Shown here in pieces: positions 1-64,000 of a stretch of 64,000 bases of DNA; the stretch's first letter is position 1; every line of letters starts with the position of its first letter. The notes under the pieces were generated by a model. That model did not search any database. It saw nothing but the letters and a program-made list of their open reading frames with translations, and was not told the origin of the DNA. The stretch lies in NCBI GenBank assembly GCA_023259035.1, contig JAHFRA010000003.1:1-64000 (forward strand). The letters run 5' to 3'. A program made the position numbers and the translations under genes. The stretch comes from Gallionella sp. (lineage in GTDB: Bacteria > Pseudomonadota > Gammaproteobacteria > Burkholderiales > Gallionellaceae).

Positions 1-64
1 CGATATCGAGGCGATTGAGCAGGTCCTGAATAAAACTTTTCGGAATCAAGCCCGCACCTTTCAT
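1..64 (-). CDS. dnaG: DNA primase, 5' end only (gene runs off the left edge)
   Basis: Reverse complement reads M-KGAGLIPKSFIQDLLNRLDI, matching the conserved DnaG N-terminus (IPxSFIQDLLxRxDI); sits after rpsU-yqeY as in the macromolecular synthesis operon. Confidence 0.8.
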   Translation of the reverse strand, partial: MKGAGLIPKSFIQDLLNRLDI

Positions 65-103
65 CTCTGCCGGCAATGCGCCGACGGAACGGTTAACCGG
101 GAA

Positions 104-550
104 TTACTTGCTGAGTTGCGCCTTGATCAGTGCGGAGACCTTGCCCATGTCGGCACGTCCGGCCAATTTGGCTTTGAGCACGCCCATCACTTTGCCCATG
201 TCTTGCGGGCTGGCCGCGCCAGTCGCGGCAATCGCTTCGGTCACGGCTGCGGCGACTTCGGCTTCGCTGAGCTGTTGCGGCATGTAGGCGGCCAGCACGC
301 TCATCTCGAACTTCTCGACATCCGCCAGATCCTGACGGCCAGCCGCTTCATATTGGCTGATGGAGTCGCGCCGCTGCTTGTTCATCTTTTCGATGATGGC
401 GACCACGTCCGCATCCGACAACTCGATACGCTCGTCCACCTCGCGCTGCTTCATCGCAGCGAGCAGCAGGCGGATAGCCCCGAGGCGCGCCGCATCCTTG
501 GCGCGCATCGCGGTTTTCATGTCTTCGGTGATTTGCTGCTTGAGGCTCAT
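104..550 (-). CDS. GatB/YqeY domain-containing protein
   Basis: MSLKQQITEDMKTAMRAKDAARLGAIRLLLAAMKQREVDER...GKVMGVLKAKLAGRADMGKVSALIKAQL is typical of YqeY. Confidence 0.93.
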   Translation of the reverse strand: MSLKQQITEDMKTAMRAKDAARLGAIRLLLAAMKQREVDERIELSDADVVAIIEKMNKQRRDSISQYEAAGRQDLADVEKFEMSVLAAYMPQQLSEAEVAAAVTEAIAATGAASPQDMGKVMGVLKAKLAGRADMGKVSALIKAQLSK

Positions 551-588
551 GTGGTAACCAACCGCTGCACCCAAAAGGGCGTTTTGAG

Positions 589-801
589 TTAGTAGAGCTT
601 GGGAGGGAGCGTTTGGTTGCGCAGACGTTTGTAATGCCGCTTCACGGCGGCAGCCAGCTTGCGCTTACGCTCTGCGGTGGGCTTCTCATAAAATTCGCGG
701 GCACGCAAATCAGTCAGCAAGCCAGTCTTTTCCACGGAACGCTTGAAACGACGCATTGCAACTTCAAACGGCTCATTTTCTTTAACACGTACAGTTGTCA
801 T
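589..801 (-). CDS. rpsU: 30S ribosomal protein S21
   Basis: [48 protein letters not shown]. Confidence 0.97.
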
Positions 802-980
802 GAACAAACTACCTTCTACCAAAAAATTGAGGGCGCAATTCTAGCAAAACACCCCGCCCCCCACAACTGGAATTATTGGATTGATTCACAAATGCTTGCT
901 AATTTAGGTGACTAGATGCAGAATTTAAAGCAACGCAGTAACATCGCGTACCTTCTACATTGACTCTGCCGGAGTTTTCC

Positions 981-2018
981 ATGCGCAAGATTATATCGCT
1001 GATTTGCTTTTTATTGCCTGTCCTGGCCCTTGCCGTCCAGCCTGATACTCGCCCGGAGCCGCGTAGTGACGCGCCGGATCGGCACGTTGTCGTCAAAGGC
1101 GATACCTTGTGGAACATCTCCGGCAAGTTCTTTAAGGATCCGTGGAAATGGCCGAATATTTGGCGAGTAAACAAAGATTCCATCAAAGACCCGCACTGGA
1201 TTTATCCGGGGGATGTAATCATTTTGGATCGCACTACCGGAACATTGCGCATTGGCCAGACCGCCGACAGTACGGGCAGTTCTGACGGCGTCATCAAGCT
1301 TTCCCCCAAGGTGCGCGAAGGCCATAGTACGCATGATGCCATCCCGAGCATTCCCGCCAATGCCATCGCCCCGTTTCTAAGCCAGCCGCTGGTCATTGAA
1401 GAGGGTGCGTTAAAAGATGCCCCGGTGTTGATTGGCGCACGCGAAGGACGCGTGGAACTTGGCGCGCACGATATCGGCTTCGTGAAAGGACTGGCCTCGG
1501 ACAAAGGCAACAAATGGCAGGTTTATCGCCCGGGCAAGACTTTTGTCGATCCGGACACCAAAGAATCGCTTGGTATCGAGGCCATCTATCTTGGTAATGT
1601 TGAAGTAACCAACTTTGCCGATATCAGCACCGTCCTGATCACGCGTTCCGTGCAAGAAATCAATCAAGGTGATCGCCTGGTTGCTCCATCCGGTGACACG
1701 GCGAGCACCTACCTGCCACGCGCCCCTGAAAGCAGCATTGCTGCGCAAGTTATTTCGGTGTACGGCGGCGTTTCACAGGCTGGCCAAAATACTGTTATCA
1801 CGCTGAACAAAGGTAAACGCGACGGACTGGAAATCGGTCATGTGCTGGCTCTGTATCACAAGGGCGAGATCGTGAAAAATGAAGGCGAGAATCTCACCCT
1901 GCCGGATGAACGCTATGGCCTGGCATTCGTATTCCGCGTGTTCGATAAAGTGTCATACGCGCTGGTGATGCAAACCCGTTTGCCGGTGCAGTTGCTGGAT
2001 CGCGCGCAAACCCCCTGA
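981..2018 (+). CDS. LysM peptidoglycan-binding domain protein
   Basis: Signal peptide followed by LysM (HVVVKGDTLWNISGKFFKDPWKWPNIWRVNKDSIKDPHWIYPGDVI); precedes dprA. Confidence 0.9.
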   Translation: MRKIISLICFLLPVLALAVQPDTRPEPRSDAPDRHVVVKGDTLWNISGKFFKDPWKWPNIWRVNKDSIKDPHWIYPGDVIILDRTTGTLRIGQTADSTGSSDGVIKLSPKVREGHSTHDAIPSIPANAIAPFLSQPLVIEEGALKDAPVLIGAREGRVELGAHDIGFVKGLASDKGNKWQVYRPGKTFVDPDTKESLGIEAIYLGNVEVTNFADISTVLITRSVQEINQGDRLVAPSGDTASTYLPRAPESSIAAQVISVYGGVSQAGQNTVITLNKGKRDGLEIGHVLALYHKGEIVKNEGENLTLPDERYGLAFVFRVFDKVSYALVMQTRLPVQLLDRAQTP

Positions 2019-2022
2019 GTTA

Positions 2023-3099
2023 ATGAATATTGATGCTTCGCTCAAGGCTTGGCTGGCACTAAGTCTGATACGGGGCTTGGGCGGCGAAAGCGCGCGCCGC
2101 CTGCTGATGGAGTTTGGTTCACCGGAGGCGGTTTTCTCCACATCGGCCAGCTCGCTTAAGCCTGTCGTCAAAGCGGATGTTGCTGCGGAAATCAGCAAAG
2201 GTATCGTTGACGATCTGATTGCTCCTGCGCTGGCCTGGCTGGAGGATCAAAACAACCGCATTGTCACGCTTGCCGACACCGATTATCCGCAATCTTTGCT
2301 GAATATTCCAGATCCGCCGCTGTTGCTGTATGTAAAAGGCAGGCTCGATTTACTGAATCAATCCGGGCTGGCCATTGTCGGCAGTCGCAACGCCACACCG
2401 CAAGGCATCAACAACGCCGAAGCGTTTGCCAAATCGCTGAGCGATTCCGGGCTGTGCATTATCAGCGGCATGGCGCATGGTATTGATGCAGCCGCCCATC
2501 GCGGTGCGCTACGCGGGCGGGGCAGCAGCATTGCGGTGGTCGGCACGGGTTTGGATAAAATATATCCCTCTGCCAATCGTGACCTTGCACACTTGCTCGC
2601 ACAACAAGGCACGCTGGTCTCCGAATTTCCGCTCGGCACACCACCGCTGGCCACCAATTTTCCGCGCCGCAACCGCATCATCAGCGGCATGAGCGCCGGC
2701 TGCCTGGTGGTGGAAGCGTCGCTGCAAAGCGGCTCGCTGATTACCGCGCGACTTGCATTGGAACAGGGCAGGGATGTGTTCGCTATCCCCGGCTCAATAC
2801 ACTCGCCGCAAAGCAAGGGCTGCCACGCGCTGCTCAAGCAAGGCGCGAAATTGGTTGAGTCCGCACAGGATATTCTGGAGGAATTGAGTGGCTTGGTGAT
2901 CGCATCCGCCGAAAGCGCGAAAAATCAGGGCGCAGAGCCCGTGCTGCTTGGGCATCTGGGCTTCGATCCGGTGGGTCTGGATACGCTCAGTATCCGCTGC
3001 GGCTTGACGATAGCGGAGCTATCCGCCATGCTGTTGGCTCTCGAACTGGAGGGGCGCATCAGCGCGTTACCCGGTGGCTTGTATCAACGAATTCATTAA
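2023..3099 (+). CDS. dprA: DNA-processing protein DprA
   Basis: Rossmann core GLAIVGSRNATPQG...ISGMAHGIDAAAHRGAL...FPRRNRIISGMS. Confidence 0.96.
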   Translation: MNIDASLKAWLALSLIRGLGGESARRLLMEFGSPEAVFSTSASSLKPVVKADVAAEISKGIVDDLIAPALAWLEDQNNRIVTLADTDYPQSLLNIPDPPLLLYVKGRLDLLNQSGLAIVGSRNATPQGINNAEAFAKSLSDSGLCIISGMAHGIDAAAHRGALRGRGSSIAVVGTGLDKIYPSANRDLAHLLAQQGTLVSEFPLGTPPLATNFPRRNRIISGMSAGCLVVEASLQSGSLITARLALEQGRDVFAIPGSIHSPQSKGCHALLKQGAKLVESAQDILEELSGLVIASAESAKNQGAEPVLLGHLGFDPVGLDTLSIRCGLTIAELSAMLLALELEGRISALPGGLYQRIH

Positions 3100-3113
3100 A
3101 CACCACACAAATC

Positions 3114-3569
3114 ATGTTCGAAATACTGATGTACTTGTTTGAAAGTTACTTTGACGCGGGCAGCTATCCGGAGCCGGACAAGCTGTCGCGCAAACTCTCT
3201 GCCGCCGGCTTCGAAGGCGAAGAAATCAGCGAAGCGCTGACCTGGTTGTCCGCGCTGCAACAACAAAATCCCGATAATTACCCGGCCAGCCTCGAACATA
3301 CCGGACTGCGCCATTTTGCCGAACTGGAGCTGCAGCGCGTCAGTCTCGAAGCGCGCCAATTCTTGCTGTTCGCCGAACAACAACACATGATTTCCGCCGT
3401 CGAACGCGAGATCATTATCGACCGCGCCGTCGCGCTGCAACAGGAAAATCTCGGGCTGGACAAGCTCAAGCTGATCATGCTGATGGTGTTGTGGAATCGC
3501 CATCAGAATCTTGATCCGCTGTTGATCGAAGAATTGCTCTCCCCGTTACATTCCACGCAACTTCATTAA
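3114..3569 (+). CDS. smg: Smg family protein (DUF494)
   Basis: MFEILMYLFESYFDAGSYPEPDKLSRKLSAAGFEGEEI; located between dprA and topA. Confidence 0.92.
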   Translation: MFEILMYLFESYFDAGSYPEPDKLSRKLSAAGFEGEEISEALTWLSALQQQNPDNYPASLEHTGLRHFAELELQRVSLEARQFLLFAEQQHMISAVEREIIIDRAVALQQENLGLDKLKLIMLMVLWNRHQNLDPLLIEELLSPLHSTQLH

Positions 3570-3585
3570 ACCCCGATCCCCACGC

Positions 3586-6222
3586 ATGGCAACCAATCTT
3601 CTGATCGTCGAATCCCCGGCCAAGGCCAAGACCCTCAAAAAATATCTGGGCAAGGATTTTGAAGTCCTCGCTTCGTTCGGCCATGTGCGCGACCTGGTGC
3701 CCAAGACCGGCGCGGTCGATACCGAGAATGATTTTGCGATGCAGTACGAGACCATCGCGCGCAACAGCAAGCATGTCGATGCAATCGCGAAAGCCGCCGC
3801 GCTGGCCGACAACATCCTGCTGGCACCCGATCCGGATCGCGAAGGGGAGGCGATCGCCTGGCATATTTCCGAGTTGCTCAAGGCCAAGCGCGGCCTGAAG
3901 AACAAGAACATGCAACGCGTGGTGTTCTATGAAATCACCCAGACGGCGGTGCGCGAAGCGGTCGCTCACCCTCGCGAAATCTCCATGCCGCTGGTGAATG
4001 CGCAGCAGGCACGGCGCGCGCTGGACTATCTGGTCGGCTTCAACCTGTCGCCGCTGCTGTGGCGCAAGATCCGCCCCGGCCTGTCCGCAGGCCGTGTGCA
4101 AAGTCCCGCGCTGCGCATGATCGTCGAGCGCGAGCTGGAGATCGAGGCGTTCAAGACCCAGGAATACTGGACCGTGCACTTGGACAGTCACAAAAATCAC
4201 CAGCCGTTCAGCGCCAAGCTGTTCCAGTACCAGGGCAGGAAGCTCGAACAGCTCAGCATCGGCAGCCAGGCCGAATACGACGCGATTTTCGCCAAGCTCA
4301 ACGACGCCAAGCTGCCGCCCAAGGTGGTGCGCGTCGAAAAGAAAGCCAAGCAGCGCTATGCCGCCGCGCCGTTCACCACTTCCACGCTGCAACAGGAGGC
4401 GGTGCGCAAGCTCGGCATGACCGCCGACCGCACGATGCGCACCGCGCAGTCGCTGTATGAAGGCGTGGACATCGGCGGCCAAACGGTCGGCCTGATCTCC
4501 TACATGCGTACCGACTCGGTGTCGCTGGCCAAGGAAGCGGTGCAGGAAATCCGCGACTACATCAAGGATAATTTTTCGGCGGAATATCTGCCGTCCACGC
4601 AACCGGCCTACAAGAGCAAGACCAAGAACGCGCAGGAATCGCACGAGGCGATCCGCCCGACCTCGATCCTGCGCACGCCGGACAGCATCCGCGACCACCT
4701 GACCGCCGACCAGGCGCGCCTCTACGAGATGGTGTGGAAGCGCACGCTTGCGTGCCAGATGACTCCGGCGCGCTTCGACACCGTCAGCGTGGACATCCGC
4801 CTCGGCGGCGACACCACACTGTTCCGCGCTTCCGGCCAAGTGCTGGTGTTCCCCGGCTTCATCGGCGTATACATGGAAGACGTCGATGACGCAGAGGAAG
4901 AGGAAGGCGGCAAGCTGCCGCCGCTGGCCGAAGGCGATGTGCTACCGGTCGACAAACTGTACGGCGAACAGCACTTTACCCAGCCGCCGCCGCGCTTCTC
5001 AGAGGCCAGCCTGGTCAAGTCGCTGGAAGAGTACGGCATCGGCCGACCATCCACTTACGCGACCATCATCTCCACGCTGCAAGCCAGAGAATACGCGGTT
5101 CTGGACAAGAAACGCTTCGTCCCGACCGATGTCGGGCGCGTCGTCACGCGCTTCCTCACCGACCATTTCACCCGCTATGTCGATTACGGTTTCACCGCGC
5201 ACCTCGAAGACGAACTGGACGAAGTTTCCGAAGGCAAGCGCGACTGGATCGGCGTGATGGATGAATTCTGGAAAGGCTTCTCCGTGCTCATCAAGGAAAA
5301 AGCCAGCATCGACCGCCCAGTGGAATTGCTCGACGAAGCCTGCCCGGAATGCGGCAAACCGCTCGCCAAGAAGCTAAGCAAATACGGCAGCTTCATCAGT
5401 TGCACCGACTACCCCGAGTGCAAATACAAGCGCAGCCTGAACGGCGAATCGCAGGACGACGCCTCGGCCAGAGTCGAACTGGGCGAACACCCCGAAGCCA
5501 AACTGCCCGTGCTGCTGTTGCGCGGCCCGTACGGCCATTACGTGCAGCTCGGCGAAGCGTTCAAAGGCGAAAAAACCAAGCCCAAGCGCGTGTCATGGCC
5601 GAAAGAAATGCCCCTCGAACAGGCCGATCTGGCCAGCGCGCTGAAGCTGCTGTCGCTGCCGCGCGAACTCGGCGCACACCCCGAAACCGGCAAGAAAGTC
5701 ATCGTCAACATCGGTCGCTTCGGCCCCTATATCGGCCACGACGGCAAGTTCAAATCCATCCCGCGCAGCGACAGCATCTTCGACATCCGGCTGGATCGCG
5801 CGGCGGAACTGCTAGCGCAGGCGCGGGACGGCAACACCGTATTGCGCACCCTCGGCGACCACCCGGACGACAAGGCCAGCGTCGAGATATGCAGCGGCCG
5901 CTACGGCCCCTACGCGCGCCACGGCAAGATCAACGCCACGCTGCCGAAGGGCGTATCGCCGGATGAAATTACGCTGGAAGAAGCGCTGGAACTGATCTCC
6001 GCCAAGGCGGCGAAGGGCGGCACAGGGAAGGGCAAGGCGACAAGGAAACCTGCGGCTAAAGCGAAAACTGCTAAGCCCAAAGCGGCGGCGAAAAAGGCTG
6101 CGGTCAAGACTCCGGCAACCAAGGCGAAGACTGCTACGAAAGAGGTAAAGCCTGCGGTGAAGAAGGCAGCGGTAAAGAAACCTGCGGCGAAAAAACCAAT
6201 CAAGAGCAAAACCAAGCCGTAG
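3586..6222 (+). CDS. topA: DNA topoisomerase I with Lys/Ala-rich C-terminal tail
   Basis: MATNLLIVESPAKAKTLKKYLGKDFEVLASFGHVRDL, Toprim and Zn-finger CPECGKPL motifs. Confidence 0.97.
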   Translation: MATNLLIVESPAKAKTLKKYLGKDFEVLASFGHVRDLVPKTGAVDTENDFAMQYETIARNSKHVDAIAKAAALADNILLAPDPDREGEAIAWHISELLKAKRGLKNKNMQRVVFYEITQTAVREAVAHPREISMPLVNAQQARRALDYLVGFNLSPLLWRKIRPGLSAGRVQSPALRMIVERELEIEAFKTQEYWTVHLDSHKNHQPFSAKLFQYQGRKLEQLSIGSQAEYDAIFAKLNDAKLPPKVVRVEKKAKQRYAAAPFTTSTLQQEAVRKLGMTADRTMRTAQSLYEGVDIGGQTVGLISYMRTDSVSLAKEAVQEIRDYIKDNFSAEYLPSTQPAYKSKTKNAQESHEAIRPTSILRTPDSIRDHLTADQARLYEMVWKRTLACQMTPARFDTVSVDIRLGGDTTLFRASGQVLVFPGFIGVYMEDVDDAEEEEGGKLPPLAEGDVLPVDKLYGEQHFTQPPPRFSEASLVKSLEEYGIGRPSTYATIISTLQAREYAVLDKKRFVPTDVGRVVTRFLTDHFTRYVDYGFTAHLEDELDEVSEGKRDWIGVMDEFWKGFSVLIKEKASIDRPVELLDEACPECGKPLAKKLSKYGSFISCTDYPECKYKRSLNGESQDDASARVELGEHPEAKLPVLLLRGPYGHYVQLGEAFKGEKTKPKRVSWPKEMPLEQADLASALKLLSLPRELGAHPETGKKVIVNIGRFGPYIGHDGKFKSIPRSDSIFDIRLDRAAELLAQARDGNTVLRTLGDHPDDKASVEICSGRYGPYARHGKINATLPKGVSPDEITLEEALELISAKAAKGGTGKGKATRKPAAKAKTAKPKAAAKKAAVKTPATKAKTATKEVKPAVKKAAVKKPAAKKPIKSKTKP

Positions 6223-6277
6223 GATGTAGCCCTTGACTACGTTCGGAGTGAGTTCCTATATGCGTTGCTGGATTGAG

Positions 6278-6501
6278 CTATCTATGCTTGAGTAATTCAT
6301 CAAGCGCGAGGCCGATATCTTTGGCAATCTGACGGAGCAAAATTGGCGAAATGTCCCTGCCTTGGTGGAATGGAACCGTTGCGCAGAGGCCTGTTGTATC
6401 GCGGAATTGTTTATGTGTCCGCGTTGACGGACTTCGGTGAAGCCGAGTTTGATGAGAATGGCGATGGCTTCACCGGGCTTGAGGACGGGAATATTGCCCA
6501 T
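6278..6501 (-). pseudogene. hicA: HicA-family toxin, frameshifted
   Basis: Annotated frame gives MGNIPVLKPGEAIAILIKLGFTEVRQRG then loses homology; the alternative frame continues THKQFRDTTGLCATVPFHQGRDISPILLRQIAKDIGLALDELLKHR*. Confidence 0.85.
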
Positions 6502-6504
6502 GAC

Positions 6505-6715
6505 TCAAGCGACAGTGACGTTTTGAACCCCCGACAAACTCGGACTCCAGCACAGGTTCGCCGTCTTCCAGAAGCATCGTAATAACATTGTGCAGATTGT
6601 GATTGACCTCATCCAGAGCTTCTCCCTGAGAATGAGCGCCGGGGAAACCGGGCACGAAACCAACGAACAGGCCAGTTTGGGAACACCGTTCAATTACCGC
6701 TGAATAGACTTTCAT
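6505..6715 (-). pseudogene. hicB: HicB-family antitoxin, frameshifted near its C-terminus
   Basis: MKVYSAVIERCSQTGLFVGFVPGFPGAHSQGEALDEVNHNLHNVITMLLEDGEPVLESEFVG then a run of 5 G; with 4 G the reading frame would end VQNVTVA*, a typical HicB terminus. Confidence 0.8.
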
Positions 6716-6784
6716 GGCGGACTCCAAAATCTCACCGAGGGCACCATTATCATTCTATATGCTCTGCAATAAGTAACCGCTGAT

Positions 6785-6840
6785 GCCCAACGAAGGTAAG
6801 GGGCTGCGCGCTTTTGCGCAGTCCCGCTTGAGCGGTAGGG
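6785..6840 (-). repeat. attC-like site (degenerate R'' box)
   Basis: GCCCAACGAAGGTAAGGGGCTGCGCGCTTTTGCGCAGTCCCGCTTGAGCGGTAGGG; imperfect hairpin with the same bulged positions as 7428-7483. Confidence 0.6.
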
Positions 6841-7137
6841 TCAGGCTCTGGCCTGCCAAATGGCGGGATATCTGCTGCCATGAAATACCGCCAAAACAAC
6901 GATGCGATGCTTCTCTGCGCGAAAATAAACGCTGTATGGAAAACGATTGGCGACGACACGCCGAATATCCTCGCGAACAATGGCAAACTGGAGAGGGTGT
7001 TCAGATGCCAGAGACACGCAACGGTCAATCTCGGCGATGAACTCAAGAGCAAGACCAACCCGCTTGGTTTCATACCACGCACTTGCTTCGATGAACTCTG
7101 TACTAGCGGCGCGATGAAAAGTAACTGGAAGGCTCAT
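6841..7137 (-). CDS. RelE/ParE-family toxin
   Basis: MSLPVTFHRAASTEFIEASAWYETKRVGLALEFIAEIDRCV...RFPYSVYFRAEKHRIVVLAVFHGSRYPAIW. Confidence 0.88.
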   Translation of the reverse strand: MSLPVTFHRAASTEFIEASAWYETKRVGLALEFIAEIDRCVSLASEHPLQFAIVREDIRRVVANRFPYSVYFRAEKHRIVVLAVFHGSRYPAIWQARA

Positions 7138-7361
7138 TGCCTGGTTTTGACAAGAGCAGCAGCCTTCACTTCACTCCAGGGAACTACATCATCGGGATTG
7201 GCAAGGTGATCTGCGAGGCGGCGGTCGAGTTCCGTTTTTTGCGCTTCGGTCAAAGATGGCGCGGCACTACGACTAACGATACCGTCCCAGATGGCTTCAA
7301 CTAGTTCAATCTGCTCGTCAATATCGAGCGCACGAGCTTGCTGTAAGAGTTGTGTGTTCAT
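7134..7361 (-). CDS. Addiction module antitoxin (putative addiction module component family)
   Basis: MNTQLLQQARALDIDEQIELVEAIWDGIV...LTEAQKTELDRRLADHLANPDDVVPWSEVKA; overlaps the toxin start by 4 nt. Confidence 0.88.
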   Translation of the reverse strand: MNTQLLQQARALDIDEQIELVEAIWDGIVSRSAAPSLTEAQKTELDRRLADHLANPDDVVPWSEVKAAALVKTRQ

Positions 7362-7427
7362 GATCTAGACTCCATTCAAAACTAGCGCACTAATTCTAGC
7401 GTGCTTCACTACCCATGTCGAACGCAT

Positions 7428-7483
7428 GCCTAACGAGCAAGGGGCTGCGCTCTTTTGCGCAGTCCCGCTTGAGCGGTTAGGGC
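7428..7483 (-). repeat. attC-like site
   Basis: Minus strand GCCCTAACCGCTCAAGCGGGACTGCGC-AAAAGA-GCGCAGCCCCTTGCTCGTTAGGC: outer R''/R' boxes pair, inner arms pair with two unpaired bases on one arm. Confidence 0.68.
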
Positions 7484-7486
7484 TTG

Positions 7487-7971
7487 TCATGGCGCAGTCT
7501 CATCCACAAAGTACCAAACGCGAAGTCCTTGAACTCTCGCTGCTGCGGCGAGGTCTTTATCTCCTGTAACAAGGAGCGTCTGAGAGCCACCGACAAGATC
7601 GGAAAAGAAGCCTGACTTGACACTGAAGCATCGGACAGGTCGAGCGATGTTTCCTTAACAAGGCGCTGCACTTCGGCAAAGGCTAGTGGCGACGTGAAGT
7701 TAATATCTTTTACTTGCTTTGACGAGGCGTCGTACCAAGCACAAAGATCAAAACAGGCCTTGAGATATTGCTCCTGCGTGATTGCCGGTTTCCGGTACAA
7801 CCATTTGACCTTCAGGACGCTGAGCGCCTCATAAAAACAGAAGGGTGTCGTGTATTTTGTGGCTTGTTTCTCCAAGTATGCGCGAACTGTTTCAGCCCCA
7901 TCTTCGTTAACATGCAGTTTGACGAGTGCTGAGGCATCTAGGCAGTTTGCGTAACAAGCGATTCGGTTCAC
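7487..7971 (-). pseudogene. PIN-domain toxin, frameshifted (GTG start)
   Basis: CLDASALVKLHVNEDGAE... then after LDLSDA the alternative frame gives FSVKSGFFSDLVGGSQTLLVTGDKDLAAAARVQGLRVWYFVDETAP*, a PIN C-terminus (TGDKDLAxAAR..G..VW). Confidence 0.8.
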
Positions 7972-8023
7972 TTGACGGCCCTAACGGTTGACTGCCAGTG
8001 TTGAACGATGGATGTACATGATC

Positions 8024-8254
8024 CTAGTCGGCGTTCAGATAGCGGTGATATTTCCGGTCGAACTCTTTCTCTACACCGTACAATACAAGTAGTTTGGCCC
8101 CGCCCCATGCGATTAAGGCTGCTGCCCAATGATGCCAAACACCGAAGGCAGCTAACCCGGCCAGAAGTGCAAATATGTGGCTGAGTTTGTGAACTAGCTC
8201 CCATATGCCTTCGTTCACCTTGTGCTCGATGTAGGCTTCTGTCTTCTCATCCAT
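8024..8254 (-). CDS. Small hypothetical membrane protein
   Basis: MDEKTEAYIEHKVNEGIWELVHKLSHIFALLAGLAAFGVWHHWAAALIAWGGAKLLVLYGVEKEFDRKYHRYLNAD with two hydrophobic stretches. Confidence 0.6.
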   Translation of the reverse strand: MDEKTEAYIEHKVNEGIWELVHKLSHIFALLAGLAAFGVWHHWAAALIAWGGAKLLVLYGVEKEFDRKYHRYLNAD

Positions 8255-8931
8255 AAGTTTCTCCTTTTTTATAACGTTCATCAGTACAAAAAAACTCTGC
8301 GGTAGCGAAACCCTAACGTAAAATTGGTACCCTAAAACGCGCCGTGGAAGGCGCCTTCAAGGTGTATAAGCTGGCATTCCGTCTGCAATGCCTTGTATTT
8401 ATTACGGGTGAAAATATAGCGCCCCCTAATTTTCCCGACAATGACACCACACAAAACCTCATGTTGCTTGATCAAATACGCACCAAGTCGCGAGAAGAAA
8501 TTAGGGGCAGACTTGCCGGAGCGGCACAAAAAAACAGATGAAGGGTTTGATGTCATGGTGAATCCCCTTTGAACAAGTGTGCGGCTGGCGGTTGTTGTCA
8601 CGCCTCATCCCATCCCGTTTTGATGAGTTTGCGCCAGCTCCTGTTCTGGGGTTCCGCCGGTTGTCCCGTACCGTGCATGCGGTGCGGTGTGCGTTGCGGC
8701 GGATGTGCAAGTGGGGCGAACTCTATTTGAGTCGCGGGGTGGCGTCAATAGCGATGTGGCAATCGGCGGGTGGGATGCCCGTCAGGCTCGATATGGCGTC
8801 GATTTGCCAGTATTTGTTCGCGCTGGTCGACGGGTTTGATTGGCAGCGAGTGCGCAGGTTGGGCACAGTTCGGCTATTGCCCAACGAGAATACCGCTTCC
8901 CGTTTCCGGTTCCCGCTCATCCGTCCGGGAT

Positions 8932-10140
8932 TTAGAACAATTCAATATCGCCCGTATCGAAGTTGTCCTGTGCAACCGGGTTGGATTTCTTTGCGTCCAG
9001 CGTTATCACATGCTCATGCAACGAGCGATTGTAGGCGGCGATCTGTTCCAGATATTCGGTGCGATTTGGCCTGTCTATCCCCTTGCACATCTCGTTGGCA
9101 ACTTCCTGCAAAGCGGCCATGCGCATCTGGGCGTGCGAGATCAATTGCGAACTCATGTCCTGGAATTGCAAGGTGGATACTGCCACCCCCACGTTATGCT
9201 CGACTTTCGCATTGATGACATTGAGTTCGATGGCATTTTTTGCGATAGTTTCATTCAGATCCGAAAGGTCCTTCATCATGGAATTCACATGCCGCTTGGA
9301 GTCCATCACGAAGGTCATGTCGTTTGCCGCAAGTTTGTCGATGTACTTCTCCGCGGCAACCAGCGATTCGCTGACACTGCGCACCGATGTGCGGATCTGC
9401 TTGCTGAATTTGTTGGTGCTTTCGGAAAGGTTGCGCACCTCGTCGGCAACCACGGCAAAGCCGCGCCCCGCCTCGCCTGCGCGCGCCGCTTCGATTGCCG
9501 CATTAAGCGCGAGCAGATTGGTTTGTTTGGCAATGCCCTCCACCTCGCTCAATATCGTGAGGATGCCGGTAACCTGCGCATTGATGGCGTCCATCTTCTC
9601 CACCAACTCCATCGCGTGTTTGCTGTTTTCAATAGTGCTGTCAACAAATTCGTTCATCGCTTTTTCGGTATCTTGAACGAAATTCTCAAATTTCCGTTTG
9701 GCGCTTCCGCCGTCGCCGCCGCTTGTGTCACCTTCCGTGATGAACAGCGTCAAGGCTTGCTGTGTGCGCACCTCTTCGGCCATTGCGGTAAAGGTATTGA
9801 CCAGCGTGGAAATGGCCTCGCTCAAGATGGTCTGGGTATTGCCCAGCTCGGTGTGCGCGGAGTTGATCTGATTGGATACTTCCTTGCCCAATTGCACATG
9901 AAAGGTGTTGCTCTCATGAATGAGAGGCGCGTCACTCTGCGCCAACAGCTCGGCAGCGTTGAACGGCACCTCGTTGGCGTTAACCCATTTGAACAGGGAA
10001 CTCCAGCAAATGACCATGGCCAGGAACAGCAGCGCATCGGCCAGGGCAACGCTTGCGCCACCCAGATAGAATGCATGCACGCCCAGCAAAATGCCGCTGG
10101 CTAATGCGCCGGTAAAGGCAAAACGAGCAAAATTTCTCAT
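8932..10140 (-). CDS. Methyl-accepting chemotaxis protein, short N-terminal membrane region
   Basis: MCP hairpin [39 protein letters not shown]-terminal hydrophobic segments, no obvious large periplasmic domain. Confidence 0.9.
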
Positions 10141-10189
10141 GATTTGTAATCCTCAGTATCTCGCAAAGGCACCGTGCGCCGCGCCCCTG

Positions 10190-11317
10190 CTAATTCGGCG
10201 AGTGACACAACAGGCTGCTGTCACCCTCCCCTGCCACTGCGATTCGTTCCAAGGCGGCAAGCACTTCCATGCTGTCCGCTTCCAGCTTCCCGACCAACTC
10301 GATGCCGCGCAACGGGTCTCCAGCGCGAAATGCCGCAACCGCCTCCTTGCCATTCTGGTGAAATATCTGATGCGGATTCGCCACGGCGGCATAGCCATCC
10401 AGCTTGGAAAAGCAATCCTTGCCCTCTCCCTCGAAGTACCATTTACCCAACCGGCAATCAGTGTGCGAAGAGAAGCTGTCTGCGCTGCGCTCCGAGACGC
10501 CCATGAACACTTTGTAAATTTCAAACTTGTAAATAAGATGGTCGATCTTGGCGACTTCAATAAAGCTGCGCAGCGATGCCGCTGAAACCGCCCCCTCCAT
10601 CTGGTGCGACAGGTTCAGCAGATGCTTCATGTTATCCATTACGCCCGCGACATCACGGCCGAATACCTGCGACTTCTCCGCCAAGCCTTCCATCTGCACT
10701 TTGGTGCGGTCGGTTTCGCCTTGAATGGCCACCACAATCGTCGAGATTTCGCTGGTCGCCTTCGCGGTGCGCTCGGCCAGTTTGCGCACCTCGTCTGCGA
10801 CTACCGCAAAGCCGCGCCCTTGTTCGCCGGCACGCGCAGCCTCGATTGCCGCGTTGAGCGCCAGCAGATTGGTCTGGTCTGCAATTTCCTTGATCAATTG
10901 AATGATGCTGCCGATCTGTGCCGCACGTTCGGTCAGGTTCTGCACATTTTGTGAAGTTTGCAGCGTATCCCCGGACAACGCATCCAGGCTCTGCGCGATA
11001 TGCAACACGGCTTCGCGATTGCTTACCGAAATGCTGGCGGCTTCAATGGCATGTTGCTTCTCTTCGCGCAACGCCTGCGCGGCAGCGACCTGGGATTGTT
11101 GCAGCACAACAAAAGAATCGCCGAACCCCTGCATGTTGGTAAACAGCCGCGACGAGGTTTGTTGTGCCAACTGTGCTTCCGCAAGCTCGGCGCGCACCGC
11201 ATCGCGTTCACTTTCCAGCCTGGACAGCTCATTGCGCAACGCGGCAACTTCCTGGTCAGCCTGTGTCATCCTGGCTTGCAATGTTTGATGTTGAAGTCTT
11301 AACTTGCCTGAAAACAT
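10190..11317 (-). CDS. Soluble methyl-accepting chemotaxis protein with C-terminal CZB-like zinc-binding domain
   Basis: MCP core [38 protein letters not shown] plus [17 protein letters not shown]...[14 protein letters not shown] (CZB pattern); no TM segment seen. Confidence 0.88.
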
Positions 11318-11339
11318 GGTGCTCTCCTAAACTTTGCAG

Positions 11340-11383
11340 TGGATCGGGCTTCGCCCGACATGGTGGGCGCGGCCCACCCTACG
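11340..11383. repeat. Double-hairpin REP-like element between cheA and an MCP gene
   Basis: GGATCGGGCTTCGCCCGACATGGTGGGCGCGGCCCACCCTACG: CGGGC-TTC-GCCCG and GGTGGGC-GCG-GCCCACC. Confidence 0.7.
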
Positions 11384-11397
11384 ATTTCCCTGATTTT

Positions 11398-13275
11398 CTA
11401 ATGCCCGCGTATATCGCTGAGCAATTCCTTGATATCGAGAATCAGCACGATGTCGCCTTCGCTGGACATGGTCACACCCGCCACGCCTTTGGGGCGGAAA
11501 GTATCCAGCGACTTGATCACTACATCGTCGTGCCCGGCGAACCCATCCGCCGACAGGATGAAGCTGTTATTGCCGATTTGCATCAACACGCCTACTTCCG
11601 GCTCCTTGTCGCTTGCATTCCATCCGATCAATTGCGCCAGCGGCAATACCGGCAAAACTTCGCCGCGCACCACCATGGTTGCCCGACCGGAGACCTGCTG
11701 TAACTGTTCCTGGGTCACAGACAGAATCTCGCGCACCATCGATAGCGGCACGGCAAATGACTGCTCCCCAAGCCGCAGGATCAACACCGGCAAGATCGCC
11801 AGCGTAAGCGGCAGGGAAATGGTGAATATGCTGCCCTTGCCCGGCTCGGACTGAATGTTGATCGTGCCGTTGAGCTTTTCGATATTGGTTTTCACCACAT
11901 CCATGCCCACCCCTCGGCCGGACACACTGGAAATCTCATCCTTGGTCGAAAAACCCGGCAACAGGATCAGTTCCAGACACTGGCTTTCATCCAGCGTATT
12001 CGCGATCTCGTTGGTAATAAGACCTTTTTCGACGGCCTTGTTGCGTATTACTTCGGGGCGCATGCCGTTGCCATCATCGGTAATGGTAATCAGAATGTGG
12101 TCGCCTTCCTGGCGCGCACTCAACTCCACCACACTTTTTTCCGGCTTGCCGGCAGCGATACGTTTTTCGATTGACTCCACACCGTGATCGACCGCATTGC
12201 GCACCAGGTGCACCAGCGGATCGTTCAGATCCTCGATCATGGTCTTGTCCATTTCGGTTTCTTCACCGACCAGCGACAGCTCTACATCCTTGCCCAGCGA
12301 GCGCGCCAAGTCGCGTGCCAGGCGCGGGTATTTCTTAAACAGCCGGCCGATCGGCTGCATCCGCGTCTTCATCACCGCGTTCTGCAAACTCACCACCAGC
12401 GTATCCAATTGCGTAACGGATTGGTCGAGATTGAGGAATACCTCCGCATCATTGCGCCCCTGCAGGAGGTCGGAACGTAAATGGGTGAGACGATTCTTGG
12501 TTAAACCGATCTCGCCGGAAAGATTGAGAACCTGGTCAAGCCTGTCGGTGTCCACGCGGATCGTGGATTCCTTGGCTTCCTGCGCCGGAACATCCCCGCC
12601 ACGGCGCCCGACGGTAGCCCCCGGCACGTCACTGGTGCGGCGGCCAAAGGCTTTTTTGGTGGACTCTTCCTCGGATACAGCCTCGGCAATTTTTTCCGGA
12701 TCACGGGTTACACCCACGGTGGCGGCAATGTCCGTACCCCCGGTTAATGCGTTATACAGCGCCTGCCAATCCACGCTATCAATTGCCGCTTGTGCAACGG
12801 GTGCGGCAGCGGGTGTGCTCGCTGCCGCGGAAGCCATGGTTGCCGGGCTGGCGGGCGGGCTCTTCGCTGAAGGTGCCACTGCTTTTCCGCTCAATGCAGC
12901 CTTCAAGTTACCAATCATCTCCGCAGGAGCCGCATCCGGTTGCTGGCTTTGCTGGAGTGCGCCGAACATTCTGCGCACTTCAGCAGTCGCCGCAAAAATC
13001 ACATCCATCAGCTCGGCGCTTAACGTCAACTCGCGGTTGCGCAGCTTGTCGAATAAATTTTCGGTGAGATGGCACAGCGTCACCAATTCGGTCGCATTCA
13101 GAAACCCCGCCCCGCCCTTGATGGTGTGGAAGCCCCGAAATATTTCGTTGAGCAGCTTGCTGTCATTGGGATATTTCTCCAGTTCCATCAGCTTGCTATC
13201 CACATCGGACAACATTTCTCCCGCTTCCAGTAAGAAGTCGCTCAACAACTCTTCCATGCCAGCAAAATCATTCAT
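11398..13275 (-). CDS. cheA: Chemotaxis histidine kinase CheA
   Basis: HPt FHTIKGGAGFL; HATPase DHGVES/DDGNGM; CheW-like C-terminus. Confidence 0.96.
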   Translation of the reverse strand: MNDFAGMEELLSDFLLEAGEMLSDVDSKLMELEKYPNDSKLLNEIFRGFHTIKGGAGFLNATELVTLCHLTENLFDKLRNRELTLSAELMDVIFAATAEVRRMFGALQQSQQPDAAPAEMIGNLKAALSGKAVAPSAKSPPASPATMASAAASTPAAAPVAQAAIDSVDWQALYNALTGGTDIAATVGVTRDPEKIAEAVSEEESTKKAFGRRTSDVPGATVGRRGGDVPAQEAKESTIRVDTDRLDQVLNLSGEIGLTKNRLTHLRSDLLQGRNDAEVFLNLDQSVTQLDTLVVSLQNAVMKTRMQPIGRLFKKYPRLARDLARSLGKDVELSLVGEETEMDKTMIEDLNDPLVHLVRNAVDHGVESIEKRIAAGKPEKSVVELSARQEGDHILITITDDGNGMRPEVIRNKAVEKGLITNEIANTLDESQCLELILLPGFSTKDEISSVSGRGVGMDVVKTNIEKLNGTINIQSEPGKGSIFTISLPLTLAILPVLILRLGEQSFAVPLSMVREILSVTQEQLQQVSGRATMVVRGEVLPVLPLAQLIGWNASDKEPEVGVLMQIGNNSFILSADGFAGHDDVVIKSLDTFRPKGVAGVTMSSEGDIVLILDIKELLSDIRGH

Positions 13276-13432
13276 TTTATAACTCCAGTTTTTATAACCA
13301 GCCACTTGGCAACCGTTTTCTGGCTGCTTGGTGGAATGGCCAGTAGCATCATCAGTCGCCAGGGCTAGTCTTCAGTTGGTATTGCCGCTACGCGGTTTTA
13401 ACTAACGGCTAACGCCTGCCTTCAACTGCTTC

Positions 13433-13457
13433 AAAACCCCAAACTTTCCAGCAGGTC
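13433..13457. repeat. 25-nt direct repeat duplicating the 3' end of cheZ
   Basis: AAAACCCCAAACTTTCCAGCAGGTC, identical to 13537-13561. Confidence 0.95.
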
Positions 13458-13534
13458 GCCATCCCGACACGGTGCGGCAGAGCCGTCTGGTGCGGGAGGG
13501 ATGGCTAGATCGCTGTTGTAAACAAACCTCATGT

Positions 13535-14284
13535 TTAAAACCCCAAACTTTCCAGCAGGTCATCCACCTGATCCTGGCTGCTCACCACATCCGTACGTCC
13601 CTGTGCATTGATCACCGGGCCATTCAGCAGGCCGCCGCCCAACTCCGCCTTGACCGAAGCTGGCGCGCTCTCGATCAACAGCGCCAGCAACTTCTGCTCC
13701 ATGTCTTTTGTCACCTCGATAATCTTCTTGATCACCTGTCCGGTCAGATCCTGAAAATCCTGCGCCATCATGATTTCCATCAGGTAGCCATTGGTCGTTT
13801 TAGTCTGCTTGGGCACTTCATAAAGGAAAGCGTGTGTTTGGGTGACGAGGTTTTTGAATTGCTCAACATCAAGTTTTTTATCGAACAACATCTGCCACTG
13901 CCCGGACAGGCGATGTGCCTCAACTTCCATTTTTTCCACTACCGGCTGGGCCGCCTCGGTCGCGTTGAGCACCCGTTCGGCAGCCTGCTGCGTCAAGGTC
14001 GCCACATAATTCAAACGATCGCGCGCATCGGGAATAGACGAAGCGGCCTTCTCGATTTCCTTGTTGAGCCCAAGCTCGCGCAACGTGTCGTGCAGCGTTC
14101 GCGCCATATGGCCGATCTGGTTGATCATCTTGGCCGGATCGGCCTCGTTGCTGGCAATGACACTGCCCATCGGCGCAGCAGGTGGATTGGTTTCAGCGAC
14201 ATTTGCCGCCACGATGCTATCGAACAATGCTTCGAGATCATCGGAATCTTGCGTTGCAGTACTAGTAGCCATGTCATCACTCAC
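13535..14284 (-). CDS. cheZ: Protein phosphatase CheZ
   Basis: [18 protein letters not shown] motif, C-terminal DDLLESLGF (CheY-binding tail), adjacent to cheY. Confidence 0.93.
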
Positions 14285-14679
14285 TTTTGTAAGTTTGGAA
14301 AGTTCTGAAAGATTTTTTTCAACTTCTCATCCAGCGTGGCGGCAGTGAACGGTTTCACCACATAGCCACTCGCGCCTGCCTGCGCTGCCATAATGATGTT
14401 CTCCTTTTTCGCCTCTGCCGTTACCATCAGCACCGGCAAGTGCTTGAGCTTGGCATCGGCGCGAATTTCGCGCAGCAACTCGATACCTGTCATGTTCGGC
14501 ATATTCCAGTCGGACACCACGAAATCAAACTCATCCGCACGCAGCTTGGCCAGCGCATCCACGCCGTCTTCGGCTTCCTGAACGTTGACGAAACCCAGTT
14601 CCTTAAGCAGATTGCGCACGATGCGACGCATCGTGGAGAAATCATCCACTACCAGAAATCTTGTGCTTTCTATTCCCAT
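14281..14679 (-). CDS. cheY: Chemotaxis response regulator CheY
   Basis: Single REC domain: [24 protein letters not shown]...[15 protein letters not shown]...[11 protein letters not shown]. Confidence 0.96.
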
Positions 14680-14793
14680 ATCAACCTCCTAAAAATCTGG
14701 ACTGAGCCGCGAGGACTGAGGACTGAGTAAAATACTCCCGTCCTGCCTCTGACTTTATTCAGCCCTCAGTCCTGTTTTTCACTCAGTCCTGCT

Positions 14794-15741
14794 TTATGTC
14801 AACAGCGGCCGCAATGTTGACGACAAAACTATCGAATCAAATTTCGGCACGTAGTAATCCACTCCGACACGCCGACCCATTGCACGATTCGCATCCGAAG
14901 ACAACGACGAATGCATCACTACCGGGATGCCGTCAAAACGACGATCCGCCTTGACGTGCTGAGTCAACACATAACCATCCATTTCCGGCATTTCCGCGTC
15001 GGTCAAAATAACCTGAATCTGGTCATGCAACTCCAGCCCGCTGCTCTGCGCGGAGTCTGCCATCGACTTAAGCCTGTCCCACGCTTCGCTGCCATTAGTT
15101 GACTGAATGTGTTTGACGCCCATCTTGTCGAGCACTTCGGCAATCTTTCTGCGCGCCACCATCGAGTCATCCGCAAAAAATACGCATAGGTCATGCCCGT
15201 CCTCTACCCGTTCGACGTTTCCGATGATCGCTTCGCCAAATGCGTTAGCCAAAATCTGTTCGACATCCAGAATCGAAACCAGCATGCCATTCGGCAATTC
15301 GGTGATGGCCGTAATCAGCGAACCGCTATCGGACATCATCCCTTCGGTCGCGCGCACCCTGTCCCAATCCACGCGAATGATGTGCTCTACGCTCTGCACC
15401 AGGAAGCCCAGGATATGTGTGTTGAACTCCGCCACCATCATGGTTTTATGATTCTCCGCCGGGCGTATCCCCATGAAGTTCGCCAAATTCAACACCGGCA
15501 TCACATGCCCGCGCAAACTCACGATACCATCCACACCATTGGGCATGTTTGGCGTGCGGGTGATTTTTCCGACCTTGCAGACTTCCTTGATCTTGAATAC
15601 ATTGATGCCAAATTTTTCAGTTCCGCCCAGGCTGAACAGCAGAATTTCCATCTTGTTGGTGCCTGCCAGATTGGTGCGCGCGTCAACATGATCCAGCACG
15701 CCTTCCTGATTGCCACTCGCCATTTCTTCTGTGTAATTCAT
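14794..15741 (-). CDS. cheV: Chemotaxis protein CheV (CheW + REC), copy 1
   Basis: MEILLFSLGGTEKFGINVFKIKEVCKVGKITRTPNMPNGVDGIVSLRGHVMPVLNL plus REC ILTDAEMPEMDGYVLT. Confidence 0.93.
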   Translation of the reverse strand: MNYTEEMASGNQEGVLDHVDARTNLAGTNKMEILLFSLGGTEKFGINVFKIKEVCKVGKITRTPNMPNGVDGIVSLRGHVMPVLNLANFMGIRPAENHKTMMVAEFNTHILGFLVQSVEHIIRVDWDRVRATEGMMSDSGSLITAITELPNGMLVSILDVEQILANAFGEAIIGNVERVEDGHDLCVFFADDSMVARRKIAEVLDKMGVKHIQSTNGSEAWDRLKSMADSAQSSGLELHDQIQVILTDAEMPEMDGYVLTQHVKADRRFDGIPVVMHSSLSSDANRAMGRRVGVDYYVPKFDSIVLSSTLRPLLT

Positions 15742-15756
15742 TTCTCTCTCCTTAGT

Positions 15757-15880
15757 CAGAGGGCAGAAGACAGAAGACCGAGGACAGATACTTTGTCGCG
15801 GCTACGCCGCGTCCTCTATATAGCGTGCCGCACAGCAGCACACAACAAGCTGTCTTCTGTCCTCTGTCTTCTGTCATCTG
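15757..15880. repeat. Composite REP-like intergenic repeat, copy 1
   Basis: Purine-rich GAAGACAGAAGAC units in inverted orientation flanking TTGTCGCGGCTACGCCGCG...ATATAGCGTGCCGCACAGCAGCACACAACAA. Confidence 0.85.
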
Positions 15881-16822
15881 TTAAGCCAACAATCGAGCCA
15901 GTGTTTGCGCCAGCTTTTGCGCCTCAAATTTCGGTACGTATTCATCCACTCCAACCGCCTTGCCCATCTGGGCGTTGGAGGTGCTGCTCAAAGACGAATG
16001 CATCAGCACCGGAATGCCGGCAAAGCGTTTGTCCGCCTTGATCTTGCGCGTCAGCATATAGCCATCCATTTCCGGCATTTCCACATCGGTAAGAATCACC
16101 TGCACCAGGTTTTTCATCGGCGTATGCGAGGCATCCGCATAATCCGCCATCTTTGACAATTCAACCCATGCCTGATGACCATTGATTGCCGAAATATGCT
16201 TCACCTCCATCGCATCGAGGGTGCGTGCGATCTGATTGCGTGCCACCGAAGAATCATCGGCGAAAAAGACTGTCCGCTCCTTGCCTAGCGGTTTCACGCT
16301 CTTGAAAACCAGATCGTCTCTTTCGGATCGATTGGTTTCGGCAAGCACTTTTTCCACGTCCATCATCATCACCAGACGACCATCCTTCAACTCGGTAATC
16401 GCCGTGACCAAACCGCCTGTCTCTGCAGCCAGCATCGCCGGCGGAACCCGCATTGCCGACCAGTCCAGCCGCAGAATATTGTCTACCGCCTTGACCAAAA
16501 AACCCTGGGTATGAACGTTGTACTCCGTAACAATCATGATCTCCGGCTTGCAATCCGTTTGGACTCCCGCGTACTTGGCCAGGTCGATCACCGGAACCAG
16601 CGCGCCGCGCAAACTCACCATGCCCTCTACAGCAGCAGGCATTTCCGGTGCACGGGTAATCTTCGGTATGCGCATCACTTCGCGCACCTTGAACACGTTA
16701 ATACCATAGGTTTCTTCGCGTCCGGTCCGGTTGTCCAGACCCAGCGAAAACATCAGTATTTCCAGTTTGTTGGTTCCCGCCAGCTTGGTGCGGGCATCAA
16801 TATTCTTTAACAGGTCCGACAT
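15881..16822 (-). CDS. cheV: Chemotaxis protein CheV (CheW + REC), copy 2
   Basis: LEILMFSLGLDNRTGREETYGINVFKVREVMRIPKITRAPEMPAAVEGMVSLRGALVPVIDL plus REC ILTDVEMPEMDGYMLT. Confidence 0.93.
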   Translation of the reverse strand: MSDLLKNIDARTKLAGTNKLEILMFSLGLDNRTGREETYGINVFKVREVMRIPKITRAPEMPAAVEGMVSLRGALVPVIDLAKYAGVQTDCKPEIMIVTEYNVHTQGFLVKAVDNILRLDWSAMRVPPAMLAAETGGLVTAITELKDGRLVMMMDVEKVLAETNRSERDDLVFKSVKPLGKERTVFFADDSSVARNQIARTLDAMEVKHISAINGHQAWVELSKMADYADASHTPMKNLVQVILTDVEMPEMDGYMLTRKIKADKRFAGIPVLMHSSLSSTSNAQMGKAVGVDEYVPKFEAQKLAQTLARLLA

Positions 16823-16889
16823 TTTTTTCTCCTTAAAACCCCTCTGATGAATCCGAGCTAATCCCCTGATAATGGGAGGATGAGAGGGG

Positions 16890-18512
16890 TTAAACCCTGA
16901 ATCTGCTGACTGCGGCCTGCAACTCTTTGGCTAATTGTTCCAGGCGTTCGATGCCATGGGTATTCGATTCTACTGCCGCATGATTTTCTTCCGACATTTG
17001 CGCAATGTGCTCCACGTTGCGCGCAATCTCGTTACTCGCCAAACTCTGTTCTCCTACCGACGCGGCAATATCATTCACACCGTGGCTGGATTTCGCTACC
17101 GCGTCGCCCGCTTCGATCAGCACAGCTGAGACTCGCTCAACCTGAGCCTGCGTTTCTTGCAAGGAGCGCAAGCCCGTTTGCACGGTTGCTTCGACATGGG
17201 TGGATTTTTGGTTTAATGAATTGGTGACACGGTCAATTTCGTTGGCTGACTGCGCGGATTTTTCTGCCAGCTTGCGCACTTCGTCTGCCACTACTGCAAA
17301 ACCGCGTCCCTGCTCACCGGCGCGCGCGGCTTCAATCGCCGCATTTAACGCCAACAGGTTGGTCTGGTCGGCGATTTCCTTCACCTGCTGGGTCATTCCG
17401 GCAATGGCGCGGGTACTATCGACAAACTCCTTGACCGATCCGGCGATTTGATTGACCGCATCTTGCACGCGCTGAATCTCGCTAATCATTGACGTAACGC
17501 TCTGGTTGCCCTGCTGGGTTTGACTCAAGCTTTGCTCGGACAGCTTGCGCACATCCTCGGTGTTGGTGGCAACCGAATTGATGCTCACGGTGATCTGCTC
17601 CACCGCCGCCGCCGTGGAAGCGGCTGCCTCGCTTTGCGTCCGCGAGCTTTGCGCGATTTGCGAGGAAGAGATTGAAAGTTGTGCCGCAGTGCTGGACACC
17701 GTACCGGCATTGGCAAGCACCTGGCGGATGATGTCGGCAAAACCGTCAATAAGCCCGTTGAACGCGGTGGCTGCCAGGCCGACTTCATCCTGCCCATATA
17801 CCCTGGCACGCGCGTTCAAGTCGCCGTCCGCCGACATTTTTACCATCACGCTGCGCAACTCATTCACCGAGCGGTTGATGCCACTGATGATGGAATATCC
17901 CAATATGCAGCCCAATGCCACACCGAGCAGAAGCAGCGCAATGTCCACCGTGCGCATGATTTTGATGAGGTCAGCCGATTCCAAGTGTAATTTCTCGGCA
18001 TCGCGTTGTTGCATCTTGATCAATTCGTCCAGCGCCTTATTCATCGGATCGCTCAGGGGGAGGACATGCTCTATCTGTATCCATTTGATCTTGGCTAAAT
18101 TGTTTGCCTGCATCGCCTCCAGGGTCGGCTTGATGCCTTCTTCGACAAATTGTTTTCTCACCTCGCTAAATTTCGCCGCCAGCATTTTGTCTTCCTCGTC
18201 AATCAGCGATTTCTGGAAGGCTTTCCACTGCTTGTCGATGACGTTCCTGTTGTTTTCAATTTGCTGAATAAATTTCGCCATATCTTCCGGCTGCGCAATC
18301 GCGGTGAAGATGGCAAGCTGGTTATCCAAATTTGCCCTGGCGATATCGCCCAATTGCACGAGAGGTATCAGCTTGTCGTCATACGTCGACTCCAGCGCGC
18401 TGTTCGCCTTGCCGGCGGCATACAGCCCCACTCCGCCGATCATCACCATGCTCGCCAGCAAAAAGACCACCAGTATCTCCAACCGGGTACTAATTTTCAT
18501 ATCGTTTAACAT
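16890..18512 (-). CDS. Methyl-accepting chemotaxis protein (4HB-type sensor, HAMP, signalling domain)
   Basis: [57 protein letters not shown]... MCP hairpin [41 protein letters not shown]. Confidence 0.94.
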
Positions 18513-18682
18513 TGCCAACCCCTTCGTATCAATCCTTCGTACTTCCGCTGCAGCGCAATTCCCCAAACAACATCTGCCCCATCAACCATCATTCCTGCCT
18601 GCGAGTGATGCGTTATGCAAACCATAACCTGCTATGGGCTACACTCTAACGGCAATATATAAATTTTCTTTAGTCGAACAGA

Positions 18683-18708
18683 GAAAAAAATACCCGCTAA
18701 TTCGCGGG
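18683..18708 (-). terminator. Rho-independent terminator downstream of motB
   Basis: Minus strand CCCGCGAATTAGCGGGTATTTTTTTCTC: GC stem then U-run. Confidence 0.75.
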
Positions 18709-18736
18709 ATCGAATGTTTTTGCAACGCCGGAAGAG

Positions 18737-19744
18737 CTAATGCGCTGGCGGTGCAGCGGGAATATGCGGCGCGGCCTCCGCAACCGCAGATATCGCTTCC
18801 ATGCCTTGCTTCCCTTCATCACCGAATATCTCGCCGTCTATCTCGGCATCGGTTTTTATCTCGCCACCGTCGTGTTGTGCCGCATCCTCGGCTCTCTTGT
18901 TCATCACGATCATGCTGATGCGGCGATTGGCCGGGTTTAACGGCTCTTCCTTATTGAACAGCACTGCGGACGACAGTCCCACTACGCGAACAACTTTCTC
19001 TTCTGCCATACCGCCCTCGATCAATTCGCGGCGCGAAGCGTTGGCCCGGTCGGCGGACAATTCCCAATTGCTGTAGCCCTTGCTGCCGCCGCCATAAGCA
19101 GCCGCATCGGTATGTCCGGAGATGCTAATTTTGTTGGGTACCTGATTCAGCATCTTGCCGATCTCGTGCAAGATTTCCTTGGTGTAGGGCTCGAGTTCTG
19201 CGCGGCCGATTTGGAACATCGGTCGATTCTTCTCATCGACGATCTGGATGCGCAACCCTTCGCTGGTAATGTCAAACAGAATCTGGTTTTTGAACTTCTG
19301 CAAACTGGCGCTATTTTCAATCGCCGCCTCAATACTGGCTTTCAGGTCTTTGAGTTTGCCAAGTTCTTTTTCACGTTCAATCCGCCGATTTTCCACGGAA
19401 TTTATTCTGACGTTGGTGAGTTTGTTTTCGGGGGGTAATTCACCTCTCTTGACTTGACCTGCTTTACGCGTCAAGTCTTCTCCGCCGCCTCTGATAATAC
19501 TGGAGCTGTCGCCACTACCCGAACCACCCCGCAGAGCAACCTTGAGCGGCGTTTTAAAGAATTCGGCAATGCCTTTCAGGTCGCCTGAAGTTGTTGAACC
19601 CAACAACCACATCAATAGAAAAAACGCCATCATCGCCGTAACGAAATCGGCATAAGCAATTTTCCAGGCGCCGCCGTGAGCACCACCCATCACCTTCTTG
19701 ATGCGCTTTACGACAATGGGTTTTTTGTTGGCGTCGCCGGACAT
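18737..19744 (-). CDS. motB: Flagellar motor protein MotB
   Basis: HGGAWKIAYADFVTAMMAFFLLMWLLGS plus OmpA-like ISGHTDAAAYGG...WELSADRANASRREL. Confidence 0.95.
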   Translation of the reverse strand: MSGDANKKPIVVKRIKKVMGGAHGGAWKIAYADFVTAMMAFFLLMWLLGSTTSGDLKGIAEFFKTPLKVALRGGSGSGDSSSIIRGGGEDLTRKAGQVKRGELPPENKLTNVRINSVENRRIEREKELGKLKDLKASIEAAIENSASLQKFKNQILFDITSEGLRIQIVDEKNRPMFQIGRAELEPYTKEILHEIGKMLNQVPNKISISGHTDAAAYGGGSKGYSNWELSADRANASRRELIEGGMAEEKVVRVVGLSSAVLFNKEEPLNPANRRISMIVMNKRAEDAAQHDGGEIKTDAEIDGEIFGDEGKQGMEAISAVAEAAPHIPAAPPAH

Positions 19745-19747
19745 GGT

Positions 19748-19846
19748 CAGATGTCAAAAGACCGATGGATTGTCGCGGCTATGCCGCGTCTTTAGATATA
19801 GCGTGCCACGCAGCGGCACACAACAATCTGTCCTCTGTCTTCTGAT
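19748..19846. repeat. Composite REP-like intergenic repeat, copy 2
   Basis: TTGTCGCGGCTATGCCGCGTCTTTAGATATAGCGTGCCACGCAGCGGCACACAACAATCTGTCCTCTGTCTTCTG, same layout as 15757-15880. Confidence 0.85.
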
Positions 19847-19919
19847 GAAACTACTAGCCATCTGACTAGGCTGGCAAACAACACCCGCCAAGTCATTGGT
19901 TATGTCCTCCGTCTTCAGA

Positions 19920-20774
19920 TTAGCGTTTTGTCTTGACATGCGCTTCCAGCTCTAGAAAGCCGGGACGTTCGGTTGAATTCAGCACCTTGCGCCCGAACTC
20001 AACGGCCATCGCCGGCGCATAGCCGTTAAGATTGGCCAACAGCGTTACCTTGATGGTCTGAAGCATCTTGCTGCCTTCCTCGGCTTTTTGTTCCAGCGTC
20101 GAAGCCAGCGGGCCGACGAACCCGTATGCCAGCAATATCCCGAGGAATGTGCCTACCAGAGCATGTGCGATCAGCATCCCCAATTCAGCGGGCGGAATGC
20201 CGACCGACTCCATGGTGTGCACCACGCCCATCACCGCAGCGACGATGCCGAAAGCCGGCATCCCGTCACCCAGCTTGGCAACCGCATGTGATGACACCAT
20301 TGCCTCGTGATGATGTGTTTCAATCTCCACATCCATCAGGTTCTCGATTTCCATCGCATTCAGGTTGCCGCTGACCATGATGCGCAAATAGTCGGTCATG
20401 AATTCGATCACATGATGATCCGAGGCTATTATCGGATATTTGGCGAAAATCGGGCTTTCCTCCGGCCTTTCCACGTCGCCCTCGATAGACATCAAACCTT
20501 CCTTGCGCACCTTGCCGAGCAACTCGTACAACAAGGCCATCAATTCCATGTAGGTGTTCTTGCTGTACTTGGAACCTTTCATAACCTTCGGCAAGTCTTT
20601 GAGTGTCGCCTTGATCACCTTGCCGGTATTGCCCACCAAAAAAGCGCCCGTCGCTGCACCACCGATCATCAACAATTCAATCGGCTGAAGCAATGCGGCC
20701 AAGTGTCCGCCAGCCATGGCAAAGCCGCCAAATACCGAAAAGCACACTGCCAAATAGCCAATGATGACTAACAT
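19920..20774 (-). CDS. motA: Flagellar motor stator protein MotA
   Basis: MLVIIGYLAVCFSVFGGFAMAGGHLAALLQPIELLMIGGAATGAFLVGN...GDGMPAFGIVAAVMGVVHTM. Confidence 0.96.
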   Translation of the reverse strand: MLVIIGYLAVCFSVFGGFAMAGGHLAALLQPIELLMIGGAATGAFLVGNTGKVIKATLKDLPKVMKGSKYSKNTYMELMALLYELLGKVRKEGLMSIEGDVERPEESPIFAKYPIIASDHHVIEFMTDYLRIMVSGNLNAMEIENLMDVEIETHHHEAMVSSHAVAKLGDGMPAFGIVAAVMGVVHTMESVGIPPAELGMLIAHALVGTFLGILLAYGFVGPLASTLEQKAEEGSKMLQTIKVTLLANLNGYAPAMAVEFGRKVLNSTERPGFLELEAHVKTKR

Positions 20775-21049
20775 AGTCGCGTTCCCTGTTTTCTATCCCT
20801 GCCCATATTTTCTATTCCAGCAAAGCAGCGGCCGACAGATACACGCCGCTTGTTCAGCGAACTTTCCGCGTTCCACCGCAAGCAAGGAACTCGTATGATT
20901 CCCGACAAATTTGGCATCACACCCACAATCTCTCGGCAAGTGGCGAAGTTATGATCCCGATATATCCCGCCACCCCCAAGACTCCGCATCGGGGCTTAGT
21001 GGCTCATTTTAGAGTAATTCTGCGCCGCTGACAGCAGTTGTTGGCATAA

Positions 21050-21601
21050 TCAGGCTGCCAGCGCCTGAATCGCAGCTTGCTTGGCGGCTCTGGTTTTCCC
21101 GGCTCGTGCGGGAGGGTGGCAAATGCCGCACACAAAATCGTCATGCAGGTCTTCCGTGTGCGACACAAAATGTCCGCCGCATTTCTTGCAAGGAACGAGC
21201 TCCATCATTTGCGCATTGAAAAAGCGGATCAGAAACCATGCGCGGGTAATACTCAGTACGGCTTCGGCACCTTCGATACCTTGCACTTGGTCGAGGTATA
21301 AACGATAAGCGGTAACCAGCGCGTGCACCCCGTCAATTCCGGCATTTTTTATCAGAAACTGATAAATATCCATGAATAAGGATGAGTGAATATTCGGCTG
21401 CCAGCTTATGAACCAATCCGTCGAGTACGGCAGCATTCCCTTGGAGGGCGATTCACCCTTGATTTCCTTATAGAGCCTGAGCAAACGCTCACGACTCAGC
21501 GAGGTTTCTTCTTGCAACAACTGCAAGCGCGCACCCATCTCGATCAGATCAATCGCTATTTTGACCTGCTGAGCCTCACCCACTACAGTTTTAATGGCCA
21601 C
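21050..21601 (-). CDS. flhC: Flagellar transcriptional activator FlhC
   Basis: IDLIEMGARLQLLQEETSLSRERLLRLYKEIKGESPSKGMLPYSTDWFISWQPNIHSSLF; Cys4 motif CKKCGGHFV...CGICHPP. Confidence 0.95.
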   Translation of the reverse strand: MAIKTVVGEAQQVKIAIDLIEMGARLQLLQEETSLSRERLLRLYKEIKGESPSKGMLPYSTDWFISWQPNIHSSLFMDIYQFLIKNAGIDGVHALVTAYRLYLDQVQGIEGAEAVLSITRAWFLIRFFNAQMMELVPCKKCGGHFVSHTEDLHDDFVCGICHPPARAGKTRAAKQAAIQALAA

Positions 21602-21614
21602 GATAATCGCCTTT

Positions 21615-21932
21615 CTATGCGAGTTCTTCGACAGGTTGTGCCGACATCAGAATTGCCGCATGCGCTTGAGACATGAGACGATCCTTGCTGTAATCGGTCA
21701 CCATATTCAGCAACAGATTTTCGTCAAAGCGGAAACGGCAGAGCATCATATTGGACATCGCCATTTTGATGACTTGCGGCGGCGTAAGACCGCCGATCAC
21801 ATCCACCAGATCCTGACTGAGACCTAAACGAAAAATCGCTGCCGGCTTGTCTTCCTTGATCATTTGCTGAGCCAGCATCAGATAACTCAGATTTATGTCG
21901 CGTATACCTTCTTGCAATTGCATGGTGTTCAT
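21615..21932 (-). CDS. flhD: Flagellar transcriptional activator FlhD
   Basis: MNTMQLQEGIRDINLSYLMLAQQMIKEDKPAAIFRLGLSQDLVDVIGGLTPPQVIKMA. Confidence 0.95.
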   Translation of the reverse strand: MNTMQLQEGIRDINLSYLMLAQQMIKEDKPAAIFRLGLSQDLVDVIGGLTPPQVIKMAMSNMMLCRFRFDENLLLNMVTDYSKDRLMSQAHAAILMSAQPVEELA

Positions 21933-22519
21933 ATAGCCCCCTTGTAAGCTAGTGAAGAAATCAACTTCGACATTCGATAACCGCTTGCTCTGTTTATCGA
22001 ATTTCGACGCTCGCATTATTACGGGCATGACGGAAGAAAAAAATCAGAAGAGCGCCAATTTTTTTGTAAGGGTAAGGAACGGGTCTTGTAGGATTTTTTC
22101 TTACAAAAGACACCCCCCGTTTCAAGAGGTAACGGGGGGTGACGCGGCGCGCTGATCTGCAAGGGGTCAAACCAGTTTGCCGTTATCCATCAGAAGCAAT
22201 CTCTGAATTGCCTCGCATATTAGGGTAAACAATTCCAAGTGATGCCATGAATAAGCGGGGTAAAACCCGGTTAACTCAATATCGGGCCAATACTAAAACG
22301 TGCCTCAAGAAACAGCAAAGCGCAATCCGGTTTGACGTTGCCTGAGAAAAGTGCAAGCAACTGCCGAAAATTGTCAGTCTGGTGACGAACTTTGAATACC
22401 TATCGGGTAATTTTGTCGTTTTTATGCGTCGCACGAACAACGATGGAATAATAAAAACACGCTGCACAACCGCGACAAACCGTCAGTCTCCAGTCCTCAG
22501 TCCTCAGTCATCTGATTTC

Positions 22520-22535
22520 TGGCACGGCTATTGCT
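22520..22535 (+). promoter_or_regulatory. Sigma-54 (RpoN) -24/-12 promoter for pilA
   Basis: TGGCACGGCTATTGCT matches TGGCAC-N5-TTGCW, 55 nt upstream of the pilA ATG. Confidence 0.82.
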
Positions 22536-22589
22536 GTATAATCCAGCACACACACCTCCTGTGTGTTTATTTCAAAAGGAGCTTTAAAC

Positions 22590-23030
22590 ATGAAAAACAT
22601 TCAAAAAGGTTTTACGCTGATCGAACTGATGATTGTGGTCGCGATTATCGGTATTCTGGCTGCGGTGGCAATTCCGGCTTATCAGGATTACACTGTCAAG
22701 GCAAAACTATCGGAAGCCACTAGCTTGACCAGCCAGCAGCGGTTAGACCTTGGCGTGATGTGTAGTGACCAGGGGGACTTTACTCAGCTAACCGGCGCCA
22801 CTCTCACAGGTATTCAGCCAAGCATTCCTACCGCTGCCAAGATTGTAGCTTCCGCTCCAATTACGAAAACAAGTGCTACTCATGCATTAATTACGGTAAA
22901 TATTTTACCTACCGCACCGGCGGCAATTGCAGGCATGAATGTTACTTGGGATGGTTATTGTGAAACGGGTAAGGGAACAACATGGACAGTGGGCGGCTCT
23001 ATTCCCTCAAAATACTATCCAAAGGGTTAA
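22590..23030 (+). CDS. pilA: Type IVa major pilin
   Basis: [43 protein letters not shown]: short prepilin leader and N-methylated helix. Confidence 0.95.
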
Positions 23031-23053
23031 TCTAGAATTGATTTAATCTGATT

Positions 23054-23081
23054 AAAAAAGGAGGCGAAAGCCTCCTTTTTT
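23054..23081 (+). terminator. Rho-independent terminator after pilA
   Basis: AAAAAAGGAGGCGAAAGCCTCCTTTTTTA: stem GGAGGC/GCCTCC with U-run. Confidence 0.88.
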
Positions 23082-23091
23082 AGTTTCAGCC

Positions 23092-24825
23092 ATGCGCATT
23101 CACATCCTCAAGCCTACTTTGCTATTTTGTATTTTTGCCATTGCTGTCCTCTGCTATACCCCCGGTCTGTCTGGGCACTTCGTTTTCGATGATAGTATCA
23201 ACATCAGCAAGAACCCCTACCTGAAAATTGTAACTCTGGATTTTGCTTCCCTCTGGCAGGCTGCCTCTTCGGGCAGTGCCGGCTTGTTGAAACGGCCAAT
23301 CAGCATGGTGAGCTTTGCCGTCAATTATTATGTTTCCGGCATGGATGCCTATTATTTCAAGCTGACCAATCTGGGGATACATTTAATTAACGGGATGCTG
23401 GTATTTATGCTGGCCAGGCTGTTGCTCGGTTTGCACCTGCGCGCCCATCGAGTGGCGGATGATAATGCTGCGGCATGGATTGCGGTTGCGGTTGCCGCGA
23501 TCTGGCTGTTGCATCCGTTCAATCTGACCGGCGTTCTTTATGTGGTGCAGCGCATGACCAGCCTTGCGGCATTATTCACACTGGCCGGATTGGTGCTGTA
23601 TCTGCATGGCAGGAAAAGTCTGCTCAATGGAAACAGGTCGGGGTTTATTGCGATTGCCGCAGCCCTATTTGTGGCCACGCCGCTTGCCGCGCTCAGCAAG
23701 GAAAATGGAGCCTTGCTGCCCTTGCTCATTTTTGCTGCCGAAGCGACTTTGCTGCGCTGGAACACGCCTGACCAGAGTACCCGCCGCATTCTTGTAACGA
23801 TTGTGGGTTTATCGGCGGCCATTCCGGTGCTGTTTGGCATATGCTACGTTTTGAATAATCCCGGTTTGATTTTGGGGGGCTATTTGGGGCGCAATTTTTC
23901 GCTGACAGAGCGATTGATGACCGAAGCGCGCGTGCTATGGTTTTACCTGCACATGATCGTGCTGCCCAGCATGGCCGAGATGGGTCTACATCATGACGAT
24001 ATTCTGATTTCGAAAAGTTTGCTTTCACCCTGGACAACGTTGCCTGCAATTATCGGGTTGCTATTACTCGCAGGTAGTGCATTCGCGTTGCGCAACAAAC
24101 AACCCCTGCTTACCTTCGGCATTGCGTTTTTCTTGATAAGCCACGCGCTGGAGTCCACGATCATCCCGCTGGAAATAGCTTTTGAACACCGCAACTATTT
24201 GCCGATGTTCGGTATCTTGTTACCGTTGACCTATTACGCGTTAAACCCCCGGCTGCATTTGCCCAGTGTGCGTTTTCGCCGGGCGGCCTTCCTGGTACTG
24301 GTCATTCTGTTCGCCGGTCTTACCGCATCCCGCGCCCAGCAGTGGGGAAATGCGCTCCAGATGCGCGTGCTGGAGGTGGAGCGGCATCCGCGCTCAGTAC
24401 GGGCGCATACCGATCTGGCCGGCCTTTACGATCATCTGCCACCGACCTCGCGTGAGGATGCGATTGATCTCTACAATAAGGCAATATTCCATTACCAGCA
24501 GGCCGCAGACATCGCACCTTCAAGCACCTCCGGGTTATTCGGTGTGCTGGTGGTGAATGCGGAAAGAGGCTTGCAAGCTGACGCGACATTGATTGAAACA
24601 CTGGAACACCGCCTTGCGACAACACCATTCGGCCCTCCCAACGTAAATTCTCTCGTCGGCACGGCAAGGTGTATTGCCAGCGGGGATTGCGCAGTCAATC
24701 CGGAAGTGGTTGACCGCCTTTATCGGGCCGCGTTGTCAAACACGACGCTCACTGGCGCTTACAGAAATTGGGTAATCTCGGAATTTGGTAAATTGCCGCC
24801 GAAAACTTGGCCCAAAGCCGAGTAG
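23092..24825 (+). CDS. Multi-TM protein with C-terminal TPR-like region, GT-C/TMTC-like; possible pilin glycosyltransferase
   Basis: CYTPGLSGHFVFDDSINISKNPYL...RPISMVSFAVNYYVSGMDAYYFKLTNLGIHLINGML (GT-C style first loop with acidic pair), many TM helices, TPR-like tail. Confidence 0.65.
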   Translation: MRIHILKPTLLFCIFAIAVLCYTPGLSGHFVFDDSINISKNPYLKIVTLDFASLWQAASSGSAGLLKRPISMVSFAVNYYVSGMDAYYFKLTNLGIHLINGMLVFMLARLLLGLHLRAHRVADDNAAAWIAVAVAAIWLLHPFNLTGVLYVVQRMTSLAALFTLAGLVLYLHGRKSLLNGNRSGFIAIAAALFVATPLAALSKENGALLPLLIFAAEATLLRWNTPDQSTRRILVTIVGLSAAIPVLFGICYVLNNPGLILGGYLGRNFSLTERLMTEARVLWFYLHMIVLPSMAEMGLHHDDILISKSLLSPWTTLPAIIGLLLLAGSAFALRNKQPLLTFGIAFFLISHALESTIIPLEIAFEHRNYLPMFGILLPLTYYALNPRLHLPSVRFRRAAFLVLVILFAGLTASRAQQWGNALQMRVLEVERHPRSVRAHTDLAGLYDHLPPTSREDAIDLYNKAIFHYQQAADIAPSSTSGLFGVLVVNAERGLQADATLIETLEHRLATTPFGPPNVNSLVGTARCIASGDCAVNPEVVDRLYRAALSNTTLTGAYRNWVISEFGKLPPKTWPKAE

Positions 24826-24938
24826 CACTTGCCTGGTTTGCAAACGTTGGCGATATCTTTGGATGTCGCGTTTCAATTAATCCAGCTTGACGCTTGCCAA
24901 GAATTGGCAAGCGTCATAGACTTCAAAGCATGACAATG

Positions 24939-25154
24939 ATGAATATTTCTCCGCCTGACTCGCCCAAGGATTTCGTGGGTCATCAAATCACCACGGCGGG
25001 TTATGGCACATCCAGTGAATGTGCACGCGAATTGATTCGCCGCGATCAAGATCGGTTGCGGCTACGTCACCTGTTGCTTGAAGGGATTCAATCGGAAGCA
25101 ACGGGAGTTGCCGATGCAGAATTCTTCGACTCGTTGAGATCGAGTGTCAGGTAA
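24939..25154 (+). CDS. ParD-like antitoxin
   Basis: MNISPPDSPKDFVGHQITTAGYGTSSECARELIRRDQDRLRLRHLLLEGIQS: RHH antitoxin pattern. Confidence 0.7.
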   Translation: MNISPPDSPKDFVGHQITTAGYGTSSECARELIRRDQDRLRLRHLLLEGIQSEATGVADAEFFDSLRSSVR

Positions 25155-25472
25155 TGTCTTTACCCGTCATCATGAAATCACTCGTTCGCCGCGCGCAGGC
25201 ATAGATGGATATACTTGGGGCCGGATTACTACCTGCAAAACGCTCCAAGCATTTGTTGATGGGCTAGAACGGACTTATCATCATATCCAACGGCGATCAG
25301 GTGCTTACCCCGCTACGCTCATGAGCGAAACCTGCCCGCCCCGAGATTCTTGACTTGCAAGCGTTTCCCATACTTGGCGTTCTATGTAGAGAGGGCTGAA
25401 CAAATCGACATCTGGCACGTGCCGCATGGTGGCCGTGATATACCGGCGTGGCTTCGAGATGAAAGCTCTTGA
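25154..25472 (+). pseudogene. ParE-like toxin remnant with multiple lesions
   Basis: Starts in TAATG overlap with parD; a stop after MSLPVIMKSLVRRAQA; homology resumes across frames: AFVDGLERTYHHIQRRSGA / LPRYAHERNLPAPRFLTCKRFPYLAFYVERAEQIDIWHVPHGGRDIPAWLRDESS*. Confidence 0.78.
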
Positions 25473-25517
25473 TCCTGCCTTCCGATTCCACCTTGCACGC
25501 GTTAATCAATAGATATT

Positions 25518-26399
25518 ATGGCAGACACTCTATCCATCATCATCCCGGCAAGAAATGAAGCGGCTGGCCTGCGCGCCTTGTTGCCTGAACTGGTGACGAT
25601 GTTGCCGGGCGCGGAAATCATCATCGTCAATGATGGTTCGGACGATGACACACCAGCCGTGTGCGCGGAATTCCCCGTGCGGGTAGTCAACCACCCTTAC
25701 TCGAAAGGCAATGGGGCGGCGGTAAAATCCGGGGCGCGCGCCGCGAATGGAGACGTGCTGATTTTCATGGATGCTGATGGGCAGCACAAACCGAAAGATA
25801 TACCCGCCCTGCTGGAAAAATTCGCCAAAGGCTACGACATGGTGGTGGGGGCGCGTCAGTCGGGTTCCCATGCCGGCGCGCACCGGGCAGTGGCAAACGA
25901 TATATTCAGCCGCTTTGCTACCTGGATGATCCAACAACCGGTGGAAGACCTGACTTCAGGGTTCAGGGTGGTCAAAGCAAACAAATTCCGCAATTTTCTT
26001 TATTTGCTGCCCAACGGTTTTTCCTACCCGACCACCATCACCATGAGCTTTTTCCGGGCTGGATTCGACGTCAGCTACGTGCCAATCCACACGCCACGGC
26101 GCTCGACCGGAAAGAGCCATATCCGCCCACTCCGCGATGGTGTGCGATTCCTGCTGATCATCATCAAGGTCGGCACGCTCTACTCCCCGCAGAAATTATT
26201 TATCCCCATCAGCGCGGCTTTCTTCTGGACAGGCGTTTGCTACTACCTCTACACCTATTTGACCGCCGGGCGTTTCACCAATATGAGTGCCTTGCTGTTC
26301 ATTTCGGCAATCTTCACTTTTCTTATCGGCATCGTTTCCGAGCAAATTTCCGCGTTGCATTACAAGGATATCGGCCAGTCAAAGCACGAGGGTGATTAG
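25518..26399 (+). CDS. Glycosyltransferase family 2 (dolichyl-P-mannose synthase-like)
   Basis: MADTLSIIIPARNEAAGLRALLPEL...IIVNDGSDDDT...MDADGQHKP, C-terminal TM helices. Confidence 0.9.
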   Translation: MADTLSIIIPARNEAAGLRALLPELVTMLPGAEIIIVNDGSDDDTPAVCAEFPVRVVNHPYSKGNGAAVKSGARAANGDVLIFMDADGQHKPKDIPALLEKFAKGYDMVVGARQSGSHAGAHRAVANDIFSRFATWMIQQPVEDLTSGFRVVKANKFRNFLYLLPNGFSYPTTITMSFFRAGFDVSYVPIHTPRRSTGKSHIRPLRDGVRFLLIIIKVGTLYSPQKLFIPISAAFFWTGVCYYLYTYLTAGRFTNMSALLFISAIFTFLIGIVSEQISALHYKDIGQSKHEGD

Positions 26400-27509
26400 T
26401 TGAATGTCCTGATGGCAAGCACCTCCTACCCACTGCACACAGAAGATTGGCGAGGGCGCTTTATTTATGACATGGCATCCGCGCTGGGGAAACAACCCTC
26501 GCAACAAATCCGCCTATGGGCGCCGGCCGGCCCTCTGCCACCCGGAGTAACCAGCGCACTCCTGCCCGGCGATGCCGAATGGCTTGCCAACATGTTGGCC
26601 CAAGGGGGGATTGCCCATCTTCTACGCACCCGAAAACTGGCCGGAGTAACTTACGGAATGGGCCTGCTGCGCCGACTGAGACGGGCACTCAGAAAAACAC
26701 CAACGGATGTAGCCCATATAAACTGGCTGCAGAATGCGCTGGCCTTATGGGGCACAACCACTCCCGCTGTAATCACTGTGCTCGGCAGCGATTTTCGCCT
26801 ACTGGCACTGCCGGGAATGCGGCAGGCATTGCGCCATGTTTTGAAACAGCGCCGTGCCGTTCTGGCACCCAATGCAGAATGGATGGCGCCCGAATTAAAT
26901 CACGTTTTCGGAGACGTTGCCGACATCCGGCCAGTTCCTTTCGGGGTTGAAGCCAGTTGGTTCGATGTGCGGCGCATCCCTCAAGGCAGCGCAAAAAAGT
27001 GGCTGGTCGTCAGTCGGCTAACAAACGGCAAGCTGGGCAAGCTGTTTGAATGGGGAGAAGGCTTGTTTTGCGGAGAGAACGAACTCCACCTGTTCGGCCC
27101 GATGCAGGAACAAATATCCCTGCCCTCCTGGGTGCATTACCATGGCTCGACCCATCCTGCTGCCTTGCGGGATCAATGGTTCCCGGCAGCATCCGGACTG
27201 ATCACCCTTAGCTGCCATGACGAAGGCCGCCCACAAGTCATGCTGGAAGCAATGGCTGCTGGGCTACCAATAATCGCCTCCGACCTGCCCGCCCACCGCG
27301 ACCTGATTCGTCACGGAGAAACAGGCTGGCTGACCGCATCCCAGGGAGCCTTCTCCGATGCGATAAATCTCCTGGCAGACCCGATACAGAACGTGCAGAT
27401 GGGCGAAGCGGGGCGCAAGTTTGTCAGGAAACAGATTGGAACCTGGGATGATTGCGCAAACCGCTACCTGTCCCTGTACACTGAAGTTTTGGGGAAACAC
27501 CATGCGTAG
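26400..27509 (+). CDS. Glycosyltransferase family 1/4
   Basis: GT-B C-terminal ITLSCHDEGRPQVMLEAMAAGLPIIASDLPAHRDLIRHGETGWL; TTG start. Confidence 0.88.
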   Translation: MNVLMASTSYPLHTEDWRGRFIYDMASALGKQPSQQIRLWAPAGPLPPGVTSALLPGDAEWLANMLAQGGIAHLLRTRKLAGVTYGMGLLRRLRRALRKTPTDVAHINWLQNALALWGTTTPAVITVLGSDFRLLALPGMRQALRHVLKQRRAVLAPNAEWMAPELNHVFGDVADIRPVPFGVEASWFDVRRIPQGSAKKWLVVSRLTNGKLGKLFEWGEGLFCGENELHLFGPMQEQISLPSWVHYHGSTHPAALRDQWFPAASGLITLSCHDEGRPQVMLEAMAAGLPIIASDLPAHRDLIRHGETGWLTASQGAFSDAINLLADPIQNVQMGEAGRKFVRKQIGTWDDCANRYLSLYTEVLGKHHA

Positions 27510-28413
27510 CAGCAGCGTTCTGCTCCTTGGCGGAGGCGGCTTTATCGGACAAGCAACCGCCAGACGTCTGGCATCGGACGCAATGGAGGTGCATATCCTT
27601 GCGCGGCAGCACATATTGCCGGCAGCACCCGCCATCCACCCACACACTGGAGACCTGTCCGACCTCGCCATACTCGACACCCTGCTGCCCCAATGCGGCA
27701 CTGTGGTTCATTTGGCATCATCCACCACGCCGGGCAGCTCTGCAAACAAACCCTCTGACGAACTCGACAATCTGCGCTCCACCCTCAACCTGCTTGACCG
27801 CCTCCACCACCAGAAGGGCATTCACTTGATTTTTGTGTCGTCCGGCGGAACGGTATACGGCAATCCGCCCCATCTTCCCGTGAATGAAGATGCTCCACTC
27901 GCACCGCGTTCTTACCATGGTGCCGGAAAAATGGCACTGGAAGGCTTTTTTCAAGCATTCCGTGCGACCGGAAATGCAGTAACGATTCTCCGCCCATCCA
28001 ATGCCTATGGGCCTGGGCAAGACCTTAAACAAGGCTTCGGCTTTGTCCGCACCGCGCTTGAGCATGCCAGAAATGGCTCCCCTCTGGAAATATGGGGCGA
28101 CGGCGAAACAGTTCGAGATTTCGTTTACGTGGAAGACCTGGTCGAAGCGATTGCGCTTGCCATCGGCAACCCGGCAGATAACGGCACCTATAATGTCGGT
28201 TCCGGCCAAGGCCATACTCTGAATGAAGTCCTTGCCTTGGCGAAGCAGGTCACTGGCGTGGAAATCACCGTCCTGCACAAGCCGGCTCGGGGTGGCGATG
28301 TCCGTGGCGTGGTGCTCGACGTGTCGCGCATCCGCGCAGAACTTGATTGGCAGCCACGTATTGATCTGGAAGAAGGGTTCCGGCGCACTTGGGAATGGCT
28401 GCAGCGGGGATGA
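27502..28413 (+). CDS. NAD-dependent epimerase/dehydratase (UDP-glucose 4-epimerase-like)
   Basis: VLLLGGGGFIGQATARRL, YHGAGK, SNAYGPGQ. Confidence 0.88.
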   Translation: MRSSSVLLLGGGGFIGQATARRLASDAMEVHILARQHILPAAPAIHPHTGDLSDLAILDTLLPQCGTVVHLASSTTPGSSANKPSDELDNLRSTLNLLDRLHHQKGIHLIFVSSGGTVYGNPPHLPVNEDAPLAPRSYHGAGKMALEGFFQAFRATGNAVTILRPSNAYGPGQDLKQGFGFVRTALEHARNGSPLEIWGDGETVRDFVYVEDLVEAIALAIGNPADNGTYNVGSGQGHTLNEVLALAKQVTGVEITVLHKPARGGDVRGVVLDVSRIRAELDWQPRIDLEEGFRRTWEWLQRG

Positions 28414-29429
28414 CAGATACGAACCCTGTCATTTCCGTGTGTATCGCCAACTACAACGGCATGGAGGTGATCGACGACTGCCTGCGTTCGGTGCTGGAGC
28501 AGGAAGGCCTTCTTTCGGTGGAAATCCTGGTTCATGACGATGCCTCCAGCGATGGTTCGGCAGCATATATCCGCAATTGTTACCCAGATGTAAAACTGAT
28601 TGAAAGTCCGGAAAATGTCGGATTCTGCGTCGCCAACAATCGCATGGCGGCTGCAGCCAGGGGCAAATACCTGCTTCTGCTCAACAATGATGCGGCACTT
28701 TACCCTGATGCCCTGCAAACCCTGCTTGTCGAAGCAGAGCGGCTGTACCAGCCAGCTATCCTTGGTCTTCCCCAGTATGATGCTGCTAGCGGAGAACTAA
28801 TAGACATCGGCAGTCTGTTCGACCCCTTTCTCAACCCAGTTCCAAATCGAAACCCGGATCGGAGCGAAGTAGGCATGATCATCGGTGCCTGCCTATGGAT
28901 TCCGCAGGCATTGTGGCAGAAACTCGGCGGATTTCCGGAGTGGTTCGGCTCCGTCGGTGAAGACCTCTATCTCTGCTGCCGAGCAAGACTGGCAGGATAT
29001 CCTGTGCGCGCAATGGGTGTCTCCGGTTACCGCCATCGAGTTGGAGCAAGCTTCGGTGGTGGTAAGGTGCAAGGTGGCAGATTAACCACCACATTCAGAC
29101 GGCGCGCTCTGTCGGAACAAAACAAGACCTTTGTCATGGTCATCTGCTACCCCGGCACCTTGCTGATCTGGCTGTTGCCATTACACCTCGTCCTAATCCA
29201 TCTGGAAGGACTTCTGCTAACTTTAATAAAAGGCGACGGCACCGCCTGGAAAAAAATCTATGCTCCACTACTTCCGGCATTGTGGCATCAACGTCAAAAA
29301 CTGCTATCTCTTCGGCTAAACTCACAGTCACAACGCAAAGCCTCGCTCCGCTCTTGGCTCACACCTTTCTGTTGGACTCCGTGGAAGCTTAAGATGCTAA
29401 TCAGGCACGGTTTGCCAAAACTCACTTGA
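28410..29429 (+). CDS. Glycosyltransferase family 2
   Basis: ISVCIANYNGMEVIDDCLRSVLEQ...VHDDASSDGSAAYIR...LLLNNDAALYPDAL. Confidence 0.9.
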   Translation: MTDTNPVISVCIANYNGMEVIDDCLRSVLEQEGLLSVEILVHDDASSDGSAAYIRNCYPDVKLIESPENVGFCVANNRMAAAARGKYLLLLNNDAALYPDALQTLLVEAERLYQPAILGLPQYDAASGELIDIGSLFDPFLNPVPNRNPDRSEVGMIIGACLWIPQALWQKLGGFPEWFGSVGEDLYLCCRARLAGYPVRAMGVSGYRHRVGASFGGGKVQGGRLTTTFRRRALSEQNKTFVMVICYPGTLLIWLLPLHLVLIHLEGLLLTLIKGDGTAWKKIYAPLLPALWHQRQKLLSLRLNSQSQRKASLRSWLTPFCWTPWKLKMLIRHGLPKLT

Positions 29430-30384
29430 CCAAGAGGTCGAAAGCGATGCTGCTCCAGTTTCGGGCATAGCGGCTATAGCCACCCCGCACAGTTTCTGCG
29501 ATGACTGCTGGAAGACGGGCAAACCGGTTGGCGGGTAGGTAGGCGCGACAGTGCAGATGTTCAAGCTTGCCAGCGAGCTTAGCCTCCATAAGCTCTGGAA
29601 CCATGCTATTCAAATGCGCGGCAAGCCATGACCAACGGGCAATTTCTGCCTGATAATAGGCATCTCGATCCAGAGAAAAGGCTGCGCGCATTTCTCTCAA
29701 AAATCCACGCCGCGCAGCTCCCAATGCGTTGCCGCCATGCTGGCGGTAGAGTTGCAATGGCTTTTCCACCAAAACACCCTTCCCGGTAGCCGCAAGAATC
29801 GTTGCGAGCCATGCATCGTAATGCCATTCACGAGGAAGGGGCAGAAGCCAGTCACGCGCTTGTGCCTTGAAAGCAAGCGTGGCACCGGCAACAACGAAGT
29901 GTTTAATCAACACGTCAATAAACTGGCCCTCTCGTGCGGCTTTCCGCTCGTTGTAATCAAAGTTCACACGCTGCCACAACGTGTAACCAAAGGAATGAAG
30001 ACCTGCATCGATTACTTCAGCATCGCAGCAAACCCAGTCCGCTCCAATCGCAAATAACTCAGCAAACGTTGCCAGTTTGTTCGGTAGCCATACATCATCC
30101 TGATCGCAAAGAGCAATGACGTTCCCCGTGCAGAGGCGGATTGACTGCTCAAAATTGGCGCCAATGCCAAGCCGTTGCGGGTTACGATATAAACGTACCG
30201 GGAAAGCTGCTCTGTTGGCGAAGCCTTGCAGGAGGGAATAAGTTTCATCTTCTGAAGCGTCGTCGCAAACGACCAATTCTGTTGGCAAATAATTTTGACT
30301 CACAAGGCTATCGAGTTGCTCGGCAAGGAAACGTTCGCCATTGCAGGTACATAGTGCAATGGAAATTCGTATTGGCTCAGGCAT
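29422..30384 (-). CDS. Glycosyltransferase family 2
   Basis: ISIALCTCNGERFLAEQLDSLVSQNYLPTELVVCDDASEDET...ALCDQDDVWLPNKL. Confidence 0.92.
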   Translation of the reverse strand: MPEPIRISIALCTCNGERFLAEQLDSLVSQNYLPTELVVCDDASEDETYSLLQGFANRAAFPVRLYRNPQRLGIGANFEQSIRLCTGNVIALCDQDDVWLPNKLATFAELFAIGADWVCCDAEVIDAGLHSFGYTLWQRVNFDYNERKAAREGQFIDVLIKHFVVAGATLAFKAQARDWLLPLPREWHYDAWLATILAATGKGVLVEKPLQLYRQHGGNALGAARRGFLREMRAAFSLDRDAYYQAEIARWSWLAAHLNSMVPELMEAKLAGKLEHLHCRAYLPANRFARLPAVIAETVRGGYSRYARNWSSIAFDLLVK

Positions 30385-30719
30385 GGTAGGCCGAATAACG
30401 GGAAACACGCGGAGCCGGAGCGATTGCTGGGTAAGGATTATCCAGAGATAGATTGGGATTGTGGGCGAGGTAGATATTCAATTGCGTCTGCCAGCATGAC
30501 CGCGCAGAAATACAAATGCCAAGATTTCGCGTAACCGCTTTCATTCTCTGGTTATGCTTGACAGCTGCATGTTGCACCACCAATATTAAATCCACCATCT
30601 AAATTCATTTACAATAAGGCACGCTTCAAAGCTGAACCCGCCCATTATAACCATGATAAGCCGTTAAATTTAGTGCCATTTGGCATTGGTTTTTATCGCA
30701 AAATATTGGCCCTGCAAAA

Positions 30720-31922
30720 ATGAACTCACATCTGCGCACCCCACTTCAAGTTCATAAGAGTCAAGTTTATACCCGGAAGTGGGCACACTCTGAGAGTGAT
30801 ACGTTGGGGGTTAATTTAATTGGGCCAGTTGAATTCATTAATGGGCTCGGTACAAGCACACGCGGATATTTATTCAGTATCGCTAATGCAAATATTCAAC
30901 ACAATGTTGTTGCGTGGCACTATGGATTTGAACATTTGTCGAAAGTCGAGGTAGCCTATCCAAAACAAGATTTCTATTCGATCAACTTGGTGCATCTGAA
31001 CCTTGATTTGTTATCTCAAGGCTATCTCGATGCGGCGCCTCTAAACACAATTGTTACCCCAGAAAAATACAATATCTGTATTTTGTATTGGGAGTTGGCA
31101 TCGGTTCTTCCAGAATGGCACGATACCATGCGGATATTCGATGAGATTTGGTGCGCCAGTTCGTTTATGGCGCGAGCAATCAGCGCTGTGTCAGTTCGCC
31201 CAGTGAGAGTCATTCGGCCTGCCTTAGACTTTGCGAGTATTCCCAGCGGTAGGGATAGAAATAGCTTTGGGTTACCTTCCAGCTCTTTTGTTTTCTTCTA
31301 TGCTGCTGATGCGGGCGGAATAATGGGGAGAAAAAACCCCGGAGCTTTCATCAACGCTTATATTGAAGAATTTCCATTTGATGGTGAAACTTGCTGCCTT
31401 TTGAAAATAAATAACACGAAATTGGCACATCAGGAAATGCAACATATAGTCAACATTGCCAAAAGTAGACCTGATGTAATATTTTTTAACGAATTGCTAA
31501 GCTGCGAAGATATGTCCGCACTATTTCGCAGCATCGATTGCTACGTTTCGCCTCATCGTTCTGAGGGGCTTGGACTAACAATTCTTGAGGCTATGGCGGC
31601 CGAGAAACCCGTGATCGCCACACAATATGGAGGTGTAACAGATTTTGTCACTAAGGATACTGCTTACCCTATCAGCCATCGATTAATCGAGATTGGTTCT
31701 GGTAGCCCCCCATACCCAGCAGGCTATGTTTGGGCTGAACCCGATCTTTTGTCAATCCGCGAGAATATGCGTTATGTATTTGAGCACCAAGCAGAAGCAA
31801 AAATTGTAGGTCAAAAGGCAGCACATCATATTCGTGGTTTATTTTCATTGGAAGCAACATCAACCGTTTTGCAATCAGAATTAGAGCGCATTTGGCTTTG
31901 CGGAGAGACAGCGACTTTATGA
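30720..31922 (+). CDS. Glycosyltransferase family 1/4
   Basis: CYVSPHRSEGLGLTILEAMAAEKPVIATQYGGVTDFV. Confidence 0.9.
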   Translation: MNSHLRTPLQVHKSQVYTRKWAHSESDTLGVNLIGPVEFINGLGTSTRGYLFSIANANIQHNVVAWHYGFEHLSKVEVAYPKQDFYSINLVHLNLDLLSQGYLDAAPLNTIVTPEKYNICILYWELASVLPEWHDTMRIFDEIWCASSFMARAISAVSVRPVRVIRPALDFASIPSGRDRNSFGLPSSSFVFFYAADAGGIMGRKNPGAFINAYIEEFPFDGETCCLLKINNTKLAHQEMQHIVNIAKSRPDVIFFNELLSCEDMSALFRSIDCYVSPHRSEGLGLTILEAMAAEKPVIATQYGGVTDFVTKDTAYPISHRLIEIGSGSPPYPAGYVWAEPDLLSIRENMRYVFEHQAEAKIVGQKAAHHIRGLFSLEATSTVLQSELERIWLCGETATL

Positions 31923-33667
31923 AATTGCTGAAATATGCCCTTCTTTTTCTGGAGGTAACGAGAACGCGGGGAATATCCGAGGCGGCACGCCGTGCCAGGA
32001 ATGTAGCGCTCGGATCGTATTTTAGAGTGCTTTACAGTTTAAAAATGCGCGGCGCGTATTTGCCATGGCTAAGAAGACCAAGAAAAACTGGTAAGCCATT
32101 TACTGGTGAAACGAAGATCAGCATTCTAATGCCAGTCTATAACACTGATCCAAAAGTTCTTGCTGAAGCCATAGTATCCGTTCTTTCACAAACCTATCAA
32201 AACTGGGAGTTGTGTATTTGTGACGATTGTTCCACCAGCACAGGAACTCTCGAAATTCTTAGGCGCTATAAAGGCAATGACCCACGTATAAAAATCACCC
32301 GATCATCGTCCAATCTTCATATTTCCGGCGCAACGAATCTTGCCATGGAATTTGCGACAGGCGAATTCGTAGCCTTCCTGGATCACGATGACACACTTGA
32401 GCCAAATGCGATCGAGTGCGTGATTGAAGCGATCTGTCAGCATCCCAATGCCGATCTGCTTTATACGGACGAGGACAAAATCACGGCTAACGGCAGCCAT
32501 GTAGAACCAAATTACAAACCTGGTTGGTCACCGGAATATTTGCATGCAGTAATGTACCTCATGCATCTTTTTGTAATCCGAAAAAAATTGCTGCTGGAAT
32601 TAGGTGGGTTGCGCGAGCAGTTCAGTGGTGCACAAGATTATGATTTGGCGTTGCGCGCGTCAAAGAAGGCCCGGCATATTGTGCATATCCCAAAGATTCT
32701 GTATCACTGGAGAAAAGTATTAGGGTCTGCGGCTACTCATGTAAATGCGAAGCCACAAGCCCTTCTCAATGCACGTGCCACCCTGGAATGTGCTATTAAG
32801 GAATGCGATCCAGATGCTCGCATACTGGATGGATTGCTGCCCGGAACCTTTCGTGTGCAGTGGCCGATTCCTCAGGATGTTGTAGTAACCCTGCTGATAC
32901 CGACCAACGCCCAGCGTGCTGATGTTAAAGGCAGAGGAAATATTCTACTTATCAGGAATCTACTTGAAAGCGTGGTAAAAAAATCGACTTGGTTGAATTA
33001 CAAGATTCTGGTGATTGATAACCATAACCTTGCCACAGACGATTGCGCCTACATAGAAAGCCTTGGAGGCAGAGTTATTCATTATTCCTATGACGGCAAG
33101 TTCAATTTCTCAAAAAAAATGAATTTTGCTTTTAAACACATTGATACCGAACACGTAATCATTCTTAACGACGATACCGAAGTTATATCCAATGATTGGA
33201 TCGAAGCTCTTTTGTCATTTTCAACGCGTGAATCAATCGGTGCAGTCGGAGCAAAGCTTTTGTATCCAAACGACAGGATTCAGCATGCTGGCATACTGAT
33301 TAATGACGATGCCGAATGTGCTCATGCTTTTTACAACCTGAGTAGAAGTGAAGCCGAGTATTTTGGATACAGTTATTTCATTAGAAACTACCCCGCAGTT
33401 ACTGGCGCGGTCATGGCAACACGAATGAGTCTTGTTAAACTCATAGGCGGGTTTAGTGAAGAATTTGGAACGGACTACAACGACGTCGATTTTTGTCTGC
33501 GGCTTAGAGAGCTGGGCTTCAGGTCGGTATACACCCCTTTTGCCCAGCTCTACCACTTCGAAAACGCGACTATCAAAAGAACGGAAGCAGACACCTCAGA
33601 GAGCGCCCTGTTCAAGTCATTGTGGAAAGGGAAAGTATCTGCAGTTTTGGACTTTATACCTGGCTAA
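31919..33667 (+). CDS. Tandem-domain family 2 glycosyltransferase
   Basis: First GT2 KISILMPVYNTDPKVLAEAI...FLDHDDTLEP; second GT2-like module HVIILNDDTEVISNDWIEALL...DYNDVDFCLRLRELGFRSVYTPFAQLYHFE. Confidence 0.9.
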   Translation: MKLLKYALLFLEVTRTRGISEAARRARNVALGSYFRVLYSLKMRGAYLPWLRRPRKTGKPFTGETKISILMPVYNTDPKVLAEAIVSVLSQTYQNWELCICDDCSTSTGTLEILRRYKGNDPRIKITRSSSNLHISGATNLAMEFATGEFVAFLDHDDTLEPNAIECVIEAICQHPNADLLYTDEDKITANGSHVEPNYKPGWSPEYLHAVMYLMHLFVIRKKLLLELGGLREQFSGAQDYDLALRASKKARHIVHIPKILYHWRKVLGSAATHVNAKPQALLNARATLECAIKECDPDARILDGLLPGTFRVQWPIPQDVVVTLLIPTNAQRADVKGRGNILLIRNLLESVVKKSTWLNYKILVIDNHNLATDDCAYIESLGGRVIHYSYDGKFNFSKKMNFAFKHIDTEHVIILNDDTEVISNDWIEALLSFSTRESIGAVGAKLLYPNDRIQHAGILINDDAECAHAFYNLSRSEAEYFGYSYFIRNYPAVTGAVMATRMSLVKLIGGFSEEFGTDYNDVDFCLRLRELGFRSVYTPFAQLYHFENATIKRTEADTSESALFKSLWKGKVSAVLDFIPG

Positions 33668-35051
33668 TTTCAACTTCCGCTGCCGCCCCTTTGTTTATCC
33701 GTGTAGCGGGAAGATAGAGCTCCTCCACATAGCCTTTACGGGTCCAGTAAGGGCTACGGCTCACTCTATGCAGCAAGCGCTCGGACTTTACCAAATCACT
33801 TACGCATAACTGGGGAATATCTGGCCTGTCCGTGTTAGCTTGTCCCTCCTGATTGATGGACAGAAAGACACTGCCACGCCGTGCAATCTCTGTAATGTAT
33901 TCACGCGCCTGTTTTTCTGGAATTTCAGGTAAGCTGTCACGATTTACAATCAGATCATAATTTGAGCCGCACTTGAAGAATTCCCAGTAGGGAAGAAGCA
34001 TTATCGCCTGTCCGTTGTCAGGCTCGCCATACAAACGCACGAAATCAGACCCCAATACTTTCGACAAAAACCAACCTTGCACTACATTGACAACGGGCAG
34101 GTCGAAAATTGTGTAGTGAGCCGCACCAAAACGGATTGCCTGCAAGGCGGTTCCACCAAGGCCACCACCAATCTCAGCGAAATTAGACAGCCCAAATGCG
34201 GATGCAACCTCACAGATTCGCCAACTTGTGTACACGTCATCTGGAACGCGTACGTCAATTACTTGTCCGTTTACAAGAATACCAAATTCTCCCATCACTG
34301 GTGGTCGTCCAATGCGAACTCCAGTTATGGCTTCGATGCAATCAACCAATTCAGTCGCACTAATTGCGGCATTTTTGCCATAGTGGCCTTGTTCTGGGTT
34401 CTCATAAGGAAGCCCCGCAAGAGCCTCGGCCAGTGATGCTAGTCTATCGAGTAATATGAGAATGTTGGCTTCCTGGCCTTCCCTGTCCGCGCTCATCGCA
34501 TCGAAGACTTGCTTCCCAGGGCCAAGTCCATGCGTCAGTTTGGTGCGCATCGCGTTCTGCATATACACCGCCAAACTTTGGATATTCTGATCCGCCATCA
34601 AACGATACAGCTCGCCATGGTACTCATGTTTACACATCTCCCAAATACCTGAGTTTGGCCGATCTTCTAGCTCGACATATTTTGATTCGTCGCTTAGCAT
34701 TGCATTGAAGGAATTATGGAGGCGACGGGCGAGTTCGATGTCGTCTGGGGCTGCATCAGAGGGCTCAAGATACAGTTTCTCGCATATGCGAGGAGCATTG
34801 CTGTAATGCTGCAGAAGATGCCAAAGAGTGGCTCTGGGAAATTGGCACAAAGGGCTAGGGGCTGAGGTGAACGAAACGTCTTGCCCTGAAGCAGCAAACT
34901 TCTTTACACACTTTAGCCGTAAGAAAAATGGATGTCTTTTAAGGTTGTTATAGTACCTAAAAAACACAAACTTACTGCGATATAACGCCTCAGAAAGGCC
35001 TAGCTTACGTGTTACACCCACAAACCGAAGGGCATATTTCAATAAATTCAC
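33654..35051 (-). CDS. Putative sugar O-methyltransferase, paralog A
   Basis: SWRICEVASAFGLSNFAEIGGGLGGTALQAIRFGAAHYTIFDLPVVNVVQGWFLSKVLG...YDLIVNRDSLPEI. Confidence 0.78.
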   Translation of the reverse strand: MNLLKYALRFVGVTRKLGLSEALYRSKFVFFRYYNNLKRHPFFLRLKCVKKFAASGQDVSFTSAPSPLCQFPRATLWHLLQHYSNAPRICEKLYLEPSDAAPDDIELARRLHNSFNAMLSDESKYVELEDRPNSGIWEMCKHEYHGELYRLMADQNIQSLAVYMQNAMRTKLTHGLGPGKQVFDAMSADREGQEANILILLDRLASLAEALAGLPYENPEQGHYGKNAAISATELVDCIEAITGVRIGRPPVMGEFGILVNGQVIDVRVPDDVYTSWRICEVASAFGLSNFAEIGGGLGGTALQAIRFGAAHYTIFDLPVVNVVQGWFLSKVLGSDFVRLYGEPDNGQAIMLLPYWEFFKCGSNYDLIVNRDSLPEIPEKQAREYITEIARRGSVFLSINQEGQANTDRPDIPQLCVSDLVKSERLLHRVSRSPYWTRKGYVEELYLPATRINKGAAAEVEISQV

Positions 35052-35276
35052 TCATTTCCTCACAACAAATTCAAATACGTTAAAACCCCCCGACCAATCT
35101 TATCGCGATACAAAACTAGCCAGATCATACACAGGGAATTGCGTGTAATTAGCCACTTTCGTTAACAGTGGCAGCCACGAATCCGGAAAATATTAAAAAT
35201 CAATTCATTGAGATGCGCACTCAATTTTAGATATGCGACCCATATCCTTGCGTAACCCGAACTGTAACCCAATATC

Positions 35277-36236
35277 TCAGTTTGCTTTTGCGCTTTCTTC
35301 TTGAATCATCATCTGAATGACATCCCTCATTCTGGAGGATGCTCGCCATCCCAGCACTCTTTCAGCTTTATCGGCGCAACCCTGGCTCCAGAGTAAATCG
35401 GTCGGGCGGAATAGCGCGGGATTTGACACCACATGATCACGCCAGTCCAACCCTAAATTCTCAAAAGCACATTTCACAAACTCCTCCAACGAGTTCGCTT
35501 CACCCGTTGCAACAATGAAGTCATCCGCTTTCTCCTGCTGGAGTATTTTCCACATAGCCTCAACATACTCGGGCGCCCACCCCCAATCGCGCACAATATC
35601 TAACTTGCCGAGCTCCAGTTTTTCTTTCGAACCTTGCGCTATGCGACAAGCTGCTGAAATAATTTTTCGCGTCACGAAACGGGGCGGGCGCAACGGCGAT
35701 TCATGATTAAATAAAATCCCGTTACACGCAAACAAACCATACGCCTCACGGTAATTGGCCACCAGCCAGTGCGCCGATGCCTTGGCAATGCCGTAAGGGC
35801 TACGCGGGTGAAAAGGCACGCCTTCATTTGCGGCCATTACCCCCACATCACCAAAGCACTCACTGGAACCTGCGTGATACACCTTAATCGGTTTCTCAAG
35901 AAACCGCACCCCCTCAAGCAAATTTAACGTACCCTGGGTTATACTTTCCAGCGTTTCAACCGGCTGCTCAAATGAGAGGCCGACTGAGCTCTGTCCCGAA
36001 AGAAAATACACCTCATCGGGGTTGCTACGCTTCAAGGTAGTCAATACGCTTCTGAAATCATTCGATGCCATGGAAACCAAAGTCACCTGATCTCTGATCC
36101 CAAGTACTTTCAAATTGCTGAAAGTAGCTACTTGGGCATCACGGGACGTGCCCCATACTTCGTAACCCTTACACAGCAGCAACTGCGCAAGGTATGCACC
36201 ATCCTGTCCGCCCACGCCACAAATCAAAGCCCTCAT
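35277..36236 (-). CDS. GDP-mannose 4,6-dehydratase-like protein
   Basis: MRALICGVGGQDGAYLAQLLLCKGYEVWGTSRD...GSSECFGDV...RSPYGIAKASAHWLVANYREAYGLFACNGILFNHESPLR. Confidence 0.9.
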   Translation of the reverse strand: MRALICGVGGQDGAYLAQLLLCKGYEVWGTSRDAQVATFSNLKVLGIRDQVTLVSMASNDFRSVLTTLKRSNPDEVYFLSGQSSVGLSFEQPVETLESITQGTLNLLEGVRFLEKPIKVYHAGSSECFGDVGVMAANEGVPFHPRSPYGIAKASAHWLVANYREAYGLFACNGILFNHESPLRPPRFVTRKIISAACRIAQGSKEKLELGKLDIVRDWGWAPEYVEAMWKILQQEKADDFIVATGEANSLEEFVKCAFENLGLDWRDHVVSNPALFRPTDLLWSQGCADKAERVLGWRASSRMRDVIQMMIQEESAKAN

Positions 36237-36342
36237 TGATTTCTCCCTGAAATAAACTGTCGGCCCAAAAATTATCGGCTGATTCAATAATTATTCTCTG
36301 CATAGCAATACAAAGATACACTTAGATGTGTATTCATCTGTA

Positions 36343-37296
36343 TTACCCTTCTTGCTGGGCTATATTGGACTCATGCCCCCAGGCAATGCCCGACAAATAT
36401 TCTCGCCGCTCACTCGTGCCATTTTGATAATCACGGGTCTGATTATCCGCCACCAGCAAATTCTTCTGCTCGGATCGCCGAAAAGTACTACTTGTATTCC
36501 AGTTTTCCTTCTCGTAACTGCCCCCGTCCCGTCCAACCACAAGCACTTTCATTCTTTTGCGCATAATTTGCCTGGTCAATCCACTCCTCCCGCCCTCGAA
36601 TCTATAGGCGTCCATTTTATCTTTTATCACCGGACATTTAAGGCTACTCATAACCCGGGAGGAAATCATGAAGGCGTTTGTCCGCAAATGGTAATTCGGA
36701 AAAGGTTGAAAATAAATTAGAGACAATAAATAGTCTCCTAAATTATCCCAAAGACCCTCATCGACGGACCGGTAAAAATCCCGCGCAGCAGTACCGCCAA
36801 GAATCGCTCTTCTCCAGAAGGGCTTGTTTTTATATACGCCGTAATGCTGCTGAGCCACATCAAAAATATCTCTCAAAATGAACGACTCTAACCTATGACT
36901 TTCCCACGAGCCAGTGGCGCCCACCAAGCCGACTCCGGGACGAGAAATATGATGGTGAAGTTTACTTAACCAGCCAGAATCTAAAATCTCGCTGAATGAA
37001 TTCAGAAAACAAAAGTAGTTGTATTCGGCAGCATAGCGCTGGACAACGACGAAATAGGCGCTAATATCGAACCCCGCATCGGGCACGTCAAGAGAGTAAT
37101 GCTGAAATGGTGCCAGCACCTTTAAATATTCATCTTTTTCGGATGGCGATTCGAATCCTTTAAATACGATCAGAAGGTCGTGCTCCATCCCTCCTGGATG
37201 TGTCTGGTACGAGTCGAGGAAACGCTTTAAAGGCGCGATGCCGTTATGTGCACGAACCAAGTGGGCGACACAAAGTTCTTTCTGCGGCTGGATCAT
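36343..37296 (-). CDS. Uncharacterised polysaccharide-locus protein, possibly glycosyltransferase-related
   Basis: MIQPQKELCVAHLVRAHNGIAPLKRFLDSYQTHPGGMEHDLLIVFKGF...FDISAYFVVVQRYAAEYNYFCFLNSFSEIL. Confidence 0.6.
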   Translation of the reverse strand: MIQPQKELCVAHLVRAHNGIAPLKRFLDSYQTHPGGMEHDLLIVFKGFESPSEKDEYLKVLAPFQHYSLDVPDAGFDISAYFVVVQRYAAEYNYFCFLNSFSEILDSGWLSKLHHHISRPGVGLVGATGSWESHRLESFILRDIFDVAQQHYGVYKNKPFWRRAILGGTAARDFYRSVDEGLWDNLGDYLLSLIYFQPFPNYHLRTNAFMISSRVMSSLKCPVIKDKMDAYRFEGGRSGLTRQIMRKRMKVLVVGRDGGSYEKENWNTSSTFRRSEQKNLLVADNQTRDYQNGTSERREYLSGIAWGHESNIAQQEG

Positions 37297-37302
37297 GGAA
37301 AG

Positions 37303-38484
37303 TTAGTCAGTCGAACCCGTTAACGATTCTGGGGAAATCTGTTCGAAAACATCGAGTATCGTAAGAAAGCTCCCTTCCACTTTCTGCATGATAGGAGTGT
37401 CTGGATGCGAACGGGACTCCTCCAAGAATGTCTTGTACCGTTCTGGGGCCATTCTCTTGATGATGGAGAGCATAAAAGTGTAACGCAGCCATTCGTTAAA
37501 CCGCATTTTTTTTCGCAACTGCTGATAGGCTTTTCCTACGTTACTACCCGTGTGTAACCCATCATAAATAGCTAGTATCTGAATTAGCCGGTAACGATCG
37601 TAATTAACTCTAATATCCAGTTCGATGCCGAAGTTTACGGCAAGCGTTTCCATCGCAACCAGCCAGGATGTATTCATCGTGACACCCGGCAAAATCACCT
37701 CCTTCAACCGATTCACCATTTCCTTATCAGGAAGATTATTAAGAAATTCGTTTCCATGATTCTCTGCGTCATTGAAATAATAATAGCCGAATGATTTTGG
37801 GCTGATACCTATCGTTACCAGCGGCTGAGGCACAACAAGAATGCGTTCTGCCTTAAGCATCATGACATTGGAGGCATAATAATCGGGGTACGGAGACTGG
37901 TAGAACGGGCCATAGGGTTTTAGTTTTTCGATGAGCGCTCTGCTCACTAGGGAAAATTGCATGTTGTAATCGAATGTCACCCGGAAATTCAGCGAATCGT
38001 TGGCGAATTCCAGCGCTTTGCTTTTTTCAAGCCAGAACGGTTCTTGAGCGAATTGAAAAATCTTTCTGGTATCGTATGAAGCCAAACAGCCATCTGGTAC
38101 TCCTGGCATGACACCAGGATAGGCATACAAAAATGCACTGGTATAGATGAAATCTGGCGCATCGTATTTCTTGATCAAGCTGCTCAAGGTGGAAAAGTAG
38201 CCTTGCATCAGGCAGTCATCATCCCCCAACATAATGACGTAATCGCCATCGCTCTTGTCAATAGCGTTATTCCAGTTATCGGTAACTGGAACAAAGCGAC
38301 CAGTGCGGAAATACTTAATACGTATATCGCCAAGCGACTTAATATAGCCAGCAACATCCTCTTCTGAGAAATTATCGGAAACGATGATCTCCCAGTTGCC
38401 GTAGTCCTGACGACGCACTGTTTCAATTGCGTGAGAGAGCAGTTCAAGGCGATTACGCGTTGGCAACAATACCGAAAATTTCAT
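37303..38484 (-). CDS. Glycosyltransferase family 2
   Basis: KFSVLLPTRNRLELLSHAIETVRRQDYGNWEIIVSDNFSEEDV...VIMLGDDDCLMQGYF. Confidence 0.9.
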   Translation of the reverse strand: MKFSVLLPTRNRLELLSHAIETVRRQDYGNWEIIVSDNFSEEDVAGYIKSLGDIRIKYFRTGRFVPVTDNWNNAIDKSDGDYVIMLGDDDCLMQGYFSTLSSLIKKYDAPDFIYTSAFLYAYPGVMPGVPDGCLASYDTRKIFQFAQEPFWLEKSKALEFANDSLNFRVTFDYNMQFSLVSRALIEKLKPYGPFYQSPYPDYYASNVMMLKAERILVVPQPLVTIGISPKSFGYYYFNDAENHGNEFLNNLPDKEMVNRLKEVILPGVTMNTSWLVAMETLAVNFGIELDIRVNYDRYRLIQILAIYDGLHTGSNVGKAYQQLRKKMRFNEWLRYTFMLSIIKRMAPERYKTFLEESRSHPDTPIMQKVEGSFLTILDVFEQISPESLTGSTD

Positions 38485-39422
38485 AGCCAGTGATCCAGAT
38501 TCACGCCCAGCAGCTCCTGCAGTTTCAAAATATCCTCCCTGAAATTTCCACGCAGCCAGTCATATTGTTTGTTCGATAACCTATCACGCACACTGGTCTT
38601 CTTGTTGCACGGCAACCGGTTAATTATATTTAACCTGGCTTGCTGACCAAGACATTTCTCAATAAACTGAATAATGGAACGCGCAAATCCCAAACAAAAT
38701 ATTTGATACATATTGTGGCGCGTTCTTTCACTTCCAGCGTTGTGTCGTTCGGTCACACTAACGGGATAGGCCGGAACCCCAAGAAACTCAAAAAGCGATG
38801 CCACTACCGAGGCAGTTGAATTGGCAAACTCTTCAAAGAAAACAATCCGTATCCTGTCTTTGCCAAACAGCTCGATATACTCTTTAACCGCCTCAAAGTA
38901 CAACCCCCGTCGCACATGCCAGAATATAGGATCATAATGCTGTTCAATGCGATCAGTCTCAAGACACAATGACTCCCAAAAATTGTTATTTTGAAACTTT
39001 GCAGCGATTGAATGTTGATATTCCGAATACGCCCGGTCAACAGGATTGCGCAACATGATGATAATCTTGGCGGATGGATTCCATGCATGGATGCGGTTTG
39101 CGGCCTGCGGGCAAGACAGGTAGTCAGTAGATGCTTCGCCAGATATTGCACCTGCTGGAGCGTCCTGGAATAAGGCCAGATAATCAGCCTTTGTACTGAC
39201 AATCCCTGCATGAAAGTACTTCTTTCCAAATTCAAAAACATCCGTCGAGTACCCACAAAAAAACCTGGGCTCCTTGTTTTCCGGCATAAATATCTGCGGG
39301 TGCTGCTGTAGATACCGGTATAGCGAGGTCGTGCCCGCTTTAGGGGCACCAACTATCAAAAAGTGAGGCGGTATATTTACAATGGTTTCCTCACCTGCCC
39401 ATTGCTTTTCAAAGTTGTCCAT
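38481..39422 (-). CDS. Sulfotransferase domain protein
   Basis: HFLIVGAPKAGTTSLYRYLQQHPQIFMPENKEPRFF (5'-PSB loop) and IIIMLRNPVDRAYSEYQHSI (3'-PB motif). Confidence 0.93.
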   Translation of the reverse strand: MDNFEKQWAGEETIVNIPPHFLIVGAPKAGTTSLYRYLQQHPQIFMPENKEPRFFCGYSTDVFEFGKKYFHAGIVSTKADYLALFQDAPAGAISGEASTDYLSCPQAANRIHAWNPSAKIIIMLRNPVDRAYSEYQHSIAAKFQNNNFWESLCLETDRIEQHYDPIFWHVRRGLYFEAVKEYIELFGKDRIRIVFFEEFANSTASVVASLFEFLGVPAYPVSVTERHNAGSERTRHNMYQIFCLGFARSIIQFIEKCLGQQARLNIINRLPCNKKTSVRDRLSNKQYDWLRGNFREDILKLQELLGVNLDHWL

Positions 39423-39577
39423 TCAATCCCCACCTTCATGCACGCATTTCTTTGCAAAGTAACATCCCCATGCGTTACGCCAGTGTGGCACCACCACAAT
39501 ACCCAGCTATCGCACCCGCGTTTCGGCAAGAGCGAGGAAATAGCCTCAATCGTTACGTCTGACTATGTGGAACACAT

Positions 39578-40732
39578 TTACTTTAAAGAGCTGATCTTAA
39601 CAACCTCTTCCACATAGCCGCGGCGCATCCAGTAAAGCCCCCGGCTCACATCTAGATTTGGCATATCCTCTGCAATCAAATCCTGCACCCGGAATGGATT
39701 GGCTTCGTGGTTGATGGATAAAAAGATGTTCGTTGAAGCCTTGATCTTCTCCCAGTAGCCCTTGGCTATCAAGATATCCATCTCTGTCAGGCTGTCTACA
39801 TTGACAATCAGGTCGTACTTTTTATCCTCATCCAGAAACGTCTGCGGCATGCATATCTTGATCTTCTGCGACGACCCGGCACTTGACTCTCCATCCAGGC
39901 AAACCTGTTCTTCGCCCAACGTACGACCCAGAAAGTAGGCTTGAGCCGTCGCCGTCATCGGGATATCTACTATCGTATAGTCCTTTATTCCCAACTCGTG
40001 TGCGTAATAGGCCGTACGCCCCAATCCGGCACCGATTTCCAGAACGCGCGGGTGCTCGATCCCTTTGACCAGCTGCTTGATGCGCCATGCCTGATACAGC
40101 GCCTGCGGCACCCGATAAGACACGACACCACGAGAAGTACGCAGGCCGAACTCATCCGGAAACGGATTCGGCACAGTGAATGCCCAGCAGGCCTGGCTTA
40201 ACTTTGCCAGTATGGCCTCCGCATCATAAGGCACCCCTTCAACCGCCGACCACGTCTCCGTGTTGTCCAGCGGAATAGCACCCACCGCTTCGGCAAACCG
40301 CACCAGACCATCCAGACACAGCTTGGCATATGCCTCACGAACATCAGTTTGCTCAAACTCCTTCGGGCACGATTTTCTAAGCATATCAAAGCCATGAAAT
40401 AAATCGTTTGTGCCTGGATAGCGGTAAATCTCGGCAATGCGCTTTTCATCGCCTGCCATCAGTGCATCATGAATCGGCTCGTGATGGGAATTAAAAAAGT
40501 GTTTCCACATCGACTCCCCGAGATCAGATTTATTGGCGCTCTGGTACGCTACGGTGAAACGCCGGATCAATTCCGAATCTATTGCCTCATGAGGCTCGAC
40601 TACAGCTGCTGCAAGTGCCATCAACAAATTCTCGCGGTGAAACATCAGCCCTCGCGAACGCTCTTTCCCCGATGTCCCTGAATTGGGCTTATTGACCCAA
40701 CTCCTTGCCATTCTTGCCAGGCTTGTTTTCAT
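39578..40732 (-). CDS. Putative sugar O-methyltransferase, paralog B
   Basis: AWRIKQLVKGIEHPRVLEIGAGLGRTAYYAHELGIKDYTIVDIPMTATAQAYFLGRTLG...YDLIVNVDSLTEM. Confidence 0.8.
   Translation of the reverse strand: MKTSLARMARSWVNKPNSGTSGKERSRGLMFHRENLLMALAAAVVEPHEAIDSELIRRFTVAYQSANKSDLGESMWKHFFNSHHEPIHDALMAGDEKRIAEIYRYPGTNDLFHGFDMLRKSCPKEFEQTDVREAYAKLCLDGLVRFAEAVGAIPLDNTETWSAVEGVPYDAEAILAKLSQACWAFTVPNPFPDEFGLRTSRGVVSYRVPQALYQAWRIKQLVKGIEHPRVLEIGAGLGRTAYYAHELGIKDYTIVDIPMTATAQAYFLGRTLGEEQVCLDGESSAGSSQKIKICMPQTFLDEDKKYDLIVNVDSLTEMDILIAKGYWEKIKASTNIFLSINHEANPFRVQDLIAEDMPNLDVSRGLYWMRRGYVEEVVKISSLK
39602..40347. repeat. 746-nt direct repeat, copy 1 (3' part of paralog B)
   Basis: Constant offset of 1219 nt to copy 2 from AACCTCTTCCACATAGCC to GAACATCAG; shadow ORFs in other frames also identical. 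Confidence 0.9.
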
Positions 40733-40805
40733 ACAACAATCTTCCTTGTCATATTCACCCTATAACTTTTGGAACAACAGTTGTTGTCAATTACTTGTGC
40801 ATGTC

Positions 40806-42002
40806 CTACTTGGCTTCTATAACCTCTTCCACATAGCCGCGGCGCATCCAGTAAAGCCCCCGGCTCACATCTAGATTTGGCATATCCTCTGCAATCAAAT
40901 CCTGCACCCGGAATGGATTGGCTTCGTGGTTGATGGATAAAAAGATGTTCGTTGAAGCCTTGATCTTCTCCCAGTAGCCCTTGGCTATCAAGATATCCAT
41001 CTCTGTCAGGCTGTCTACATTGACAATCAGGTCGTACTTTTTATCCTCATCCAGAAACGTCTGCGGCATGCATATCTTGATCTTCTGCGACGACCCGGCA
41101 CTTGACTCTCCATCCAGGCAAACCTGTTCTTCGCCCAACGTACGACCCAGAAAGTAGGCTTGAGCCGTCGCCGTCATCGGGATATCTACTATCGTATAGT
41201 CCTTTATTCCCAACTCGTGTGCGTAATAGGCCGTACGCCCCAATCCGGCACCGATTTCCAGAACGCGCGGGTGCTCGATCCCTTTGACCAGCTGCTTGAT
41301 GCGCCATGCCTGATACAGCGCCTGCGGCACCCGATAAGACACGACACCACGAGAAGTACGCAGGCCGAACTCATCCGGAAACGGATTCGGCACAGTGAAT
41401 GCCCAGCAGGCCTGGCTTAACTTTGCCAGTATGGCCTCCGCATCATAAGGCACCCCTTCAACCGCCGACCACGTCTCCGTGTTGTCCAGCGGAATAGCAC
41501 CCACCGCTTCGGCAAACCGCACCAGACCATCCAGACACAGCTTGGCATATGCCTCACGAACATCAGGCTGTTCAAACTCCCGCTGGCAGGCTCGTCTTAA
41601 AAAATCGTAGCCGAAAAACAGCTCGCTATTGCCTGGATTATGGTAAAGCTCGGTAATACGTTTTATATTGCCGACCATCAAGGTATCGTGCGCTTGCTGG
41701 TTTAAACCGGATATTGTCTTCCACATGGAGTCGCCAAGATCGGCCTTATTTGCTCTGTGGTAGAAATCAATGATTCGCTCAATCAATGGGGTGTCAATGA
41801 TATGATGGTCATCAATGGACACTGAGGCGGAAATGGCAGATGACAAGGAAATATTACGATGAATAACGCGAGCCATTGCCACACCACCAATTGGAGAGTT
41901 GGGCGGCGATGGCATTGTCATCACCGAATCGTCCGCATGGATCAAAAGCCTGATTCTCACTGCCAGTCGCCCTGCCAATCTTTTCAAACTTTCAATTATC
42001 AT
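40806..42002 (-). CDS. Putative sugar O-methyltransferase, paralog C
   Basis: C-terminal approx. 250 aa identical to paralog B; N-terminal third divergent but homologous. Confidence 0.8.
   Translation of the reverse strand: MIIESLKRLAGRLAVRIRLLIHADDSVMTMPSPPNSPIGGVAMARVIHRNISLSSAISASVSIDDHHIIDTPLIERIIDFYHRANKADLGDSMWKTISGLNQQAHDTLMVGNIKRITELYHNPGNSELFFGYDFLRRACQREFEQPDVREAYAKLCLDGLVRFAEAVGAIPLDNTETWSAVEGVPYDAEAILAKLSQACWAFTVPNPFPDEFGLRTSRGVVSYRVPQALYQAWRIKQLVKGIEHPRVLEIGAGLGRTAYYAHELGIKDYTIVDIPMTATAQAYFLGRTLGEEQVCLDGESSAGSSQKIKICMPQTFLDEDKKYDLIVNVDSLTEMDILIAKGYWEKIKASTNIFLSINHEANPFRVQDLIAEDMPNLDVSRGLYWMRRGYVEEVIEAK
40821..41566. repeat. 746-nt direct repeat, copy 2 (3' part of paralog C)
   Basis: See copy 1 (39602-40347). 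Confidence 0.9.
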
Positions 42003-42005
42003 TTT

Positions 42006-43286
42006 TTAGCCTAATTTCTCGACATCCCAATCAAGAACAGGTCGCACAGCACCGGGAAAATCATTCATTGGCATTCCTCTCGTACGAGTAGGTACGTCAA
42101 TTAATGGATCGATCACATCAAACGAGCAAGCGCTATGTTCGTGAAAGTGCAGTATTTTTGTGGGTTCATAGGAGACTAAGCCGAATCCAATAAAATATGT
42201 CACCTGATTGAGAAAGTTTGCCGGCACACGGCATATCGCCTTGTACTTTCCCGGCTTGTACCTTTGCATCTTTGCAGCCGCAAACGAGACGAATGCATAG
42301 CGACCGCCATCCATCATAAAGTCGAGCCTCGGCAACAACTCGCGCTCTGAGTCTTGCAACACCTCAAACGTAACTGCAACACGCACTTCCTGATTGATAA
42401 TAATTTGAGTCACTGCCACACCACTGGGATCCAGGATAGAAACCGATAATAATTGGGCATATTCATCGCCAATTTTTCTGCTCTGAAAGTTAATCTCAGC
42501 CCCGCTATCACCCTTGGTGTAGAAACTTACGACGTCACTGGCGGCACCAGCCTTTACCACCTGCCCTGCATCCAGCAAAATAGCCTTTGTGCACAAGGAT
42601 GACACCATAGGCAGGCTGTGACTGACGAAAAGCACGGTTCGTCCGTCTGCTCCCACCTCTTCCATTTTCCCCAAGCATTTCTTCTGAAACTGCGCATCGC
42701 CCACCGCTAGCACTTCGTCGATAATCATGATGTCGGGTTCCAGGTGTGCGGCGACGGCAAATGCGAGCCGAACGTACATGCCGCTGGAATAGCGCTTGAC
42801 CGGTGTATCGAGAAATCTTTCCACTTCGGCAAAAGCGATGATTTTATCGAATTTTTTCTTGATGTCTGCCTTGCTCATGCCGAGGATCGCGCCGTTGAGA
42901 TAAATATTCTCGCGTCCGGTAAGTTCGGGATGAAAGCCTGTGCCAACTTCCAGCAGACTGGCAACACGTCCCCTGATCGAGACTTTGCCTGATGTTGGCT
43001 CGGTAATGCGGCTCAGGATTTTCAGCAAGGTAGATTTGCCAGCGCCATTGCGCCCGATGATTCCTACCCGGTCGCCTTGTTGTATATCAAAGCTGACATC
43101 CTTGAGTGCCCAGAATTCTTCGTGGGCCGGGTCATCTTTTGCTTTTGAGAAGGGGTGCGCCAGTTTCTTCAGGGAACGACTGACACCCTGTGCAATTACG
43201 TCATGAAGATTAGTATAAAGTTCCTGTCTTTGATGGCCGATGAGGTACTTTTTCGAAAGATTCTCGACAAGAATAACAGAGGCCAT
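42006..43286 (-). CDS. wzt: Polysaccharide ABC transporter ATP-binding protein with C-terminal Wzt-like carbohydrate-binding domain
   Basis: Walker A GIIGRNGAGKSTLLKIL, signature YSSGMYVRLAFAVAAHLEPDIMIIDEVLAVGD, about 180-aa C-terminal extension. Confidence 0.93.
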   Translation of the reverse strand: MASVILVENLSKKYLIGHQRQELYTNLHDVIAQGVSRSLKKLAHPFSKAKDDPAHEEFWALKDVSFDIQQGDRVGIIGRNGAGKSTLLKILSRITEPTSGKVSIRGRVASLLEVGTGFHPELTGRENIYLNGAILGMSKADIKKKFDKIIAFAEVERFLDTPVKRYSSGMYVRLAFAVAAHLEPDIMIIDEVLAVGDAQFQKKCLGKMEEVGADGRTVLFVSHSLPMVSSLCTKAILLDAGQVVKAGAASDVVSFYTKGDSGAEINFQSRKIGDEYAQLLSVSILDPSGVAVTQIIINQEVRVAVTFEVLQDSERELLPRLDFMMDGGRYAFVSFAAAKMQRYKPGKYKAICRVPANFLNQVTYFIGFGLVSYEPTKILHFHEHSACSFDVIDPLIDVPTRTRGMPMNDFPGAVRPVLDWDVEKLG

Positions 43287-43288
43287 AA

Positions 43289-44119
43289 CTAAATTATGTC
43301 CGTAAAGGTTTTTTCCGTTTTACGGAAATAAGCTATCCCGGTGAACAGCATCACCATAACCAGAATCAGGGAGAGCAAAAAACCAGGCCAGTAAAGCTGA
43401 GCATTGCCCCCCAGTATTGCCCAGCGGAAACCATCAATTACACCCACCATCGGATTCAAGGAATAGAGCAGTCGCCATTGTTCAGGGACGATAGCGCTGC
43501 TAAATCCAACCGGTGAAATATATAACCCAAGCTGTACCACGATTGGGACGATGATTCGAAAATCGCGGTATTTAACGTTTAGTGCCGCGATCCATAGCCC
43601 TGCACCCATGGCGGCGGCAAAGGCCACAAAAATAAATAAGGGTAAAGTAAATATTCGCAGGTTTGGCGCAAAGCCATACCAGGCCATTAACCCCACCAGA
43701 ATCAACCCGGAAATAAGAAAGTCCACGAAGCTGACGATCACCGCGCTGGCAGGGATAACCAGACGCGAAAAATACACCTTCGAAATCACCCCGGCATTGC
43801 TGATCAGGCTGTCTCCGGCACCGCTAAAACCACTGGAGAAAAATTGCCAGGGCAAAAGCGCCGCAAAAACCAGGATCGGATAGGGCACTCCTTCGGAAGG
43901 TAATTTTGCAAGCTTGCTGAAAACCAGTGTAAACACCAACATGGTAATTAATGGACGCCCCAATGCCCACACAATACCAATGGTTGTTTGCTTGTAGCGC
44001 ACCAGAATATCGCGCCAAGCCAAAAAGAAGAGTAGTTCGCGGAAGCCCCAAAGGTCACGCCAATAGTGCCGCTCAGACCGACCTGACTCAATTATCAACA
44101 CCTGTTGTGTTGCACTCAT
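43289..44119 (-). CDS. wzm: Polysaccharide ABC transporter permease
   Basis: DLWGFRELLFFLAWRDILVRYKQTTIGIVWALGRPLITMLVFTLVFSKLAKLPSEGVPYPILVFAALLPW. Confidence 0.94.
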   Translation of the reverse strand: MSATQQVLIIESGRSERHYWRDLWGFRELLFFLAWRDILVRYKQTTIGIVWALGRPLITMLVFTLVFSKLAKLPSEGVPYPILVFAALLPWQFFSSGFSGAGDSLISNAGVISKVYFSRLVIPASAVIVSFVDFLISGLILVGLMAWYGFAPNLRIFTLPLFIFVAFAAAMGAGLWIAALNVKYRDFRIIVPIVVQLGLYISPVGFSSAIVPEQWRLLYSLNPMVGVIDGFRWAILGGNAQLYWPGFLLSLILVMVMLFTGIAYFRKTEKTFTDII

Positions 44120-44285
44120 TTGCTTCCGCTTTCTTTCATAGCCTTTTCCATATAACGTTTTCGTTGATTGATTTTGTGGCGATTGCAATCAACTTGCTCC
44201 GTTTGAATTGCACTGTAATTCTGTATTTCTACTCTCATACCTATGGAAGCGCCGATTTATTCGATCGCGTAGTAAACGCACTGTT

Positions 44286-44397
44286 CTCTCCCTGATAAGG
44301 GGGAGTTGGAGGGGGTTTGCTTTTGGCTGAAGGCCTCGCCACGCTTGGCTTACAGCTTCAACCCCTCCCGACCTCCCCTGACAAGAGTAGGAGAAAA
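44286..44397. repeat. Intergenic imperfect inverted repeat
   Basis: Left CTCTCCCTGATAAGGGGGAGTTGGAGGGGGTT, right TCAACCCCTCCCGACCTCCCCTGACAAGAGTAGGAG. Confidence 0.7.
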
Positions 44398-44485
44398 ACA
44401 GCGCGCAATCCAGCAATTGGATTTAATCGGCGTTTCCTTATACTCAAAGATGGCTATTTAGAGTTGTGTTACCCGAGAAATCATT

Positions 44486-45319
44486 TCATTTTACAGAGCA
44501 AGGAGGAAGCGGATCACCCCAAAAGGCCATCGGCTCATAATCTGGATATGGATAGTAGCCAAGATTAAGCTCGATTTCCCAGTTGTTTTCATATAGCCAC
44601 TGCTCTACCAATCTGCGTACAGAAATGGGTTTCCCCGAGCAAATATTAACAGCCCCAATGTCGCACTGCGCCAAAGCTGACTGGACGATTTTGCGAGCAA
44701 CCTCTTCAACAGGCAAGTAATCACGTAGTTGTTCTCCACCAGACATGTTGAATATCTTATCTCCGCGCGACACAGCCTCTATTAGCATGGGGTAAAGCGA
44801 GGTGCCAGGCTGGCCTTCGCCATAAATGTAGAACAAGCGCGCCCAAGTCAGATTGAAGGGTTTTGTCGACCTCAGAAACTCCAGTTGCTGCCGTAATGCG
44901 TCCTTGGCATATCCATAAGGGTTGGTTGGGTTGGTCTGCATCGCTGCCGAAAGAGCGCCGGACTGCATGCCATACTCAAAACAAGTTCCAGTTACCAGCA
45001 ATGAAGGAAGCCCTGCCTTGATCATACCGTTAAGAAAATGGTATTGCCTTGGCAGCTCAGCCTCAAAATGATGCAGCGATTTATAGTTTGGCAAACCATC
45101 CCAGGCAAGATGAATCAAAACGTCCGGGCAACCCATTTGCTCAAAACAATCTGGCACCGTGTGAGCAATATCCATTTCCACAATGCGCACAGCTTCACTC
45201 AATTCAGCCAGACGGGAAGCGTCGCGTGTTACCGCAACAATCTTTACCCCATGCTCCAGCAAGACTGATAGGACATGCCGCCCAATAAAACCACTTGCGC
45301 CTGTCACCGCCACCCTCAT
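44486..45319 (-). CDS. NAD-dependent epimerase/reductase (likely NDP-4-ketohexose reductase)
   Basis: MRVAVTGASGFIGRHVLSVLLEHG...NPYGYAKDALRQQLEFL. Confidence 0.85.
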   Translation of the reverse strand: MRVAVTGASGFIGRHVLSVLLEHGVKIVAVTRDASRLAELSEAVRIVEMDIAHTVPDCFEQMGCPDVLIHLAWDGLPNYKSLHHFEAELPRQYHFLNGMIKAGLPSLLVTGTCFEYGMQSGALSAAMQTNPTNPYGYAKDALRQQLEFLRSTKPFNLTWARLFYIYGEGQPGTSLYPMLIEAVSRGDKIFNMSGGEQLRDYLPVEEVARKIVQSALAQCDIGAVNICSGKPISVRRLVEQWLYENNWEIELNLGYYPYPDYEPMAFWGDPLPPCSVK

Positions 45320-45326
45320 ATACGCC

Positions 45327-46559
45327 TCAGATCAAGATCACCTTTAGTGATGGAACCGCCGTAACGAACTGCCCGCCCCATTCGCGAATATAGGCCAGTT
45401 GTGTCATTACTTCCCTGCTTAAGTTCCATGGGAGGATCACCACGTAATCCGGTCGGCTTTGTATTAGATGTGCCTCAGCAACAATCGGAATGCGGCAACC
45501 GGGCAGGAACTTATCTTGCTTGGCCGGGTTGCGATCCACCACATAAGACAGCAAGTCAGATCGAACTCCAGCATAATTCAGCAAGGTGTTTCCCTTTGCA
45601 GCTGCGCCATATCCGGCTACTAATTTACCTGCGCGCTGGGCTTCAATCAAGAAAACCAGCAAATCATTTTTAACTTTATTGGCTTTCGCCTGAAAACCAG
45701 CATAACACGCCGTGCTGTTAATCCCTGCAGATGTTTCACGGGCCAATAGTTTCGCGGTATTCCGGCTTGGCTCTCGCACCCCGGAGTTTTTGCGTTGGGC
45801 ATAAACGCGCAGGCTTCCGCCATGTGTGGGTAATTCATCAACGTCGAACACACTCAAGCCGTTATGCTCAAAAATCCGCTTCACTGCAATCAATGATAGA
45901 TAGGAGTAGTGCTCGTGGTAAATGGTATCGAATTGATTTCCGGATAGCAGGCTCAGCAAATGCGGAAATTCAAATGTGGATACACCTGCCGGTTTTAGCA
46001 GCACAGAAAACCCCCTCACGAAATCATTAATGTCCGGCACATGAGCCAATACATTATTCGCCACAGTCAGGTCTGCTTGCTTGCCTTGTGCTACAAGTTG
46101 CCGAGCCAGCTTTACACCGAAGAACTCCTCAACGATTTCAATTCCTTTGGCACGTGCGGCATCTGCCGTGCTGGTAGTGGGCTCAATACCAAGGCAAGGA
46201 ATTCCGCGTGCTTTTGCGTATTGCAGCAAGTAGCCATCATTTGCCGCCACTTCGACGATATGGGAATTTACGTCCAGCTTGAAACGCTGCGCCATATCCA
46301 TAACATATTGTTCGGCGTGTTTCAGCCAAGTTGTCGAAAACGAACTAAAGTAAGCGTAATCGGCGGAGAACAACTCGCCTACCCCAGCATAGTCTTCGGT
46401 TTGCACCAGCCAGCATTCAGTGCACACCAGCACTCTCAAAGGAAAATATTTTTCAGGCGCGTGCAATGTCTGCTGGTTGAGATATGCGTTGGATGGAGGA
46501 GCCGAGCCCAAATCAATCAGCGACAACGCTACCCTAGCTTGACAGTGACGGCATTTCAT
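45327..46559 (-). CDS. NDP-hexose C-methyltransferase (TylC3/NovU-like)
   Basis: N-terminal Zn-type motif CRHCQ...CTECWLVQ, SAM motif IVEVAANDGYLLQYAKARGIPCLGIEPT, C-terminal AGYGAAAKGNTLLNYAGV. Confidence 0.88.
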   Translation of the reverse strand: MKCRHCQARVALSLIDLGSAPPSNAYLNQQTLHAPEKYFPLRVLVCTECWLVQTEDYAGVGELFSADYAYFSSFSTTWLKHAEQYVMDMAQRFKLDVNSHIVEVAANDGYLLQYAKARGIPCLGIEPTTSTADAARAKGIEIVEEFFGVKLARQLVAQGKQADLTVANNVLAHVPDINDFVRGFSVLLKPAGVSTFEFPHLLSLLSGNQFDTIYHEHYSYLSLIAVKRIFEHNGLSVFDVDELPTHGGSLRVYAQRKNSGVREPSRNTAKLLARETSAGINSTACYAGFQAKANKVKNDLLVFLIEAQRAGKLVAGYGAAAKGNTLLNYAGVRSDLLSYVVDRNPAKQDKFLPGCRIPIVAEAHLIQSRPDYVVILPWNLSREVMTQLAYIREWGGQFVTAVPSLKVILI

Positions 46560-47116
46560 AAAACGATTCCCTGGTAGTCCTGACTGATGTACGGGTGGCT
46601 GCGATCACGCTCGGAAAGATCATCTATCGGCAAAGGCCAAGCAATCTCCAGCCTTGGGTCTGCTGCATTAAGCGCGCCTTCTGCCTCGGGGCAATAGGCT
46701 GCGGTGTGCAAATAAATCAGCTCGCAATCTTCTGTCAGCGCCTGGAATCCGTGGGCGTAGCCTTCCGGAATGAGCAAGCTCTTGCGATTGGCGGCGGAAA
46801 GAATTTCACCATGCCACTGCAAGAAGCTAGGTGAGTCGCGCCGGAGATCTACTGCCACATCCCATATTTCGCCTTTCAAGCAACTCACGAGTTTTGTCTC
46901 TGCATGCGGAGGATACTGAAAATGCAGGCCGCGAACCGAGCCTTTTTTGCGTGTGAGCGTGTGGTTGATTTGCGCTATGGGTTTGTTAATGCCGGCTTTT
47001 GCGAATTCTTCAACGCAGTAGAAACGCGACAAGAATCCACGATGGTCTTCTATCGCCTTGCGCTGTACCAGCCTCAAGTCAAGCAAAGAAGTCTGGATAA
47101 AATCAAGGCGCGACAT
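46556..47116 (-). CDS. dTDP-4-dehydrorhamnose 3,5-epimerase family protein (RmlC-like)
   Basis: HRGFLSRFYCVEEF...INHTLTRKKGSVRGLHFQYPPHAETKLVSCLKGEIWDVAVDLRRDSPSF...LIPEGYAHGFQAL. Confidence 0.92.
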   Translation of the reverse strand: MSRLDFIQTSLLDLRLVQRKAIEDHRGFLSRFYCVEEFAKAGINKPIAQINHTLTRKKGSVRGLHFQYPPHAETKLVSCLKGEIWDVAVDLRRDSPSFLQWHGEILSAANRKSLLIPEGYAHGFQALTEDCELIYLHTAAYCPEAEGALNAADPRLEIAWPLPIDDLSERDRSHPYISQDYQGIVL

Positions 47117-47118
47117 AA

Positions 47119-48198
47119 CTAATCGTTTTGTTTTATAGATTGGTAATCATTTAATTGCGCCAGTGTGACTGATCGCATGTCTGCCGCACTTCGCCATGCT
47201 TCGTGCCATTCCAATGTCTTTTGTAACGCGGTTTTCAGTCGCCAGCGTGGCTGCCAGTGCAACTGATGGTGCGCTTTGCTGCTGTCAAGTTTGAGGTAAT
47301 TCGTCTCATGTGGCTGAGGCAACTCATCACATTGCCAATTTATGTTTTTGCACATTTCGGCCATGTGCTCAACTATCCAGCTTACCGGTCGTGCATCTTC
47401 GTCTGCGGGGCCGAAATTCCACGCTTCAGCAAAGCCAGCGCCATTAACATGAAGCTGCTCTGCCAACAGCAGATATCCGGATAACGGCTCCAGCACATAT
47501 TGCCAGGGGCGCGTTGATTGCGGTGAGCGAACCTTTAATGTTTCGCCCGCATCCATGGCACGCAGGAAATCGGGAAGCAGGCGGTCAGCTGACCAGTCAC
47601 CCCCGCCAATTACATTACCTGCACGGGCGCTTGCCAGCGCAATACCTGCGGGTTCAAGAAAAGAGCGACGATACGCAGCAGTCACCAGTTCGGCGCAGCC
47701 CTTGCTACTGGAATACGGATCGAAGCCGCCCATCGGTTCGTTCTCTCGGTAGCCCCACGCCCATTCCCGGTTTTCGTAGCATTTATCCGTAGTAACATTT
47801 ACGATAGCTTTCACACCGGGTGTGGCACGCACGGCTTCGAGCAGATGCACCGTGCCCATTACATTGACGGCATAAGTTTCCACCGGTTGTGCGTAGGAGT
47901 AGCGAACCAGGGGTTGTGCGGCCAAATGAAAGACAATATCCGGACATGCTGCTCGCATCGCATGACGGAGTTTGTCCGCATCGCGGATGTCGGCGATTAC
48001 GCTGCTCGCCATGTTTTTGCCAACTTCAGCCACGGTAAAGAGATTTGGCTCAGTTGGCGGTTTGAGCGCGTAGCCATGCACTTCTGCACCCATGGATTGA
48101 AGCCATAACGAAAGCCAGCCACCTTTAAAGCCGGTATGCCCAGTCAGGAAGACGCACTTGCCGTTCCAGAAGTCCGGATTCACTTCCACACCTTCCAT
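47119..48198 (-). CDS. rfbG: CDP-glucose 4,6-dehydratase
   Basis: [36 protein letters not shown]...[13 protein letters not shown]...[13 protein letters not shown]. Confidence 0.95.
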
Positions 48199-48953
48199 GG
48201 AGCATGGCCGCTTTGCCAAAGTTCTTCCAGATGATTTTTATCACGCAGTGTATCCATCGGTTGCCAGAACCCCGTATGCTCATAAGCCATTAGCTCTCCC
48301 TGCGCCGCAAGTTTACTAAGTGGCTCATCTTCCCACAAAGAACTGTCATCGGAGATCAGGTCCACGCAACTTGGCGACAAAACAAAAAATCCCCCGTTAA
48401 TCCAGCCGCCATCGCCTTGCGGCTTTTCAATAAAACCGTGCACTGATTTCCCATCCATATCAAGCGCACCATATCGGCCAGGCGGTTTCACGGCGGTGAT
48501 TGTTGCGCGCTTACCGTGCTGTTTATGAAAAGCCAACTGCGCTGATATATCAATATCGGAGACTCCATCTCCGTAGGTGAAACAGAACGCTTCTTCGTCT
48601 TTTATATAGCCAGCCACGCGCTTTAAACGACCACCGGTCATGCTGTTATCGCCTGTGTCAACCAATGTGACACGCCATGGCTCTGCGTTGTGCTGGTGTA
48701 CAACCATCTTGTTGTTCTGCATGTCGAATGTTACATCCGACATGTGCAGAAAATAGTTGGCAAAATACTCCTTGATGACATAGCCCTTGTAGCCGCAACA
48801 CACCACGAACTCATTGATGCCGTGCGCCGAATATATTTTCATGATATGCCATAAAATGGGCTTGCCGCCGATCATAACCATAGGTTTGGGGCGCGTGGAT
48901 GTTTCTTCACTTATACGAGTACCCAACCCACCTGCAAGAATAATGGCTTTCAT
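48180..48953 (-). CDS. rfbF: Glucose-1-phosphate cytidylyltransferase
   Basis: [64 protein letters not shown]. Confidence 0.96.
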
Positions 48954-49122
48954 CTTTGCGCCTCGATAAATATTTTGTATGTCAAATTGATTCACTCTAC
49001 TTTGAAGGCGGTGAGGCTTGTCCGTCCTGCGAAGCTTAACAATATCCGTGGGATTCGTGAATTGCTATTGTTTCATCGCGCAATGAATATAATTGTCGGT
49101 TAGGTTTTGCCTAGCCCACCGA

Positions 49123-50430
49123 CTACAGCCGCCACAGCTTGTATCCGGCCGCCTCTATTGCAACAGCATCGTGGGCTGACTTCACATCCACAAATACGCC
49201 GCCCGGTTTGAGTTTTGCCAACAGGCCGGTTTGCGGCATTGCCGAATATTCCTTGTGTGACACTGCCGCAACCATCGCGTCTGCCTCGGGCAAATCGTTC
49301 CACGCCACCAGTGGAATACCGTATTCATGCGCGGCGTTCTGCTGGTCAGCAACCGGGTCATGCACCGACACAGCGCAACCGAAATCCTGCAATTCACGCA
49401 CCAGATCGGCCACTTTCGAGTTGCGCAAATCGGGGTAATTTTCCTTGAAGGTGATCCCCAGCACAATGACTTTTGCAGCCTTGACCGGGCCACCTGCGCG
49501 GATCAACTGTTTGACCGTCTGCTGGGCGACAAACGCAGCCATGCCGTCGTTGATGCGGCGACCGGCGAGGATGACATCCGGGTGGTAGCCCAGCATTTCC
49601 GCCTTGTAGGTCAGGTAGTACGGGTCAACGCCGATGCAATGCCCGCCAACCAGTCCGGGGCGGAAAGGCAGAAAATTCCACTTGGTTCCTGCCGCTTCCA
49701 GAACTTCCAGAGTGTCAATTTTCAAGCGGTTAAAAATGACCGCCAACTCGTTCATCAGCGCAATGTTCAGATCACGCTGGGTGTTCTCGATCACCTTGGC
49801 CGCCTCGGCTACCTTGATGGAGCTGACCCGATGCACGCCGGCGGTGATGATGCTTTCGTATAACGCCGCGACCTTGTCCAGCGTCGCCGCATCATCGCCA
49901 GACACGACCTTGATGATTTTGGTGACCGTTCTTTCCTTGTCGCCCGGATTGATGCGCTCCGGCGAATAACCGACGTGGAAATCTTCCATCCATTTCAATC
50001 CCGATTCGCGTTCCAGCACCGGGATGCAAACCTCCTCGGTCGCTCCCGGATATACCGTCGATTCATAAACCACTATCGCGCCGCGCTTCAGATGTTTTCC
50101 CACGGCTGCGGAAGAAGAAATCAAAGGGGATAAATCGGGCTGGTGTGCTTCATCCACCGGTGTCGGGACAGCCACAATAACGTAATCCGCTTTGGCAAGA
50201 TGCGACGCATCGCAGGTGAAAAACAGCCGGTTCGCGGCTCGCAGGGCATCAGCGGAAACATCCCCGGTCGGATCGCGCAAATCGCGGTAATTTGCTATTT
50301 TGTTTTCGGACAGATCATAGCCGATGGTTTCAAATTGCCTGCCAAACTCAACCGCCAGCGGCAGCCCCACATAACCAAGCCCGACAACGGCAATAATCTT
50401 TTGATCCACAATGCTCCCCTTTACGGTCAT
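49123..50430 (-). CDS. Nucleotide-sugar dehydrogenase (TviB/VipA, UDP-GlcNAc/GalNAc dehydrogenase type)
   Basis: IAVVGLGYVGLPLAVEFG...FRPGLVGGHCIGVDPYYLTYKAEMLGYHPDVILAGRRINDGM. Confidence 0.92.
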   Translation of the reverse strand: MTVKGSIVDQKIIAVVGLGYVGLPLAVEFGRQFETIGYDLSENKIANYRDLRDPTGDVSADALRAANRLFFTCDASHLAKADYVIVAVPTPVDEAHQPDLSPLISSSAAVGKHLKRGAIVVYESTVYPGATEEVCIPVLERESGLKWMEDFHVGYSPERINPGDKERTVTKIIKVVSGDDAATLDKVAALYESIITAGVHRVSSIKVAEAAKVIENTQRDLNIALMNELAVIFNRLKIDTLEVLEAAGTKWNFLPFRPGLVGGHCIGVDPYYLTYKAEMLGYHPDVILAGRRINDGMAAFVAQQTVKQLIRAGGPVKAAKVIVLGITFKENYPDLRNSKVADLVRELQDFGCAVSVHDPVADQQNAAHEYGIPLVAWNDLPEADAMVAAVSHKEYSAMPQTGLLAKLKPGGVFVDVKSAHDAVAIEAAGYKLWRL

Positions 50431-51860
50431 TTCTTGCTCGCATCCACCATTTCGTGCAACTCGCGCAACTCGCTTTCTATTGTGGAGAGCTGGTAAAAAC
50501 TTCCACCCGCCCGCTTTGCCAATTCGAGTTGCTCGATAGCTCCGTGTAAGTTTCCCATCCAGGCGTAGCCGTAGGCTTGCGCCAGATGCTGCTCGAAGCG
50601 CTTTTCCAGCATGGCGTAGCTGCGGGCCTGCAAGTTGTATAAGGTGGCGTCGCTGGGGTGGCGGGTGATTTGTTCGGTGAGCAGTTTGACGGCGATTGCT
50701 GCCTGATTATTTTGTAGCAGCAGGTCGGCATAGTCATAAATCAAAGCGCGATATTGCGGGAAGTTTTGTGCGGCGGCGTGATAGAACGCCAGCGTATCAG
50801 CATTATTATTTGTGGCGCGTTTCACTTGCCCGGTGAGGGTTTCTATCATCGGATTATTGCTGGCCGCAGGGTTGCTTTGAACCTGCGTGCGCAATATTGC
50901 CAGCTCTTGAGCGGCGCGGCCAACCTCTTTGTTACGCAGCAGCGCGCCCACCAGCCCATAGCGTTGCACAACCGGGCTGCCGTGTTTTTGCGTGCTTAAC
51001 GCGTCGCTGAAATAAGCGATGGCGTCCGGCGTAGTTTTTTGCGCCGCGATAAGTTTGGTGCGCACCAGTTGGAAATTCAGGCTGTCGGGAGTCAGGCGAT
51101 AGGGTTGTTTCTGTACACGGTTTTCAATATCGGCGATGCGTTCGCTGGTGATCGGGTGGGTGCGCAAATAACCCGGCATGTTTCCTTCCAGCAGACGCGT
51201 GGCCTTCTGCAAACGGTCCAGGAACTCCGGCATCGCGTGAACGTTGAAACCGGATTTCTGCAAAATTTCCAGGCCGATCCGATCCGCCTCTTGCTCATGC
51301 GCTCGCGTGAAATTCAGTTGCCGCTGTATGGAGCCCGCCTGCATCCCGACAATGGCCGCCTGCGACGCTTGCGGGTTGCTGCGCGCGGCGAGTATGGCGA
51401 TGGCGATGGCGGCCATCGAGGCCAGGCCGTCGCCTTGCTGCCCGGCTATCATCTGCGCCGTGTGGTGTTGCGTGACGTGGGCGATTTCGTGGCTGAGCAC
51501 GGAGGCCAATTCCGATTCACTTTGCGTGGTAAGCAGTAGCCCGGCATTGACCCCGATGAACCCTCCCGGCATGGCAAAGGCGTTGATGTTGTAGTCATCG
51601 AGGGCAAAAAACTCGAAGCCGAGTGCGGGTTCTGCGCTGTTCTCAACCAGTTTGTAGCCGAGCTGATTGAGGTAATCGTTGACTTCGGCATCATCGAGAA
51701 ATTGTTTGCCGGCGCGAATTTGCAACATGCTCTGTTGGCCGATCTGACGCTCTTGCACCGGGGTGAGCACGGCCTGCGAAACATCGCCCAAATCCGGCAA
51801 CCCCTCGCTCACCGCATATGGTGAAAAGCACAGCAGCAGTAACACGGTCAATTTTTTCAT
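50427..51860 (-). CDS. M48 family metalloprotease with TPR-like C-terminus (BepA-like)
   Basis: VLSHEIAHVTQHH (HExxH), signal peptide, downstream helical repeats. Confidence 0.92.
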   Translation of the reverse strand: MKKLTVLLLLCFSPYAVSEGLPDLGDVSQAVLTPVQERQIGQQSMLQIRAGKQFLDDAEVNDYLNQLGYKLVENSAEPALGFEFFALDDYNINAFAMPGGFIGVNAGLLLTTQSESELASVLSHEIAHVTQHHTAQMIAGQQGDGLASMAAIAIAILAARSNPQASQAAIVGMQAGSIQRQLNFTRAHEQEADRIGLEILQKSGFNVHAMPEFLDRLQKATRLLEGNMPGYLRTHPITSERIADIENRVQKQPYRLTPDSLNFQLVRTKLIAAQKTTPDAIAYFSDALSTQKHGSPVVQRYGLVGALLRNKEVGRAAQELAILRTQVQSNPAASNNPMIETLTGQVKRATNNNADTLAFYHAAAQNFPQYRALIYDYADLLLQNNQAAIAVKLLTEQITRHPSDATLYNLQARSYAMLEKRFEQHLAQAYGYAWMGNLHGAIEQLELAKRAGGSFYQLSTIESELRELHEMVDASKK

Positions 51861-51982
51861 GATCGCTATGATAGTTGCTTTCTCTTCCGGTTCACATTTT
51901 TCAAAGGACAAACTTTGTAGCAAAGTGTTTCAGGGTGGACAGTGCAGCGCAAAGTGCTCAGAATTGCGCCGTTCCTGACAAT

Positions 51983-53290
51983 ATGGATCAAATGGACAAA
52001 ATCGGCAAATACGAGATCATGCGCGAACTCGGCACTGGGGCAACCAGTACCGTGTATTTGGCCATCGACACATTCAGCAAACAGCAGGTTGCCATCAAGC
52101 TATTCGACCTGAAATATTTACGCGATGCCAATCAAGCCAAAGTTTATCGCAAGCTATTGATGACTGAAGCCTCGCTGGCGGGGAAATTATCCCATCCGCA
52201 TATTGTGAAAATTCTTGATGCCGTGATGGATGGCGACGTCAATTACATGGTGATGGAATATGTCGAGGGCAGCACGCTTGAACAATATGCCGAGGTGGAT
52301 AATCTGCTGCCGATCAGCACCATTGCGGAAATAACCTACAAGTGTTGCAAGGCCCTCGAATACGCTCAGTATCAGGGCGTGATCCATCGCGATATCAAAC
52401 CGGCCAACATTTTGCTGCAAGGCGAAACCAATATCAAGATCTCCGATTTTGGCTCTGCCGCGATTCAGAACCAGCAGACTACGCAGGTCAGCGGCGTGGG
52501 TTCGCCCGCCTATATGTCGCCGGAACAAGTCAAGGAATTACCGCTTACTCATCAAACGGATATTTATTCGCTGGGTGTGGTGATGTACAAATTGCTCACC
52601 GGCAAACTGCCGTTTGACGCGAGCAATAACTTCAGCATGATTTATCACATTCTCAACATCGATCCGCCTCCTCCCAGCGCGTTTCGCCCCGAAACACCGC
52701 CGGAGCTGGATACCATCGTACGCCGCGCAATGGAGAAAGACACCGCGAAACGCTATCACACCTGGGATGAATTCTCACGCGATCTGGTAAGATTTTTCAG
52801 TCACGTAGCGCCGGCCCAGAACGAGATCTTTGACACTAAAAAGTTCGATACTTTGCGCGGTTTGTCATTCTTCAAAAATTTTAGCGATGTCGAATTGTGG
52901 GAAGTGCTGCGCATCAGTGAATGGCGCAAAATCCCGGAATCGACCTGTATTTTGCGTGACGGCGAAAGCGGGCGCACTTTTTACATTCTGGCGCAAGGCA
53001 CGGTGCGCGTGGTCAAGCAGGGCAGGCTGTTGAGTCTGCTGCATCACGGCGATTGTTTTGGTGAAATGGCGCACCTCTCGGAGCACGACTTCAAACGCAG
53101 TACCGACGTGATCGCCAAGAATGATGTGATACTGATCGAAATCAACCCCGAAGTATTGGTGCGCGCTACGACCGGGTGCCGCTTCCAGTTTGGCGATGCA
53201 TTTTTACGCATGCTGGTGAAACGTTTGTCGATGGCAAATACCCGCATCTCACACTTGCTGGCAGATCAAAATCAAACAGAAAAGGAATGA
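51983..53290 (+). CDS. Serine/threonine protein kinase with C-terminal cyclic-nucleotide-binding domain
   Basis: IGKYEIMRELGTGATSTVYLAID...GVIHRDIKPANILL...KISDFGSA; then RDGESGRTFYILAQGTVRVVKQGRLLSLLHHGDCFGEMAHLSEHDFKRSTDVIA. Confidence 0.92.
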   Translation: MDQMDKIGKYEIMRELGTGATSTVYLAIDTFSKQQVAIKLFDLKYLRDANQAKVYRKLLMTEASLAGKLSHPHIVKILDAVMDGDVNYMVMEYVEGSTLEQYAEVDNLLPISTIAEITYKCCKALEYAQYQGVIHRDIKPANILLQGETNIKISDFGSAAIQNQQTTQVSGVGSPAYMSPEQVKELPLTHQTDIYSLGVVMYKLLTGKLPFDASNNFSMIYHILNIDPPPPSAFRPETPPELDTIVRRAMEKDTAKRYHTWDEFSRDLVRFFSHVAPAQNEIFDTKKFDTLRGLSFFKNFSDVELWEVLRISEWRKIPESTCILRDGESGRTFYILAQGTVRVVKQGRLLSLLHHGDCFGEMAHLSEHDFKRSTDVIAKNDVILIEINPEVLVRATTGCRFQFGDAFLRMLVKRLSMANTRISHLLADQNQTEKE

Positions 53291-53354
53291 GGAAACCTCT
53301 AAAAATCCGTCAGGTCGAACTACGTCACCCGGACTTGATCCGGAACCTCGCATT

Positions 53355-53389
53355 CTCATCGTTCCCATGCTCCGCGTGGGAACGATGAG
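53355..53389. repeat. Near-perfect palindrome between convergent genes (REP-like, possibly bidirectional terminator)
   Basis: CTCATCGTTCCCATGCTCCGCGTGGGAACGATGAG; 15-nt arms with one mismatch. Confidence 0.8.
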
Positions 53390-53397
53390 GCGTGGAC

Positions 53398-56361
53398 TTA
53401 TGAGCAATTCAACCTACCGCGCTGGGTTTGCAGTTGCACCAGCGTTGCGCTGAACTCGTCCATGCGCTTGCGCTCCTGCCCCACCACCGCCGCCGGAGCA
53501 CGGTCTACAAAGCTGCTGTTTGACAGCTTGCCTTGCGTCTTGGCGATTTCGCCTTGCAGGCGCGCGATTTCCTTGTCCAGCCGTTCACGCTCTGCCGCAA
53601 CATCGATCTCCACCTTCAGCATCAGCTTGAAATTGCCGACAACGGCGATAGCCGCATCGCCGTCCGGTAACTCGGCAACGATCTGCACTTCGCTGAGCTT
53701 GGCGAGGCTGCTGATATAGGGAGATAACGTCTTGAGTGCGGCGGCATCGCCCGCCGCGATCAGCGGTACGCGTTGCGCCGGAGAAAGATTCATCTCGCTG
53801 CGCAGCCTGCGGCAGGCGTTGATGATTTCCTGCAACAGCGCGACCTGCACCATCGCGGCTTTGTCGATCTTGGTTGCGTCCGACTTTGGATAGGCTTGCA
53901 GCATAATGCTGTCGCCAGTTCTGCCAGCTAACGGCGCAACCGATTGCCACAGCTCTTCGGTGATAAACGGGATGATCGGGTGCGCCAGTCGCAAGATGGT
54001 TTCCAGGACACGCACCAGAGTGCGCCGTGTGGCGCGCTGTTGCGCCGGATTGCCGGTGGCGATCTGCACCTTGGCGAGTTCCACATACCAGTCGCAGTAA
54101 GTGTTCCACACCAGCTCGTACACCGTGCGCGCGGCCATGTCGAACCGATAATCGGCAAAGTGCGTAGCCATCTCCGTTTCGGCTTGTTGCAGCACGCCGA
54201 TGACCCAATGATCGGCGGCGGAAAATTCCAGCGGCAGCGATTCATCCAAACCGACATCCTGCCCGTCGCAATTCATCAGCATGAAGCGCGTGGCGTTCCA
54301 CAGCTTGTTGCAGAAGTTGCGGTAGCCCTCGCAGCGCTGCATGTCGAATTTGATGTCGCGTCCGGGCGAGGCCAGCGAGGCGAAGGTGAAGCGCAACGCA
54401 TCGGTGCCGAACGCCGGGATGCCTTCCGGGAATTCTTTGCGGGTGCGTTTCTCGATCTGTTCCGCTTGCTTCGGGTTCATCAACCCGGTGGTGCGTTTTT
54501 TCACCAGCTCTTCGATGCCGATGCCGTCGACCAGATCGATCGGGTCGAGCACGTTGCCCTTGGACTTGGACATCTTCTGCCCTTCCGCGTCGCGGATCAG
54601 CCCATGCACGTACACGTCCTTGAACGGAATTTTTCCGGTGATGTGTTTGGTCATCATCACCATGCGCGCCACCCAGAAGAAAATGATGTCGAAGCCGGTG
54701 ACCAGCACCGAGGACGGCAAATATTTTTGCACGAAGGCGTTCTGCTCTTGGAAGGATTTTCCTTCATCCCAGTCCAGCGTGGAAAACGGCCACAGCGCGG
54801 ACGAGAACCATGTGTCGAGCACATCGTTGTCGCGCTTCAGCTTTCCAGTGTAACCATCTGCTTTGGCCAAAGCGTAGGCTTCTTCCTCGCTATGTGCGAC
54901 ATAGGGCACTTGTTCCGCAGTAAATTCTGCTGGAAACCACGCCGGAATCTGATGCCCCCACCACAGTTGCCGCGAGATGCACCAGTCTTGGATGTTGTTC
55001 AGCCACTGGTTGTAGGTGTTCACCCAGTTTCCTGGATGAAATTTGATCTCGCCGGATGCGACACATTCCAACGCCTGTTCGGTGATGCTCTTGCCGCCAT
55101 CACCGGGCTTGCTCATTGCGACGAACCACTGGTCGGTGAGCATCGGCTCGATCACCACGCCAGTGCGGTCGCCGCGTGGCACTTTGAGTTTGTGTTTCTC
55201 AACTTTTTCGAGCAGCTTCGCTTCTTCGAGGTCGGCGACGATTTTTTTTCGTGCGTCGAAACGATCAAGATTGCTATAAGCGGCAGGAAGAAGGAATTGA
55301 TGAACGATGAACGTGTTCATGTACACGCCGTCATGGTAGTTTTCTTCACCCTGTGTCAGGACTGAATATGAGCCATCGGATTCAAATGGAAGCGCGAAAC
55401 TCGAACCTGGAACCATAATGAGTTCCGCGAACTTTCGAATTCGTCCATCAAGTTCCAAAATGTTTGCCAAAGCTAGTTTATGCCGCTGTCCAACCGCATA
55501 GTCGTTAAAGTCGTGCGCGGGCGTGACCTTCACCAAGCCGGTGCCAAATTCCTTGTCCACATAATCGTCGGCGATGATCGGGATGTCGCGCTCGCACAGC
55601 GGCAATCTCACCTTCTTGCCGATCAGATGTTTGTAGCGTTCATCTTCGGGGTGAACCATCACCGCCACGTCGCCGAGCATGGTTTCCGGGCGGGTGGTGG
55701 CGACGGTCAGATAAGTCAATCCACGCACGGTATCCGGCTCGGCGAGCGGATAGCGGATGTGCCACATGAAGCCGTCTTCCTCTTCTTGCACCACTTCCAG
55801 ATCGGATACGGCGGTATGCAGTTTCGGATCCCAATTCACCAGCCGCTTGCCGCGATAGATCAAGCCTTCGTTGTACAGGCGCACAAAAGTTTCGGTGACC
55901 GAGCGCGACAGCCCTTCGTCCATCGTGAAGCGTTCGCGCGACCAGTCCGGCGAAGTGCCGAGACGGCGCATCTGACGCGTGATGGTGTCGCCGGAAAATT
56001 TCTTCCACTCCCAGACTTTCTCGATAAATTTCTCACGACCCAAGTCATGGCGCGAAATTTTCTGTGCATCCAATTGGCGTTCCACAACGATTTGCGTGGC
56101 GATGCCCGCGTGGTCGGTGCCCGGTTGCCACAGCGTGTTGTCGCCGCGCATACGGTGATAGCGGGTCAGCGCATCCATCAAGGTCTGGTTGAAACCATGC
56201 CCCATGTGCAGCGTGCCGGTGACATTGGGCGGCGGCAGTTGGATACAGAAGTTGCCGGTTTTATTCGGGTCGAGTCCGGCCTCAAAATAGCCGGATCGCT
56301 CCCACTGGGGATACCAGCGCGCTTCGATGTCTTTCGGGTCAAAACTTTTGGCGAGTTCCAT
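53398..56361 (-). CDS. valS: Valine--tRNA ligase
   Basis: HIGH-type [43 protein letters not shown]. Confidence 0.98.
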
Positions 56362-56424
56362 GTTCCTGGCTTTGCTGTTTTATTATGGGCGGTTCGATTG
56401 AAGGCACTGCGGAAAAGGGCGCGA

Positions 56425-56757
56425 TTATAGCCCGGGATGCGAATTTAGCGCGTTGCGCAGCAGTTCAGGCAGCTCGGCTTTGAGTTCATTGACCGCTTGC
56501 TCAACGGCCTGTCGCTGCAAGTGTTCGAGGTGATGGTTAAGTTTTTGCATGAATACGATTTCGAGATGCGTTTCGAGCCGTTGCAGCACCTGTCGCAGGT
56601 CCGTTTCATTTAACGCGGTTGGTCGTGCGGCATGCTGTATATTTTCGACAACTTCGGTGAGCATGGGCAATTCGTCGGACAGCTCATCGCCGACTACACG
56701 GGTCAACACGGGCAGGTTCTCTGGCAGCTCGCTGCCGCGTTGTCCGATAGCAGTCAT
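56425..56757 (-). CDS. Hypothetical protein
   Basis: 110-aa ORF between holC and valS, overlaps the holC stop by 4 nt; helical C-terminus. Confidence 0.6.
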   Translation of the reverse strand: MTAIGQRGSELPENLPVLTRVVGDELSDELPMLTEVVENIQHAARPTALNETDLRQVLQRLETHLEIVFMQKLNHHLEHLQRQAVEQAVNELKAELPELLRNALNSHPGL

Positions 56758-57179
56758 GGCGCTTTGGATAGATCAACATGGCTCAGCTCATAGCCGCGAT
56801 CACGATAGAACTTGAAACGTGCGCGTCCCAGACGGCTGTCCTCGGCATCGTGGCTGATGATTTCGATGACGCGTTCAAAGCGGCTGAAGAACGATACGCA
56901 TTCGTTATGCAAACTGATCAGCAGGCCGTAATGGGGAAACCTGTCATTACCGCCGTTCAACACCACAGGCCACTGCTCCGCCTGCTCGGCATCGCTACGG
57001 CAATGCGGAATGAAGGCGGTGGCGGGAAAATGCCAGAGCAGCTTGTCCAGCGCGTCAGTGGTTGCCGCATCGGCCGTGCTGAGTATCACGCGCACGCCGT
57101 TCTGCATCGCCTTGTGGCTCAACTGGCAGGCGGTGCGCAGCTTGTCGGTCGAGCCGGTGTAGAAATCAATTTTCGTCAT
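56754..57179 (-). CDS. holC: DNA polymerase III subunit chi
   Basis: MTKIDFYTGSTDKLRTACQLSHKAMQNGVRVILSTADAATTDALDKLLWHFPATAFIPHC; pepA-holC-valS order. Confidence 0.94.
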   Translation of the reverse strand: MTKIDFYTGSTDKLRTACQLSHKAMQNGVRVILSTADAATTDALDKLLWHFPATAFIPHCRSDAEQAEQWPVVLNGGNDRFPHYGLLISLHNECVSFFSRFERVIEIISHDAEDSRLGRARFKFYRDRGYELSHVDLSKAP

Positions 57180-58669
57180 TGTTTTACAGACTGTGCGCGC
57201 TGAATCAGGTACTGGGTAAGCAACGGCACCGGGCGCCCGGTCGCGCCCTTGTCCTTGCCGGATTTCCACGCGGTGCCTGCGATATCCAGATGCGCCCAGC
57301 GGTAGTCCTTGGTGAAGCGCGACAGGAAGCAGGCGGCAGTGATGGTTCCGCCGGCGCGTCCGCCGATGTTCTGCATGTCGGCAAAGTTGCTGTCCAGCAG
57401 CGATTGGTAATCTTCCCACAGCGGCAATTGCCAGGCGCGGTCATGCGCATGATCGCCAGCCTCCAGCAGTTCCTTGGCAAGCTTATCTTCATTGCTGAGC
57501 AGACCGGTGGCGACATGGCCCAAGGCGATCACGCAGGCGCCGGTGAGTGTGGCAATGTCGATCACCGTGTCCGGCTCGAAGCGCGCGGCATAGGTCAGCG
57601 CGTCGCACAAAATCAGGCGGCCTTCGGCATCGGTGTTGAGAATTTCGATGGTCTGGCCGGACATGCTCTTGACGATGTCGCCGGGCTTGCTGGCCGAACC
57701 GCCGGGCATGTTTTCGCAACTCGGGATCACCGCGACCACGTTCAGTTTCAGGCCCATCTCGGCGATTGCCTGCATCGTACCGAGCACACTGGCCGCGCCG
57801 CACATGTCATATTTCATCTCATCCATCTCCGCGCCGGGCTTGAGCGAGATGCCGCCGGAGTCGAAGGTAATTCCTTTGCCAACCAGTACCACGGGTTTCT
57901 GCTTCTTGTCGCCACCGTGATATTCCAGCGTAATCAGTTTGGCAGGCTGGTGGCTGCCGCGTGTGACCGACAACAAGGAGTGCATGCCCAGCTTCTGCAT
58001 GTCCTTCTCTTCCAGCACCGCCACCTTGAGTTTGTGTTTTTTGGCGATGGCCTTGGCTTGATCGGCGAGATAGGTCGGTGTGCAGATGTTGCCCGGCAGG
58101 TTGCCCAGGTCCTTGGTCAGCTTCATGCCGTGCACGACCGCAACAGCCTGGTCGAGCGCTTGTTGTGCGGCAACGCTTGGCTTGCCGGCGCAGCCCAGCA
58201 AAATCTTGCGCAGTGCCGGTGCGTCGGCGGGCTTGCTCTTGAGCTGGTCGCAGCGGTAATCGGATTCGGCAGCAGCCATAACAGTCTGCTTGATCTTCCA
58301 CGCTTCATCGCGACCCTTGACGGCGAAGTCAATGAGATACAGTGCGGCATCTTTGCTGGCGGTTTTTTGCAGTGCGCCAAAGATGGCGCGTAGCGCGTCG
58401 AGAAATGGCTTGGCGGTAAATTCGGCAGCTTTGCCAAGCCCGACCAGCAATATTCGTTCGGCGGCGATATTTTCGACATGGTGGAGCATCAAAGTGCTGC
58501 CGGGCTTACCGTCCATATCGCCGCGCGCGATGAAGTCGCTCAATCGATGCCCGGTCGCCTTATCCAACTGTTGCCCCGCAGTCGAAAGCTTGCCGCCCTC
58601 ATGCACGCCTACTATCACACATCCACTGCGCTGCTTCTCCGGACCGCTTTGTTTTATGCTAAATTCCAC
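57176..58669 (-). CDS. pepA: Leucyl aminopeptidase
   Basis: VGKGITFDSGGISLKPGAEMDEMKYDMCGAASVLG; NTDAEGRLILCDAL. Confidence 0.97.
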   Translation of the reverse strand: MEFSIKQSGPEKQRSGCVIVGVHEGGKLSTAGQQLDKATGHRLSDFIARGDMDGKPGSTLMLHHVENIAAERILLVGLGKAAEFTAKPFLDALRAIFGALQKTASKDAALYLIDFAVKGRDEAWKIKQTVMAAAESDYRCDQLKSKPADAPALRKILLGCAGKPSVAAQQALDQAVAVVHGMKLTKDLGNLPGNICTPTYLADQAKAIAKKHKLKVAVLEEKDMQKLGMHSLLSVTRGSHQPAKLITLEYHGGDKKQKPVVLVGKGITFDSGGISLKPGAEMDEMKYDMCGAASVLGTMQAIAEMGLKLNVVAVIPSCENMPGGSASKPGDIVKSMSGQTIEILNTDAEGRLILCDALTYAARFEPDTVIDIATLTGACVIALGHVATGLLSNEDKLAKELLEAGDHAHDRAWQLPLWEDYQSLLDSNFADMQNIGGRAGGTITAACFLSRFTKDYRWAHLDIAGTAWKSGKDKGATGRPVPLLTQYLIQRAQSVKQ

Positions 58670-58706
58670 GCACTGCTCCTTTAAATATAGAAAAACCCGC
58701 TTCTCA

Positions 58707-59870
58707 ATGCCCGATTATCCGCAAACTCACCGCATAAAGTCAAAACCGATACGCTTTGGGCTTTTTCATCGCTCGCTGGTAAGCGAATTTACCAGCAATG
58801 GGGTGCTGGTATTTGTGATTCTGCTTGGTATCGTGGTGATCAGCCAGTTGATACGCCTTCTGGGTGACGCCGTCAGCGGCAGAATTGCGGTGGACGGAGT
58901 GCTGGCCATGCTGGGTTTCAGCGCGATGAATTATCTGCCCGTGCTGCTTTCCATCAGCCTGTTTGTTTCCATCATACTCACTTTATCGCGTTGTTATCGC
59001 GACAGCGAGATGGTGGTGTGGCTTTGTTGCGGAGTCGGGTTGACGCGCTGGATACGTCCGATGATGTGGTACGCCCTGCCGGTGGTCGGAATGATCGCTT
59101 TGCTCAGCCTGGTGCTGTCACCGTGGGCGTTGCAGAAAGCCGATGAATTCAAGAACAAACTGGAAAGCCGCGATGATGTAGCTGCCGCCACACCGGGTAC
59201 ATTCCGCGAGTCCAAACTGGCGGATCGGGTGTATTTCATCGAGAATGCCAGCGCGGGCTCCAACAGTGTCAGTAATGTATTTGTGCAATCGGAGCAAAAC
59301 GGCAAACTTGGCACAATGGTGGCACAACAGGGGTTTCAGGAAACGTTGCCGAATGGAGATCGCTTTCTGGTGTTGCTTAATGGAACTCGTTACGAAGGCA
59401 TCCTCGGACAGCGCGACTACAACATAGTGGAATTTGAGCGCTATGCGATACGCATCGACAGTGCGCCAGTCAAGCAGGCCCGCCCTTGGGCGCGCACCAA
59501 GTCGACGCAAGAGTTGTGGCAAAACCGTACGCTGTGGAACCTCTCCGAGCTGGAGTGGCGGCTGGGGCTGCCGATCAGTGCGGCAATCCTTGCACTGTTG
59601 GCGATTCCGTTGAGCTACGTCAACCCGCGCGCCGGTCGTTCGCTCAATCTGGTTCTGGCGATTGTGTTGTATATGCTTTACAGCAACATGATCAGCGTGA
59701 CCAATACGTGGGTTGGGCAGGGCAAGCTGTCGCCAGGTATCGGGTTGTGGGGCATACATGCGCTGATGTTGACCATAGCGGCGCTGATGTTTTTTCGCCG
59801 CATGACATTGTTCTCGTTACGCGGTGTGTTGGCTAAACGACGCGCTCGTCCCGAAGTACCCGCGCCATGA
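58707..59870 (+). CDS. lptF: LPS export ABC transporter permease LptF
   Basis: FHRSLVSEFTSNGVLVFVILLGIVVISQLIRLLGDAVSGRI; divergent from pepA. Confidence 0.94.
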   Translation: MPDYPQTHRIKSKPIRFGLFHRSLVSEFTSNGVLVFVILLGIVVISQLIRLLGDAVSGRIAVDGVLAMLGFSAMNYLPVLLSISLFVSIILTLSRCYRDSEMVVWLCCGVGLTRWIRPMMWYALPVVGMIALLSLVLSPWALQKADEFKNKLESRDDVAAATPGTFRESKLADRVYFIENASAGSNSVSNVFVQSEQNGKLGTMVAQQGFQETLPNGDRFLVLLNGTRYEGILGQRDYNIVEFERYAIRIDSAPVKQARPWARTKSTQELWQNRTLWNLSELEWRLGLPISAAILALLAIPLSYVNPRAGRSLNLVLAIVLYMLYSNMISVTNTWVGQGKLSPGIGLWGIHALMLTIAALMFFRRMTLFSLRGVLAKRRARPEVPAP

Positions 59871-60943
59871 ATATATTGACACGCTATCTGGGGCGTGAAA
59901 TCTACCTCAGTATTGCACTGGTGTTTGCCGCACTCATTGCACTGTTTGCCTTTTTAGATTTGATCCATGAACTGAATGTGATGGAGCAGGACAAGTATCA
60001 CCTGGGCTACGTGTTGCTGTTCGTGGCGTTAACCATTCCCGGCCATGTCTATGAACTGTTTCCGGTGGCGGTGCTGGTGGGTACTATTTTCGCCTTGGTA
60101 CAGCTGGCCGCCAGTTCGGAACTGACTGTTTATCGCGCTTCTGGAGCATCGTTGTGGCAAATGATGTCCGCGCTGTTCAAGATCGCCCTGCCACTGGTGA
60201 TACTGAGCTTTGTTTGCGGCGAACTTATCGCTCCACCAAGTGAACGAATGGCGCAGCAATTACGCCTGAAAGCCCAGAATACACAAGTCTTGCTCAAGGA
60301 GTTTCGCTCCGGCGTATGGGCGAAGGATGAACGCAGCTTCGTCAATGTGAAGAGTGTGATGCCGGACACCAGCTTGATGAATATCGACATTTACCGGTTC
60401 GACGAAACCTATCATTTGCAAGCGATCACCAATGCCAAGCGGGCGAATTTTATTGAGCAGGGGCGTTGGCAGCTTGAGGATGTGCTGGAGACGCGCTTCG
60501 ACAAAAAGGGGGTCAGCATCAACGCCTCCCCCAGCCAGGAATGGCGTTCGGCTTTGAATCCAAATATTCTGAGTGTGTTGCTGGTAGTGCCAGAACAGAT
60601 GTCCGCTTTCAACCTGTACCAATACACCAGTCATTTAAGAGATAACCATCAAAAGAGTGCGCGCTATGAAATCGCCATGTGGAACAAACTGGTTTACCCA
60701 GTTGCATTATTGGTGATGATGGTGCTGGCACTGCCGTTCGCGTTATATCATCGGCGCGCGGGAGGAATCAGCGCGATGGTATTCATGGGTATTGTCCTCG
60801 GTTTGGTGTTTCACTTTGCCGGGCGACTATTCGCCAGCTTGGGCGCGCTCAACGACTGGCAGCCTTTTATCAGCGCCACAGCAATGACGGGGTTGTTCTT
60901 GCTGCTCGGGATGGTGATGTTATGGTGGACCGAACGGCGTTAG
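59867..60943 (+). CDS. lptG: LPS export ABC transporter permease LptG
   Basis: MNILTRYLGREIYLSIALVFAALIALFAFLDLIHELNVMEQDKYHLGYVLLFVALTIPGHVYELFPVAVLVGTIFAL. Confidence 0.95.
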   Translation: MNILTRYLGREIYLSIALVFAALIALFAFLDLIHELNVMEQDKYHLGYVLLFVALTIPGHVYELFPVAVLVGTIFALVQLAASSELTVYRASGASLWQMMSALFKIALPLVILSFVCGELIAPPSERMAQQLRLKAQNTQVLLKEFRSGVWAKDERSFVNVKSVMPDTSLMNIDIYRFDETYHLQAITNAKRANFIEQGRWQLEDVLETRFDKKGVSINASPSQEWRSALNPNILSVLLVVPEQMSAFNLYQYTSHLRDNHQKSARYEIAMWNKLVYPVALLVMMVLALPFALYHRRAGGISAMVFMGIVLGLVFHFAGRLFASLGALNDWQPFISATAMTGLFLLLGMVMLWWTERR

Positions 60944-60984
60944 AGGCGTGGTGTACCGGGCGTCAAACTGATCGGGAAATGAAA

Positions 60985-63198
60985 TTACACATGGAGCAAG
61001 GTTCGCTCGCCGTCCGCGTGGCGCAGGCGATGCGCGAGGGTGCGTGAAATCGAGGTAATCAGCAGAAAGGCAAGTTTTCTGTGGTCATTGGCAAGATGAT
61101 TGAATTGATCGAGCGAAAGCACGAACAAGTCGATATCGGTATACGCAATCGCGTTGTCGCTGCGGGCGCGATCATCGAGGAAAGCCAGGCCGCCGAAAAA
61201 ATCCCCCCGCCCGAAGGTGGCGATATGGTGCAACTGCCGGCTACCGCTAATCGGAGCCATGATGCGCACCGCGCCGCGCCGGATCAGATATAGATTTCGA
61301 TCTTGATCGCCGATCAAGTAGATGGGTTCTCCGGCCTTGACCGTCCGTTGTTCCATGCGCCCTTCCAAATCGGCGATGGTCTCATCCTTGCGTCCCTGGA
61401 ATAAATCCATTTCCTGCAAATGCAGCGGGACTTCTTCGTTGGCGGGTAGTTCGATGTCGCCGATTAAACGATCTTCCACCCATTCAATTGCGGCTTCGAT
61501 AGTCTGGAAGACGCGTACCGCATCACTGGAATCGATGAGTCCGGTCTGTTTGAAAAACTCCAGCAGATTGCGGCCATTGGGCAGATGCTCTCGCACATTG
61601 CTCATCAGCAGCGGCACGCCGCGATCGCGCAGCATGTCGCGTACCTGATTGAGCATGTGCGCGGCGGTGATGTCTACCGATTGCACGCGCCGCAGGTCGA
61701 GAATAATGTAATCGCGAATCTTTATTTCAGCTTCGAGTATCGAGTAAAGTTCGTAAGTGGTACCGAAGAAAATACTGCCTTGCAGTTCAAAAATGACTGC
61801 CTTATCGCCTTTCTGTGCAATGAGGCGCATTTCGGCTTCGGGACGATACCAGGTGGACGAGCGCTGATTGACGAAGGTTTTGTGGCGCACCACCGACCCG
61901 CCGACCTGTTCGCGCACAAACAGCAGGATGGACAGGGCAACACCGGCAGCGGAAGCGGCGATCAGTCCTACCGTCAAGGCAAAGCCGATGACCACGGCCA
62001 CGACCGCAAAATCGAACACGGTGGCGCGTGACTCCAGAAAGCGCAGGGGTTTCGTGTCAATCATGCGCAGGCCCACGACAATCAGAATACCCGCCAGCGT
62101 GGAGATCGGTATCCACGCGATAAATGTACCCAATAACAATGCTGCCACCAGCACCATCACGCCTTCGATGATGCCTGAAACGCGGGTTTGCGCGCCGCTG
62201 GACAGGTTCACCATGGTCGCCCCCATGGTGCCTGCGCCTGGAATGCCGCCTATTGCAGACGAAGTGATATTGGCCAGACCCTGCGCAAACAGTTCGCGGT
62301 TGGGATCATGGCGTGACCGCGTCATCTGATCGATAACGACACAGGTCTTCAGCGTATCGATCGACAGCAACACCGCCAAGGTAAGTGCGCTGCCGAAAAT
62401 TGCGGCGACCTGGGAAAGCTTCAAGTCACCGATCTCATTCCAGCGTCCGAGTATCGTGCCGATATAACCCTCGCCGGACGCACCGAGAGAGCCAAGCACC
62501 AGCTTGTTGTCGGCGAGCGTCATCATCGATACATCGGTGTTGGCAAGACCCAAATACATCATAACCCCGGCGATGATACCCAGAATGGTGCTGGGAATCG
62601 CCTTGGTTAATCTGGGTGCCAGCAGTGCGACGGTCACGGTCGCCACGCCGACGGCAATGCTGCGCATGTCCCACAGCTCCGGGTATAACGCGGCTTTCCA
62701 CCAAGCAGTATCGTGGGGTGCGCCGACGAATTTCTGTATCTGGCTGCCGATGATGATAAGGCCGACACCGCTCAAATAACCGCTGACCACCGTGTAGGGG
62801 ATGTATTTGATCATCCGGCCAACCCCGAGAAAGCCGATAAACATCTGGATCAGGCCGGTCAGAATGCCGAGTACCGTCAACAGCAGGACGATGCTCGACG
62901 GGGAGGCGCCCTGCTTCACCAGTTCGATGGCAAAAGCGGAGAGCACTGCCGCAGCGGGCGCGCACGGAGCACTGATTAGCCGATCAGTGCCGCCGAATGT
63001 GGGGGCGATCAACCCCAGCGCGGCTGCACCGAGGATGCCGGCCAGCGCGCCGAAAACCGCGTACTGCGGCCCGACCGCCGAATAGACCGTGACGCCAAAA
63101 GCCACTGCCGCCGGCAAGGCAACCAGCATGGATGCCAGCCCTCCCCAAAAATCGCCGGGTACGTTAAATCTTTTTGGCAGTGCTGGTATGGAAATCAC
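60985..63198 (-). CDS. SulP-family anion transporter with STAS and cyclic-nucleotide-binding domains
   Basis: SulP core GDFWGGLASMLVALPAAVAFGV..., STAS YIILDLRRVQSVDITAAHML, CNB YLIGDQDRNLYLIRRGAVRIMAPISGSRQLHHIATFGRGDFFGGLAFLDDRARSD. Confidence 0.93.
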   Translation of the reverse strand: MISIPALPKRFNVPGDFWGGLASMLVALPAAVAFGVTVYSAVGPQYAVFGALAGILGAAALGLIAPTFGGTDRLISAPCAPAAAVLSAFAIELVKQGASPSSIVLLLTVLGILTGLIQMFIGFLGVGRMIKYIPYTVVSGYLSGVGLIIIGSQIQKFVGAPHDTAWWKAALYPELWDMRSIAVGVATVTVALLAPRLTKAIPSTILGIIAGVMMYLGLANTDVSMMTLADNKLVLGSLGASGEGYIGTILGRWNEIGDLKLSQVAAIFGSALTLAVLLSIDTLKTCVVIDQMTRSRHDPNRELFAQGLANITSSAIGGIPGAGTMGATMVNLSSGAQTRVSGIIEGVMVLVAALLLGTFIAWIPISTLAGILIVVGLRMIDTKPLRFLESRATVFDFAVVAVVIGFALTVGLIAASAAGVALSILLFVREQVGGSVVRHKTFVNQRSSTWYRPEAEMRLIAQKGDKAVIFELQGSIFFGTTYELYSILEAEIKIRDYIILDLRRVQSVDITAAHMLNQVRDMLRDRGVPLLMSNVREHLPNGRNLLEFFKQTGLIDSSDAVRVFQTIEAAIEWVEDRLIGDIELPANEEVPLHLQEMDLFQGRKDETIADLEGRMEQRTVKAGEPIYLIGDQDRNLYLIRRGAVRIMAPISGSRQLHHIATFGRGDFFGGLAFLDDRARSDNAIAYTDIDLFVLSLDQFNHLANDHRKLAFLLITSISRTLAHRLRHADGERTLLHV

Positions 63199-63317
63199 AT
63201 TTAGTGGAATCTAAAGAACAGTTTAAATCTGGAATGAACACACCCGCAACGATTGGGCTGGAGTGGGCCGTGATAATCAGCCTGTGAGTGTGCACACGGG
63301 CTGACTGCACTAAACGC

Positions 63318-64000
63318 TTATTTTTCCTTCATCGCCGCTTCGATACGCTGACATAATGTTTTCAGGATCTTGATGCGCGCAAAGTTTTTGTCGTTGGCCT
63401 CCACCAATGTCCACGGCGCGATCTCGGTGCTGGTACGGTCTACCATGTCGCACACGGCATGTTCGTATTCACCCCATTTATTGCGGTTGCGCCAGTCTTC
63501 CTCGGTAATCTTGAAACGCTTGAAACCGATTTTTTCGCGCGCCTTGAAGCGCCTGAGTTGCTCTTCTTTGCTGATGGCGAGCCAGAATTTGACCACCACA
63601 ATATTATGGCGCACCAACTGTGCTTCAAAATCGTTGATCTCGCTGTAGGCACGCATCCAGTCCGCTTTCGAGCAGAAACCCTCAACGCGCTCGACCAATA
63701 CGCGGCCATACCAGGAACGGTCAAAAATCGTCACTCGCCCGCGTCGCGGAATGTGCCTCCAGAAACGCCACAAATAGGGTTGGGCGCGCTCTTCCTCGGT
63801 TGGCGCTGCGACGGGAATAATGTTGTAGTAACGCGCATCCAGCGCGCTGGTGATGCGGCGAATTGCGCCGCCCTTACCGGCGGCGTCATTGCCTTCGAAC
63901 ATGGCGATTACGGTAATGTCCTTGAATTTTGGATCGCGCGTCAGCAAGGCGAGCTTGCCCTGATACTTTTCCAGTTCGAGCTGAAATTTTTTCTTGTCAA
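63318..64000 (-). CDS. Polyphosphate kinase 2 family / polyphosphate:AMP phosphotransferase (5' part beyond the window)
   Basis: VIAMFEGNDAAGKGGAIRRITSALDARYYNIIPVAAPTEEERAQPYLWRFWRHIPRRGRVTIFDRSWYGRVLVERVEGF; frame open to the window edge (DKKKFQLELEKYQGKLALLTRDPKF). Confidence 0.92.
   Translation of the reverse strand, partial: DKKKFQLELEKYQGKLALLTRDPKFKDITVIAMFEGNDAAGKGGAIRRITSALDARYYNIIPVAAPTEEERAQPYLWRFWRHIPRRGRVTIFDRSWYGRVLVERVEGFCSKADWMRAYSEINDFEAQLVRHNIVVVKFWLAISKEEQLRRFKAREKIGFKRFKITEEDWRNRNKWGEYEHAVCDMVDRTSTEIAPWTLVEANDKNFARIKILKTLCQRIEAAMKEK

Follow-up and report, generated by a model that had tools for sequence, protein, structure and literature searches.

Two adjacent genes for putative sugar O-methyltransferases in Gallionella sp., here termed MTa and MTb, are exactly identical over the 3' two-thirds of both and are anciently diverged over their 5' parts. 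The reading that best accounts for this contrast, at a probability of roughly 75%, is ectopic gene conversion of the C-terminal part, with a tract of at least 746 nt, between old tandem paralogues. Both genes lie in the window analysed here, meaning the whole 64,000-nt stretch of contig JAHFRA010000003.1. Below, we discuss the anatomy of the pair, the age of its two parts and the alternatives to conversion.

Two methyltransferase genes and their locus

The features of the pair are as follows.

40806..42002, minus strand: MTa, the upstream putative sugar O-methyltransferase, 398 aa (open reading frame; TIGR04371, 54.3 bits)
41567..42002, minus strand: divergent 5' part of MTa (49% amino acid identity with the MTb N-part over the region that aligns)
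40821..41566, minus strand: identical 746-nt tract in MTa (exact match to the MTb tract)
40733..40805, minus strand: intergenic spacer of the pair, which does not resemble the sequence downstream of MTb (sequence comparison)
39578..40732, minus strand: MTb, the downstream putative sugar O-methyltransferase, 384 aa (open reading frame; TIGR04371, 54.4 bits; structure model)
40348..40732, minus strand: divergent 5' part of MTb, a predicted N-terminal helical region (alignment and structure model)
39602..40347, minus strand: identical 746-nt tract in MTb (exact match to the MTa tract)

Both reading frames are intact. Both proteins score ~54 bits against TIGR04371 (methyltran_NanM, putative sugar O-methyltransferase), above its curated threshold of 44 bits, with an alignment that covers the Rossmann part only (profile positions 131-266 of 273). 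An invariant E232-x-G234-x-G236-x-G238 motif marks a class I SAM-methyltransferase core. A profile search for the family gave no match among PDB sequences, and a literature search for TIGR04371 returned nothing on the family in the library covered. Sugar methylation by these putative enzymes is read from the family name and the locus only. The AlphaFold2 model of MTb (13 sequences, mean pLDDT 82.6, pTM 0.85) places N-terminal helices at residues 53-66, 75-83, 85-93 and 96-104, followed by a helix at 129-149 and the Rossmann core. Foldseek searches with this model retrieve class I methyltransferases that match over the core only, with a TM-score to the query of ~0.3.

Positions 39602-40347 equal positions 40821-41566 exactly and without gaps at an offset of 1219, bounded by mismatches at 39601 and 40348. 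As the genes lie on the minus strand, the shared 3' segment occupies the lower coordinates of each. Within MTb the tract comprises codons 130-377 and two bases of codon 129; residue 129 is the first difference, a threonine in MTb and a proline in MTa. The sequence GAACATCAG sits at this junction. At the same offset, 11-14 of every 20 positions are identical per block over ~120 nt above 40347, while below 39602 identity is immediately at background level. The N-parts contain no exact in-register run of 10 nt or more. Chance identity can be rejected, as 746 identical sites would have a probability of ~10^-160 at the flanking identity. No third copy of the tract occurs in the 2.88-Mb assembly, and the presence of only two copies, adjacent to each other, favours local recombination.

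The first-pass annotation had described two adjacent sugar O-methyltransferases with an apparently identical 746-nt segment at offset 1219 and only moderate similarity upstream of the junction, which share a Rossmann half but differ in their N-terminal parts. Each of these points is borne out: the enzyme assignment, although putative, by the profile scores, the upstream similarity by a nucleotide identity of 0.609, and the two-part anatomy by the position of the junction. In the MTb model, codon 129 falls at the start of the predicted helix 129-149, which suggests that the divergent part is a structural unit and that MTa and MTb join different predicted N-terminal helical regions to the same Rossmann core. 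A role for the N-part in specifying the acceptor is plausible and compatible with this predicted modular split. It is probable that each of the two putative enzymes adds its methyl group to a different position or residue of the exported glycan.

The pair is set in a polysaccharide locus, flanked by genes for an ABC polysaccharide exporter on one side and for a sulfotransferase on the other, and MTa starts a few nucleotides past the Wzt-like gene.

43289..44188, minus strand: Wzm-like permease (ABC-2; profile matches)
42006..43286, minus strand: Wzt-like ATPase of a polysaccharide ABC exporter (Wzt_C match below its cut-off)
38481..39422, minus strand: sulfotransferase, which also follows the methyltransferase C-part in a same-genus relative
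37303-38484, downstream of MTb: family-2 glycosyltransferase
36343-37296, downstream of MTb: a further gene
35277-36287, downstream of MTb: GDP-mannose-dehydratase-like gene
33654..35051, minus strand: third, distant methyltransferase paralogue (~35% identity in the C-part)

Wzt recognises a terminal methyl group on some O-antigens that leave the cell through ABC exporters; that such recognition might apply at this locus is only a thought, by analogy. Separately, a block of ~5.9 kb (30409-36342) separates two blocks that abut each other in the same-genus relative (3036-4957 of its contig). It contains the genes at 30720-31922 and 31892-33667, the third methyltransferase and the gene at 35277-36287, and is either an insertion here or a deletion in the relative.

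An old pair with a recent identity

The two parts of the pair differ sharply in apparent age. Over the 247 codons of the C-part, dN and dS between MTa and MTb are both zero, with an upper 95% limit on divergence of ~0.004 differences per site. The alignable N-part (MTb residues 53-128) is 49% identical in amino acids, with a dN of 0.39 and a saturated dS of ~4. Two homologues provide a scale, one in a betaproteobacterial metagenome-assembled genome (MAG; L008) and one in a Chitinivibrionales MAG (L009). The MTb N-part is 53% identical to L008 and 50% to L009, and the MTa N-part 44% and 40%, so that MTa has the more divergent of the two N-parts, as it does against every homologue; the C-parts of MTa and MTb are equally distant from both (66-67%). 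Since the N-parts of MTa and MTb are about as diverged from each other as MTb is from homologues of other phyla, the paralogues are old, and their identity arose recently. The N-part separation would approach the age of the split between MTb, L008 and L009 unless MTa evolved fast; a later duplication followed by fast evolution of MTa is a less likely alternative to an old pair. In the N-part tree MTa and MTb group together with support of 68/64, and the alternative is not rejected (p-AU 0.21); the N- and C-part trees have too few sites and too long branches to place MTa.

A closer yardstick is a same-genus relative (L012 in genome G032; JACREA010000221.1, a Nitrosomonadales MAG), in which the gene order is conserved from the methyltransferase C-part through the sulfotransferase to the two genes beyond it. 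Its shared part is 84% identical to that of the pair, with a dS of 0.64. Set against a dS of 0 between the two copies, this indicates that their identity is far younger than the split from the relative. The relative's contig ends (positions 1-707) inside the methyltransferase gene, ~20 residues within the shared part. The missing gene half was not found in that assembly, where the contig end is also unrepeated. A second methyltransferase copy in that genome is possible, the contig end being perhaps an unresolved repeat. No relative carrying both genes complete was found and this one is cut off inside the gene, so the unconverted state is unseen.

Gene conversion and its alternatives

The mechanism we favour starts from two old tandem paralogues, putative sugar O-methyltransferases for an ABC-exported surface polysaccharide. 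RecA-type homologous recombination between these neighbours would recently have overwritten the 3' two-thirds of one gene with those of the other. The tract has one end within coding sequence that is still homologous, where the predicted helix 129-149 starts, and its other end 4-7 codons ahead of the stop codons, where the homology of MTa and MTb stops. Both enzymes would come out intact, with a single SAM-binding catalytic core in common but N-terminal helical regions of their own. The pair displays two hallmarks of conversion, namely an identical, bounded tract beside a flank that is diverged yet homologous and in register, and paralogues that are older than the tract, as judged by saturated N-part dS and a divergence similar to that from other lineages. 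A transfer from MTb to MTa is slightly favoured, as the MTb N-part is closer to single-gene homologues.

The first-pass annotation had proposed either recent conversion or partial duplication; the dS contrast sustains the former, and the latter is less likely. In a partial duplication, a fresh MTb C-part would have been joined to a divergent N-terminal fragment, a relic or an import, making MTa the new chimera. Such a fusion would give the same end product, and it fits with the greater divergence of the MTa N-part from every homologue. However, this N-part is homologous to that of MTb, in register and in frame across a gap-free junction. The final codons and the stop of MTa are, moreover, its own, a feature that a complete older gene would show. 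Homologous in-register N-parts, complete reading frames and old divergence together indicate that the pair is older than the tract, which leaves partial duplication unlikely. Strong purifying selection alone might also keep the catalytic parts identical in the absence of exchange, and within the family the C-part is indeed better conserved than the N-part (66% versus 53% identity to L008). This explanation is refuted by the synonymous identity: protein-level selection cannot yield a dS of 0 between copies against 0.64 to the same-genus relative, and its probability is negligible.

Another concern, raised in part by the first-pass annotation as an assembly artefact, is that the copies are similar rather than identical, or that more than two units exist, and that a short-read assembler collapsed sparse differences or arrived at the wrong number of copies. 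Window positions 1-120, the start of the contig, match the terminal 120 bases of contig C31 exactly (its positions 20607-20726 of 20726), and C31 is probably the adjoining contig. An exact 120-nt overlap of contig ends points to a short-read de Bruijn assembly, the genome being a short-read MAG. The 746-nt repeat exceeds the k-mers of such an assembly and would have been crossed by graph resolution, with no spanning read; the contig of the same-genus relative also ends within the methyltransferase gene. The caveat therefore stands in part, as the assembly could hide a small number of merged SNPs, or copies of the 1219-nt unit beyond the two seen. Differences of ordinary density, such as the 16% between MTb and the relative, would nevertheless have assembled apart, and only sparse ones could be concealed. 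Furthermore, four distinct junctions make the contig's order the only apparent linear path. We regard an assembly effect as quite improbable.

Base composition of the shared tract

GC content at third codon positions (GC3) is 0.63 in the shared tract but 0.51 in one N-part and 0.52 in the other; neighbouring genes in 248-codon windows average 0.51 +/- 0.04 with a maximum of 0.58. Among third-position differences between the tract and the same-genus relative, GC is favoured in this genome 37 to 16, in contrast to 462 to 526 for eight neighbouring genes summed (Fisher p 0.001, in a comparison chosen after the GC3 step was seen). The gene at 23092-24825, unlike its neighbours, is shifted towards AT (65 to 107, p 0.002). 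As this opposite shift is just as strong and the comparison is post hoc, the GC3 excess is only a hint of repeated GC-biased conversion. A broader scheme can be drawn in which MTa and MTb form a module that is homogenised time and again: repeated GC-biased conversion would keep the core common, selection would keep the two N-terminal acceptor regions distinct, and the repeats would switch polysaccharide methylation by loss or amplification of the 1219-nt unit. We consider this scheme doubtful.

Parallels and significance

Ectopic gene conversion and concerted evolution are established for prokaryotic paralogues such as tuf and mtrA, the latter with fusion and domain shuffling (PMC6053082). As in those genes, paralogues within one genome are here far more alike than orthologues, synonymous sites included. 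Unlike them, MTa and MTb are homogenised in the 3' two-thirds only, form a pair of tailoring enzymes and come from a single genome. A second parallel is provided by the Campylobacter jejuni MeOPN transferases Cj1421 and Cj1422, adjacent capsule-modifying paralogues with GalfNAc and heptose as acceptors (PMC3907429). MTa and MTb are likewise adjacent tailoring enzymes in a polysaccharide locus. Cj1421 and Cj1422 have one near-identical half in common and are divergent in the other part. They belong to another enzyme family, however, and have phase-variable polyG tracts, and for MTa and MTb a difference in acceptor is only presumed. The process is already known, and the example is new.

The geometry of the 746-nt direct repeat predicts that renewed exchange could either remove the 1219-nt unit, with one MTa gene left behind, or amplify it. 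If confirmed, the pair would be a natural domain swap in one operon, in an uncharacterised family, in which an N-terminal role in acceptor choice is directly testable. It would also illustrate how direct repeats in polysaccharide loci make surface chemistry evolvable.

Distribution of the family

Family members occur in 3 of the 76 genomes of the genus. No further tandem pairs appear in the order, class and phylum samples (369-399 genomes each), which lend no support to a general occurrence of the arrangement. A mobile-element or phage origin shows no sign: two plasmid matches (29-35%) are distant, as are five viral-contig homologues (28-44%), none of them in tandem. On the viral contig IMGVR_UViG_3300044736_000100 (L051, 4271-6963), a 44% methyltransferase homologue adjoins an acyltransferase-like open reading frame and, from a reading by eye, lies near lysozyme-like and tail-like frames, perhaps belonging to a phage that modifies a surface sugar of its host.
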